41,816 nt of DNA from a virus: positions 1 to 41,816 of the IMG/VR virus record IMGVR_UViG_3300033145_001097; one strand, 5' to 3'. The notes under the pieces are model-generated. The model saw only the letters and a program-made list of their open reading frames with translations. It did no database searches and had not been told where the DNA came from. Position 1 is the stretch's first letter; each line of letters begins with the position of its first letter. Below are positions 1-41,816 of this stretch, in pieces. The position numbers and the translations under genes were made by a program.

Positions 1-114
1 TCGGTGTCGCCCGACGCAATATCTCTTCCCTGATCACCAATATCGCTACACAGGGCAATAGCATATCTTCCTCTATGTCCCGATCCCAACTCGCCCAAAC
101 ACGTGAGTTCCTAT
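1..114. repeat. Terminal direct repeat, left copy
   Basis: Identical to 41703-41816. The repeat lies inside a coding gene that is restored when the ends are joined, so the ends are one sequence read twice. It shows a circular or terminally redundant molecule; the length could equally be an assembly overlap rather than a biological terminus. Confidence 0.97.
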
Positions 115-230
115 CTCGCTCCAGACAGCAGAGTCTCCAGGTTATGCTGGCAGCCTCCCGCGCAACCACCTACTCGCTGAGCGACAATATCGCCGCCATG
201 CTGGCTACCCCTGACCCCGACCGCAAATGA
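1..230 (+). CDS. C-terminal part of the 137-residue lysogeny-block protein (continues from 41519)
   Basis: This is the downstream end of a gene whose ATG is at 41519. Joining 41816 to 115 gives one uninterrupted frame of 137 codons plus stop; codons here start at position 3. The stop at 228-230 overlaps the ATG of the serine recombinase (ATGA), which implies translational coupling. The sequence is rich in Ser, Ala, Gln and Thr and has no domain I recognise. Its place directly before the integrase in a repressor-to-integrase operon suggests a role in lysogeny or integration, but that is only context. Confidence 0.85.
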   Translation, partial: GVARRNISSLITNIATQGNSISSSMSRSQLAQTREFLSRSRQQSLQVMLAASRATTYSLSDNIAAMLATPDPDRK

Positions 231-1690
231 CCCTACCCGCCCCTCCCCTCCGCGTCGCCCTCTGGTGCGCCGTCAGTAGCAAAGCCCAGGCCGCCGACGG
301 CAAATCCAGCCTGGCTGATCAAGAGCGCGCCGGTCGCGATTTCGCCGACGCAATCGGCGGCGCCGTCGTCCGCGTCTACACTGTCCCTGGCCACACTCGC
401 AATCTCATATTCTGGAGCGACGCCGAATCCACCATGCCCGCCTACCGCCAGCTCCGTGAGGACTGCGAGGCCCACGCCATCGACGTCCTCCACGCCATCG
501 ACATGGACCGCCTCGGCCGCGATCCCGCGCTGGCCAACCAGGTCGTCTCCCTCGTCAGCCACTCCGGCGCCGAAGTCTACATCGCCTCCGCCCCCCACCA
601 GATCGGCCACGCCACCGCTGGCACCCGCTACGTCCACGCCATCCAGATGGTGCGCGCCAGCGAGGACACCGCCCTCCGTGTCCGCCGCTCCACCGCGGGC
701 AAACGCGCCCGCGCCGCATCCGGCATCCCCATCCTCTGGCCGCTCGGCTACCAGCCCACGCGCGACCCCGCCACCGGCCGCGTCACCGGCGCCGCCATCG
801 ATCCTCAGACCGCACCGGCCGTCGAGCGCATCACCCAGCTCTACCTGCGCGGCCTCTCCTACCGCGCCATCGCCGACGACCTCGACCGTAGCCCATACCG
901 CCCCACCAGCGCCGACCACTGGAGCGCCGCATCCGTCCGCTACATCATCCTCAACGACCTCTACGCTGGCCACGTGCGCTATCAGACCGACCTGCTCAGC
1001 ACCGATCCCCAATACCCCATCTACTGGGACGACCAGACCTACGCCGCCATCCGCAGCGAGCGCGCCGCCCGGGCCCGCCACCCGCGCGCCAAGCCCAACG
1101 GCGGCCCACTCTACGGCATCGTCTACTGCGGCCGCTGCGGCGCCCCGATGGTCCGCCACCGCAACCGCCGCACCTACAGCATCCACTGCCGCACGCACCA
1201 GCGCCACCCTGCCCTGTGCCACCCCAACAACATCATGGAGCCCGTCGTACTCGCGGCCATCGCCCGTTTCCTGGCTCCCCTCGCCGACCCTGCCGCCATC
1301 GCCGCCGCCATAGTCCCTGCCGACGACGACCCCGCTAGCCGCCTCGATGTCCTCAGCCGCCAGATGCACGTCATCGAGCGGCAGCGAGAGCGCCTCGCCC
1401 TGGCCTATGCCGCCAGCCAGATGGATCTCGACGTCTACCACGCCAGTGACCTCCGTCTCCGCGACCAGCTCGATAGCCTCCAGTCCGAGCGCGTCACAGT
1501 CAGCAACACCATCTCCAGCCGCCCCTCGATCGAGGACCTGGCCGCCGCCATAGCTGCGCTGCTACCCATCCTCCCCGACCTGGCTGCCACCCTACCCGGC
1601 CCCGCCGTCCGCTCCGCCCTCTCCCACATCGGCTGTCACGTCATCGTCACCGACGGCGCCGTCCAATCCATCTCCCTGAGTGCCCAGTGA
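227..1690 (+). CDS. int: Large serine recombinase (phage integrase)
   Basis: The 487-residue protein has a resolvase N-terminal domain (about 9-150), a recombinase domain with a zinc ribbon (CGRCG near residue 305, a second Cys pair about 20-30 residues later), and a C-terminal coiled coil (about 375-440). This is the layout of site-specific serine integrases, which join attP and attB. The nucleophile is probably S17 in AVSSKAQ, and the MDRLGRD motif near 93-99 is intact. However, the Arg two residues before the catalytic Ser in nearly all resolvases (YxRVS) is Ala here (WCAVS). The start overlaps the stop of the preceding gene. An intrinsic terminator follows at 1729. I could not identify attP. 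Confidence 0.95.
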   Translation: MTLPAPPLRVALWCAVSSKAQAADGKSSLADQERAGRDFADAIGGAVVRVYTVPGHTRNLIFWSDAESTMPAYRQLREDCEAHAIDVLHAIDMDRLGRDPALANQVVSLVSHSGAEVYIASAPHQIGHATAGTRYVHAIQMVRASEDTALRVRRSTAGKRARAASGIPILWPLGYQPTRDPATGRVTGAAIDPQTAPAVERITQLYLRGLSYRAIADDLDRSPYRPTSADHWSAASVRYIILNDLYAGHVRYQTDLLSTDPQYPIYWDDQTYAAIRSERAARARHPRAKPNGGPLYGIVYCGRCGAPMVRHRNRRTYSIHCRTHQRHPALCHPNNIMEPVVLAAIARFLAPLADPAAIAAAIVPADDDPASRLDVLSRQMHVIERQRERLALAYAASQMDLDVYHASDLRLRDQLDSLQSERVTVSNTISSRPSIEDLAAAIAALLPILPDLAATLPGPAVRSALSHIGCHVIVTDGAVQSISLSAQ

Positions 1691-1728
1691 TTAGCCGCTC
1701 GACGTCTCCTCCTCACTGGACACTCGCC

Positions 1729-1759
1729 CTCGCGTTGCGCGACACGCAACACGAGTTTT
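1729..1759 (+). terminator. Rho-independent terminator after the integrase
   Basis: An 11-bp stem with one mismatch (1729-1739 with 1745-1755) closes a 5-nt loop CGACA and is followed by TTTTCGATTTT. It sits 39 bp after the integrase stop and just before the next promoter, so it separates the lysogeny operon from the 1847-3448 operon. Confidence 0.75.
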
Positions 1760-1780
1760 CGATTTTCGCCCGATTGCCCC

Positions 1781-1809
1781 TTGACAACCTATACCTAGTG
1801 TGGTATACT
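1781..1809 (+). promoter_or_regulatory. Sigma70-type promoter for the 1847-3448 operon
   Basis: TTGACA at 1781-1786 and TATACT at 1804-1809 are separated by exactly 17 bp. A strong ribosome binding site (GGGAGG) and ATG follow at 1847. This is one of the best promoter matches in the window. Confidence 0.85.
1790..1807. promoter_or_regulatory. Inverted repeat over the promoter (operator candidate)
   Basis: TATACC (1790-1795) and GGTATA (1802-1807) form a perfect 6-bp inverted repeat with a 6-bp spacer. It covers the spacer and -10 of the promoter, where a repressor would block RNA polymerase. The binding protein is unknown and is not obviously the repressor at 40976, whose candidate boxes have another sequence. 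Confidence 0.45.
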
Positions 1810-1846
1810 ATAGTCAGATCAGACAGACACACTCGGGAGGACGACG

Positions 1847-2392
1847 ATGACACAGACCATAACCACCCTCGACCAGCTAGTAGACACAGTCACACAATCA
1901 CCGTCTCGCCTGTACGTCCGCTACATGGCGGACCCACAGGGCGACATCCGGCGCGGTTACGCCACCAACCACATTACCGGCCAGCCCGAGGCTGGGCTCA
2001 GCGTCGAGGACCTGATCCCCGAGGACAAGGAGAGAGACGTCTGGGCCTGGGATACACCCGAGGGCAGGCGTGACTACATCATCATGCAGCTTGCCTCCTA
2101 CTCCTTTCTTCTCGCCGGCGGCGGGCACGCCTACCTCCTGACAGGCCAGGCCCTGTCCTCGCGCGGCGGCGACAACGAGCTACTCATCCGCGATGCCGCT
2201 CTCGTCGGCGTCGTGGCCGACCAGGTGTGCAAGGAGGCCTCCCGGCTCAGGCTGGCCCAGGCGGATGCACGCGCGGCCGCCCGCGACGCTCAAATCGCGG
2301 CCTTTCACGGCGGCGTCTACCCCGCATACGTGCGCCGCCCCCAGCGCGTCAAAACCTGGCGCGATGGCCAGTGGATCGTAACGTACGACTGA
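1847..2392 (+). CDS. DUF6098-like protein
   Basis: The 181-residue product resembles the DUF6098 family known from actinobacteria: LYVRY (22-26), a GQPEAGLSV segment (45-53), YLLTGQ (96-101) and GGDNELLI (107-114) occur in the order seen in that family. Its function is unknown. It is the first gene of a + strand operon with its own strong promoter, and GGGAGG lies 6-7 bp before the ATG. The C-terminal third is Ala/Arg-rich and less conserved in appearance. Recognition is from memory of the family pattern, so the family name is likely but not proven. Confidence 0.7.
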   Translation: MTQTITTLDQLVDTVTQSPSRLYVRYMADPQGDIRRGYATNHITGQPEAGLSVEDLIPEDKERDVWAWDTPEGRRDYIIMQLASYSFLLAGGGHAYLLTGQALSSRGGDNELLIRDAALVGVVADQVCKEASRLRLAQADARAAARDAQIAAFHGGVYPAYVRRPQRVKTWRDGQWIVTYD

Positions 2393-2413
2393 GATGACAC
2401 AGGAGGCAACAAC

Positions 2414-2755
2414 ATGACCAACACACAACGCGCCCAGGAAATCTATGATCAACTCACCCCAGGCCGAGACCAGTACCTCAGAATGGGCATGCAGCCCACC
2501 GGCGCGTCGGCCGCCACAGTCGACCAGATCCAGGCCCACCTCGACCTGGTCGATGAGGTCGCTGCCGAGTTCGGGTTCCGGCTCGACCCCAGCAAATTCC
2601 CGTTCGGGTGCAGCCGTGAGACCATCGTCGCCAAGGCGGAGGCCAAACAGAGACGCTACAACCGGCGCGCTGGAGTTCGCGCGCTCGAGCGCAAATATGG
2701 CCATGACGCAGCCGCCCGCATCGTCAAAAAATACAGCGGGCGCACAATTCAATAG
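2414..2755 (+). CDS. Hypothetical protein, 113 residues
   Basis: I do not recognise this small, basic protein. The N-terminal half is predicted helical (QRAQEIYDQL, then a dipeptide-rich linker and QIQAHLDLVDEVAAEFGF), and the C-terminus is strongly basic (KRRYNRRAGVRALERKYG-like). The ATG is preceded by AGGAGG at good spacing. It is the second gene of the small + strand operon, 21 bp after the DUF6098-like gene and 10 bp before the next start. A nucleic-acid-binding role would fit the charge but is only a guess. Confidence 0.65.
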   Translation: MTNTQRAQEIYDQLTPGRDQYLRMGMQPTGASAATVDQIQAHLDLVDEVAAEFGFRLDPSKFPFGCSRETIVAKAEAKQRRYNRRAGVRALERKYGHDAAARIVKKYSGRTIQ

Positions 2756-2765
2756 GAGGTTCCAA

Positions 2766-3113
2766 ATGCCTACCTGCAAATGGTGTGGAGGACAGGGTGA
2801 CGAGTTCGGATTGATCGAGATTTGGGGTTACGACTGGGACAGCGACGACGACACCGCACTCTCTGTGCAGCGGGTGATCGGCCACCAGTGCGCCAATCGT
2901 ACGCACTGCGCCCGCCAGGTCGTGGCGCAGGGCGATAACGTTGGTGCGCTCCGCATAGTTGCCGCCGACTACGAGCACCTGGGCGAGCTGGCCACCCAGG
3001 CCCGGGAAATCCTGAGTCATTGGGCCCAGCTCTACCGCGAGATCGCCGAGGCCGACGAGGCCTCAGCCCGTGAGCACGGCTACGGCGCCATCGGCGCAGG
3101 CGTCCCGCTATGA
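2766..3113 (+). CDS. Small Cys-rich hypothetical protein
   Basis: The 115-residue product has a CxxC pair at C4/C7 (CKWCGGQG) and two further Cys at about 42 and 48 (HQCANRTHC), compatible with one zinc site. The rest is acidic and probably helical (DEASAREHGYG near the C-terminus). The ATG at 2766 was chosen over a longer upstream frame because TAGGAGG lies just before it and the upstream frame is a shadow of the preceding gene. The stop overlaps the start of the next gene (ATGA), so the two are probably coupled. Confidence 0.7.
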   Translation: MPTCKWCGGQGDEFGLIEIWGYDWDSDDDTALSVQRVIGHQCANRTHCARQVVAQGDNVGALRIVAADYEHLGELATQAREILSHWAQLYREIAEADEASAREHGYGAIGAGVPL

Positions 3114-3448
3114 ACCACCAGCAAATCATCCACGACCGCATCACCCAGGCCATGCAGGCCATGTTCCCGCACGGCGCCGGTCGCGCCACTCACACCGCAG
3201 TCCTGCACCATCTCCAAACCATCGCCCACGTCGCGTTCCAGGAGGGCCGCTCCCAGGCCTTCCTCGGCCTTATGACCGCCGAGGACGTCGCGGCCGAGTT
3301 CAACGTCACACCCCGCCGCGCCCGCGCGCTCATCGCCAACCGCCACCAGCGGTTCGGCGTCGGCATGCGGTTCGGCAACTCCTGGCTCGTCCATCGAGAC
3401 GACCTGCCCAACCTCGAGCCAGACGCCAGATACCGGCCCGAGCCCTAA
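3110..3448 (+). CDS. Excisionase-like winged-helix DNA-binding protein
   Basis: Residues about 55-98 form a MerR/excisionase-type winged helix-turn-helix: TAEDVAAEFNVTPRRARALI as the two helices, then a wing (RFGVGMRFGNSWLVHRDDL). The N-terminal half is helical. Such small proteins act as excisionases, recombination directionality factors or regulators. The gene ends a four-gene + strand operon near the integrase, so a directionality factor is possible. Serine-integrase directionality factors are very diverse, so sequence alone cannot settle it. The stop lies only 24 bp from the stop of the convergent late operon. Confidence 0.65.
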   Translation: MNHQQIIHDRITQAMQAMFPHGAGRATHTAVLHHLQTIAHVAFQEGRSQAFLGLMTAEDVAAEFNVTPRRARALIANRHQRFGVGMRFGNSWLVHRDDLPNLEPDARYRPEP

Positions 3449-3472
3449 CGCCAGGTTCCATTGGTTCAAGAG

Positions 3473-3805
3473 TCATGCGGCCCCTGGTTCAGGCCCCTGC
3501 CCCTCCGCCAGCAGCCCCAGCAACTCCTCCATCTCCTGCGCCTTCGCCACCGGCCACCCTCGCCACCTCTCCGCCGCCGCCCGCACCAGCGCCGTCGTCT
3601 CCTCCGGCAGCTCCACCTCCGTCCGGTCCTCCCGCTCCCAGCGCAACCCGCCTGCCATCTCCTCCAGGCCGATCCGCTCCCTCTCCTCATCCGAAAACTC
3701 CAGCGCCTCCAGCGCCATCATCCCCAGCCGCACCTCCGCCACCGTCCCCGTCACCGCCCCTACCGCCTGCGCCAACGCCCACCTCTGAAACACCGACAAC
3801 TTCAT
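3473..3805 (-). CDS. Small conserved phage-type protein, end of late operon
   Basis: The 110-residue product begins MKLSVFQRWALAQ and has a middle FSDEERERIGLEE segment, then a LPEETTALVRAA helix. This layout is like a family of small phage proteins of unknown role that begin MKLxxFERL and sit near tail and lysis genes. The ATG at 3805 was chosen because AGGAGG lies 7 bp upstream; the longer frame to 3919 overlaps the tail fibre gene. It is the last gene of the - strand late operon and faces the + strand operon tail to tail. Confidence 0.6.
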   Translation of the reverse strand: MKLSVFQRWALAQAVGAVTGTVAEVRLGMMALEALEFSDEERERIGLEEMAGGLRWEREDRTEVELPEETTALVRAAAERWRGWPVAKAQEMEELLGLLAEGQGPEPGAA

Positions 3806-3828
3806 CACTCGCCTCCTATTTGCCTTCC

Positions 3829-5106
3829 TTAAATCAAGTAAGCCCATACCTGCAGCCAAATATCCATCGTGCCTGCGCCTGTAGCGTCCACCCTGTACCA
3901 GATATCCCCCTCCGTACACGGCACAAAGACTGACTCCTCAATCAGGTCGTCGTTAGGCGCGTGTTGAAAATAGATTGTCTTGCTGGGGATCGTCGCTGTC
4001 GAGCTGGGATACAGCTTGATGTTGGGACTACTACCCCCACTCCCGCTGTCGCGGCACGTCACTTTCAGAATTAGCCCCTTCGCATCGGCGGGAATCGTAG
4101 TCGACCAACTCGTGTTCTCGATTTTTGTATTGGTGGTTACATCGCTGAACGAATCTCCGTCGAATGAGCTGTTGGTGTAGGGAACGGGCAGCGGCACGTA
4201 GGCATACGCAGTATACGCCGTCCCGCCCCGCACCGGCCGCAGATCCGCCGTGTACATCACGTCGCCCACACCCGGATCCACATCCGTCGCCCCGAAATAG
4301 GCGCCTCCGCCCGCGCGGAGATCATATTGACACCGAATCTCACCAACACCTGGATAGGCAGTTGGGCTGCCAACCATGAGACCACCATTAGTGTATACCA
4401 GATAGTGGTCAGCCGTCGAGTCCACTCGCAGCTCAATGTACGAAAAGTGGGTACCACCTGCCGTATAATGATGTACCGAAACCTTTTCAGCCTCAGAGTC
4501 CTGTGTGCCAACTCCCAAAAATATGCCCGTAGACGACCCCAGTCCTCCGGTCATCCCATATATCCGCAGGCTAGACCCCCATTTTATTGCCGAACCAGCA
4601 ACGAACCCTGAGATGATAGGGTCTAACGTCAGCCCATCCTCGTCTATCTTTACTTTCCCCCCGCCCGCATACGCCTTCCCGTCGCTCGCGCGAACCTCGA
4701 ACTGCGTTACCCCCGCATTCACCCCCCGCACGTAGTATCCGTCCGCCAGATATCCAAACCGGATCCCGTTATTCGCATCTGCCCCGGCCCGCAATTCGCC
4801 TGCCGTACTCAAACTCAGCACGCCCGTCACCGTCAGGTTCTCCAGCTCCCCCGCCGTCGCGTACATCGTCCCCCGCGCCGTGATATCGTTCGCCTCCAGG
4901 CTGCCATCCGGCTTGAACGCCCACCCCGCCGACCCCGCCGCGTAGTCCGGACTCCGCCACTCGCCCATCACCACCTGCAGCAGCTTCTCCGTGTGCACCT
5001 GCCGCACCGACCGCCGTGGCGCCTGCGCCACCCACGCCTGGCCGTCCCACGTCGGCACCGATCCCACCTCGGGCCGGTTCGCGATCCGCACCTCGTACAC
5101 GCTCAC
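3829..5106 (-). CDS. Tail fibre / receptor-binding protein
   Basis: The 425-residue product has a conserved-looking N-terminus (VYEVRIANRPEVG) followed by Gly/Ser/Thr-rich beta-strand repeats with DxTARGTMYATAG-type turns, typical of trimeric phage fibres. The C-terminal third (TIPADAKGLILKV, ending WLQVWAYLI) looks like a separate globular beta domain. It lies at the end of the structural operon, where fibres usually lie. GTG at 5106 overlaps the previous stop; a second GTG at 5100 has better spacing from AGGAGG and may be the true start. The DNA for the C-terminal half is visibly less GC-rich than its neighbours, suggesting exchange of the receptor-binding part. Confidence 0.8.
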   Translation of the reverse strand: MSVYEVRIANRPEVGSVPTWDGQAWVAQAPRRSVRQVHTEKLLQVVMGEWRSPDYAAGSAGWAFKPDGSLEANDITARGTMYATAGELENLTVTGVLSLSTAGELRAGADANNGIRFGYLADGYYVRGVNAGVTQFEVRASDGKAYAGGGKVKIDEDGLTLDPIISGFVAGSAIKWGSSLRIYGMTGGLGSSTGIFLGVGTQDSEAEKVSVHHYTAGGTHFSYIELRVDSTADHYLVYTNGGLMVGSPTAYPGVGEIRCQYDLRAGGGAYFGATDVDPGVGDVMYTADLRPVRGGTAYTAYAYVPLPVPYTNSSFDGDSFSDVTTNTKIENTSWSTTIPADAKGLILKVTCRDSGSGGSSPNIKLYPSSTATIPSKTIYFQHAPNDDLIEESVFVPCTEGDIWYRVDATGAGTMDIWLQVWAYLI

Positions 5107-5687
5107 CTCCTCATCCCCACGCCCGCCTCCGCCAACTCGAACACCGTCGGATACCGGTCATAAATATCCAACTCCCACAAATCCACCACCGCCGCCACCG
5201 GCCGCCCCCCGATCCTCAGCCTCATCAGCCGCTCTGCCTGCGCCTCGTCCCGCGCCTCCGTCTCCATCCCCGAGTGCCAATACTCCCCCTGCACCCGCCA
5301 CACGTACCACCCCGCCGCGCTGATATCCACCAGGAAGTCGATCACCGCCCCGCCTGCGATCCGCCGCCCGCCCATCTGCGCGCTCTGAAACTCGTACGGC
5401 GTCCGCTTCCGCTCCAGCCACTCCATCGTACACAGCTCCGGCAGCGTCCCCACCGCCCCCTTTTCCCGCAGCCGCCACACCCGCTGCGCCCGCTCCCGGC
5501 CGATCGCCTCTGCCGCCAACGTCAGCTCCGGCGGATCCAGCTCCACTTTCCGCACACCTCCGCCCGCCTGCAAGCGCGTGGGCAGGCCCGTCTCTCGCTC
5601 TGCTGGCGCCCAATCCGCCGCCTCCGGCCTCCGCAAATCCAGCGGCTTGATCGCGCCGATCCGCGCAACACGACCTACCTTCCTCAT
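5103..5687 (-). CDS. PD-(D/E)XK-type nuclease-like virion-region protein
   Basis: Residues about 83-175 match a nuclease-like pattern seen in phage structural clusters and distantly in Vsr/DUF559 proteins: TLPEL (E84), FQSAQMGGR, GGAVIDFLVD (D117), WRVQGEYWH (131-138), then an acidic DEAQAERL helix and a final hydrophobic strand. E84, D117 and E135 could form the metal site. Residues 35-43 (LPTRLQAGG) are encoded by an inserted family C repeat near the N-terminus, outside the nuclease core. The ATG overlaps the stop of the XhlA-like gene. Function is unproven; a role in DNA handling or tail assembly are both possible. Confidence 0.55.
   Translation of the reverse strand: MRKVGRVARIGAIKPLDLRRPEAADWAPAERETGLPTRLQAGGGVRKVELDPPELTLAAEAIGRERAQRVWRLREKGAVGTLPELCTMEWLERKRTPYEFQSAQMGGRRIAGGAVIDFLVDISAAGWYVWRVQGEYWHSGMETEARDEAQAERLMRLRIGGRPVAAVVDLWELDIYDRYPTVFELAEAGVGMRR
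5561..5588. repeat. Family C palindromic repeat
   Basis: A CGCCCGCCTGC...GTGGGCAGGCC unit whose GCCTGC and GCAGGC arms can pair. It lies in frame inside the nuclease-like gene and encodes LPTRLQAGG on the - strand. Confidence 0.8.
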
Positions 5688-5941
5688 AGTTTCCCAGACA
5701 GCGCCAGATTCAGCGCCAGCGCCAGCGCCAGCGACCCGAAGCTAACCGCCGCCGTCACCAATGCCCACAACAGTCGATCCACCTTCTTCCCCAGCAGCTC
5801 GATGCTCGTCTGCAGCGCCTCGATCTTCTCGTTCCGCTCCTCTCTCTCCGCCTCAAGATCGCTTGCGGTCTGCTTCATCAGCCTCTGCCCAAACTTACAG
5901 CCGTCCCCGTTCAACACCACCGGATAACCCGATTCAGCCAC
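5684..5941 (-). CDS. XhlA-like small membrane protein (probable lysis accessory)
   Basis: The 85-residue product has a charged coiled-coil segment (EREERNEKIEALQTSIELL, about 31-49) followed by one C-terminal transmembrane helix (LVTAAVSFGSLALALALNLA). This is the layout of haemolysin XhlA-like phage proteins that sit beside holins and endolysins. The GTG at 5941 follows the preceding stop closely; an internal ATG at residue 22 would give a 64-residue version that keeps both parts. Here the gene lies among tail genes, far from the M23 endopeptidase at 31589, so a tail-associated anchor is an alternative. Confidence 0.6.
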   Translation of the reverse strand: MAESGYPVVLNGDGCKFGQRLMKQTASDLEAEREERNEKIEALQTSIELLGKKVDRLLWALVTAAVSFGSLALALALNLALSGKL

Positions 5942-5944
5942 GCG

Positions 5945-8899
5945 CTACACCTCCACCAGATTGATGCTGTATAAGCTGCGATAATGGCCCTCCTCCACGC
6001 CTCGCGTCTGGGCTGCAAAGCCCCCCTCCGCCGCGCTCGCCACCTTCACCGTCCACTCGTTCCCATCCGGATCCACCCACACGAACGGCGTCACGCGCTG
6101 CGCCCAGCCGTCCAGCGCCGCCCGCAGCCCCGCCGCCGTCTGCGGGTACGCCGCCCCGCCTCGATCCTCCAGGTTGTCCTCCACCCGCACCTGCAGCGAA
6201 AATACCCACCGGTCCAGCACGTTGTTCTGATAGCGCACCACGATTGCCGTAATCTTGGGCGTCGCCGATTTCGACGTCGTCCGCAGGACCACCTTCAGCC
6301 TGAATTCGCGGCCTGCTGGCTGTGAGGCGTAGACCCTATCGCCCAGCATCGGCAGCGCCGATAGCGCGCTCTCCAGGGCAAACGTATCGCTGTCCGGTAT
6401 ACTGGCCACCTGGGATACCTCGCCGTTGATCCGCACCCAGTTGCCAACCTCCATGTCTGTCGTCGTGCTCCCCGATGCCAGCTCTATGATGGACCGCGTG
6501 CTGCCAGCGTCGAGCGTCTTCGCCGCGAAGTCAGCCCCCCTGAACTTCAGCGTCTGCTGTGGGCCATTGTCGACTGTGCCCAACCACGTCCACTGGCCCG
6601 ATCGCTCCACCTCGTACCACACGTCGACCGCCTGTGACGACGAGAACCCCTCCCCCTGAATCACCACCTGGTGCAGGTCCTTCACCACCTGCGAGAGCTC
6701 GGCGCCCATCCAGCTCGTGATCAGCTCACCGGATCCGTTGAACTCGTACCCCGTGTACTGATACGGATTGTCTGTATAGTCTGGCAGGATCAGGCTGCGC
6801 ATCGTGTTGCCCAGCCCATACCACAGGCGCGGTAAAGTCCCTATCGTCTCGTAGAAAAGCGCCCGGATCCGATCCCCCGCCTGGTCCGCGCGCGCCAGCT
6901 CGTGCCAGTCGCCCATCCCGCCATACGCCAGGATCGACGATGTGCCAGATGTCCCGGCGTCGATCGCCGCGCACAGCCAGTTCCCGATTCCCAAAAGCGC
7001 GCGCACCCGTCCCGCTCGCGCCGCCGGAAGCCCCGTCCCCTGCTCCGGCCCCACCGCCCGCATCGTATCCCCATTCCACCGATAGAGCCCGTGCCGCAGC
7101 GGGATATACAGCGCCCCGTCCCGCCCCCACACCGCCATTCCCCGCCCGTTGTCCACGTCCTCTTCCGTGCTCCAGTCCAGCAGCACGTACACCGTCTCCG
7201 TCGTATCCGCCGCCACGCCCCACAGCCGCGTCGCCGTCGATACCACCAGCATCTGCTGATACCACGCCATCCCCGTGATCTCGTAGTCGCCCGCCCCCAC
7301 CTCGATCACACTGCTCAGCCAGGTCGAGCCGTCCCCCGTGATGTCGATCGTGTGCTCCTGACCCGCCGCCCCGCCCGTGATGTCCAACTCGCCCCCGCCA
7401 GCCCGCAGCAGCGTCGCGTATTTGCCGCTCACGTCCGCCCACGCCGTCCCGTTATATCGCCTCAGCACGTGCCCCGCGCCCCGCGCCGCCCACAGATACC
7501 CTCCCCACGTCGCCAGCGCCGTCAATGTCTTCGTGCTCACCTGGTCGCTCGTATCCCACACGCTCGTGCTCGTGTTGTATTCGTACACCGTATCGCCAGC
7601 CGCCAGGTATCGTTTCCCGTTGTAGCGCGCCAACGCGATCGGCGCCCCGTCCAGCTCATTCGTCTGCACCTGGAAATATAAATCCGCGCTCAGCGCCAGC
7701 CAACTGCCCGCCGCCACCCGGTGCTTCCCGCTCCCGCTCCCGTACCCGGCCCCACTGTCCCCACCCCAATACACGACGCTGTTGCGGTCGTCCACAGCGG
7801 CGGGCGGCGCCACAGTTAACCAATACAGCGTGCTCCCTGCCAGCGCCTCCGCTGCCCACGATAGCTCGTACCAGTCGCCAGCCTCGGCCAGGTCTGCGCC
7901 CGTGAACGTGTCCGCCTTCAGAACCGTGCCCGGCGATCCCGCGTTATCGCTGCACAGCGACACCGTGAATGTTCCAGGATTCCCGATCTTGCGCAGGAAC
8001 AACTTCGCTTTCGTGCACGATAGCCCCGCAGCCTGGGTCGTAAAACTCTGCGCCAGCGTCTCCTTCTCGTACGCGATATGACACCACAGATCAGGGTCTG
8101 GGTTAGATGCATTGTGTGCCACCGACCACACGCCAGTGCCCGTCGGATCCGACAGGACGTATCCGTCGTCGTAGGTGTTCCGCGGGCTGCCGCCGATGAA
8201 GTAGCTGGTCCCCGTCGCCGCCGGCGTTGAGATCACGATGTGATATCGCGTGTTGCCTGTCACGGCAATGGCAGACGCGAACGTCGCCGTGCAGCGGCCA
8301 GACGCATCGGCGCCGGCTATCGTCGCTTGCCCCAGTGACGAACCCGTTGGTTCGCCGCCAGAATCAGCGTACAGATCGATCTGGATATCCACCACCTCGA
8401 ACTGCACGACCTTGATCTCAACGCTCGTCATCGACAGCCCGTTGGCGCCAATCGGTGTCAGGAATGATTGCGCACCTCGATCTACGTCATCGATCCAGTA
8501 GACCCAGCGCGTGTCGTATGCTGCCGTGATCGTGCTCGTGTGGCACGCCGCGTAATCAGCCACGCTCCCAGGTGTGTACTCTGGATTCGTGTCGACTGCA
8601 AATTGTGGCAGTGGCCCCAGCGTGATCTGGTTCTTGATGCGCGTCTCCACGTGGTAGCTATCGCAGAATTGGGTCTTCTCCTCCGCCTTATCCTGCCCGC
8701 GTCCGCCCTGCCAGTTATCGAACGCAATCGTAGACCACTCAGTCAGATCCCCGTACTTGTGGTCGCCCTGCGCCCCCTTCGCCGCGTACGGGTTCGATAA
8801 GTGCCGCGTGTATCCTGCTGCCCCCGGCGCCAGCAGCAGCCCCAGCTCCTCACCCGTCGCCGGATCCCTGAACTTCCCACCATACCTGGCGTCAGCCAT
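5945..8899 (-). CDS. Large tail protein with beta-propeller-like region
   Basis: The 984-residue product has a short N-terminal region, a beta-sandwich stretch (about 120-400) with SGGEPTGSSLGQATI and NAGSPGTVL repeats like carbohydrate-binding or choice-of-anchor folds, then a run of Trp-rich blades (ALATWGGYLWAARG, MAWYQQMLVVSTATRLWG, GRDGALYIPLRHGLYRW) typical of a beta-propeller. The C-terminal 250 residues contain strand-rich sequence with RVRINGE-type turns. In short-tailed phages a large propeller protein of this kind forms the tail nozzle or hub, which is what I infer. AGGAGGG precedes the ATG. No palindromic repeat interrupts this gene, unlike its neighbours. Confidence 0.65.
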   Translation of the reverse strand: MADARYGGKFRDPATGEELGLLLAPGAAGYTRHLSNPYAAKGAQGDHKYGDLTEWSTIAFDNWQGGRGQDKAEEKTQFCDSYHVETRIKNQITLGPLPQFAVDTNPEYTPGSVADYAACHTSTITAAYDTRWVYWIDDVDRGAQSFLTPIGANGLSMTSVEIKVVQFEVVDIQIDLYADSGGEPTGSSLGQATIAGADASGRCTATFASAIAVTGNTRYHIVISTPAATGTSYFIGGSPRNTYDDGYVLSDPTGTGVWSVAHNASNPDPDLWCHIAYEKETLAQSFTTQAAGLSCTKAKLFLRKIGNPGTFTVSLCSDNAGSPGTVLKADTFTGADLAEAGDWYELSWAAEALAGSTLYWLTVAPPAAVDDRNSVVYWGGDSGAGYGSGSGKHRVAAGSWLALSADLYFQVQTNELDGAPIALARYNGKRYLAAGDTVYEYNTSTSVWDTSDQVSTKTLTALATWGGYLWAARGAGHVLRRYNGTAWADVSGKYATLLRAGGGELDITGGAAGQEHTIDITGDGSTWLSSVIEVGAGDYEITGMAWYQQMLVVSTATRLWGVAADTTETVYVLLDWSTEEDVDNGRGMAVWGRDGALYIPLRHGLYRWNGDTMRAVGPEQGTGLPAARAGRVRALLGIGNWLCAAIDAGTSGTSSILAYGGMGDWHELARADQAGDRIRALFYETIGTLPRLWYGLGNTMRSLILPDYTDNPYQYTGYEFNGSGELITSWMGAELSQVVKDLHQVVIQGEGFSSSQAVDVWYEVERSGQWTWLGTVDNGPQQTLKFRGADFAAKTLDAGSTRSIIELASGSTTTDMEVGNWVRINGEVSQVASIPDSDTFALESALSALPMLGDRVYASQPAGREFRLKVVLRTTSKSATPKITAIVVRYQNNVLDRWVFSLQVRVEDNLEDRGGAAYPQTAAGLRAALDGWAQRVTPFVWVDPDGNEWTVKVASAAEGGFAAQTRGVEEGHYRSLYSINLVEV

Positions 8900-8910
8900 C
8901 AGCTACCCTC

Positions 8911-9201
8911 CTAACGTTTCCTCGGCCCTGCTTGCCCTGCTTGCCCTGCTTGCCCTGAGCTTGTCGAAGGGAGCCCTGTCGTACCCTGAGCCTGTCGAAG
9001 GGTCGAAGGGTCAAGCCCTCGATGTCCGGCCCGCCACTCGTCTATCCCCCACGCCGCAAAAAACAACCCCAGCAGCGCCGGTACGCCGACACGCGGAAAA
9101 GCGATTATCGCCCATATCAGCACAATGCCCCCAATCACCAGCGCGTTGAAAATGACCGCCATGATCCAGCACCCAACGCCCTCCCACAACTCCCTCAACA
9201 T
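8911..9201 (-). CDS. Small two-helix membrane protein with a repeat-encoded tail
   Basis: The first 55 residues contain two hydrophobic helices (IMAVIFNALVIGGIVLIWAI and VGVPALLGLFFAAWGI), compatible with a small holin-like or virion membrane protein. The last 35 residues are not protein-like: DPSTLRQAQGTT and three GQA units are translations of family A repeats and a short tandem (about 8932-9010). The repeat insertions have therefore extended or replaced the original C-terminus. GGGGAG precedes the ATG. Confidence 0.6.
   Translation of the reverse strand: MLRELWEGVGCWIMAVIFNALVIGGIVLIWAIIAFPRVGVPALLGLFFAAWGIDEWRAGHRGLDPSTLRQAQGTTGLPSTSSGQAGQAGQAGPRKR
8932..9010. repeat. Family A repeat cluster (1:1 and 2:2 nested units) plus short tandem
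   Basis: Three tandem tgccctgct-like units (about 8932-8952) are followed by a simple CCCTGAGCTTGTCGAAGGG (8953-8971). After this comes a nested copy with a shortened left half (8974-8983), core (8984-9002) and extra right half TCGAAGGG (9003-9010). Left and right half-units balance 2:2. All of it is read through by the 96-residue membrane protein. Confidence 0.9.
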
Positions 9202-9223
9202 CGTACTCCCCTCCCTCGCCTGC

Positions 9224-9365
9224 GCCCCTGGGACCGCCGCTCCCTGCGCCCCTGGGATCGCCGAGCACCAGCTCGGCTCCCCTCCTGCCCCCCCGCCCCT
9301 GGGACCGCCGCTCCTGGGACCGCCGAGCCCCAGCTCGGCCCGCCTGCGAGGCCGCGCGGGCAGGC
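9224..9365. repeat. Cluster of family B repeats and one family C repeat
   Basis: Four CCTGGGAYCGCCG heads are present; two carry the full GCCGAGC-(A/C)CCA-GCTCGGC hairpin (7-bp stem). A family C unit at 9338-9365 follows. The cluster fills the only gap (9202-9373) between the small membrane protein and the connector gene; I see nothing else there. Confidence 0.85.
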
Positions 9366-9373
9366 TCCCCTGC

Positions 9374-10243
9374 CTACCCCTTCGCCCGTGGCCACCGCGC
9401 CCCGATCACCACCGGACCGGCCGCATACACACTCGCCGCTTCCTTCAGCTCATCCGCGCGCTTCCGATACGTCTGCGCCATCGTAATCCGCTCCCGGAAA
9501 TCTCCCAGGTTCCGCCCCGCCCCGCGCTCGTACAGCCACGCCGTCGCCATATCCTCCACGTACTGCGCCAGCTCGCTCTCTGCCGGTTCCCCCACTCCCA
9601 GCGCCGAATCATCCGCCGTCATCTCCGCTGGCGCCTTCAGATACTCCAGCCGCATGTCGTCCCCGTCACCCAGCCGCCCCAGCCGATCCGTGAACATCAA
9701 CTCCAGCGCGCCCGGCGTCCCGCTCACCCACCAGAACGCCCCCGGCACTGGTACCCACGGATCGTCGCTGGCCGTCCGCACCGACACGCTCAGCAGCGTC
9801 GCGACTGCCGCTGGCAGATCGTAATCGTAGTCATCCGCCGTCACGTCCAGCGTCGTCGCGTCCACCACCACCACCGGCCACGTCAGCCCCGCCGCCCGGA
9901 TCGCCGCATTGATCGCGTCACAGATCACGCCCCGCTCCACCGGCAGCAGCTCAACCGTGTCCCCTGCCGCCACGGCCGCCGTAAAGGCAGGCGACACCGT
10001 CAGCGTCGCCGTTGCCTGGCTGTACTCCGTCACCGGCCGCGTCTCCCCCTCCGGCGCCGCGCTCGCGCCCCCCGCGTCCGTCAGCACGTAAGCCTGCCAC
10101 GCCTCATAGTAGTCATCCGGCGCCGTCAGATTCGCCGTGTCGACCACCGTCGTCGTGCTCCCGCCCGTCGCCGTCAGTTGCCGGTAGCCGCCCAGCCGCC
10201 CCGCAACCCGCTCCACCAAATCCGCCCGCGTCGTCTCAGCCAT
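9374..10243 (-). CDS. Head-tail connector / adaptor-like protein
   Basis: The 289-residue product starts MAETTRADLVERVAGRLG, has a beta-rich middle with TLTVSPAF and LEYLKAPAEMTADD, and ends in an alpha-helical tail with an AQTYRKRADELKEAA helix. This mix of N-terminal helix, beta sandwich and C-terminal helices is seen in adaptor proteins that bind below the portal of short-tailed phages; typical adaptor motifs such as DAINAAIRAAG are present. Assignment rests on position and these patterns. GGAGGAGGG precedes the ATG. No repeats are inside the gene, although a dense repeat cluster follows it. Confidence 0.6.
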   Translation of the reverse strand: MAETTRADLVERVAGRLGGYRQLTATGGSTTTVVDTANLTAPDDYYEAWQAYVLTDAGGASAAPEGETRPVTEYSQATATLTVSPAFTAAVAAGDTVELLPVERGVICDAINAAIRAAGLTWPVVVVDATTLDVTADDYDYDLPAAVATLLSVSVRTASDDPWVPVPGAFWWVSGTPGALELMFTDRLGRLGDGDDMRLEYLKAPAEMTADDSALGVGEPAESELAQYVEDMATAWLYERGAGRNLGDFRERITMAQTYRKRADELKEAASVYAAGPVVIGARWPRAKG

Positions 10244-10246
10244 CCC

Positions 10247-12043
10247 CTACCCTCCTCCTGTCCATAGTTGCCACCGCTGCCGCCTCATCGCATCCTTGCC
10301 AGTGTTTTTCGGTGTAGAGACTAATGGTCCGATCTCATTGCCATCGTCGTTGATGACCAACTCGTCGAGATAGAGTGTGCCGTGCGTGCCAGCGTCAATG
10401 CCGGTAACCGCGCCCATCCTCAAATACGTAAACTGTGTGACCCTCGTGTCGTTATCTAGGTCTGACTGTGTCCCCTGAGATACCCCATCAACCCAGAGCT
10501 CAGATGTGCCAGTCCCCGCCGCGCCGTATTCGTAGGCTTCCACGTAATGCTCAGCGTCACTAATCGCACCGGATGTGATTGTCTTATACGCGCTTGCGTC
10601 ATCCTTGATCTTAAAGATGATCTTATAGCTTCCGCCATCATTGTAAAGCCTGACAAAAAACAGCGCGTTGTCCGAACTCACAATGTCGAATTGGTCTCCG
10701 TCGGCCATTGTCAGGCTGTTGGGGTCAATGTAGAACCGCAACCGCACCTTGCTCGACTCTGGTGCAGGAAGCGCTATCTGGCCGTAGATTGCCGTTGCGT
10801 CATCGATCAGACACGATAGACCATAATTCGTGCCCGCCAGTGCCGCGCCGCCACCAACTGACAGGTCGCCGCCGTCTATTACTGTGCTATCATATTCCGA
10901 GAGATCGCCGCCTTCGTGATCGATGTCTACTACGATAGACATGTCTCCTCCTGCATACTCAAATGCCCCGATACAGTATCCCTCTCCTTGGGGTCTAGCC
11001 ACATCGTCATAGTCATCTGTGACCAGTGCGATTGTGGCCCCTGCGTCCCTGGCATCACTTGTCGATTGCAGGTGGAAGTTGTGTGCGCCCGCATTAACAA
11101 AGTCTGGGTTCGTTGTAATGTTGTGATCTTGAACAGTGTCGGTGCCTACGTCATAGATGTTAGTACCACAGCCATATGCAATATTGTTCCGTGCGACAGT
11201 GTTTGTGGCAGGGCCATAGTCTCCCCCGCTGGAGTTTATTACGATACCGTAGTCCCTACAATCATAGATGGTGTTATTGTAGACAAGCGTGGCGCCCGCC
11301 CCGCCGCCAACCTGAATGCCCCTGCTATTTTCAGAGTAGACAATATTGTTGTAGACCTGATTGTTGTCATCGAGATAAACGCCGATCCCGGGCGCGTCGT
11401 CCCCATAGTAGCCGGACAGATCAAGGTCATTATCATGAACAAGGTTTCCCCTGATTACATTGTCGTGACATTCAAGATCGTCATTATCAAAAACGTGAAT
11501 TCCATGTCCGTTATGGTTGTAGACCTGACAATCCTCTATCAAGGTGTAATTGCCCTTGATGTAGATGCCGTGGCCCCTATCAGCATCTTGTCCACTGTCG
11601 TGAATGTCGCACCTGAGAAACTCGTTGTGGTCGCCCTTAATGATAATCGCGTTCCACGCAGAATTCTTGATCTCGCAGTCCTGAATTCTCTGATAGGTGG
11701 CCGTATTCCCTATACTCAGCGCGCTCTTTGTTCCGGCAACCCCGTCGAAGATAATATCTGCAATGACGATCCAATCGTCGCTGGAAGTATAGTAGACATA
11801 CTCAGACCACGCCCCATTGATTGTCACAACTTCATTGTTGTAGGCTTGAACTGTTGTTGCGCTCTCCCATGAACCACCGCCAGATGGTATGCCGTGAATT
11901 CCCTCGGTGTACGTACCGGCGCGGATATACAGCGTGTCGCCGCTGGACAGGGCGTCAATGCCATGCATTACCGTTAAAAACGGATCGCCTATTGTGCCCG
12001 CCCCGTTGTCGTCTCCGTCCTTTGCCACGTAATAATCAGCCAT
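10247..12043 (-). CDS. Right-handed beta-helix tail protein (depolymerase-like)
   Basis: The 598-residue product begins YYVAKDGDDNGAGTIGDPF, the usual start of pectate-lyase-like domains. It continues with about ten NosD-type beta-helix coils (IQDCEIKNSAWNAIIIKG, CQVYNHNGHGIHVFDN, NNTIYDCRDYGIVI) to about residue 345. A second domain (about 370-580) with RLRFYIDPNSL and YLRMG segments resembles a LamG/ConA-like carbohydrate-binding sandwich. Such proteins bind or cut host polysaccharide. The DNA is visibly less GC-rich and uses more A/T-ending codons than both neighbours, which suggests recent acquisition. AAGGAAG precedes the ATG. Confidence 0.75.
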   Translation of the reverse strand: MADYYVAKDGDDNGAGTIGDPFLTVMHGIDALSSGDTLYIRAGTYTEGIHGIPSGGGSWESATTVQAYNNEVVTINGAWSEYVYYTSSDDWIVIADIIFDGVAGTKSALSIGNTATYQRIQDCEIKNSAWNAIIIKGDHNEFLRCDIHDSGQDADRGHGIYIKGNYTLIEDCQVYNHNGHGIHVFDNDDLECHDNVIRGNLVHDNDLDLSGYYGDDAPGIGVYLDDNNQVYNNIVYSENSRGIQVGGGAGATLVYNNTIYDCRDYGIVINSSGGDYGPATNTVARNNIAYGCGTNIYDVGTDTVQDHNITTNPDFVNAGAHNFHLQSTSDARDAGATIALVTDDYDDVARPQGEGYCIGAFEYAGGDMSIVVDIDHEGGDLSEYDSTVIDGGDLSVGGGAALAGTNYGLSCLIDDATAIYGQIALPAPESSKVRLRFYIDPNSLTMADGDQFDIVSSDNALFFVRLYNDGGSYKIIFKIKDDASAYKTITSGAISDAEHYVEAYEYGAAGTGTSELWVDGVSQGTQSDLDNDTRVTQFTYLRMGAVTGIDAGTHGTLYLDELVINDDGNEIGPLVSTPKNTGKDAMRRQRWQLWTGGG

Positions 12044-12079
12044 GGTTCTTCCTTAAGCGCAATACTCATCGCTCTCCCC

Positions 12080-12439
12080 TTATGCTTTTAGGTCGATTTC
12101 CAACGTTCGCGCCGCTGCCTGATTGGTGTCGCTCCCGCTTCCATCCTGTGACCAGAGCTTTACCCAGTGAGCCCCCGACAATTCAGGCGGAGTGCCATAG
12201 GCTCTACCCGCCACTGGGTGCACGGACGAAGTCCCGATTTGTACAATCGATGTTTCCTCGTCGTACAACGGCAGGAATGTCCCACCCTCGCCATCTGACA
12301 CTTTGAAGCCAACGCCTGCTGCAGTCCATTCAGCGGGCATCCGCACCACTCCCATCACCAGTGCGCTCATATCAAACGCAGCCGACTCCGCTTCACTCTC
12401 CGCGATCGTCACAGTCTTCGTTACCGCCAACCTATCCAT
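12080..12439 (-). CDS. Conserved small virion protein
   Basis: The 119-residue beta-rich protein has MSALVMGVVRMPAEWTAAG followed by KVSDGEGGTFLPLYD and HWVKLWSQDG. This pattern is common in small single-domain beta-sandwich proteins of tailed-phage structural clusters. I recall the pattern but not a named function; head or tail decoration would be reasonable. GGGGAGG precedes the ATG. It is 36 bp from the beta-helix gene in the same direction. Confidence 0.6.
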   Translation of the reverse strand: MDRLAVTKTVTIAESEAESAAFDMSALVMGVVRMPAEWTAAGVGFKVSDGEGGTFLPLYDEETSIVQIGTSSVHPVAGRAYGTPPELSGAHWVKLWSQDGSGSDTNQAAARTLEIDLKA

Positions 12440-12475
12440 CCGTACACCTCCCCGTCCCTACTATCGTTCCAACGT

Positions 12476-13555
12476 TTAAACATTCCAACTCGCCATCACC
12501 CACAACACCGCCGGAATCATCACCCGCGTCTCCCGCGCCCTGGCCAGCGTCCACGCCGCCCCCACCATCGCCAGCGCTGGCGCCATCACAACCACCTGGG
12601 CGATTGGCGTAGACAATCGCCATCCTATCTGCGCCAGCAGATAGGCAATCACCCCCCCGGTCGCCAGCAAACTCATCGCCATCCCCGCGTCCCCCCCGAC
12701 TCGCCCTGAGCCTGTCGTACCCTGAGCGTGTCGAAGGGTCGAAGGGTCCCACGCCCCCACCAGATCCCGCCAATTCCGCCGCGCCATCCACCGCTCGCAG
12801 TACAGCGCCGCCGGTCCCTGAATCCGCCGCACAGCCCAGCGCGCCGCCGGCCCCACCATCCCCGCCGCGATCAGCGCCGCGCCCTGAGCTTGTCGTACCC
12901 TGAGCCTGTCGTACCCTGAGCCTGTCGAAGGGTCGAAGGGTCGAAGGGCCGCCCCTGGGACCGCCGCTCCGTGCGCAGAGCCCCAGCTCGGCCCCCCTCC
13001 TTGCGCCCCCGGCTCCGCCGCTCCCCATATCAGTATCGCCGCAACCACTGGCGCCAGCATCACCGTCTCACGGCTCAACCCCCACACCAGCGCTCCCAGC
13101 GCCGCGATCACCACCCCATACCAACCGCCCGGCCCCTGAGCCTGTCGAAGGGCCGTCCCCAACACCACCAGCCCCAGCCCCAGCGCCTCCGCGTACTGAT
13201 CCCAATAATCGAACTCCAACGTCAGCGCAAACACCAGCCCCACCGCCAGCGCGCCGGCAGGCCCCAGTACCATCCCCCACACCGCCAGCGCCCCCACGAT
13301 CAGCGCCGCCTTCACCGCCTGGTACACCGCAGGACCCACCCACACGTCCCGCCTCCTCACCTGCGTCGCCGCCCACCCAATCAGCCACAGCAGCCACGGA
13401 ACCAACACCCGGTACCGCATCGGCGCCAGATTCGCCTTATTCAGCGTCCGCCCCACAGCCCCGTACCCGTTCCATTCGCTGCCCTGATTCCACCTGGTCA
13501 CGCGCCAATCCAGCAGCGCCACCCCCAACCCCACCGCAATCGCGATCCACGTCAC
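12476..13555 (-). CDS. Polytopic membrane protein, possibly GT-C-type, with repeat insertions
   Basis: The 359-residue protein has about eight hydrophobic helices. The first part (RYRVLVPWLLWLIG, FDYWDQYAEALGLGLVVLG, LSRETVMLAPVVAAI) resembles polytopic membrane proteins of the GT-C glycosyltransferase type, which use lipid-linked sugars, but I cannot see a proven catalytic motif. Four repeat insertions lie in loops: LRQAQG, a family B plus 3:3 family A block encoding RPFDPSTGSGYDRLRVRQAQ, and a 2:2 block encoding DPSTLRHAQGTTGSG. GTG at 13555 lies one base after the preceding stop; the longer frame to 13606 overlaps that gene and is less likely. Confidence 0.6.
   Translation of the reverse strand: MTWIAIAVGLGVALLDWRVTRWNQGSEWNGYGAVGRTLNKANLAPMRYRVLVPWLLWLIGWAATQVRRRDVWVGPAVYQAVKAALIVGALAVWGMVLGPAGALAVGLVFALTLEFDYWDQYAEALGLGLVVLGTALRQAQGPGGWYGVVIAALGALVWGLSRETVMLAPVVAAILIWGAAEPGAQGGGPSWGSAHGAAVPGAALRPFDPSTGSGYDRLRVRQAQGAALIAAGMVGPAARWAVRRIQGPAALYCERWMARRNWRDLVGAWDPSTLRHAQGTTGSGRVGGDAGMAMSLLATGGVIAYLLAQIGWRLSTPIAQVVVMAPALAMVGAAWTLARARETRVMIPAVLWVMASWNV
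12704..12746. repeat. Family A nested repeat, 2:2
   Basis: One 16-bp left half, one 19-bp core (with one G for C change) and one 8-bp right half, 43 bp in all. It is read in frame in the polytopic membrane protein. Confidence 0.9.
12882..12948. repeat. Family A nested repeat, 3:3
   Basis: Two 16-bp left halves, one 19-bp core and two 8-bp right halves, 67 bp in all. It is exactly 24 bp longer than the 2:2 copy at 12704 and stays in frame in the same gene. Confidence 0.92.
12952..12999. repeat. Family B repeat
   Basis: CCCTGGGACCGCCGCTCC head followed by a GAGCCCCAGCTCGGC hairpin half. It lies in frame next to the 3:3 family A copy, in a loop of the membrane protein. Confidence 0.8.
13135..13155. 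repeat. Family A simple repeat, 1:1
   Basis: A single core CCCTGAGCCTGTCGAAGGG. It encodes LRQAQG in the membrane protein. Confidence 0.9.
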
Positions 13556-13556
13556 C

Positions 13557-13907
13557 TCACTGCGCCCCCCGAATCTTCCGCACCGCCGCCTTCCCAATCC
13601 CCGCAATCGCCAGCAGCTCCCGATCCGTCTGCAGCATCGCCGTCCCCAGCGTGTAGATCCCCGCCGCCGCCAGGGTGGCCAGCTGGGCGCTCGACAACGT
13701 CACACCCGGCCACATCAACTCGCGGTCCTCACGCCCAACCGCCGACCCTTTCGCAGCTCCCTCACCCTCGGGTGCGGCCTCCACCCGCAGCACCACCTCC
13801 TGATACATCAGCGGCGCCAGCTGCTGCCGCAGCCCCACGTGCCCGCCCTCCGCCCTCAGAATCTCCAACTGGCCAAATGAATCGATCAACTGCCCCCGAA
13901 ACTCCAT
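13557..13907 (-). CDS. Small protein with C-terminal helix-hairpin-helix-like region
   Basis: The 116-residue product starts MEFRGQLIDSFGQLEILRAEGG and ends with LSSAQLATLAAAGIYTLG... and a LLAIAGIGKAAVRKIRG motif. The last two resemble the helix-hairpin-helix fold of the RNA polymerase alpha C-terminal domain and related DNA-binding modules. The ATG at 13907 is chosen over the GTG just before it because GGAGG is 9 bp upstream. The gene sits between a glycosyltransferase and a membrane protein in the late operon, so a DNA-binding role is not obvious from context. Confidence 0.6.
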   Translation of the reverse strand: MEFRGQLIDSFGQLEILRAEGGHVGLRQQLAPLMYQEVVLRVEAAPEGEGAAKGSAVGREDRELMWPGVTLSSAQLATLAAAGIYTLGTAMLQTDRELLAIAGIGKAAVRKIRGAQ

Positions 13908-13920
13908 CACCCGCCACCTC

Positions 13921-13986
13921 CTCTAGAAACCTGCATTCCGATGCAGGCCCCTACCTCCCCTAGAAACCTGCATTCCGATGCAGGCC
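13921..13986. repeat. Family D tandem hairpin repeat, two copies
   Basis: Two direct copies of a TAGAAACCTGCATTCCGATG-containing unit, each with a CCTGCAT-TCCG-ATGCAGG hairpin (7-bp stem, 4-nt loop). They lie in the short gap between the glycosyltransferase and the small helix-hairpin-helix gene. A family A copy follows directly. Confidence 0.9.
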
Positions 13987-13990
13987 CCCA

Positions 13991-14027
13991 CCCTGTCGTA
14001 CCCTGAGCCTGTCGAAGGGTCGAAACC
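13991..14027. repeat. Family A nested repeat, decayed 2:2
   Basis: A shortened left half (13991-14000, missing the same 6 bases as the copy at 8974), a core (14001-14019) and a decayed right half TCGAAACC. It lies between genes, unlike most copies. Confidence 0.85.
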
Positions 14028-14038
14028 CCAAGGTTCCC

Positions 14039-14929
14039 TCACGTCTCGATCACCCGCTCGAACGGGTACACCGACTGGTATGCGACAAACGCCTCCGGCC
14101 CGATTCCCCCGCTGTCCCCCCACATATGCTTCACGATCACGCTCCGATCGATCCACAACTGAAACCCCAGCTTCCGCGCCCGCTGGAAAAACAGGAAGTC
14201 CTCACCCTTCTTCACCTGATCCCGCCGGAACCACGGCCCCCCGTAAAGCTCGCGCTCCCGCGCTGCCCTGCGCCTGCCGAAAAGCCCACGCTTGCCCGCG
14301 TACTCGTGCTCGATCGCCTCGAACACCCGCCGGTGCACCAGCAAGAACGCCCCGCCCGTCGCATCCGCCCGCACCATCGCATCCTCCGGCGCCGGATCCA
14401 GCACAGTCGGACACTCCGCCATCGCCTCCGGGTGCGCCTCCAACCACTGCCGCGTCTCCTCCACCTGAATCCGCAGGAACTCGTGGCCGTGCACCCGCCG
14501 TGTCACGTCCCGAAAAATGCTCGGAACCGGCGGCACGTAGCGCGTAAAACACAGCGCCCCCACCATGTCCACACTTGCGCCCCCTGAGCTTGTCGTACCC
14601 TGAGCCTGTCGTACCCTGAGCCTGTCGTACCCTGAGCCTGTCGAAGGGTCGAAGGGTCGAAGGGTCGAAGGGGCCGTCACCCGCTCCGCCAACCGCTTCA
14701 GACTGTCCGGGTGATACTGCATATCCGCGTCGATCTGCAGCAACCACTCCGCCCCCTGCTCCAGCATCGCCCGCACCAGGAAGTTCCGCGCCACGTCCAC
14801 CGGCATCCCCGACGCGCGCTGCCAAAGGAAACCCTCCTTCGGCTTCACCAGCGCCAGCAAACTATCCACCGCGTAGCCCGGCAGATCCCCCACGTGCGGC
14901 GCGCCGATCATAAACCGGTACTCACCCAT
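14039..14929 (-). CDS. GT-A-type glycosyltransferase (family 2-like) carrying a repeat insertion
   Basis: The 296-residue protein has MIGAPHVGDLPGYAVDSL, then EWLLQIDADMQYHPDSL with the DxD motif at 67-69, which binds the metal and nucleotide-sugar. Later, ATGGAFLLVHRRVFEAI and GEDFLFFQRARKLG match the acceptor-side motifs of phage GT2-like proteins. Residues about 87-115 (APSTLRPFDPSTGSGYDRLR and on) come from a 91-bp 4:4 family A repeat inserted just after the DxD helix. The motifs after the insert are intact, so the enzyme may still work with an extra loop. It probably sugar-modifies virion or host surface; the substrate is unknown. GGAGAG precedes the ATG. Confidence 0.78.
   Translation of the reverse strand: MGEYRFMIGAPHVGDLPGYAVDSLLALVKPKEGFLWQRASGMPVDVARNFLVRAMLEQGAEWLLQIDADMQYHPDSLKRLAERVTAPSTLRPFDPSTGSGYDRLRVRQAQGTTSSGGASVDMVGALCFTRYVPPVPSIFRDVTRRVHGHEFLRIQVEETRQWLEAHPEAMAECPTVLDPAPEDAMVRADATGGAFLLVHRRVFEAIEHEYAGKRGLFGRRRAARERELYGGPWFRRDQVKKGEDFLFFQRARKLGFQLWIDRSVIVKHMWGDSGGIGPEAFVAYQSVYPFERVIET
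14582..14672. repeat. Family A nested repeat, 4:4 (largest copy)
   Basis: Three 16-bp left halves, one 19-bp core and three 8-bp right halves, 91 bp in all, with perfect periodicity. It lies in frame in the glycosyltransferase gene. Confidence 0.95.
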
Positions 14930-14943
14930 CTGCTCTCTCCGAT

Positions 14944-14978
14944 CACTGGGATCGCCGGGCGCCAGCTCGGCTCCCCTC
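14944..14978. repeat. Family B repeat
   Basis: CACTGGGATCGCCGGGCGCCAGCTCGG-type variant in the gap between the glycosyltransferase start and the capsid-associated gene. The hairpin has one mismatch. Confidence 0.8.
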
Positions 14979-14998
14979 CGTGTGCCCCGTGTAAATGT

Positions 14999-15035
14999 GG
15001 GGCGGAGGTTATCCCCTATCGACCTCCTCCGCCCC
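14999..15035 (-). terminator. Hairpin after the capsid genes (possible weak terminator or attenuator)
   Basis: GGGGCGGAGG (14999-15008) pairs with CCTCCGCCCC (15026-15035), a perfect 10-bp stem. It lies 38 bp after the stop of the capsid-associated gene. No clear T-run follows on the - strand, so it may act as a partial terminator or RNA-stability element that raises capsid mRNA relative to downstream genes. Confidence 0.5.
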
Positions 15036-15072
15036 TATTCGATTGTACGCTCACGCTCCTACGTGAACGCTG

Positions 15073-15453
15073 CTAGAACCCCTCCGCCACGATACCCATC
15101 TGCACAGCCCCAAAGTCCGGGCTCGTGCCCGCCACAGAGAACTTCGCCCGCACGTACGTCCGCCGCGTCGCGAATCGGATCGCATACTCGCCCGCCGCCG
15201 TGATGCTCTCACTCTGCGCGATCGTGGCGTACGATCCGTCTGCATCCGTGTCCGCCGCCTGCAGCTCTGCCAGTAGTGTGGTCGTGGCGGCCGCAGTCGG
15301 CACCACGATCTTCGCCGCCATCCCCTTCACCGGCGTGCCGTAGATCCCCACACCAGCGCACGTCCCGGTCGTCGTCAGACTCCCGTCCGTGGTCTTCCGC
15401 AACATCAGGAGCGTATCGAACGCCCCTCCCGCATAAAACGCCTTGTTAGCCAT
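15073..15453 (-). CDS. Capsid-associated small protein (decoration-like)
   Basis: The 126-residue protein starts MANKAFYAGGAFDTLLML. It is beta-rich with small residues (TGTCAGVGIYGTP, AAKIVVPTAAATTTLL, EYAIRFATRRTYVRAKF). It lies 14 bp after the major capsid gene in the same direction with an AGAGGGGGTGAG ribosome site, the usual place of capsid decoration or stabilising proteins. A major tail or minor capsid role cannot be excluded. The hairpin at 14999 follows it. Confidence 0.6.
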   Translation of the reverse strand: MANKAFYAGGAFDTLLMLRKTTDGSLTTTGTCAGVGIYGTPVKGMAAKIVVPTAAATTTLLAELQAADTDADGSYATIAQSESITAAGEYAIRFATRRTYVRAKFSVAGTSPDFGAVQMGIVAEGF

Positions 15454-15467
15454 CTATCTCACCCCCT

Positions 15468-16442
15468 CTAGGTCCACGCCGACTGCGCAGCCAGATTGTA
15501 CATATGCGCCACGCACCACTTGCCCTTCGGAGCCAGGCCTACGACCCAGTCGATCCGGGCTCGCTTCGACGGCTTGTCTTCCAGTTCGTGCTTCGGCCCG
15601 CCGACCCAGTACGCCGCAAGCTGGTTCAGTTGGATCCCGATCAGCTCGTCGTCCCCAAACTTCGCCGCGTAGATACTGGTCGTGTCGCTCCCGCCGTCGC
15701 CCGGATCCTCAGTGTCAGTGATCACCTCCGTGCTCTGGTCCCGCAGCAGCCCCATATCGATGAACTTCGCGTTGTCGAAGATGAACACGTTGCGCCCGAA
15801 CTGGTCCTTCGTGGTATCCAGCAGCCCCGACCGTCGCAGCACCGATTGCACGCCCAGCCTGGTGCCCAGGTTCATGAAAAACGCGTCTGCCCCGCCCACG
15901 TACTCGTTCAATTTGTGCAAATGATCGATGAACTTGTTCGTGTTGGCCGTGCTCGCCGTCGGGTCAAATGGGGTCCCCGACGTCCCGATCGCCCACTTCT
16001 GTCGGCTGTCCATCTGATCCACCAGATAGTCCAGCCCGTAAAACCCATCCGCGTCCTTCGTCGGACTGCCGTTAATGAAGTAGTCGTTGAACGTGCTCGC
16101 CACCGCCTGCGCCTTCATCTTCAGTTGCGTGGTCTTCGGATCCTCGAGCCAGTTGCTCACCAGATCGTAGATATTGTCGAAGTCCACGTCGCCGCCCAGC
16201 GGCTTCACCGCCCACTCGGCCTGCTCCGTCTTCCCGCCGCCCGGCGTGTATCCCGCGTTGATCTTGCGGAATGCCGCCGTCGGCAGCGTCTTCGCCCGCG
16301 CCATTGCCACCGTCAAACTCTTCACCGTCTGAAACGGCAAAAGCTCCAAAATCTTTGCCTGTCGCAGCAGCAGCATCGCGACCCCCTTCTGCAAGGGATC
16401 CGTCATCTGCTTCGCTGCATCACTCAATGTGATTGCCGCCAT
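15468..16442 (-). CDS. Major capsid protein (HK97-like fold expected)
   Basis: The 324-residue protein has an N-arm-like helix (LSDAAKQMTDPLQKGVAMLL), a long E-loop-like stretch (INAGYTPGGGKTEQAEWAV), and P-domain-like segments (DIYDLVSNWLEDPKTTQ-type helix, then KAQAVASTFNDYFINGS). Near the C-terminus, DLLIGIQLNQLAAYWVGG-type strands and WVVGLAPKGKWCVAHMYN match phage major capsid proteins of the HK97 lineage. It follows the scaffold gene, has the best ribosome site of the operon (GAGGAGG) and no repeat insertions. The length is usual for the family. Confidence 0.85.
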   Translation of the reverse strand: MAAITLSDAAKQMTDPLQKGVAMLLLRQAKILELLPFQTVKSLTVAMARAKTLPTAAFRKINAGYTPGGGKTEQAEWAVKPLGGDVDFDNIYDLVSNWLEDPKTTQLKMKAQAVASTFNDYFINGSPTKDADGFYGLDYLVDQMDSRQKWAIGTSGTPFDPTASTANTNKFIDHLHKLNEYVGGADAFFMNLGTRLGVQSVLRRSGLLDTTKDQFGRNVFIFDNAKFIDMGLLRDQSTEVITDTEDPGDGGSDTTSIYAAKFGDDELIGIQLNQLAAYWVGGPKHELEDKPSKRARIDWVVGLAPKGKWCVAHMYNLAAQSAWT

Positions 16443-16472
16443 TTAACCTACCTCCTCAGGTATGATATTTTC

Positions 16473-17312
16473 TCATGCGCCGCCCCCAGATCCTCCGAAC
16501 GCCATCGCCAGCAGATCGCCTGGGTCTGTTACGTCCTCGATCGGGTTGGCCGATCCTGCCCCGCCCGTTGCTGTCGAGACCGGCGTCACTCCCGCCTGCT
16601 CCAGCGCCTGGTTCTGCGCCGTCCGCACCGCTGCATCCTGCGCGCGCTTCCGCTCGGCCTCCAGCGCCGCCTTCTGCTCCTCTGCAACCGCCTTCACGCT
16701 TGCGCGTAGCCGCTCCAGATTCTGCAGCGTCGGATTCCCGTCCCCCCAATCCAACCCTGGCGTCTCTGCTGTCAAGCCGTACGCCTCCAACAGCGTCTCA
16801 CCCAGCGTCCGGACCGTCTGCCCAACCTCTGCCTGCTGTGTCTGTCGTGCAATCTCCGCCTGCTGCCGCTCGTACTGCTCCTGCCAGTACGCCGCTGCCT
16901 CCTCCGGATCCGCGTTCGCCAACCGCAACTGCGCCAGCTCGGCCTGCTGCCGAGTCTGTGCCTCCTGCATCTCCCGCAGTCTGCGCTCGTATTGCGCCTG
17001 CATCGCTGCCTCGCGCCTGTCGCGATTTGCCTGCCACTTCCGGAACTCCGCCAGGTTCGTGAGGTCAATACCCTCAGCCTGAGCCTGCGCCTGCTCCTCA
17101 GACACACCAGCCCCTCCGGCTATCGTCGCATCACTGGCCGCTGCCTGGCCCGCCGCTTGCTGAGCCCCTGCCTGCGCCGCGCCCTGAGCCTTGCTTGCCC
17201 TGAGCCTGTCGAAGAGTCGAAGGGCCGCTCCCTGAGCCGATGTGCTCCCTCGCCCACCGGCCTGCGCGCCCTCAGCCCCGCCATTCTGCGTCAACTCCGT
17301 TTGCTCTTTCAT
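16473..17312 (-). CDS. Capsid scaffolding protein
   Basis: The 279-residue protein is low in complexity, rich in Gln, Ala and Glu, and dominated by a long coiled coil (about 80-220: RREAAMQAQYERRLREMQEA and on). It is acidic overall, sits directly before the major capsid gene, and has the length and composition of phage scaffolds. Residues about 29-45 (LRLFDRLRASKAQG) come from a 2:2 family A repeat near the flexible N-terminus. No protease is visible nearby, so how the scaffold leaves the procapsid is unclear. Confidence 0.75.
   Translation of the reverse strand: MKEQTELTQNGGAEGAQAGGRGSTSAQGAALRLFDRLRASKAQGAAQAGAQQAAGQAAASDATIAGGAGVSEEQAQAQAEGIDLTNLAEFRKWQANRDRREAAMQAQYERRLREMQEAQTRQQAELAQLRLANADPEEAAAYWQEQYERQQAEIARQTQQAEVGQTVRTLGETLLEAYGLTAETPGLDWGDGNPTLQNLERLRASVKAVAEEQKAALEAERKRAQDAAVRTAQNQALEQAGVTPVSTATGGAGSANPIEDVTDPGDLLAMAFGGSGGGA
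17182..17224. repeat. Family A nested repeat, 2:2 variant
   Basis: Left half (17182-17197, with TTGCTTG), core (17198-17216, with one G to A change) and right half (17217-17224). The size of 43 bp equals the 2:2 copy at 12704. It is in frame in the scaffold gene. Confidence 0.85.
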
Positions 17313-17338
17313 TGCTCTACAACTCCCCTTTCTGATTG

Positions 17339-17803
17339 CTAGAACGGATTATCCGTCCTGCCCATAACCCCGAAGTATCGCAGCACCCTGAACAACAACG
17401 GGCTCGCCACGATCATCAACGCCAACGCCACCACCTGCTGCAAAATCCCGATCACCTGCTGCGATCCCGGCGCCATCAGATCCACCCCGAACACGCCCAG
17501 AATAATCCCCGTCGCGTAGGCGATCACGTTCAACACCGTCGCCCACTGGGCCGCCGATCCGTCCGGTATCACCTTCAGCGCCTTCAGAATCTGCACGATC
17601 CCCACGATCAGCGCGCTCAGCCCAGCCATCGCCAGATACTCCGACACCCCCGGCAACTGCTCCGCCCCCTGCGTTGCTGAGGCCGCCCACGCCGGGCCTG
17701 CCAACGCCATCAACCCAATCACCACAACGATCCCCAACGCCCCTGGGACCGCCGAGCGCCAGCTCGGCTTCCCTTCCTGCGCCCCTCTACCTCTGTTGCT
17801 CAT
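17339..17803 (-). CDS. Small membrane protein with signal-like N-terminus (holin-like?)
   Basis: The 154-residue protein has a basic N-terminus, a hydrophobic segment ending GLMALAGPAWAAS (signal peptide-like, about 21-42), and three further hydrophobic helices (YLAMAGLSALIVGIVQIL, TVLNVIAYATGIILGVFGV, QVVALALMIVASPLLF). Residues 10-18 (KPSWRSAVP) are encoded by a family B repeat. GAGGAGG precedes the ATG at 17803; the longer frame to 18094 runs inside the giant gene and is a shadow. Position between giant protein and scaffold is unusual for a holin, so an internal-membrane or ejection role is possible. Confidence 0.55.
   Translation of the reverse strand: MSNRGRGAQEGKPSWRSAVPGALGIVVVIGLMALAGPAWAASATQGAEQLPGVSEYLAMAGLSALIVGIVQILKALKVIPDGSAAQWATVLNVIAYATGIILGVFGVDLMAPGSQQVIGILQQVVALALMIVASPLLFRVLRYFGVMGRTDNPF
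17740..17773. repeat. Family B repeat
   Basis: CCCTGGGACCGCCGAGCG-CCA-GCTCGGC hairpin unit, in frame near the N-terminus of the 154-residue membrane protein. Confidence 0.85.
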
Positions 17804-17823
17804 CACGCCTCCTCGGCTATACG

Positions 17824-20800
17824 TCACTTCCAACCCGTCTGATTCTTCACCACCCACGGCACTCCCTTCGGCCGGTATCGCTCGAAGCGCAGCGCGCTCC
17901 CCCACGGATCCGGCCGCTCCAGCGTCATCTTCGCCGGATACTTCGTCCCATAGAATCTCTGGCCACCTCCTCTCGATCCACCCCAGCTTCCTCTCCGATA
18001 ACTCCGCCGCGTGCTCCGTGCGCCGTACCCTGAGCCTGTCGTACCCTGAGCCTGTCGAAGGGTCGAAGCCCCACCCAGGTAGAAATACGCCCAAATCTCG
18101 TGTCCTGGCTCCGCCCCAAACGCATCCCGCATGTCGAAATACGTCCCGATCTCCGGGTGCTCCGCCTTGTAGGCCCTCCGCTCCGCCTGGCTCAGGTCAT
18201 AATACGCCCCCAGCGTCTCGTCTATCCCCGGCAGCGCCCGCTCCGCCTCTGCCGTCCACTCCTCGTTCAGCGCCCGCGCCTCCTGCCAGTCCGCTGGCGT
18301 CAGCCACTCCTCGCTCACGTTCCCTGCCCGCCAGCTCTCCAGCCAGTCCAGAGCCTTCTGATACTGCTCCGTCGTCGCCGTCCCTCGCGTCTCAGCATCC
18401 AACACCAGCTGCACCAACGGATACTCCCGCGCGCCTCGGCTCATCCGCCCCGGCGGCAGCCTCTCGTCCAGCGCCCGCCAGAAGCCGTCCTGCGCCTCCG
18501 CCAGCGCCCGTTCCTCCGGCGGCTTCCGCAGATCCGCAGCCTCCCCCACACCCGGGAACTCCACCCCCTGATACTCCTGCTGTAGCTCCTGCGGCGTCCA
18601 GCCGCGGTCCGGATACGCCTTCAGCACCGCGTCGATCAGCGCCGTCCCGCTCGTCGGTCCCGCGCCCTCGACGTACCGCTCGTATGCCTCCCCGCTGTCC
18701 ATCCCCCGCTCCAGCGCCGCCCCGTACGCGTCAAAGGTCTTACCATATACCTCATCGCCCCAAACGCGCTGTAGCGCCTCCAGAGGCGTGTCGTTCCGCC
18801 GCCAGTACCGCTCCACGTCCCCCTTCCCGATCCCTGCCACCCACGCGTCCACCTGCTCCGGCCTCGTACCCTGAGCCTGTCGAAGGGCGCCTAGCCGCAC
18901 GTCCCCCGCCATCCGCACCGGCGCGTCCGCAAAGAACGCCCGCACCGCCTCCTCGTACTGCGCCGCGCCCTCCTCGCCCTCAAACTCCGCCCGCCTCGGC
19001 ATCGCCGCGCTCACCGCCGCCAACACCTCGTCCCGCCGGATCCGCTCCGCTTCTACCGGGCTCGCCCCCCACACGCTCCGCGGCCGGTACTCCTCCGCCG
19101 CCCCCCCTGGGATCGCCGAGCCCCAGCTCGGCCTCCCTGCTTCCACCCCTGGCTCCGCTCCTTGCCCCCCTGGGACCGCCGCTCCTTGCGCCCCCGCCTG
19201 TACACTATCCAGCGCCTGATACCTCTCCTGCTCCAGCGCCGCCGCCCCCGCGCTATCCCACGGCCGCTGCCTCAGCAACTCCGCCTTCCGCTCGTCATAC
19301 TCCGCGTTGATCCGCTCCCGCTCCGCCCCCTCCGTCCGCGACTGCAGCGCCTCCCCTGGCGTCCACCCGCTGTACTCCCCCGCGTCGATCGCGCTGCTCG
19401 TCATCCTCCGCGTCAGCGCCTCCGGATGTTCCTTCTGCCACGCCAGCATCGCCTCGCGGCTGCCCGTCCCCGTCAGCGGCGAATACATCGTCCCACGTTC
19501 CTGTCCCTGCAGCTCCAACTGGCCCTGCTCTCCCGTCGGCAGCACCCGCAGCGTCTGCCCCGCCATAAAACTCCCCGCCGTCGTCACGCCCCGCTCCAGG
19601 CCCGCCCGCTGCGTCGCCTCCTGCAGCGCCATCTGCGCCTCGGCCACTTGCTCCGGCGTCCAGCCCTGCTCCACCGCGATCCGCCTCAGGTTCTCCGACA
19701 CCTGCGGTACGGTGTTCTCTCCCCCTCGCTCCCAGCCCTCCGCCTCCGCCTGCGCCAACTCCCCCGTCTCCACCAGCCGCTGCAGCTCCTGCGCCAGCAG
19801 CGCCGCCTCCGTCGATATCGTCCCGACCGCCGCCATATCGCTGATCATCCGCGATCGTCTGTACCCCGTGTAGGGTTCCGCCTCCGGCGCACCCAGTCCG
19901 CGGCGCAGCCCCGCCTCGATGTTCATCCCGCCAGGCGGGATCACGTTCGTGCCAATCCCCGCCTCTCGCAGCCCCGCCGTCGCCGCCTGCGCCATCCCCG
20001 TCTGCGGCAGGATGTACCCAATGTCCCCCTTGTCGCCCGCCCACCCGAAATACCGCACGCCCCACTCGATGTACCCATACGGCCGCAGCCCCAGCTTGCT
20101 CGACACCCGCAGCAGCGCGTCCAGCGCGTTCTCCGCATCCGCCGGATCGTCCCCGTAGCCCTGCCCCACGATCTGCGCCCACGGGAAGAAGCCGCGGCTT
20201 GGGTTGTAGAACAGCACCTTGCCCATCCACTCCGGCAGTACGCCCCCGGCCGGTATCCCCACGCTCCCCTCGAACCGGCTGCGGCGCCCCGCTTCCTCGT
20301 TCGCCCGCTCCATCCCCCGCTGATACCGCACGTAAGCCGCCACCGCCCCCGGCCTCTCCATCGCTCGCAGCGCGAAATTCCGGCCGCTCCGCGTCTTCCA
20401 AAACGTGTAGGGGTAGATAAGATTCGCCCACACATCCCCGCGCCGCTGCTTCGTGTAATCCAGCAGCGCGAAATCCGCCCCGTCCCGCGCCATCTCCACC
20501 CCGATCCCCTTCGTCGTCGTCCAGTCCCGCGCCAGGTCGCCGTCCACCCACTCGCTCAACCGCCGCGCCGTCAGCGGGTCTCCCTTGCCCCCGGCCCTTC
20601 GTAGCGTCGCTGCGCGCTCCAACTCGTCCGCCGTCCACACGCGCCCCCCTGGGACCGCCGCTCCTTGCCCCCCTGGGATCGCCGAGCCCCAGCTCGGCTT
20701 CCCTCCTTCCGCCGCTCCCCCGAACCGCTCCCCCCACTTCCTCGCATCCGCCTTCATCCCCTCCCGGATCTGCTCCAGCGCCCGGAGTTGCTCCCCCTCC

Positions 20801-23800
20801 ATCACCTGCGCCATATCCGCCATCGTCGGCGCCTCCGCGTACCCACCCCTTGCCGCCGCCGCCTTATCCCTGCCCAGCACGTCCTCCACCCGCCAGGCGC
20901 CCCAATCCGTGCTCACCAAATGCGCCTGCCCCTGCCGCCCATCCTTGATCACCTGCCGGGCTGCTGTCCTGGCCGTCTTCGCCTCCCCCCAATTGTCGAA
21001 GCTGTACGATCGCAGCACCCGTCGCTCCTCGTCCAACAAGTCCAGCGTATAGAGCCCCATCTCCTTGCGCGTCTGCGCCTTCACCACACCCGTCGGCACC
21101 ACCAGCGCGCCGCGCCCCGTCCGCGTCCCAGATTTCATCAACTGGCCGCGCGCCTTCGCCATATCCTGCACGTCCACGTACCGCTCCGCCAGCCACGCCT
21201 GGCGCTGCTCGAATCCCACGCTCGCCTTCCCCAACCCCCGCTGCTCTGCCCCCGGCACCATCCCCTGCATCCGCTCGATCACCGCGTGCTGGGTGCTCGG
21301 CCCTCGACGCTCCGCGCGTCCCTCCGTGGGCCGCATCACCGGATACCCGCGCGAATCGTACAGCCCCGGCCCCGCCGCCACGTACTCCGCATTCACAGCC
21401 TCCGCAGCCGGTTTCGTCCACAACACCTCCCCGTCCTGCGCCGCCAACCTCTGCACGCCCTTCCAATCGACCAGCTCTCCATCTGGCCCAGCCCACAACC
21501 GCAGCTCCGTCTGGCTCAGTGGTACCGGCGCCGCCCCCCCCACCGGATACGCCCACACCTGCCGCCCCGCCTTCGCCGCCTCCTCCATCGTCTGCTCGAT
21601 CTGCCCTACGTCGATCGGCGTTTCCACCCGCCCCGTGCGCCGCGTCGCTTCCTCCGCCAGCTCCAGCCACCGGTAACCCATCGCCTCCTCCGGCTGCCCG
21701 CCCCACGAAGCCGCCGTCCGCCGCACCTGGTCGCTCGCCCCATTGATGATCTCGTACCGCCGCTGCGCCGCCACCGGCCCAATCGTCACCGGCGCCCCGC
21801 TCGACTTCACCAGTACGTCCCCTTGCGCCACCTCCTGCAGCAGTCGCGTCCGCTGCTGCAAATTCAGGCGCTCCAGCTCTCTCGGCTCGTACCCGGATTG
21901 CTCCAGCAGCCACTGCGCCAGCGCCTTAGCCTGCTCCCGGCTCTCCCCCTTCAGCTCCGTTATCCGCTCGCCCACCCACTTGCGCGTGTGGCCGCCCCAG
22001 CGCACCTCCCGGCCTTGTCCGCCCACCTGCCCCCACGCAGTCACACCGCCCCGCTCGCCCCAGGCGTTCGCCTTCCGCGCGATCTCGTCGCCCAGGTCCC
22101 ACGCCTGCGCCCCCCGCTCGTGCGCGAAGTCCGCCACCCTGGCCCAGTCGTCCGGCCGCATCTGCTGCGGCTGCATCCCCATCACCCGCGCGATGTCGTC
22201 CACGCTCGAGGGATACACAATATCCATCCCCGCCTGCACCGTCTGCGGCCGCCTGGCCGCCTGCTGCGCCGCCTCCTCCACCGCTGCCGCGCCCATCCGT
22301 CGCGCCGTGCTCGCCCGGTCTCCTGCCTCCTTCGCCAACACCTGCGCCTGCATCCCCAGGCTCTCCCACTCCGCCGGGGTCCAATTCGCCGCCCGCGTGA
22401 TATCCAGGCCCGCCTGCTCCGCCACGTACATCATCGAGCCCTGCACCGCCTCCGCCAGGGGCATCTCCGGCGCGTCCAACATCGCGTCCCAGCGTACGTT
22501 CGCCCGCAGCACGCTGCTCATCTGCCCGCTCGTCAGCTGCTCGATCTTCTCCACCGGCCAACCCATGGCCTGCAGCGCCCGCTTCTGAGCCCCTGGACTC
22601 ATCGGCAGCGCCGCTACCTGCCCGCGCGTCAGATCCCACGCCTGCGCCCCCTGCTTGAAGAACCCATCGCCCCACACCGCGCCCACCAACTCGCCGTACT
22701 TCTCCCGGTTGATCTTCCCCGCCAGGAACCGCGACCGGATCGCTGCCGCCTCCTCCGCCGCCCCCCTCCCCATTCGGTCCACCGCCTGCTGCGTGCTCGT
22801 CACCACGTCCAGCGTATCCCGCGTCGGATTCATCTTCACCAGCCGCCACGTCTCCGCCTCCGGGAGGTCCACCGTCAGTCGCATCGCGTCCAGCGTCTTG
22901 TCGAAGTCGCCGAACTCCTCCACCCCCAGCCGCACCAGCTTGGCCTGCCGCGTGCCCAGATCCCGCGCCAGGCTCCGCAGACTGTCCACTGCCCCGTCCA
23001 TCACACTCTGCGCCGGTCGCCCCATCACCGCCTCGAACGTCTCCCCCGCCTGCACCCGCTTCAGTTGCTCGCCAGCTGCCTGCAGCCGCCGGATGTTCGT
23101 CTCCTGCTCCCCCAGCCGGAGCTCGCTGATCTGCGGAAAATAGCCCTCCCACACCACACCGCTCTGCTTTCCCTCTGCCCCCAATCGCTTCACCTCTGCC
23201 CACGCGCGCGCCCGCAGCTCGTCCGCCGCCGCCCGCGCCCGCATGCTCTCCATTCCCGTGTCCGCCCGCGCCGCCTGGATCACCGCCGCCTCGGCCCGCG
23301 TCTGGCCGATGTCATCGCTGCCAGCGCGCACCGTCGCCAGCATCTGCTCCTCCGCGTGCCGCATCTCCCGCTCGCCCGGCGCCAACACGTCCGCCAGCGT
23401 CTGCGTCTGCTGCGCCGCCTCCTCCTCACTCACACCCGCCGCGCGTCCCAGCGCCTCCAACATCCCCTGCTCCTCCGCCAGGTCCTGCGCCGCTTCGTTA
23501 TTGCTCCACACCATCCGCCCCGGCGGCGTCGGATCCCCCGCGAACGCCTTCCCCGTGCTCTGCCGCACCGTCTCGCGCGCCCCGTCGATCACGTCGTCGA
23601 TCCGCGCCTCCACCTCCGCCCCCCTGGGACCGCCGCTCCGTGCGCCGAGCCCCAGCTCGGCTCCGCTCCTTGCTCCCCTGGGACCGCCGAGCACCAGCTC
23701 GGCCTCCCTCCGTCCGCCCGCCTGCATGGGCGCGGGCAGGCCCACCAGCGCCTGCTCCAGCTTCGGCTCCAACTCCACCCGCATCCCCACGCTCAACACG

Positions 23801-26385
23801 TTCGGATCGTCCAGGTAGCGCGCCACGTTCACCAGCGGCTCGCCGTTGTCCAGCTTCCCCACCACCGCCCGGAACTCGTCCAGGTTCCGCCCTCGCCGCA
23901 GCGCCCCCTCCAGCTCCTGGACCGCGTCCGGCCCGTACGCCCGCGCCACCTGCGCCGCCAGGTCGCCCGGCAGCTTCGGCCGCCACAGGCGCTCCAGTGA
24001 GTCCGTCAGCACGCTGTAGAATGCCCGCTTGTACCGGCCCTCCTCCTGTCTGCTGATCCACCGCCCGGCCGTCTCGCTCACCCGTCCCAGCGCCCCGGGC
24101 AGCTTCGAGCCCTGCGCCATCACCTGCTGACCGCCCGTCGCCCCCGCGATCCGCCGCGTCGTCGGCCCGATCCGTTTGAGGAAATCGTCGATCTCCCCCA
24201 CCCCGTCCAGCGACAGAACCCCGTCCGTCGCCATCGTCGTCAGATCGCTCGTCGCGTTCGCGATCGCATACCCCGGCGTCCGCAGATAGAACTCACTCAT
24301 CGTGTGCCGGAACCCGTCCGCAAACCGCCGGTACCCACTCTTCGCCGCAGCCGCCTCGGCCGCCGTCGTCGGGACCCCCTCCAGCGTCTTCGCTGCATCC
24401 AACATCGCGTCGCTCAGCTCACTCACGAACTCCCACCGGTCCCACTTCCTCAGGCTCTGCATATCATCCAGCTTCCCCAGAACCTCCCGAAATACCGGCT
24501 GCGCCTCCCGCGCCATCTGGCTGGCTGGCACACTCCCCAGCTCGTCCACCAGCCGCCCCGGATTGTCCGCCAGCGCCCGCACCAACGCCTTCGCCTCCTC
24601 CGGCCCGTCCGCGTGCTCGATAATCAGGCTCCCCACCTGGTAGGCGCCGTTCGCCGATTGCTGCGCCTTCGCCATCGGCGTCAGTTCGAACGGGTTAATC
24701 CGCTTCCACAAGCGCCCGATCCAACTCCTGCCGCCCTGTGCAGGCAAATCCTGGCCGTGCTGCAGCGCCTCGCTCACGCCAGCCGCCACCGCCCGCCGCG
24801 CCGCCCCCTGAGCCTGTCGAAGGGCAGCCGCGTCGTCCACCCTGGTCGCCACCCTGGCCACCGCCCGCCCCTCTCGCGCCCGCTCCAGCTTTCCCGCCCA
24901 CACCGGCAAGTCGAACAAATTCAGCGGATCCAAGCCGCTCTGGAACAGAATCTCGTTCCACAGGTCGCTGCCGCCCGGGATCCGCCCCGTCTCCAGGACC
25001 GCCTGCGCCGCGTCCTCCGCCGCCTCCGGCCCGTCCGCGGCCCGCACGCCCGCCACGTAGCTGTTGAACGCCTCCTTCTCCTCCTGCGTTGGCTCCCGCG
25101 TGTTGATGCTCATCCCGCCGGTCACACTCTCGATCGGCTCCCCCGCCATCAGCCGCGGCAGCATCCCTCTCTGCGCCTCGTAGCTGCTGTAGCCGCCCGC
25201 CACCGCCAACTTTGCCAGCCCCATCTCCGTCTCCGGCCCCGCGCCGTACTGCTGCTCCGCCAGCTCTTGCATGCTCGGGGCCCCCAGTCGTCGCGCCGTC
25301 AGTACGCCCTGCGCGGCGATATAGCGCATCACCAGGCCCGGCTTGTTCAGGTCCAAATAATCTTTCTCAGACGGCGGTCCACCTCCCCCGCGTACCAGTT
25401 GCGCCTCCGCGTTCAAATACCGCGCCACCTGCTCCGCCACCTTCCGATCCTCCGCCGTCAGATACTTCTCCGGATGCGTCAGCGGCGGCAGCCCGTGGAT
25501 CCCCCCCAAGCGCTGGCCGACGCTTCTGGCCAGCGTCTCCTCCACCACCGACGTCGGCAGTTGCAGCGCCTCCAGCGCCGTCTTGCCAGCCGCCGCCGCC
25601 GCCCTGCTCGGCTTCCGCAACCCCGGCAATTGCCCCACGTCGTGCAGCGCAGCCCCCACCAGCGGCATGGGCGCCCTCATCCCCGCCCCTAGCTCCCGGG
25701 CCGCCTGCGACGCCGGGCCCACCACCCACCGCTGCAGCGGCGTCGGCGTCTCTGGCGCCCGGGCCCACGGCTGCGGTGGACGCATCCCCCTAATCCAGCT
25801 TGGCGGCCCTGGGACCGCCGAGCCCCAGCTCGGCTCCCCTCCTTGCCTCGCCGCATTCTCCTGCATCTGCCCCAGCGCGCCCGGTAATTGCCACGGCTCC
25901 GCTGGCGCCTCGACCCCTGCCCAAGCCTCCCCGATGCGCCGCCTGGCGCCGGCCCACGCCTGAGAGGGCGGCCCCGCTGTCACCGGCGGCCCGCCTCCCC
26001 CGCGTACCGGCCCCCCTGGGACCCCTACTTGCCCCGTGCCCTGAGCCTGTCGAAGGGGCCCTCCTTGCCCCCCTGGGAGCGCCGAGCCCCAGCTCGGCTC
26101 CGCTCCTTCCCCCACCACCTGCTGCACACCCTGCGGCCCGATCCACGGCTGCACACTCGGCCCCGCCTGGGGCTCCGGCTCGGGCTCCCGCCACCACTCG
26201 CGCGACACCGTCGGCAGCGCTGGCTCAAACGGCCGCGTCTTCTCTCCGCCCGCCTGCAGGCGCGTGGGCAGGCCAGGCCGTTTCACTTTGCGCCCGACGC
26301 TCGGCTCGACCCTGGTCACCCACGGCTTCACCTTCTGGGTGATCGGCCGCTTCCTCTTCTCAGGCCGTCTCTTTCGTTTCGTCAT
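17824..26385 (-). CDS. Giant internal/ejection-type virion protein (2853 residues)
   Basis: One open frame of 8.56 kb encodes about 2853 residues. The N-terminus is very basic (MTKRKRRPEKRKRP), then Pro-rich repeat-laden sequence to about 230. Helical regions follow (LMRYIAAQG-, SDLWNEILFQSGLDPLNLFD-type near 470), a TPGYAIANATSDLTTMATDG segment (about 705), long coiled coils, and a WANLIYPYTFWKTRSGRNFA segment (about 1990) with WMGKVLFYNPSRGFFPW soon after. Such segments occur in large polyvalent or internal phage proteins that travel with the DNA. No RNA polymerase, lysozyme or protease motif was found. About ten in-frame repeat clusters lie in linkers. ATG at 26385 follows GGGAGG; the frame to 26424 is repeat-derived. 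Confidence 0.7.
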   Translation of the reverse strand: MTKRKRRPEKRKRPITQKVKPWVTRVEPSVGRKVKRPGLPTRLQAGGEKTRPFEPALPTVSREWWREPEPEPQAGPSVQPWIGPQGVQQVVGEGAEPSWGSALPGGQGGPLRQAQGTGQVGVPGGPVRGGGGPPVTAGPPSQAWAGARRRIGEAWAGVEAPAEPWQLPGALGQMQENAARQGGEPSWGSAVPGPPSWIRGMRPPQPWARAPETPTPLQRWVVGPASQAARELGAGMRAPMPLVGAALHDVGQLPGLRKPSRAAAAAGKTALEALQLPTSVVEETLARSVGQRLGGIHGLPPLTHPEKYLTAEDRKVAEQVARYLNAEAQLVRGGGGPPSEKDYLDLNKPGLVMRYIAAQGVLTARRLGAPSMQELAEQQYGAGPETEMGLAKLAVAGGYSSYEAQRGMLPRLMAGEPIESVTGGMSINTREPTQEEKEAFNSYVAGVRAADGPEAAEDAAQAVLETGRIPGGSDLWNEILFQSGLDPLNLFDLPVWAGKLERAREGRAVARVATRVDDAAALRQAQGAARRAVAAGVSEALQHGQDLPAQGGRSWIGRLWKRINPFELTPMAKAQQSANGAYQVGSLIIEHADGPEEAKALVRALADNPGRLVDELGSVPASQMAREAQPVFREVLGKLDDMQSLRKWDRWEFVSELSDAMLDAAKTLEGVPTTAAEAAAAKSGYRRFADGFRHTMSEFYLRTPGYAIANATSDLTTMATDGVLSLDGVGEIDDFLKRIGPTTRRIAGATGGQQVMAQGSKLPGALGRVSETAGRWISRQEEGRYKRAFYSVLTDSLERLWRPKLPGDLAAQVARAYGPDAVQELEGALRRGRNLDEFRAVVGKLDNGEPLVNVARYLDDPNVLSVGMRVELEPKLEQALVGLPAPMQAGGRREAELVLGGPRGARSGAELGLGARSGGPRGAEVEARIDDVIDGARETVRQSTGKAFAGDPTPPGRMVWSNNEAAQDLAEEQGMLEALGRAAGVSEEEAAQQTQTLADVLAPGEREMRHAEEQMLATVRAGSDDIGQTRAEAAVIQAARADTGMESMRARAAADELRARAWAEVKRLGAEGKQSGVVWEGYFPQISELRLGEQETNIRRLQAAGEQLKRVQAGETFEAVMGRPAQSVMDGAVDSLRSLARDLGTRQAKLVRLGVEEFGDFDKTLDAMRLTVDLPEAETWRLVKMNPTRDTLDVVTSTQQAVDRMGRGAAEEAAAIRSRFLAGKINREKYGELVGAVWGDGFFKQGAQAWDLTRGQVAALPMSPGAQKRALQAMGWPVEKIEQLTSGQMSSVLRANVRWDAMLDAPEMPLAEAVQGSMMYVAEQAGLDITRAANWTPAEWESLGMQAQVLAKEAGDRASTARRMGAAAVEEAAQQAARRPQTVQAGMDIVYPSSVDDIARVMGMQPQQMRPDDWARVADFAHERGAQAWDLGDEIARKANAWGERGGVTAWGQVGGQGREVRWGGHTRKWVGERITELKGESREQAKALAQWLLEQSGYEPRELERLNLQQRTRLLQEVAQGDVLVKSSGAPVTIGPVAAQRRYEIINGASDQVRRTAASWGGQPEEAMGYRWLELAEEATRRTGRVETPIDVGQIEQTMEEAAKAGRQVWAYPVGGAAPVPLSQTELRLWAGPDGELVDWKGVQRLAAQDGEVLWTKPAAEAVNAEYVAAGPGLYDSRGYPVMRPTEGRAERRGPSTQHAVIERMQGMVPGAEQRGLGKASVGFEQRQAWLAERYVDVQDMAKARGQLMKSGTRTGRGALVVPTGVVKAQTRKEMGLYTLDLLDEERRVLRSYSFDNWGEAKTARTAARQVIKDGRQGQAHLVSTDWGAWRVEDVLGRDKAAAARGGYAEAPTMADMAQVMEGEQLRALEQIREGMKADARKWGERFGGAAEGGKPSWGSAIPGGQGAAVPGGRVWTADELERAATLRRAGGKGDPLTARRLSEWVDGDLARDWTTTKGIGVEMARDGADFALLDYTKQRRGDVWANLIYPYTFWKTRSGRNFALRAMERPGAVAAYVRYQRGMERANEEAGRRSRFEGSVGIPAGGVLPEWMGKVLFYNPSRGFFPWAQIVGQGYGDDPADAENALDALLRVSSKLGLRPYGYIEWGVRYFGWAGDKGDIGYILPQTGMAQAATAGLREAGIGTNVIPPGGMNIEAGLRRGLGAPEAEPYTGYRRSRMISDMAAVGTISTEAALLAQELQRLVETGELAQAEAEGWERGGENTVPQVSENLRRIAVEQGWTPEQVAEAQMALQEATQRAGLERGVTTAGSFMAGQTLRVLPTGEQGQLELQGQERGTMYSPLTGTGSREAMLAWQKEHPEALTRRMTSSAIDAGEYSGWTPGEALQSRTEGAERERINAEYDERKAELLRQRPWDSAGAAALEQERYQALDSVQAGAQGAAVPGGQGAEPGVEAGRPSWGSAIPGGAAEEYRPRSVWGASPVEAERIRRDEVLAAVSAAMPRRAEFEGEEGAAQYEEAVRAFFADAPVRMAGDVRLGALRQAQGTRPEQVDAWVAGIGKGDVERYWRRNDTPLEALQRVWGDEVYGKTFDAYGAALERGMDSGEAYERYVEGAGPTSGTALIDAVLKAYPDRGWTPQELQQEYQGVEFPGVGEAADLRKPPEERALAEAQDGFWRALDERLPPGRMSRGAREYPLVQLVLDAETRGTATTEQYQKALDWLESWRAGNVSEEWLTPADWQEARALNEEWTAEAERALPGIDETLGAYYDLSQAERRAYKAEHPEIGTYFDMRDAFGAEPGHEIWAYFYLGGASTLRQAQGTTGSGYGARSTRRSYRRGSWGGSRGGGQRFYGTKYPAKMTLERPDPWGSALRFERYRPKGVPWVVKNQTGWK
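18028..18070. repeat. Family A nested repeat, 2:2 (right half decayed)
   Basis: Left half (18028-18043), core (18044-18062) and TCGAAGCC (18063-18070). It lies near the C-terminus of the giant protein, about residue 2775-2786. Confidence 0.85.
18868..18888. repeat. Family A simple repeat, 1:1
   Basis: A single core preceded by TA, in frame in the giant gene (about residue 2502), encoding LRQAQG. Confidence 0.85.
19104..19193. repeat. Two family B repeats
   Basis: A full hairpin copy (19104-19137) and a head-only copy (19165-19193), in frame in the giant gene near residues 2400-2427, encoding GRPSWGSAIPGG-like peptides. Confidence 0.85.
20646..20706. repeat. Two adjacent family B repeats
   Basis: A head-only copy followed by a full hairpin copy, in frame in the giant gene near residues 1895-1913. 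Confidence 0.85.
23620..23743. repeat. Cluster of two family B repeats and one family C repeat
   Basis: Two B units with GCTCGGC arms, then a C unit at about 23715-23743. They form a linker of about 40 residues (885-922) in the giant protein, all in one frame. Confidence 0.85.
24805..24823. repeat. Family A simple repeat, 1:1
   Basis: A single CCCTGAGCCTGTCGAAGGG core in the giant gene, encoding LRQAQG near residue 523. Confidence 0.88.
25806..25841. repeat. Family B repeat
   Basis: A full hairpin copy in frame in the giant gene near residue 188. Confidence 0.88.
26039..26104. repeat. Family A core next to a family B repeat
   Basis: A 1:1 family A core (26039-26057) and a full family B hairpin (26070-26104) lie side by side in the N-terminal Pro-rich part of the giant protein (residues about 94-116). 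Confidence 0.88.
26247..26274. repeat. Family C repeat
   Basis: CGCCCGCCTGCAGGCGCGTGGGCAGGCC-type unit near residue 42 of the giant protein, again read as LPTRLQAGG. Confidence 0.85.
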
Positions 26386-26581
26386 CTGCCTCCCGCTCCG
26401 CGCGCCCCTGGGATCGCCGAGCACCAGCTCGGCCGCCCTCCATCCGCCCCAGCTTCAGGCGCTGCTCCGGCGTCAGCGCCTGCCACAACTCCACCTCGTA
26501 CCCCATCGCCGGACGCCTGCTCTCCCCGTCCACCACCAGGTACCACACCCCCGTCACCGCCCGTCGAAACTTCCCCTGCAT
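26360..26581 (-). CDS. Small hypothetical protein coupled to its neighbours
   Basis: The 73-residue product contains GKFRRAVTGVWYLVVDGESR and ALTPEQRLKLGRME, then a repeat-encoded tail (GGRAGARRSQGR, from the family B copy at 26405). Its ATG shares one base with the stop of the preceding gene (TGATG), and its 3' end overlaps the start of the giant gene by 26 bp. I do not recognise it. The repeat has probably replaced the original C-terminus. Confidence 0.6.
   Translation of the reverse strand: MQGKFRRAVTGVWYLVVDGESRRPAMGYEVELWQALTPEQRLKLGRMEGGRAGARRSQGRAEREADDETKETA
26405..26440. repeat. Family B repeat
   Basis: A full hairpin copy at the end of the 73-residue gene, just upstream of the giant gene's ribosome binding site. 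It also explains the false N-terminal extension of the giant frame. Confidence 0.88.
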
Positions 26582-27285
26582 CACAACCAGCGCGTGTTCG
26601 GCCTGAACCGGCGCCCATAAACGTTCAGATACGCCTGTTCCTGCTGCTGCTTCAACTGCTGCTCCTGCACCTGCCGCGCCCACTCATCGTTGGCTCTTTG
26701 CCAGTCGAACTGCCCCTGTTGGAACTGCTGATTCCACAGATCACTAGCCTGGCGTTGTCCAAATTCCTGCCCCCACTGGCCGCCTTGCTGCTGCAGCTGG
26801 AGCCACGGCATCACCGTGTTCATCCACTGCATACCCTCCGCGCTCTTACTCGGATCCAGCGTCGCCCACGGCGCTGCTCCCCAGTCCTGCCACGGCATCC
26901 AGCTGTACCCACCCGTTGCTCCACCCCAGCCAGGAGCCGCCGGAGCCGCACCGCCGCCGCCGCTCGGCGCAGGCCCCCAAGTCGACGCAGTCGCTGGGCC
27001 GCCCCCGCCCGCCTGCAAGCCCGTGGGCAGGCCCGTCCCCGCACTCACCGGCGCCGTCCAACCCGTCTTCGCCCCCCCCGTGTAATGCGGCGTCTTCTGC
27101 GTCGGATAGCCCCATCCCTGGGCCGCTGCTCTCCGATTCCACGGTTCCCTGTGGGTCTGCGGCCGATCCCATCCCTGGGCCGCTGCTCTACGAGCCCACG
27201 GCTCCCTGTATGCCGCTCCAACTCCATTACCCCATCCAGTCATCGGCCCCCTCCCCAACGGTCCTGTCATATCCCAACTTGGCAT
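26581..27285 (-). CDS. Trp/Gln/Gly-rich internal virion protein with a DUF5320-like N-terminus
   Basis: The 234-residue protein begins MPSWDMTGPLGRGPMTGWGN, a close match to the Gly-Pro start of DUF5320 proteins (MPxxDxTGPxGxGPMTGxG), but without the following Cys. Then come two copies of EPWxRRAAAQGW (about 28-57), a Gly/Ala linker carrying a family C repeat (LPTGLQAGGG, about 86-95), and a C-terminal Gln-rich helix (WQRANDEWARQVQEQQLKQQ). It lies in the late operon between portal and giant protein, so an internal or ejected virion protein is likely. GGAGG precedes the ATG. Confidence 0.6.
   Translation of the reverse strand: MPSWDMTGPLGRGPMTGWGNGVGAAYREPWARRAAAQGWDRPQTHREPWNRRAAAQGWGYPTQKTPHYTGGAKTGWTAPVSAGTGLPTGLQAGGGGPATASTWGPAPSGGGGAAPAAPGWGGATGGYSWMPWQDWGAAPWATLDPSKSAEGMQWMNTVMPWLQLQQQGGQWGQEFGQRQASDLWNQQFQQGQFDWQRANDEWARQVQEQQLKQQQEQAYLNVYGRRFRPNTRWL
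27006..27033. repeat. Family C repeat
   Basis: CGCCCGCCTGC...GTGGGCAGGCC unit in frame in the 234-residue protein. Confidence 0.85.
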
Positions 27286-27286
27286 C

Positions 27287-27670
27287 TCACCCGGCCTCCG
27301 TTCGCACCCTGCCTGCTCCGTGCGCCGCGCCCTGACTTGTGCTGAGCTGTGTCGAAGCAGCCTGTCCTGCCCCGAGCCTGTCGTACCCTGAGCCTGTCGA
27401 AGGGTCGGAGGGTCGAAGGGCCGCCCACAGCTTCTCCATCTGCTCCTCGTACCGCGCCGCCTCCTCGATCACGTGCGGCCCGTCCCCCACCCGCTGCGCC
27501 GTATAGCCCAAGATCGCCCGCGCGTTCCCCCGCATCGGCTCATACTGCGCCAGCAGCTCGTCGTCCGTCAGTCGCCCGCCGCCGCTCGCCACCTCGATCG
27601 TCTTGTTGAGCACGTCCTCGGCCCCCACCAGCGCCCCGTGCACCGCCGCCCTGAATCCCAGATCACCCAT
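27287..27670 (-). CDS. Small late protein with a repeat-encoded tail
   Basis: The first 85 residues (LGFRAAVHGALVGAEDVLNK, GRLTDDELLAQYEPMRGNA, EEAARYEEQMEKLWAAL) are helical and look like a genuine small phage protein. The last 40 residues come from a composite of family A (3:3) and family E repeats (SDPSTGSGYDRLGAGQAAST and on). It starts 2 bp after the portal stop and ends one base before the next ATG. Function unknown; a head-completion or portal-associated role would fit the position. Confidence 0.6.
   Translation of the reverse strand: MGDLGFRAAVHGALVGAEDVLNKTIEVASGGGRLTDDELLAQYEPMRGNARAILGYTAQRVGDGPHVIEEAARYEEQMEKLWAALRPSDPSTGSGYDRLGAGQAASTQLSTSQGAAHGAGRVRTEAG
27330..27420. repeat. 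Composite of family E and nested family A repeats
   Basis: A family E unit (27330-27360, CCTGACTTGTGCTGAGCTGT start) is joined to a left half (27370-27385), core (27386-27404) and two right halves (27405-27420). The outer left half is decayed or merged with family E. Family E occurs once more, at about 39971. Confidence 0.85.
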
Positions 27671-27672
27671 CG

Positions 27673-29586
27673 CTATCCCCCAGGCCCCCGCCCCATGTCC
27701 GGCGGCGCCTGTCCCTGCATCGCCATCATCGCCTGCAATCCGCCCGGCCCGCCCTGGCCCACCATCTCCGGCGTCGCTTGCGGCGGAACTACACCCGGCG
27801 GCATCCCCTGCATCGGCCCCCCACCCGTGCCCTGAGCCTGTCGCAGGGCCGACTCACCCTGCGGCCCGCCCACCGGCGCCTCCTGCTCCATCGCAGCCGC
27901 CATCTCCGGACTGAACCGCGCCAATATCAGCTTCGCCAGTTGCTGCGTCGTCGCGCTCTCCGTGATGATCCGCCCCAGCAGGATCCGCTGTATCTCGTCC
28001 ATCGGGCTCTGAATCTCCAGGCCCTTCATCTGCTGCACCCGGTCCAGCATCGTCTCCAGACTCAAGTGCCCACGATCCACCAGCTGGCTCAGCTGCATCA
28101 CCTCGCCCGCCTCGTCCTTCGGCAGGCTCGCGCTCAGCTTCACGCCGTTGCGGTAATACCCCCGGATCTCCGCCGGAGGCAGTCTCGTCTCGAACGCAGC
28201 TCCGCTCCGCTCCCCGTACACCGTCCAGCCGTCCACCGGCGCATACTGCTCCGTCAGCCTCAAGATCAGCTCATTCACCCGCTCGTACGCCCACTCCCGG
28301 CTCGTCTGTTCCGCGGCCACTTTCATCAGCACCGGATTCGTCAGCGCGCTCAAGGCCAGCCCTGAGATATCTCCCACGTACCGGCCCCGCATCGCCTCCG
28401 GATACGTCGCATCACTGATGTAGTTCTGCAGCACCGACACCTGTTGCAGCAGTTGCGGCGGCACCGTCTGCTGTGCCAGCGGCTTCAATGTCTTCGTCCC
28501 GTGCACCAAATTGACTGCGCCCGGCCGCTGATCGATCTTCTTCAACGTCGCGTCGTCCGTCACCCAGGCCCCCGCGCTCAGCGTCTGCAGCAGCCTCTGC
28601 TCGTACGCCACCGCCTCGGCCTCCGCCGCCAGGAGCCCCCTCGTGCCCTTCTGCTTGTTGCCGCCCGCCACCGCAAAGAGCACGCTCAATGCCCCGTCCT
28701 CGTCCTCCAGCAGCGTCTCGATGTTCGCATACCGCACGAACGGCAGCATCCCATACCCTGGCATCCGCACCGGCTTCTTGACAAACTCCCCGTCCACCAC
28801 CACGCAATTCGTCACCGCCTGCCGGTACCGCGTCGGCTGCGTCTCGCTCCCCATCTCACGGCGCACCTGGCGCCGCGCCGCCTGGAACAACCGGCCCACC
28901 ACACCCAGCGGTTCGGCCTTTGCCTCCGGGGCCTCTGCCTCGGTATCCTCCTCCACGTCCACGCGCCAATAGTCGATGTACTCCACCTTCTCGTCACGCC
29001 ACCTGGCGAGCTCCTTTGCCTCCGTCGGCCGCCCCTTCAGCTTACCCCATTCCTGCTCGATCTCACCCCGGCGCCGCTTGAACGCGTGCAGCACCTCGCT
29101 GTCCTCATACGCCACACCTGTCGGGTTCGGATACACGTTCCGCGGATCCAGCGCCTGCACCGTGAGCGGCACCTTGCGCCACATCGCTCGCGGATCGTAC
29201 ACCACCCGCAGCACCCCCATGCCCATACAGCTCGCTGCAAACTCCGCCAGCTTCGCGCTCCGCACGAAGTGGATCAGGTTCCAGACACCGTACAGGTAGT
29301 TCTCCCGCATCTGTGCCTGATCCTGATCGACTGACGTCAGATCGCTGGCTGGCACACTGATGACCGGCGGGCGTGTCAGCAGCAGCGCCCGGCTCATCTC
29401 CACCGTGTTATGCGCTGTGGGCACTGCCAGCCGGTAGTCCTCGCTGTCGCCCTGCCCCTCGCGCCACAGGTCCAGCTTGTACAGATCCACGTACTCGTCC
29501 ATCCGCTCGTTTCGCTTCGCCCACCTGGCCTTGAGCTTCCGGTATCGATCCTGCACGTATTCCACCTTGATCTCTCGTGGCTTCAT
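27673..29586 (-). CDS. Portal protein
   Basis: The 637-residue protein has the pattern of phage portals: N-terminal helices (RYRKLKARWAKRNERMDEYV), NTVEMSRALLLTRPP, RVVYDPRAMWRKVPLTVQALDPRNVYPNP-like wing sequence, and an alpha-helical crown region (SRPEVMQ-like LSQLVDRGHLSLETMLDRVQ). It follows the large terminase by one base. The portal is the dodecamer through which DNA is packaged and ejected. The C-terminal 60 residues are Gly/Pro/Met-rich and include a family A copy (SALRQAQGTGG). Length is usual for short-tailed phages with extended C-termini. Confidence 0.85.
   Translation of the reverse strand: MKPREIKVEYVQDRYRKLKARWAKRNERMDEYVDLYKLDLWREGQGDSEDYRLAVPTAHNTVEMSRALLLTRPPVISVPASDLTSVDQDQAQMRENYLYGVWNLIHFVRSAKLAEFAASCMGMGVLRVVYDPRAMWRKVPLTVQALDPRNVYPNPTGVAYEDSEVLHAFKRRRGEIEQEWGKLKGRPTEAKELARWRDEKVEYIDYWRVDVEEDTEAEAPEAKAEPLGVVGRLFQAARRQVRREMGSETQPTRYRQAVTNCVVVDGEFVKKPVRMPGYGMLPFVRYANIETLLEDEDGALSVLFAVAGGNKQKGTRGLLAAEAEAVAYEQRLLQTLSAGAWVTDDATLKKIDQRPGAVNLVHGTKTLKPLAQQTVPPQLLQQVSVLQNYISDATYPEAMRGRYVGDISGLALSALTNPVLMKVAAEQTSREWAYERVNELILRLTEQYAPVDGWTVYGERSGAAFETRLPPAEIRGYYRNGVKLSASLPKDEAGEVMQLSQLVDRGHLSLETMLDRVQQMKGLEIQSPMDEIQRILLGRIITESATTQQLAKLILARFSPEMAAAMEQEAPVGGPQGESALRQAQGTGGGPMQGMPPGVVPPQATPEMVGQGGPGGLQAMMAMQGQAPPDMGRGPGG
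27829..27848. repeat. Family A simple repeat, variant 1:1
   Basis: CCCTGAGCCTGTCGCAGGG, one base changed, in the flexible portal C-terminus. Confidence 0.85.
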
Positions 29587-29587
29587 A

Positions 29588-31015
29588 TCATCCCCTCATC
29601 GCTACCGGCGCGCGCCCCGGGATCGGCTCCCGTTCCGCCGTCTCCACCATCCCATACCGCCACACAATAATGTCCCGCAGCGCGTCCATTGCATCGTTGT
29701 TCTTGTCCTCAGGCGTCTCACTGATTGCCTCGCCCTGCCGGTTTGTCCGGCGCTTGTACGCCTTGAACTCACTCTGCGTCCCCGGGCATTTGTCCTCGTC
29801 CACGTAGTACCGCGCCACGCCTGTCGCCGGATCCCGCAGCATCGTCCGCACCCGGCGCGCCCCGTCCAGGATTCGCCCCGCGTCGAACATCTCGAAATAA
29901 AACTCCTTCGGATCCCCAGGCTCTGCGCCGATCTCCCCCTCCCACGCGTCCGCCACGTTCTCCGTGTACCCCGGCTGATGCTGTCGCGTCTCCTGCCCGC
30001 CCACCGCGCACGCCACGTCCCGCCACCACTCACGCTCGCGGCACATCTGGATCACATCCTCGTGCCCGAGGAAGTTCTCCCAGACCTCGTCGATCTGGTG
30101 GACCACCTCCATCGTCACGACCGACCCACTCGCGAGCCTGAAGCTCTTGTCCACAAACTGCAGCGCCAACACCGCGTAATGACTCGGGTAATACCCAATA
30201 TCCACCGCTAGATAGACGGGGACGCCTGGCGCATATGGCACGTCCCGCACGTGCATCCTCAACCCCGTGTCCGGATCCACCACCCGGAACTCCGGATACA
30301 TCCGCGCTGGGCTCGGCACCAGCTTCGCCGCCACCCGCCGCGCGAACTCATCCTCCGTGTAGATCTTCTCCAGCCGCTTGATCTCCGCGTCCTCCCGGCC
30401 TCCCGGGAAGATCTCCTTATTCGCCCACGCCGGAAAACTGTACCGCACCCCGCCGAACACGTTATCGCCTCGGAAGTCCTCGAACAACTCCGCGTACCAG
30501 CCGAAGTTGTCCCACAGCGTGCCCGACATAATGACCGCGCCTCGCGTCTCTGCCACCCGGCCTCGGGCCGCCAGGAAGCTGTCGTATCCGATCAGGCCCG
30601 CCTCCACGATCGCCACCACGTCGTAAGCCCGCCCCCTGCCCGTCAATTGCCGCGGGCTCTTGTGCACCGACACCGTCTCGATCTCGCATCCCCAGCGCGT
30701 CGTGATCGTGCGCTTGCCCTGCCTGGGCATACTGACCTGACGCACTGCCCCCAACTCGTCCAGGCCCTCCAGGATATACTCCATCTCCGCGCGCGTCTCG
30801 TCATATTCATCGGCGACCACCGCAATCCGCTTGCACCATGGCGCCCGCGCCACGATCTCCTCCGCCGTCCAGAAGCTCTTACCGCCCCGCTCTGCCCCTG
30901 CCACCAGGATCACCCGCTCGGTGCACTGGTGCGCCCTGAGCTGATCCGCGTGCGGCTCATACCCCAGCAGCTTGAACGTCACCTGCTTCTGCTCCCACGT
31001 TGGCCACCTGCCCAC
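29588..31015 (-). CDS. terL: Large terminase subunit
   Basis: The 475-residue protein has a Walker A GAERGGKS (40-47), a Walker B-like YDVVAIVEAG (131-140; E138 probably catalytic), and an SGTLWDN coupling motif (164-170). The C-terminal RNase H-like nuclease domain has LAVDIGYYPS (D272) and a final DKNNDAMDALR acidic helix. It packages DNA into the procapsid with ATP and cuts the concatemer. GTG start with GGGGGAG 5-6 bp upstream; the gene overlaps the small terminase by 59 bp and ends one base before the portal. No repeat insertions. Confidence 0.92.
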   Translation of the reverse strand: MGRWPTWEQKQVTFKLLGYEPHADQLRAHQCTERVILVAGAERGGKSFWTAEEIVARAPWCKRIAVVADEYDETRAEMEYILEGLDELGAVRQVSMPRQGKRTITTRWGCEIETVSVHKSPRQLTGRGRAYDVVAIVEAGLIGYDSFLAARGRVAETRGAVIMSGTLWDNFGWYAELFEDFRGDNVFGGVRYSFPAWANKEIFPGGREDAEIKRLEKIYTEDEFARRVAAKLVPSPARMYPEFRVVDPDTGLRMHVRDVPYAPGVPVYLAVDIGYYPSHYAVLALQFVDKSFRLASGSVVTMEVVHQIDEVWENFLGHEDVIQMCREREWWRDVACAVGGQETRQHQPGYTENVADAWEGEIGAEPGDPKEFYFEMFDAGRILDGARRVRTMLRDPATGVARYYVDEDKCPGTQSEFKAYKRRTNRQGEAISETPEDKNNDAMDALRDIIVWRYGMVETAEREPIPGRAPVAMRG

Positions 31016-31589
31016 CTGTCTCCCCCGGCTCTGCCGCCTCTCTCAGCGCCGCCACCCACTCGGCAACCTTCGCCACGTCCCCGCCCTGCTCCTTCACCGC
31101 CGTCTCCACGTCAGCGCGGTCCAGAATCGTCATCGCCGACCGCAGCCCCTGGTTCAGCAGCGCGCGCCCCGCGCTCACCCGATCCGATTGCCTGGCCTTT
31201 TCATCCGTCAGCACCTCCACCAGGCCGCGCACCGCCGGGGGCATATCGCTCACGTCCTCGCCCATCACCCCTCGCACGATCGCCCGGGCCAGCTCTGCCG
31301 CCTCCACGCTCGCGCCCCGCAGCACGCCAGCCGCCCGCGCCACCGCCTCCACCTTCCCCGCCCGGTATTCCTCCAGGCCCATCTTCACCACAGCCTGGAA
31401 CTCTTCCTGGTAGGCCCAGCCCGTGCGCTTGTAGTAGGTCGCCCACGCGCAGATCTTATCCGGCCCCGTGATCAGGCTGCGGATACTGCCGCCGTCCCCC
31501 AGCACCCGGATCATTCGCAGCGCGCCCACCTGCTGCTGCCTCGATCGCAGCTCAGCCAGTCGCGCCTCGAACTCCTGCGAAAACTGCAC
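30957..31589 (-). CDS. terS: Small terminase subunit-like protein
   Basis: The 210-residue protein lies directly before the large terminase, the usual terS place. It is helical: GPDKICAWATYYKRTGWAYQ, then FQAVVKMGLEEYRAGKVEAV, AAELARAIVRGVMG and SDRVSAGRALLNQGLRSAM. The SDRVSAGRALLN helix is typical of small terminases and related packaging proteins. No clear N-terminal HTH is visible. GTG at 31589 shares one base with the endopeptidase stop (TAGTG). DNA-recognition specificity (pac or cos) cannot be read from it. Confidence 0.75.
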   Translation of the reverse strand: MQFSQEFEARLAELRSRQQQVGALRMIRVLGDGGSIRSLITGPDKICAWATYYKRTGWAYQEEFQAVVKMGLEEYRAGKVEAVARAAGVLRGASVEAAELARAIVRGVMGEDVSDMPPAVRGLVEVLTDEKARQSDRVSAGRALLNQGLRSAMTILDRADVETAVKEQGGDVAKVAEWVAALREAAEPGETGGQVANVGAEAGDVQAAGV

Positions 31590-32203
31590 TAGTCCCCCTT
31601 AGCCAGCAGCTTCGTCACCATCTCCGGGGCCAGGTGCGCATTCAGGATCGGTATCGGATCCACCCACCGGATATCCGGCGTGCGCCAATGGAACCACTGG
31701 AAGCTGTCCAACGCCATGTCGAAGTGGACGTGATCGCCTCCCCGCCCTGCGACGTAGTTCCCAATACGCCCCAGACGTGTGCCCGCCTTGACTGCCTGGC
31801 CTACCTGCAGCTGCACCCCGCCCGGATCCAGGTGCGCGTATCGCACCCACAGCGGCTTGCCCGCGTGCTGCACCTTGATCACGACCACGTGCACCCAGCC
31901 CTTCGATGTTCCGACGCTGTGCACGGTACCCGTCGTCACCGCCCACACTGGCTGTCCTCTGTCCACATCGCCCCACGGCGCGCGGTCCAGATTCAGGTCC
32001 AACCCAGTGTGTCCCGCGTTTCCGCCCTTGTACGTGTGATACTGCGCGCAATACCAATCCTGGATCGGCGCCTCCACACTGCCCACCGGGAATACCCACG
32101 GGCCCGCCTGCGTCTCTGGCTCAACCAGCAGCCGCTGCAGCCGCTCCGCCAGCGACGCCAGCTGCTCCGCACAGTCCTGCACCTCGTCTTTCCATCCGCT
32201 CAT
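31589..32203 (-). CDS. M23-family endopeptidase (endolysin)
   Basis: The 204-residue protein has an M23 (lysostaphin-type) fold: GHTGLDLNLD with H65 and D69 as zinc ligands, WVRYAHLDPGG with H124, and DHVHFDMAL with H158/H160. A short N-terminal helical region (about 10-30) precedes it, and no signal peptide is visible. These enzymes cut peptide cross-links of peptidoglycan. It is the first gene of the late operon, before the terminases; release of the enzyme would need a holin. The ATG at 32203 is chosen because GGAGG lies 7 bp upstream. Confidence 0.88.
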   Translation of the reverse strand: MSGWKDEVQDCAEQLASLAERLQRLLVEPETQAGPWVFPVGSVEAPIQDWYCAQYHTYKGGNAGHTGLDLNLDRAPWGDVDRGQPVWAVTTGTVHSVGTSKGWVHVVVIKVQHAGKPLWVRYAHLDPGGVQLQVGQAVKAGTRLGRIGNYVAGRGGDHVHFDMALDSFQWFHWRTPDIRWVDPIPILNAHLAPEMVTKLLAKGD

Positions 32204-32369
32204 CATCCCGCCTCCATAACACAAACGCCGGCGCCAGGCAGCACGTAATATCTCACTGCCTTTCACCGGCGGTTCCGGCGCTATTTATCTTTCCACCCAG
32301 ATCCCGGCTTGGTAGGCTAGCCTCTCCTGGCGGATTAGCCAGCCCACCTCCCAGCGGAATGTGTAGGGT
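32204..32369 (-). promoter_or_regulatory. Long 5' leader of the late operon
   Basis: About 165 nt separate the expected transcription start (near 32369) from the endopeptidase ATG. The leader contains several palindromes: AGGCTAGCCT, CTGGC/GCCAG with a 6-nt loop, and GGCAG/CTGCC. It could fold into a regulatory or antitermination structure. I see no known riboswitch. Confidence 0.35.
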
Positions 32370-32375
32370 ATCTAT

Positions 32376-32404
32376 ATTATACACCCGTCCTCGTCTCGAC
32401 ACAA
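32376..32404 (-). promoter_or_regulatory. Late promoter, - strand
   Basis: Read on the - strand: TTGTGT (32404-32399), a 17-bp spacer, and consensus TATAAT (32381-32376). It lies between the last early gene and the endopeptidase-terminase operon, so it is the best candidate for the start of late transcription. Confidence 0.65.
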
Positions 32405-32420
32405 ACTCGTCCGTACAATC

Positions 32421-32825
32421 TCATGTCTTCCCCTTGAGCTTCCCAGTCTGTGCAGCCGCCCTGACCCAGAAGATCGCCTGCATCACGCGCGTGACCGTTC
32501 TCTCCTCGTGCTTATGATCTGCTCCCTCCGCCTGCATCTCGTTCAGCAGTATGTGCACACACTCGTGGACAAAGCATCTCTCCAGGCGGTAGTCATCGAT
32601 TGTTGCGACTAACTTTAGATTCACCTTGATGTCGGCCGCCAGGTACTCCCATGCACTCCACACCTCAAATACGGCCTCCGTATCATTAGCGCCCTTGAAC
32701 CCGGCGCGCTCTGTGCTATAGACGAGCCGTATCCGATCCCACCACAGCAGCCCCAGCGGCCCGAACCATTTGTCCGCCAGCCGTTGCACCCGCTTCCGCT
32801 GCTTCTTCCTCTTTGTCTTATTCAC
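32421..32825 (-). CDS. Zincin-like metallopeptidase-fold protein
   Basis: The 134-residue protein has FVHECVHILLNEM with HECVH at 87-91, the HExxH zinc motif, followed by a HKHEERT acidic segment (105-110) that could supply the third ligand. The N-terminus is very basic (VNKTKRKKQRKRVQRL). Such small zincins are common in phages; substrate and role are unknown. GTG at 32825 overlaps the stop of the preceding gene (GTGA) and follows GGAGGGG, so the longer frame to 32852 is rejected. It is the last gene of the early operon. Confidence 0.65.
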   Translation of the reverse strand: MNKTKRKKQRKRVQRLADKWFGPLGLLWWDRIRLVYSTERAGFKGANDTEAVFEVWSAWEYLAADIKVNLKLVATIDDYRLERCFVHECVHILLNEMQAEGADHKHEERTVTRVMQAIFWVRAAAQTGKLKGKT

Positions 32826-33859
32826 TCGCCGCTCCCCTCCGGCCTCGGCCATTCATTCCATTCGCGGCCGTCCAGCCGACGACCAGTGTGTTTCTTGCCG
32901 ATGCGCCTGGCGCCAACCACCCTGCTGCCCCTCGTTTCCCTCCACGCCTGGCCTAGGTCGCTGCCTGCAGTAACTCGGCCTCGCGGCCACGCCGATCCGT
33001 TGATTGTATAGCATCCATCCAACGGGATAAAATACCCAATGCCCAAGTACCGATATGGCAACCATGCGCCCCACTGTTTGAAGAAGAACGGCACTGCGGC
33101 TTCCTGACATTGATCGCGTAACCCGCGTACCCAGTCTGGGTGCATCGGCCTGGCTCCCGGGCCGCTCTCCCCACCCGCGATCACCCAGTCGAGACCGCCA
33201 GCGTCATAACCACCGTCCGGCTGCGTCCTATAGTAGTATCCGAGCCACTTGGCTATGTTCACCGGCCCCAGCATCGGCTCTACGCTGACGAAATGAACGG
33301 GTGCCGGAATCTCCAACAGGATCGGTATACGCTCGTCTGCGGTGCGTTGATTCTCCGCCGTGACCCCCAGCCAGACATTCCGCAGCGGCCAATTATCGCT
33401 ATTGCCCACCACAATTCCGGTGCCGCCGTATCCTTTGGGCGGTGTACCATCGTGGGTTATCCAGCCTTCCCAGTTCCCACAATCGCTCAGAAATTCAAGC
33501 ATCCGCTTGGGGCGTTTGGTGAGGACGATGAAAGCGTGTTTCTTGGCAATATACATATTTGCCCACACATGCGCAATGTACTCAAACGGCACCTCCTTGT
33601 GAAACAGGTCCCCCATGCTCACCACGAATACCGTCCGTGGCTTCTTCCAGTGCAGTGGCTGCTCCAACCTATCGCCGTGCAATGTCACGTCGAACTCGTG
33701 CGGCGCCTCTGGATATCCGCACCGGCCTGCCAGCCGGTGCGCCATCCGCCTTGCATAGCAGTGCTCGCACCCCTCACTCACCGCCGAGCAGCCAGTCACC
33801 GGATTCCACGTCTCTCCAATTGTCCCTGGCCTATGTGTCCACTCAATCGCTGTCGCCAT
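32822..33859 (-). CDS. Phage Gp37/Gp68 family protein (DUF5131)
   Basis: The 345-residue protein matches the Gp37/Gp68 family: IEWTHRPGTIGETWNPVTGC, a Cys cluster CSAVSEGCEHCYA (about 24-36) like an iron-sulfur site, VFVVSMGDLFHKEVP, HAFIVLTKRPKRM, NVWLGVTAENQ and DWVIAGGESGPGARP. These proteins resemble radical-SAM-type barrels, but their reaction is not known. The gene overlaps the stop of the preceding 96-residue gene by 17 bp and couples to the zincin gene by GTGA. Codon use is somewhat less GC-rich than in the neighbouring genes. Confidence 0.88.
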   Translation of the reverse strand: MATAIEWTHRPGTIGETWNPVTGCSAVSEGCEHCYARRMAHRLAGRCGYPEAPHEFDVTLHGDRLEQPLHWKKPRTVFVVSMGDLFHKEVPFEYIAHVWANMYIAKKHAFIVLTKRPKRMLEFLSDCGNWEGWITHDGTPPKGYGGTGIVVGNSDNWPLRNVWLGVTAENQRTADERIPILLEIPAPVHFVSVEPMLGPVNIAKWLGYYYRTQPDGGYDAGGLDWVIAGGESGPGARPMHPDWVRGLRDQCQEAAVPFFFKQWGAWLPYRYLGIGYFIPLDGCYTINGSAWPRGRVTAGSDLGQAWRETRGSRVVGARRIGKKHTGRRLDGREWNEWPRPEGSGE

Positions 33860-34133
33860 TCGCCCTGCCTCCCGTCGCGCCGGTATCGTACAGCGGCCCC
33901 TTCATAGGCAGCTGATATTCCCTGGGGTTGGCCACTACATCCAAGAGCTGGCCCCGCACCTTGGCCCACATCAGATCCGTGGCCGCTGCAATCGCGTTCT
34001 GTGGCAGATGCAGCGTCACAGACAGCCCATCCGCCGTCGTCTGGACCCGGGCGACCATCGCCCGGAAGTGTATCAGCCCACTGTACCGTCGCGCCGTCTC
34101 CGCCTGCTCATTCTCCTCAACCTGCCTACTCAT
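33843..34133 (-). CDS. Hypothetical early protein, 96 residues
   Basis: Beginning MSRQVEENEQAETARRYSG, the protein has a beta-rich centre (HFRAMVARVQTTADGLSVTL) and ends in an acidic tail. I do not recognise it. The ATG at 34133 overlaps the stop of the Tat-signal gene (ATGA). Its ribosome site GGAGGAG belongs to a 26-bp sequence that is repeated before the Tat-signal gene. Confidence 0.6.
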   Translation of the reverse strand: MSRQVEENEQAETARRYSGLIHFRAMVARVQTTADGLSVTLHLPQNAIAAATDLMWAKVRGQLLDVVANPREYQLPMKGPLYDTGATGGRANGDSD

Positions 34134-34426
34134 TCCGTCTCCTCCTCCACTCGATACTGTGCCTGGGGCAGGAACTGCACCGTGCATGCGCCGCTACCAG
34201 GACAGACCCACACAGGGAGTATATCGGGCAACGGATCGGCAGAGCTCCTGGCCTCCCACAGTCGCACTTGGTGTGTGGGCCCGTGCTGCTCTTGCGCCTG
34301 CGCCACCTTAGGCTCCTGGCCCTGATCCTCCTGTTCCGCGTGCGCCTGCTCGCTCTTAGCCCCCAATCCCACACTGGCCGCCGCCGCCGTCAACCCTCGC
34401 AAAAACGTCCGCCTATTCACGCCCAT
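34130..34426 (-). CDS. Small protein with a twin-arginine (Tat) signal
   Basis: The 98-residue product begins MGVNRRTFLRGLTAAAASVG, a near-perfect Tat signal (RRTFL, then a short hydrophobic stretch and AHA at about 24-28 as possible cleavage site). The rest is Gln/Glu-rich and low in complexity, with two Cys (CPGSGAC). Export of a phage early protein by the Tat pathway is unusual. Its C-terminus (QAQYRVEEE) is shared with the preceding gene because of a duplicated 26-bp DNA segment. The ATG follows GGAGGAAG. The role is unknown. Confidence 0.6.
   Translation of the reverse strand: MGVNRRTFLRGLTAAAASVGLGAKSEQAHAEQEDQGQEPKVAQAQEQHGPTHQVRLWEARSSADPLPDILPVWVCPGSGACTVQFLPQAQYRVEEETE
34140..34165. 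repeat. 26-bp direct repeat, copy 1
   Basis: Identical to 34432-34457. On the - strand it encodes QAQYRVEEE at the end of one gene and supplies the GGAGGAGG ribosome site of the next. Confidence 0.9.
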
Positions 34427-34613
34427 CTGCTTCCTCCTCCACTCGATACTGTGCCTGCCTGCCCGGTCGTCCCCGGCCAAAATCGGAGCTCTTCCACACC
34501 AGCTTCCCCCGGTCCCGGATCATCCGCCCGATCTGCCGCGTATACACGACGCGCTGCCCGTCCATATCCGCCACGTACACCCGCGCGCCCATCTCCGTCA
34601 GCGTCACGATCAC
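34413..34613 (-). CDS. Small hypothetical early protein, 66 residues
   Basis: The protein starts VIVTLTEMGARVYVADMDGQ, probably a small beta-rich fold, and ends in the QAQYRVEEE sequence shared with the Tat-signal protein. GTG at 34613 overlaps the preceding stop (GTGA). Its 3' end overlaps the start of the Tat-signal gene by 14 bp. The longer frame to 34991 is a shadow of the neighbouring gene. Function unknown. Confidence 0.55.
   Translation of the reverse strand: MIVTLTEMGARVYVADMDGQRVVYTRQIGRMIRDRGKLVWKSSDFGRGRPGRQAQYRVEEEADGRE
34432..34457. repeat. 26-bp direct repeat, copy 2
   Basis: Second copy of the 34140-34165 sequence, 292 bp away, again at the end of one small gene and just before the start of the next. 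Confidence 0.9.
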
Positions 34614-35674
34614 GGCGCATCCAACCGCGCCAGCATCCTGGCAACCCCTGCGCCGACTGCCTCGATGTCCCCGTACACCTCGTGATACTCCACGTCGGGG
34701 TAGTGGTCCGCGAAGAAAGCCCGTAAGTCGCTCGGCCACCCACCCGCATTCACGGCCAGGACCCTCCGCACGTTCAGATCCCCGATCCCGGCGTCGTCCG
34801 CGCTTGCGCCAATCGTAGGCCGGTACCTGTCCCAGCACGCCTCCGCGATGGCCACTGCCCACTGGTGCCCAGCCCCCGGCGGTAACAGGATGTACGTCCG
34901 CGGGTATTGCACTCGGGGCAACCCGCGCGGCATAGGCGGGTGCGGATACCATATCGGCTCCTCGTCCACCACCAGCTCCGCATCCTCCCAATACGCATCG
35001 TTATGCTTGAACGCCCAGCGCGTCGTCGACCGCAGGAACACCGTCACGTGAGACTCAACCGCCTCGACGTGGACAGCCGGTACCTGCGCGTGTGCGTTGT
35101 ACGCGTGCAAGCCCTGGCCCCACACAACCGTGTCCGCGTAGGGGTCCTGCCCTCCCGTCGGATCGATCCCCACCCGAAACACGAAATTGCTCACCGCATC
35201 GGCCCACGGATCCACACCAGTCGGCTTCGCTACCGTCCCCTCCAGCCCCGCGAAGGGCTCACGTCCCACCCCGCAACTGCACCGTGGATCATCCTCGCAT
35301 TCCTCGTGTCCTGCAAGCCCGTGATTGCTCCAGGCATGCGCCCACGCCGTCAACCGTAACCGGGTCCCGGCCGCCACGTCCACCCCCTGGGCGAACCCCG
35401 CGTCGTGGTTGCGATAGAACGTGAACAACATCTGCGCCTTCCGCCCGCTGTGCACCCGCACCGGGTCCCCTGTGGCCCACGAGTCGCGCACCTCCGGCTG
35501 ATCCCATCGCCCTGGATCGTGTCGAAACCACGTGATCCATCCCGGCGGGGTGAATATCTCCCCAATCGTGCGCGCTTGGCGAGTCCCATCTGGCTGTATC
35601 GCTATAGCCAAGTGGCTGTTCTGCTCCCCCCAGTCCGCCTCGAACCCCGCATTCTCCAACAGATTACCCGCCAT
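34610..35674 (-). CDS. Protein with a CBM-like beta-sandwich domain
   Basis: The 354-residue product begins MAGNLLENAGFEADWGEQ, the usual N-terminus of family 4/9-type carbohydrate-binding modules. The first 230 residues keep that character (IFTPPGWITWFRHDPGRWDQ, RLRLTAWAHAWSNHGL). The C-terminal 110 residues form a distinct alpha/beta region (TYILLPPGAGHQWAVAIAEA, VRRVLAVNAGGWPSDLRAFF) with no motif I recognise. No signal peptide is visible. A carbohydrate-binding protein in an early operon is unexpected. ATG at 35674 is chosen for its GGGGAGG; it overlaps the previous gene by 11 bp. Confidence 0.6.
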   Translation of the reverse strand: MAGNLLENAGFEADWGEQNSHLAIAIQPDGTRQARTIGEIFTPPGWITWFRHDPGRWDQPEVRDSWATGDPVRVHSGRKAQMLFTFYRNHDAGFAQGVDVAAGTRLRLTAWAHAWSNHGLAGHEECEDDPRCSCGVGREPFAGLEGTVAKPTGVDPWADAVSNFVFRVGIDPTGGQDPYADTVVWGQGLHAYNAHAQVPAVHVEAVESHVTVFLRSTTRWAFKHNDAYWEDAELVVDEEPIWYPHPPMPRGLPRVQYPRTYILLPPGAGHQWAVAIAEACWDRYRPTIGASADDAGIGDLNVRRVLAVNAGGWPSDLRAFFADHYPDVEYHEVYGDIEAVGAGVARMLARLDAP

Positions 35675-36032
35675 CCCCGTCCTCCCCGTCCACTCCAACG
35701 AGACGAAACCGCACCACCGTCACAACCCGGTCCAGATCGCCGCCAAACAACTCTGCAAACTCCTCTACCGTATCCCAGTACCCACCCTCCGCCTCGAGAT
35801 CCTCAACCGGCATGTCACGCAGCGCCTGTCTGTACGGTTCACACGTCAGCTCCATCCGCGCGATCTTCCTCCCGCCCGCCCTGGGCAGTTTGTCCCACGC
35901 ATCGTGTATCAGGCGCCCCTCACGCCACGCCCTCACCCACTGTCCGAAATACCGGTCCCCCCATTGCCGCCGTGTGCACGTTTTCCGTCCCGCCAGCAGC
36001 GCATCCACCGTCCACGCAAACGAAATGATCAT
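35664..36032 (-). CDS. ASCH-like domain protein
   Basis: The 122-residue protein follows the ASCH pattern (PUA-like RNA-binding fold): ISFAWTVDALLAGRKTCTRR (3-22, with the typical GRKTxTRR), then LPRAGGRKIARMEL and DLEAEGGYWDTVEEFAELFG, ending VVTVVRFRLV. These domains bind RNA or modified bases and are common in small phage genes. It overlaps the preceding stop (ATGA) and is translationally coupled. Confidence 0.7.
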   Translation of the reverse strand: MIISFAWTVDALLAGRKTCTRRQWGDRYFGQWVRAWREGRLIHDAWDKLPRAGGRKIARMELTCEPYRQALRDMPVEDLEAEGGYWDTVEEFAELFGGDLDRVVTVVRFRLVGVDGEDGDGG

Positions 36033-36175
36033 GATAGCTGCCCGTCCTCCTTCTGTGCCGCCAGGTATGCCTCCTGCTGCTCATCCCCCTCAGCCGCCAA
36101 ATAGCACGACCCGATCACCACCAACACCGCCACAGCCAGCGCCACCCCCGCCATCGTCCACACAACTGTCATCAT
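36029..36175 (-). CDS. Very small single-helix membrane protein
   Basis: The 48-residue product has one transmembrane helix (WTMAGVALAVAVLVVIGSC) and a charged tail (EGDEQQEAYLAAQKEDGQLS). It has the size of small phage membrane proteins of unknown role. The ATG overlaps the preceding stop; a second ATG directly after it is equally possible. The stop overlaps the next start (ATGA). Confidence 0.5.
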   Translation of the reverse strand: MMTVVWTMAGVALAVAVLVVIGSCYLAAEGDEQQEAYLAAQKEDGQLS

Positions 36176-36336
36176 CGCCCTGCGCTCCCAATCCCTTCGT
36201 GATCCCCCCACATCGGCTTGTCCCCATACGCCTGGCCCTCCTCGTCCTTCCCCCTGTCCGCGATCACCCGACCCACAGCCTCCAACACCTGCCCGATCTC
36301 CTCAGCAGTCAAGCCACGTATCTCCACCCGCATACC
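36172..36336 (-). CDS. Small hypothetical early protein, 54 residues
   Basis: The product begins MRVEIRGLTAEEIGQVLEAV, a beta strand and an amphipathic helix seen in small phage proteins of unknown role, and ends in a polar tail. It is 17 bp after the Pol-beta-like gene and coupled to the membrane protein. The longer frame to 36690 is a shadow. Confidence 0.5.
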   Translation of the reverse strand, partial: GMRVEIRGLTAEEIGQVLEAVGRVIADRGKDEEGQAYGDKPMWGDHEGIGSAGR

Positions 36337-36353
36337 CCTATCGTGGCTGTCGG

Positions 36354-36929
36354 CTACCGCCCCGCCCTGCGCGCCCGTCTCAGCCACCGCCTCATCCTGT
36401 GCGCGCTCCGTGTCTCCGGCGGCCACATCGGCAGCTCCAACGCCTCCCAGTACTCCCGCTCCGTCCACGTCTCCACCCGTCGCCCCGCCTTCCACAGCCA
36501 TCCCTCCCTCATCTCCATCCCTCGTGGCATCCCGCCCTCGTCGCCTGCCAACATCACCAACCGGTTCAGATCTGCCGGGCCGGTCCGGATTGCCAACACT
36601 GCGCCCCAGTTCTCCCTCTCTGCCCGGAACAACTCCACTACCACCCCCTCCCGCACCAACCGCTGCTGCCGTGGCCCCCGCCTCACCCACTCCTCATCCC
36701 ACGCCCAGAACCCCTGCCTCACCAGCTCCTCGATACGCGCCGCCGTCTCCGACACCGGTTCCTGCAGTCCCTGTACCTCCCGCATCCACGGCACATAGCA
36801 GATCGTTACCCGCTCCGGCCGCTCCTCACCCCGCCTGATCGCCCCGGCCACTTTGCAACGCACGCACCTACACCGCAGGTGCCGCACCACCTCGCGCGCC
36901 ACCCGCCGTGCCGTGCACTCCTCGCTCAT
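36354..36929 (-). CDS. Pol-beta-superfamily (PolX-like) protein with a degraded active site
   Basis: The 191-residue product carries the nucleotidyltransferase layout of phage PolX-like proteins: VAGAIRRGEERPERVTICYV (27-46) where the family has AGSxRRx..xGDIEL, then VVVELFRAERENWGAVLAIR (96-115) and a thumb-like end (RTGPADLNRL, WTEREYWEALELPMWPPETR). The thumb motifs are well kept. The catalytic Asp/Glu positions of the palm (GS and GDI(D/E)) are not: GA and RVT stand in their place. It may therefore bind DNA or nucleotides without transferring them. It is in an early operon of DNA-related genes. Confidence 0.6.
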   Translation of the reverse strand: MSEECTARRVAREVVRHLRCRCVRCKVAGAIRRGEERPERVTICYVPWMREVQGLQEPVSETAARIEELVRQGFWAWDEEWVRRGPRQQRLVREGVVVELFRAERENWGAVLAIRTGPADLNRLVMLAGDEGGMPRGMEMREGWLWKAGRRVETWTEREYWEALELPMWPPETRSAHRMRRWLRRARRAGR

Positions 36930-36979
36930 CGCTGGATCCACTCCTGGTACCTGCCCGACACGTATCCTGCCACCCACGC

Positions 36980-37795
36980 TTACGCCCACATCCCCACCTC
37001 CTGCGGCAGCCACAACCGCAGTTGTACACCCGCCCTCTCCCGCGCCGCGTCGACCTCCAGTGCTGCATCCTCCAGCGCCCCCCCTCTCCGATACAGAAAC
37101 AGCTCGTCAGCCGAACACCCGTGCCGCGTCAGTCGCGGATTACAGCGTATCGCTCGATCGAACTCTATCGCCTGACCGAACTCACCCGGACACGTGTGCC
37201 GCATCTCCAGCCAGCTCGACGGTCGTCGGTACGGACACCCCACGCACGAGGACGGTTTCGGCGCCGGATACCCGTGGCTCTGCAGATAATCCGCACAATC
37301 CGTCCTGGTCATCCGCAGCTCCAACAGTGGCCACCGGTTCACGACGTACGCTACCCTGCTCTTCCGCGCCCGCCCCGCCTCCTCCCACGTGAACCCGAGC
37401 CACTGCTCCACCGCTCCCGCCGCGGGCGCCGGCGCCCTACTGGCGTCAAACCCCAACAACTGCCGCAGCCTCCGCCGGGCCGGCAAAACCTTGTAATATC
37501 CTGTGCACTGCCTCCGCAACGGTCCGCCCGTCGCTGTCCACAAGGGCATGTGTACATGCTCCGTCCCCCCCTCGCTCCTGATGTCGCCAGTATGCAGCAC
37601 CTCCACGTGCCCACCTGCCCGCCGTATCCTCCCGCTATACTCGTCCACCGTCTCCATCGTCCACTGCCTCTCCCATCCCGGGTCGGCATGCAGCACCACA
37701 TCCACCGCCGGCAAGTCTCCCTCAATGCTCATCGCCACCAGCGTCGTCGACGCCAACCCGCCACCCCACGCAATCGCCGTCAGTGGTCGTCTCAT
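36980..37795 (-). CDS. PAPS-reductase-like ATP pyrophosphatase (adenine nucleotide alpha hydrolase fold)
   Basis: The 271-residue product matches the phage PAPS reductase/ATP-pyrophosphatase family: AIAWGGGLASTTLVAMS is the PP-loop (the usual GGxDS or GGGVQS appears as GGGLAS), VVLHADPGWERQWTME replaces FADTGxE, RRQCTGYYKVLP, and a SSCVGCPYR cysteine motif follow. It resembles enzymes that activate substrates by adenylation or handle sulfur; the real substrate in phages is unknown. ATG at 37795 was chosen because AGGGGG lies 9 bp upstream; a GTG at 37804 is possible. Confidence 0.78.
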   Translation of the reverse strand: MRRPLTAIAWGGGLASTTLVAMSIEGDLPAVDVVLHADPGWERQWTMETVDEYSGRIRRAGGHVEVLHTGDIRSEGGTEHVHMPLWTATGGPLRRQCTGYYKVLPARRRLRQLLGFDASRAPAPAAGAVEQWLGFTWEEAGRARKSRVAYVVNRWPLLELRMTRTDCADYLQSHGYPAPKPSSCVGCPYRRPSSWLEMRHTCPGEFGQAIEFDRAIRCNPRLTRHGCSADELFLYRRGGALEDAALEVDAARERAGVQLRLWLPQEVGMWA

Positions 37796-37807
37796 CTCGG
37801 CCACCCC

Positions 37808-38602
37808 CTAACTCTGGATGTACTCCGCATACCGCCCCGACACGTACGCCGCCGGATCCCTGTCACCGCTCACCATTGGCGGCCTGTCCCCCGCACGCAC
37901 CTGGACCACCAGCCAGCCAACACCCAACTCCGGGTGCGCCCGCATGTATCCACCCCACGCCTCCAGATACCCGTCGTCCACGTGCGCCAGCCCCGCCAAC
38001 TCCGACCGCGTAGGCTCCAGCACACCCAACTCCGCCAGCAGTCCGGTTTTCCGGACTCGATCCGCCCCCCCCTCACACTCCCCCCCAAACACCAAAACAT
38101 GACCGGATTGTTGTTGATGATCTGATTGATTGACGCAATCCAATTCAGCATGTGATTCAACAACAACATCTATCATGCTTGGCAAATTCCGGTTTTCCGG
38201 AATTTCCGCTGCTGCACCGAGATGATCCCCTTCGCGTTCCCCCGTCCCAGGCGCGTACCCTCCACGAACGGCCGGCGTTTCCCCCCGCCCTGGGTCCAGG
38301 TGTCCATCATCCCCATCCCTCAGCTCAAACACATATCGACCGTCTCTCGGCCTCTCGTACTCCAGCACCCCTGCCGCCCGCAACTCACCTAGGTGCTGAT
38401 ACATCTGACTCTCCCGCACCTCACATATCTCGCACAGCTCGTGCCGTGTCGCCGCCTCCGTCCGCCTATACCTGTACCGCCACCCCAGCGCCCAGATCCG
38501 CTGCCCAGTGATCATTGCCGACCGCGTCAGTCCCTCGCCCGTCAATAACCGTATCGGCAACACCACATACCTCGGCGGCAACAGCTCCTCGCGTCTCCTC
38601 AC
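37808..38602 (-). CDS. Replication initiator-like protein (winged-helix, lambda O-type layout)
   Basis: The 264-residue product begins with a winged-helix region (LPPRYVVLPIRLLTGEGLTR, TRHELCEICEVRESQMYQHL, AGVLEYERPRDGRYVFEL; about 8-96) like phage replication initiators. A linker (about 130-190) differs from the rest: NLPSMIDVVVESHAELDCVN, Gln- and Ser-rich, encoded by markedly AT-rich DNA. A C-terminal helical domain follows (LAELGVLEPTRSELAGLAHV). An initiator with the origin in its own coding sequence is known from lambda O. GTG at 38602 overlaps the preceding stop (GTGA). No helicase or primase gene was recognised, so host proteins would be recruited. Confidence 0.65.
   Translation of the reverse strand: MRRREELLPPRYVVLPIRLLTGEGLTRSAMITGQRIWALGWRYRYRRTEAATRHELCEICEVRESQMYQHLGELRAAGVLEYERPRDGRYVFELRDGDDGHLDPGRGETPAVRGGYAPGTGEREGDHLGAAAEIPENRNLPSMIDVVVESHAELDCVNQSDHQQQSGHVLVFGGECEGGADRVRKTGLLAELGVLEPTRSELAGLAHVDDGYLEAWGGYMRAHPELGVGWLVVQVRAGDRPPMVSGDRDPAAYVSGRYAEYIQS
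38040..38205. other. ori: Probable replication origin inside the initiator gene
   Basis: Two perfect hairpins with the same core CCGGTTTTCCGG flank an AT-rich stretch: 38040-38057 (7-bp arms, TTTT loop) and 38184-38205 (9-bp arms, TTTT loop). Between them lie an inverted repeat TTGTTGTTGA (38108-38117) / TCAACAACAA (38157-38166) and TGATTGATTGA repeats. This is the most AT-rich sequence for many kilobases and codes for the poorly constrained linker of the initiator. Confidence 0.6.
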
Positions 38603-39000
38603 GCGTCCATCACCGCCTGCAACTCCTGCGCCTCATCCGCCGTCAACACCATCTCCAACTGCATCACGCCCGGCACTCCAAACCGGATCGCCGCTGCCAG
38701 ATCCACCAACTCCATCAGCCTGCGGTCGATGCTCGTCGAGTACGTCAGCCACAGTCGAGCCCACTCGCCTCCGCCTGCCACATCCCGCCACTCGATCTGA
38801 TCCTCCGCACCCGCCACCACCTCCGCCAGTCGCATGATCGCGCCCGGCGCCCCTGCCAGCTCCAGCCGCACTCCCGCGATCTCTCCGCCATATACCACGC
38901 TCACCTGTACGCCGTCCCACACCGCCACCTGGCACGACGTCACTCCGCTTACATCCTGCTGCTGTTTCGTTTTTTCTCGTCCAGGTGGTTTTTTCCCCAT
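38599..39000 (-). CDS. Hypothetical early protein, 133 residues
   Basis: The product has a basic Lys/Gln-rich N-terminus (MGKKPPGREKTKQQQ) and a beta-rich centre (QVAVWDGVQVSVVYGGEIAG, DQIEWRDVAGG, WLTYSTSIDRRLMEL). It ends in helices (MVLTADEAQELQAVMDA). I recognise no family. It precedes the replication initiator and couples to it by GTGA overlap, so a replication-related role is possible. GGGGGCGGG precedes the ATG. Confidence 0.6.
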   Translation of the reverse strand: MGKKPPGREKTKQQQDVSGVTSCQVAVWDGVQVSVVYGGEIAGVRLELAGAPGAIMRLAEVVAGAEDQIEWRDVAGGGEWARLWLTYSTSIDRRLMELVDLAAAIRFGVPGVMQLEMVLTADEAQELQAVMDA

Positions 39001-39012
39001 CGCGCCCGCCCC

Positions 39013-39585
39013 CTAGTCCCGATACAATATCACCCGCCCCGCATCCTGCTCCCTGCACAGCCAGCAGAGCCCGCCCTCGACGTCCTCCGGCGGCCACCAA
39101 AACCCACACCGGCTGCACTGCGCCATTCCCACCCGCTCTCGCTCCCCCTCCACCCGATCCCGCGCCCGCCGCACCGTCTCCGGATGGCAGCCCCACATCG
39201 CTGCCACCAGTGCCGCGTGCCGCCCATCGTCATAGTCGCGCACCCACTCCCTCAGCTCCGCCGTCAGCGTCCCTCTCCCTCCGCCCGCCCACTCCACGTG
39301 CACCCGCTCCCGCAGCAGCCTCAACACCATCTGCTGTGTCGCCTCCACCTCCGCCCCCACCTCCTCCAGCCCTCGCCCCTCCTCCCACACCATACGCCGC
39401 AGCGCCTCCGCCGTCAGGACCTCCCGCGCCGCCGTCTCATCTCTCCGCCCCTGGGATCGCCGAGCACCAGCTCGGCCCCCCTCCTTGCGCCCCCGGCTCC
39501 CCCGCTCGCCACCCACCCACCGCCTCAGCCACGCCCATCCTCCGGCGCTGGTCCCACGTATAGCCACCTCTCGCTCCACCACCAC
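39013..39585 (-). CDS. HTH protein with a C-terminal zinc ribbon
   Basis: The middle part is helical, with an HTH-like region (AALVAAMWGCHPETVRRARD, about 126-145), and the C-terminus has a zinc ribbon: CSRCGFWWPPEDVEGGLCWL with CxxC pairs. The start is uncertain: GTG at 39585 overlaps the previous gene by 61 bp, and the first 50 residues include a family B repeat (GGRAGARRSQGRRDE), so the original N-terminus may have been replaced. A later in-frame start within the helical part is possible. Probably a DNA-binding early protein. Confidence 0.5.
   Translation of the reverse strand: MVVEREVAIRGTSAGGWAWLRRWVGGERGSRGRKEGGRAGARRSQGRRDETAAREVLTAEALRRMVWEEGRGLEEVGAEVEATQQMVLRLLRERVHVEWAGGGRGTLTAELREWVRDYDDGRHAALVAAMWGCHPETVRRARDRVEGERERVGMAQCSRCGFWWPPEDVEGGLCWLCREQDAGRVILYRD
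39448..39484. repeat. Family B repeat in the early region
   Basis: A full hairpin copy, one of the few repeats outside the late operon, in frame near the N-terminus of the HTH/zinc-ribbon gene. Confidence 0.85.
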
Positions 39586-39746
39586 GTCTCCCTCGGCTCT
39601 ACCCCGAAACGCGCCCGGAATCGCGCCCTCGCCTGCGCCTCATACGTCTCGCGCCCTACCCCCTCCGGCGCCGCGCCGAACATCAGCCACGTCACGCGCC
39701 CCGGCCCGTCCTGTCCGATTGCTACCCGCGCCAACTCCTCCGCCAT
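39525..39746 (-). CDS. Hypothetical early protein, 73 residues
   Basis: The product begins MAEELARVAIGQDGPGRVTW and contains AQARARFRARFGVEPRETWW, then WLYVGPAPEDG. It has protein-like composition but no family that I know. ATG at 39746 is chosen because AGGAG is 8 bp upstream. The gene in front reads over its first 107 bp in another frame. Confidence 0.55.
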   Translation of the reverse strand: MAEELARVAIGQDGPGRVTWLMFGAAPEGVGRETYEAQARARFRARFGVEPRETWWWSERWLYVGPAPEDGRG

Positions 39747-39954
39747 CCCGCACACTCCTCAACCATTTTCGGCTAACACCCAGCCCACCCCGCACTGTCT
39801 GCAGCGCCTCGAACACTCGCCCCGATTGCTCGGCATCCACAATCCCGCACTGCGCCGCCAGAATCCCCAACGCCTCCAGTGTATCCAGCGCTCCCCACGC
39901 CACTCCCACTGCCGCCTGGTCTGTCTCGATTGCTGCCAGCATAGCCCTACGCAT
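39640..39954 (-). CDS. Small helical early protein with an unusually long 3' overlap
   Basis: The product begins MRRAMLAAIETDQAAVGVAW and stays protein-like (ALDTLEALGILAAQCGIVDA, RVFEALQTVRGGLGVSRKWL) to about residue 69. The remaining 35 residues look like an out-of-frame translation of the next gene. Either the overlap is real, or the protein ends earlier by frameshifting at CGAAAATGG (39770s), where the neighbouring frame stops at once (TGA at 39759-39761). GGAGGAGGAGAG directly before the ATG makes the start very secure. Confidence 0.55.
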   Translation of the reverse strand: MRRAMLAAIETDQAAVGVAWGALDTLEALGILAAQCGIVDAEQSGRVFEALQTVRGGLGVSRKWLRSVRDGGGVGAGSNRTGRAGARDVADVRRGAGGGRARDV

Positions 39955-39970
39955 CTCTCCTCCTCCTGGC

Positions 39971-40010
39971 CCGCCCCCTGACTTGTGCTGAGCTGTGTCG
40001 AAGCAGCCTG
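39971..40010. repeat. Family E repeat, second copy
   Basis: CCCTGACTTGTGCTGAGCTG unit ending GTCGAAGCAGCCTGT, like the copy at 27330. It lies in the 117-bp gap 39955-40071, which otherwise holds a CTCGGG/CCCGAG inverted repeat and no gene. Confidence 0.85.
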
Positions 40011-40071
40011 TGCGACTCTCGGGCACGCCGTCGGCACAGCAGCACCCGAGCCGGTAGGAGGAAGGACCATG

Positions 40072-40365
40072 TCAATCCCTGCGCCGATAGTTCCCGGCGA
40101 GCGCGTCACCGCTCGCGTCGCGTCCGGTACCCTGCGCTGTGCTGCTCGAGAGCGGCGACAGTGGGACCAGCCGCCGACCAGCACAGCGCACGACGCCGCA
40201 CCCCGCACACACAACGGGGCGGCCCTGCGTGTGCTCCCTCGCATCACGCCGCCGCCCCTCCGGATCCAGCCACACGCCCTCGGCTGCATCCCACGCCCAG
40301 CCCGCCTCCAGCGCCAGCCGGTACAGCCTCGCCAGCAGCCCGGCCACCCGCTCGCCGTCACTCAC
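40072..40365 (-). CDS. Hypothetical early protein with a CxxC motif
   Basis: The 97-residue product has an N-terminal helix (ERVAGLLARLYRLALEAGWA), a WLDPEGRRRDA turn and a CAGCGVVRC cluster (about 57-65) that could bind zinc. The C-terminus is Ser/Gly-rich and probably disordered. GTG at 40365 overlaps the stop of the HTH gene; a TTG at 40380 is less likely. Not recognised. Confidence 0.5.
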   Translation of the reverse strand: MSDGERVAGLLARLYRLALEAGWAWDAAEGVWLDPEGRRRDAREHTQGRPVVCAGCGVVRCAGRRLVPLSPLSSSTAQGTGRDASGDALAGNYRRRD

Positions 40366-40651
40366 CGTCCAGCACCGCAAATAGCTCCCCCAGGCTCCCG
40401 TACCAGTTCAGCGCCCGCCCCGCCTTCCGCCGGTTGTCCTCCAGCCAGCGCCGCTCACCCAACAGCATTCGCGACACGTGCGCCTCCGACACCCCAACCT
40501 GTCGCGCCAGCCAGTCCTGCCGGATGCCCCGCTCCCGCAGCACTTGCCTGATCCGCAGCTCCTGACCCTCCCCGATCACCGGCAACCGGCCCTCAATTCG
40601 AGGACGTCCCGGTCCCCGCCGCTCACTAACCATCTCGACCATCTCTATCAC
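40358..40651 (-). CDS. Cro-like HTH protein with an AT-hook-like arm
   Basis: The 97-residue protein has an AT-hook-like RRGPGRPR (11-18) followed by an XRE-type helix-turn-helix: LRIRQVLRERGIRQDWLARQ, VGVSEAHVSRML (about 32-63). Second gene of the leftward early operon, opposite the repressor, it holds the position of a Cro-type regulator. GTG at 40651 overlaps the preceding stop (GTGA); an ATG at 40642 is an alternative. The AT-hook would add minor-groove contacts. Confidence 0.68.
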   Translation of the reverse strand: MIEMVEMVSERRGPGRPRIEGRLPVIGEGQELRIRQVLRERGIRQDWLARQVGVSEAHVSRMLLGERRWLEDNRRKAGRALNWYGSLGELFAVLDGE

Positions 40652-40854
40652 CCCGCAATCCTCACCACCTGCCCGCCCTGGTTCCACCGCTGCAACCGTC
40701 CCGCCTGCCGCAGCGCCGTCCGCATCCGCCCTCGAGCCGTCTCCGCGTCTCCCGCGTACACACCCAGCAGCGCCGCCCCAGCCGCGTCCACCGCCACGTA
40801 CACCTGGATCCCGCGCCTGCGCAACCACCTGCTCGCCCGCTCTAGCTCAGTCAT
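40648..40854 (-). CDS. First leftward early gene, hypothetical
   Basis: The 68-residue product begins MTELERASRWLRRRGIQVYV and contains VAVDAAGAALLGVYAGDAET, then a basic helix (ARGRMRTALRQAGRLQRW). It is basic and probably an alpha/beta fold; no family is recognised. GGGAGG lies 6 bp before the ATG, and its transcript should start about 42 bp upstream at the promoter under repressor control. Confidence 0.6.
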   Translation of the reverse strand: MTELERASRWLRRRGIQVYVAVDAAGAALLGVYAGDAETARGRMRTALRQAGRLQRWNQGGQVVRIAG

Positions 40855-40879
40855 ATTAGCCTCCCTTGTCCTCTACCAC

Positions 40880-40924
40880 GTTCGTTTCGAACTGTCCGGC
40901 ACTATCGTACCACACATTTCGAAC
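40880..40924. promoter_or_regulatory. Pair of TTTCGAAC operator-like boxes
   Basis: TTTCGAAC occurs at 40885-40892 and 40917-40924, 32 bp apart (three helical turns). The first is part of an inverted repeat GTTCG-TTT-CGAAC (40880-40892). One box lies in the spacer of the leftward promoter and the other just after its start site, so protein bound there would block early transcription. Confidence 0.6.
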
Positions 40925-40932
40925 TCTGTCAA
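40904..40932 (-). promoter_or_regulatory. Leftward early promoter
   Basis: Read on the - strand: TTGACA (40932-40927), exactly 17 bp, TACGAT (40909-40904). The start site would be near 40897, 42 bp before the first early ATG. The consensus -35 and spacing make it strong. Confidence 0.8.
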
Positions 40933-40945
40933 GGGTAATCGTCCC

Positions 40946-40959
40946 AATTTGGCCAAATT
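40946..40959. promoter_or_regulatory. Perfect 14-bp palindrome before the repressor gene
   Basis: AATTTGGCCAAATT is its own reverse complement. It lies directly upstream of the repressor -10 box, where a bound protein could block or activate the promoter. It differs from the TTTCGAAC boxes, so it may serve another regulator. Confidence 0.55.
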
Positions 40960-40963
40960 CGCG

Positions 40964-40969
40964 TATAAT
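40964..40969 (+). promoter_or_regulatory. -10 box of the repressor gene; leaderless start
   Basis: TATAAT ends 6 bp before the repressor ATG (40976), so transcription should begin at or very near the A of the start codon. No good -35 is seen at 16-18 bp, as in promoters that need an activator. No ribosome binding site precedes the ATG. Confidence 0.7.
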
Positions 40970-40975
40970 ATCAGT

Positions 40976-41365
40976 ATGAACATCGGTAACTGGCTCGCTC
41001 TCAAGTTGCAGGCACGTGACATGAACGCCCAAGGTCTCTCCTACGCCATCGGTATCTCACACGTCACCATCGGCAAATGGCTCAAGGGCACGTACACTCC
41101 CAGCCCCGCCAACTGCCGCCGCCTGGCCCACTACTTCGACGTCCCCGAGCGAGACGTCATGATCATCGCCGGTCATCTCTCCCCTCCCTCGGACTCCGAC
41201 CACCTGGCAGAGCCTGCCCCCTCCTACGCCGCCGATCCCGCCCTCGCCGAGGTAGTGCACATCTTCTCGCGCCTCGACGATGACCAGCAAGCCCACCTGC
41301 TCGCCATCATGCGCACCTTCCAGACCCCGACCAAGGAGCCCTCCCGTGAACCCCAAGAACCTTAA
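40976..41365 (+). CDS. XRE-family repressor (CI-like), leaderless
   Basis: The 129-residue protein has an N-terminal XRE helix-turn-helix (about 17-55: MNAQGLSYAIGISHVTIGKW, then RRLAHYFDVPERDVMIIAG). A linker follows, then a short C-terminal helical region (ALAEVVHIFSRLDDDQQAHL) that may oligomerise. There is no LexA-type peptidase domain, so release from lysogeny would not be by self-cleavage. First gene of the operon that ends in the serine recombinase; it faces the leftward early promoter. The start is fixed by TATAAT placement. Confidence 0.82.
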   Translation: MNIGNWLALKLQARDMNAQGLSYAIGISHVTIGKWLKGTYTPSPANCRRLAHYFDVPERDVMIIAGHLSPPSDSDHLAEPAPSYAADPALAEVVHIFSRLDDDQQAHLLAIMRTFQTPTKEPSREPQEP

Positions 41366-41522
41366 CCCCATCCTGTCCTTCGTCCGCCAGTGGTCCTACC
41401 TCTCTCCCACCCAGCGCCGCCGTACCGCCCGCATCGCCTGGTCCCTCCTGACCCACACCCCCCGCCGCTGGACCTACGCCTGCGCCGCCCGTCCGCCCAT
41501 CATCATCGGAGGCCGCCAATGA
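41346..41522 (+). CDS. Small basic protein between repressor and integrase operon genes
   Basis: The 58-residue product is basic (VRQWSYLSPTQRRRTARIAW, then TPRRWTYACAARPP) and starts with GTG at 41346, 20 bp before the repressor stop. Its stop overlaps the next ATG (ATGA). AAGGAG lies before the GTG inside the repressor gene. No family recognised; it is probably co-translated with its neighbours. Confidence 0.55.
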   Translation: MNPKNLNPILSFVRQWSYLSPTQRRRTARIAWSLLTHTPRRWTYACAARPPIIIGGRQ

Positions 41523-41816
41523 CTCAGCAGCGCCGCGCCAGAACAACCCAGCCCTATGATGTCCTATCCGACTCTCTCACTGTCACTCTCACCTGGCGTG
41601 AGTTTGCCGCCGTACTAAACGCTCTATCCCATGTGGGCGCTCAACTCACCGTCGCACTAGACTCACACAATTCCTATCTCACGCCCGCCGAACAAGCCGT
41701 TCTCGGTGTCGCCCGACGCAATATCTCTTCCCTGATCACCAATATCGCTACACAGGGCAATAGCATATCTTCCTCTATGTCCCGATCCCAACTCGCCCAA
41801 ACACGTGAGTTCCTAT
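41519..41816 (+). CDS. N-terminal part of the 137-residue lysogeny-block protein (continues at 115-230)
   Basis: Starts at ATG 41519 (GGAGG upstream) with TWREFAAVLNALSHVGAQLT and LTPAEQAVLGVARRNISSLI, probably helical. It runs off the window end and is completed at 115-230 once the 114-bp overlap is merged. No family recognised. Confidence 0.8.
   Translation, partial: MTQQRRARTTQPYDVLSDSLTVTLTWREFAAVLNALSHVGAQLTVALDSHNSYLTPAEQAVLGVARRNISSLITNIATQGNSISSSMSRSQLAQTREFL
41703..41816. repeat. Terminal direct repeat, right copy
   Basis: Identical to positions 1-114; see the left copy. Merging the two gives the 41,702-bp unique sequence. Confidence 0.97.

Follow-up and report, generated by a model that had tools for sequence, protein, structure and literature searches.

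How does a short imperfect palindrome in a phage gene come to be enclosed by its own halves, in equal numbers on either side? The question is raised by positions 14582-14672 of the virus record IMGVR_UViG_3300033145_001097, which we analysed over its whole length of 41,816 bases (the window). The initial annotation had described this 91-bp segment as four left and four right halves, with the core's own pair included, and our parsing agrees with that description. It had also proposed that such stacks grow through 24-bp insertions into the middle of older copies.

Copies of the repeat in the phage

The record has a 114-bp terminal direct repeat and is that of a temperate tailed phage, with the following genes.

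227-1690, integrase
15468-16442, minus strand, major head protein
27673-29586, minus strand, portal
29588-31015, minus strand, terminase
32822-33859, minus strand, DUF5131 gene
36980-37804, minus strand, phosphoadenosine phosphosulfate reductase-like gene, a possible auxiliary sulfur gene

The core of the imperfect palindrome, CCCTGAGCCTGTCGAAGGG, was found at 14 loci, six single and eight composite. All lie on the plus strand, and the minus strand of the record has none.

8953-8971, plus strand, single copy, TT variant, intergenic
8974-9010, plus strand, 2:2 composite, intergenic, outer left half 6 bp shorter (CCTG direct-repeat deletion)
12704-12746, plus strand, 2:2 composite of 43 bp, in ORF 12476-13606 (minus strand)
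12882-12948, plus strand, 3:3 nested composite of 67 bp, in ORF 12476-13606 (minus strand), outermost left half a TT variant
13134-13152, plus strand, single copy, in ORF 12476-13606
13991-14026, plus strand, 2:2 composite, intergenic, same 6 bp lost from the outer left half, outer right half decayed
14582-14672, plus strand, 4:4 nested composite of 91 bp, in frame in the glycosyltransferase-like ORF 14039-14929 (minus strand)
17182-17224, plus strand, 2:2 composite with another inserted tail (GCTTGC), insert still 24 bp, from comparison with L188
18028-18070, plus strand, 2:2 composite, tape measure ORF, outermost right half decayed (GAAGC)
18869-18887, plus strand, single copy, tape measure ORF, TCGTA directly before it
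24806-24824, plus strand, single copy, tape measure ORF, missing from the L099 homologue
26039-26057, plus strand, single copy, tape measure ORF
27358-27420, plus strand, decayed 3:3 composite, in ORF 27287-27670 (minus strand)
27830-27848, plus strand, single copy with one mismatch, portal ORF, missing from the L099 homologue

Every copy in the original list was recovered, and three had been overlooked (8953, 1:1; 27361-27420, decayed 3:3; 27830, 1:1). The copy at 17182 is better read as one with the GCTTGC tail than as a decayed TCGTAC insert, the added length remaining 24 bp.

Counted by left and right halves, the loci comprise six 1:1, five 2:2, two 3:3 and one 4:4. Two or three of the 2:2 composites and one of the two 3:3 composites are decayed; when this is allowed for, left and right halves are equal in number in all eight composites. 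Shuffling the right counts among the 14 copies gave full balance in none of 300,000 shuffles, and shuffling the eight composites alone gave p = 0.006 for balance. The tandem junction GGGTCGTACCC has zero occurrences in the phage record. Eleven of the 14 phage sites lie within ORFs, and the glycosyltransferase-like ORF stays open through the 91-bp copy, with a peptide gain of about 31 residues. The five ORF-internal single copies (13134, 18869, 24806, 26039 and 27830) share one reading phase, ALRQAQG, and stops are absent from all three frames of the strand that is read through them.

The window also holds three other palindromic families. The second, CTGGGANCGCCGAGCNCCAGCTCGGC, has 12 copies, all on the plus strand (9252, 9314, 14946, 17743, 19107, 20673, 23636, 23678, 25809, 26073, 26408 and 39451), and occurs in four other viral contigs and in 4 of 396 genomes of one Chloroflexota class, that of an Ardenticatenia MAG; a Chloroflexota host is therefore likely, as judged from this shared family. 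The third, CCGCCTGCANGCNCGTGGGCAGGC, has four plus-strand copies (5564, 23718, 26250 and 27009), and the fourth, a hairpin repeat CTAGAAACCTGCATTCCGATGCAGG, has two copies in tandem (13923 and 13960). The bias to one strand is thus common to the 14 copies of the nested repeat and to the 12, 4 and 2 copies of the other palindromes. Insertion into single-stranded DNA would fit this bias; selection would fit it too, because nearly all genes there lie on the opposite strand.

Nests in other genomes and the 24-bp sum

A search for the duplicated right half returned 19 viral loci and 14 of the 396 genomes of one Chloroflexota class. The pattern of an outer left half, a complete inner copy and an outer right half was found in 22 of the 396 genomes, and a reversed-pattern control gave 0. 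A left-side pattern allowing any 0-10 nt mostly returned units that follow one another head to tail, with a period of some 18-23 bp, which are not nests; L119, L120, L128 and L176 are head-to-tail core arrays with periods of 21, 22 and 24 bp and no nesting. Self-nesting is thus broader than one phage, with independent nests in many Chloroflexota-type genomes and in other viral contigs. Across 11 nest-bearing genomes, exact copies of the core number from 8 to 126 per genome.

We parsed the stacks outward from the innermost core, which gave 66 distinct stacks and 76 nested levels from 25 genomes or records, the phage included. Across these levels the left offset (L) lies between 9 and 20 and the right offset (R) between 8 and 16, with a correlation of r = -0.71. 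L+R equals 24 in 51 of the 76 levels, by partitions of 16+8 (that of the phage), 14+10, 13+11 and 12+12, and equals 25 in 12 more. In most of the latter the outer copy is of the CCTGAGCGAAGTCGAAGG type, which is 1 nt longer, hence the inserted length is again 24. A sum of 24 was observed in 67% of levels compared with 26% after permutation of R (p<5e-5). When each genome and partition contributed a single entry, and the phage and G405 were left out, the figures were 46% and 18% (p about 1e-4). The proposed growth by 24-bp insertion inside an older copy is therefore borne out in the relatives, whatever the partition. Deviant lengths are 21 in G314, 23 in a few nests and 15 in six viral contexts. 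The +15-bp nests (viral contigs L186, L189, L192, L194, L197 and L204) read CCTGAGC + CCTGAGCYTGTCGAAGGG + TCGAAGG, a bare 18-bp palindrome replacing the 3-nt loop.

Individual stacks show how the two sides correspond. L321 is a 4:4 stack of mixed partitions, with L of 12, 12 and 16 against R of 12, 11 and 8 and sums of 24, 23 and 24. In the 3:3 stack L251, GTCC...GGAC forms the outer arms and ACCC...GGGT the inner ones; as these differ as pairs, the halves belong together level by level. In L209, L210 and L221 the outer copy has a GCGAA-type loop and the inner copy is of the CCTG type, a difference of subfamily that cannot arise by duplicating one sequence.

Written with a common right end, each insert consists of a 6-nt 5' tail and the 18-nt CCTGAGCYTGTCGAAGGG. 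The tails are alike inside any one genome but vary from one genome to the next: CGGTGT or CGCTGT in G648, TAGCAC or TGGCAC in G341, GCCTGC in G436 and G636, CGGCGT in G405 and TCGTAC in the phage. Single copies have a conserved 5' flank of about 5 nt in G085 and of 9 nt in G636, the latter signal being due in part to a longer, multicopy composite repeat, and a 3' flank of only 1-2 nt. As conservation lies mostly on the 5' side, single and nested copies show the same asymmetric unit.

Insertion points fall after CCTGAG, CCTGAGC, CCTGAGCC or CCTGAGCCTG, which are four loop positions. The repeat is likely to insert preferentially in the loop, the region that our search patterns also favoured. The stem is 4 bp, a GA/GA mismatch and 1 bp; by DNA folding the monomer hairpin has an energy of -0.7 to -1.2 kcal/mol, which shuffled sequences equal, and the nests have z of about -2. 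The initial annotation had placed the insertion between GTCG and AAGGG with duplication of GTCG. Neither detail carries over to other genomes, where the tailed unit enters the loop region, the alignment ambiguity is about 0-1 nt and no target duplication is seen; we therefore rejected GTCG duplication as a general feature. The phage tail happens to be TCGTAC, and hence mimics such a duplication.

Alternative origins of the nests

A link to a REP-associated tyrosine transposase (RAYT) had also been suggested. Of 15 genomes bearing nests or arrays, 12 have Y1 transposase genes; none was found in G663, G357 and G016, of which G663 and G357 bear nests. For 30 of the 36 Y1 matches in the 15 genomes we inspected flanks of up to 1.5 kb, and no clear core copy lay beside any of them. 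The RAYT linkage was accordingly rejected.

A serious rival for the insertion step, although on balance an unlikely one, is fragment capture, in which hairpin loops are cut (for example by an SbcCD-type nuclease) and repaired with a short fragment from another copy, with no transposase involved. The insertions do fall in the loop region, with neither target duplication nor a linked transposase, and the 15-bp class looks like a replacement of the loop by a bare palindrome. However, capture alone predicts neither a constant length of 24 bp nor that single copies remote from any palindrome should share a conserved 5' tail.

We regard it as improbable that most nests go back to a few rare, old insertions, multiplied afterwards when ordinary duplication copied entire composites. 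Such spread is evident in places. G436 and G342 carry paralogous nests, and G405, a fragmented draft whose contigs end in repeats, has 80 nest matches, with at least 47 copies in one longer dispersed repeat with common flanks (L312, L317, L315 and others) that reads ATACGACCTCGGCTTCGCC...CTACTCAGG...GATGCTCCATGGGTTG. Against duplication as the general origin, tails, partitions, outer arms and flanks differ within single genomes (G342, G648 and G341), and the constant sum persists when each genome and partition is entered once.

The copies of the G405 repeat also bear on the predicted differences between empty and filled sites. Its 1:1 copies are CTACTCAGGCGGCGTCCTGAGCCTGTCGAAGGGATGCTCC, and the loop gains 24 bp in 2:2 and 48 bp in 3:3 copies; paralogues thus differ by exactly 24 bp, as had been expected of relatives. 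Orthologous empty sites for the phage composites were sought in close relatives and none was found. Likewise, glycosyltransferase homologues sought in phage records for an empty site of the 91-bp copy gave none. The nested junction TACCCTGAGCCTGTCGTACCC, searched exactly and in shorter forms, matched only this phage in IMG/VR, the 15-mer TGTCGTACCCTGAGC had only chance matches in genome contigs, and BLAST of the repeat region against phages and plasmids gave no useful match. L099, a distant relative of the phage (about 45% identity at the protein level), encodes both a portal and a tape measure, and alignments with it show gaps at the single copies 27830 (portal) and 24806 (tape measure).

Much the same data speak to independent slippage or unequal recombination, by which the 16-bp left and 8-bp right repeats would each grow on their own, with any agreement between them due to chance or shared descent. 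Slippage can occur between direct repeats of 8-16 bp, and unequal stacks do exist: 17 of the 66 parsed stacks are unequal, G342 has paralogues of 3:2 and 2:3, and 19 of the 47 G405 copies (40%) show one-sided 12-bp differences (2:3 in eleven, 1:2 in five, 3:2 in two and 2:1 in one). The equality of halves that had been claimed holds for all phage copies but elsewhere is a tendency, not a rule. Since unequal stacks exist outside the phage, slippage also acts, and in G405 the exact 24-bp steps together with the one-sided differences show that insertion and slippage both do. As the sole cause it is very unlikely and we rejected it, since independent slippage of two unlike repeats does not predict a constant L+R across 16+8, 14+10, 13+11 and 12+12. 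Neither does it explain the level-matched mixed stack L321, the different inner and outer subfamilies of L209 and L221, or the full balance in the phage, and G405 itself has more balanced copies than expected (28 of 47 against 19.5, p 0.004).

An assembly artefact of short-read repeats is scarcely credible and was also rejected: many source genomes are drafts and contigs of G405 end in the repeats, but nests lie inside contigs of more than 1 Mb (G577 and G554) and 216 kb (G085), copies show point differences and decay, and the phage ORF reads in frame through the 91-bp copy.

A probable short mobile repeat and its relation to known elements

Collectively our data demonstrate nesting, a near-constant length, a loop position among the nests found and an asymmetric unit common to single and nested copies. 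We consider it probable that they reflect a very short, REP-like mobile repeat with a unit of about 24 bp, whose insertion sites include the loop region of resident copies of itself. The moving unit would be a lineage-specific 6-nt 5' tail, TCGTAC in the phage, followed by the 18-nt imperfect palindrome. It would enter many sites, which in the phage are often intragenic and keep the reading frame; in the loop region of an older copy it would insert with no duplication of the target. Loop insertion would split the old copy into a left and a right half flanking the new one, such that each round adds 24 bp to a stack and one more half to either flank (16+8 in the phage). Later slippage between direct repeats could unbalance stacks, and stacks could multiply when longer repeats that contain whole composites are copied. 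We infer that a host-supplied enzyme moves the unit as single-stranded DNA.

Insertion without target duplication beside a palindrome would resemble the single-strand insertion of IS200/IS605-type elements. The absence of target duplication, seen outside the phage, is shared with them, whereas their fixed tetra- or pentanucleotide target has no counterpart among the four loop positions and the varied flanks of single copies. Rickettsia palindromic elements are likewise palindromic repeats in frame in protein genes; they differ in length (about 100-150 bp) and we know of no nesting among them.

The sections of the REP literature considered here describe imperfect palindromes of 20-40 bp, present tens to hundreds of times and in part intragenic, with GTAG or CGTC tags, the GTAG REPs having RAYT genes; some REP dimers sit inside other palindromes (PMC3733652, PMC2817692). 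The nested repeat is similar in being dispersed, of high copy number and in the same size range, with a tag or tail on one side. Unlike REPs it has lineage-specific tails (CGGTGT, TAGCAC, GCCTGC, TCGTAC), none of them GTAG or CGTC as a rule, and unlike GTAG REPs it has no RAYT beside any copy among the 30 of 36 Y1 matches inspected. REPs are mainly extragenic, whereas 11 of the 14 phage copies are inside ORFs. REP stems are of 5-13 bp, and the stem of the nested repeat appears weak by DNA folding. Those sections mention no self-nesting in steps of 24 bp (PMC3733652, PMC2817692). IS1397, IS621 and ISPsy8 target REPs and thus also use a palindrome for insertion (PMC1525189), but they are full IS elements of other sequence, whereas here the inserted DNA is the repeat itself. 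The GC clusters of yeast mitochondria are very short palindromic mobile DNA too, flanked by AG or ACT direct repeats; they are organellar and merge with one another, which is not balanced nesting (PMC4478555).

The process had been called undescribed, which is partly right. Mitochondrial and plastid DNA of Volvox carteri contains short hairpin-forming selfish palindromes, often inserted one in another to give larger elements, as is the nested repeat here within its own family; those repeats are organellar, AT-rich in mtDNA, 50 nt on average and unrelated in sequence, and the part of the account drawn on here reports neither a fixed unit length nor paired left and right counts (PMC2670323). The open-access literature yielded neither a bacterial case of self-nesting with a constant step nor a paper on the repeat sequence itself. 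Palindrome-in-palindrome insertion as such is already known.

Little is understood of how REP-like repeats move, and the decay of old insertions makes it difficult to define their unit. Nested copies preserve that unit exactly, since every level adds the same length, split over two sides; L+R = 24 thus tests the size of the moving unit, the insertion point and the order of events without strain pairs. The nests would in this way keep a record, open to counting, of the movement of mobile DNA that is among the smallest kinds known. Single palindromes, and not just paired ones, behave as the unit, and REP-like repeats are seen colonising phage structural genes in frame. More tentatively, and with the odds slightly against it, this may be a gene-free element of fixed 24-bp length, moved in trans, which prefers the hairpin loop of its own copies and so builds ordered nests in Chloroflexota and their phages. 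If that is true, nest depth would count successive insertion events.
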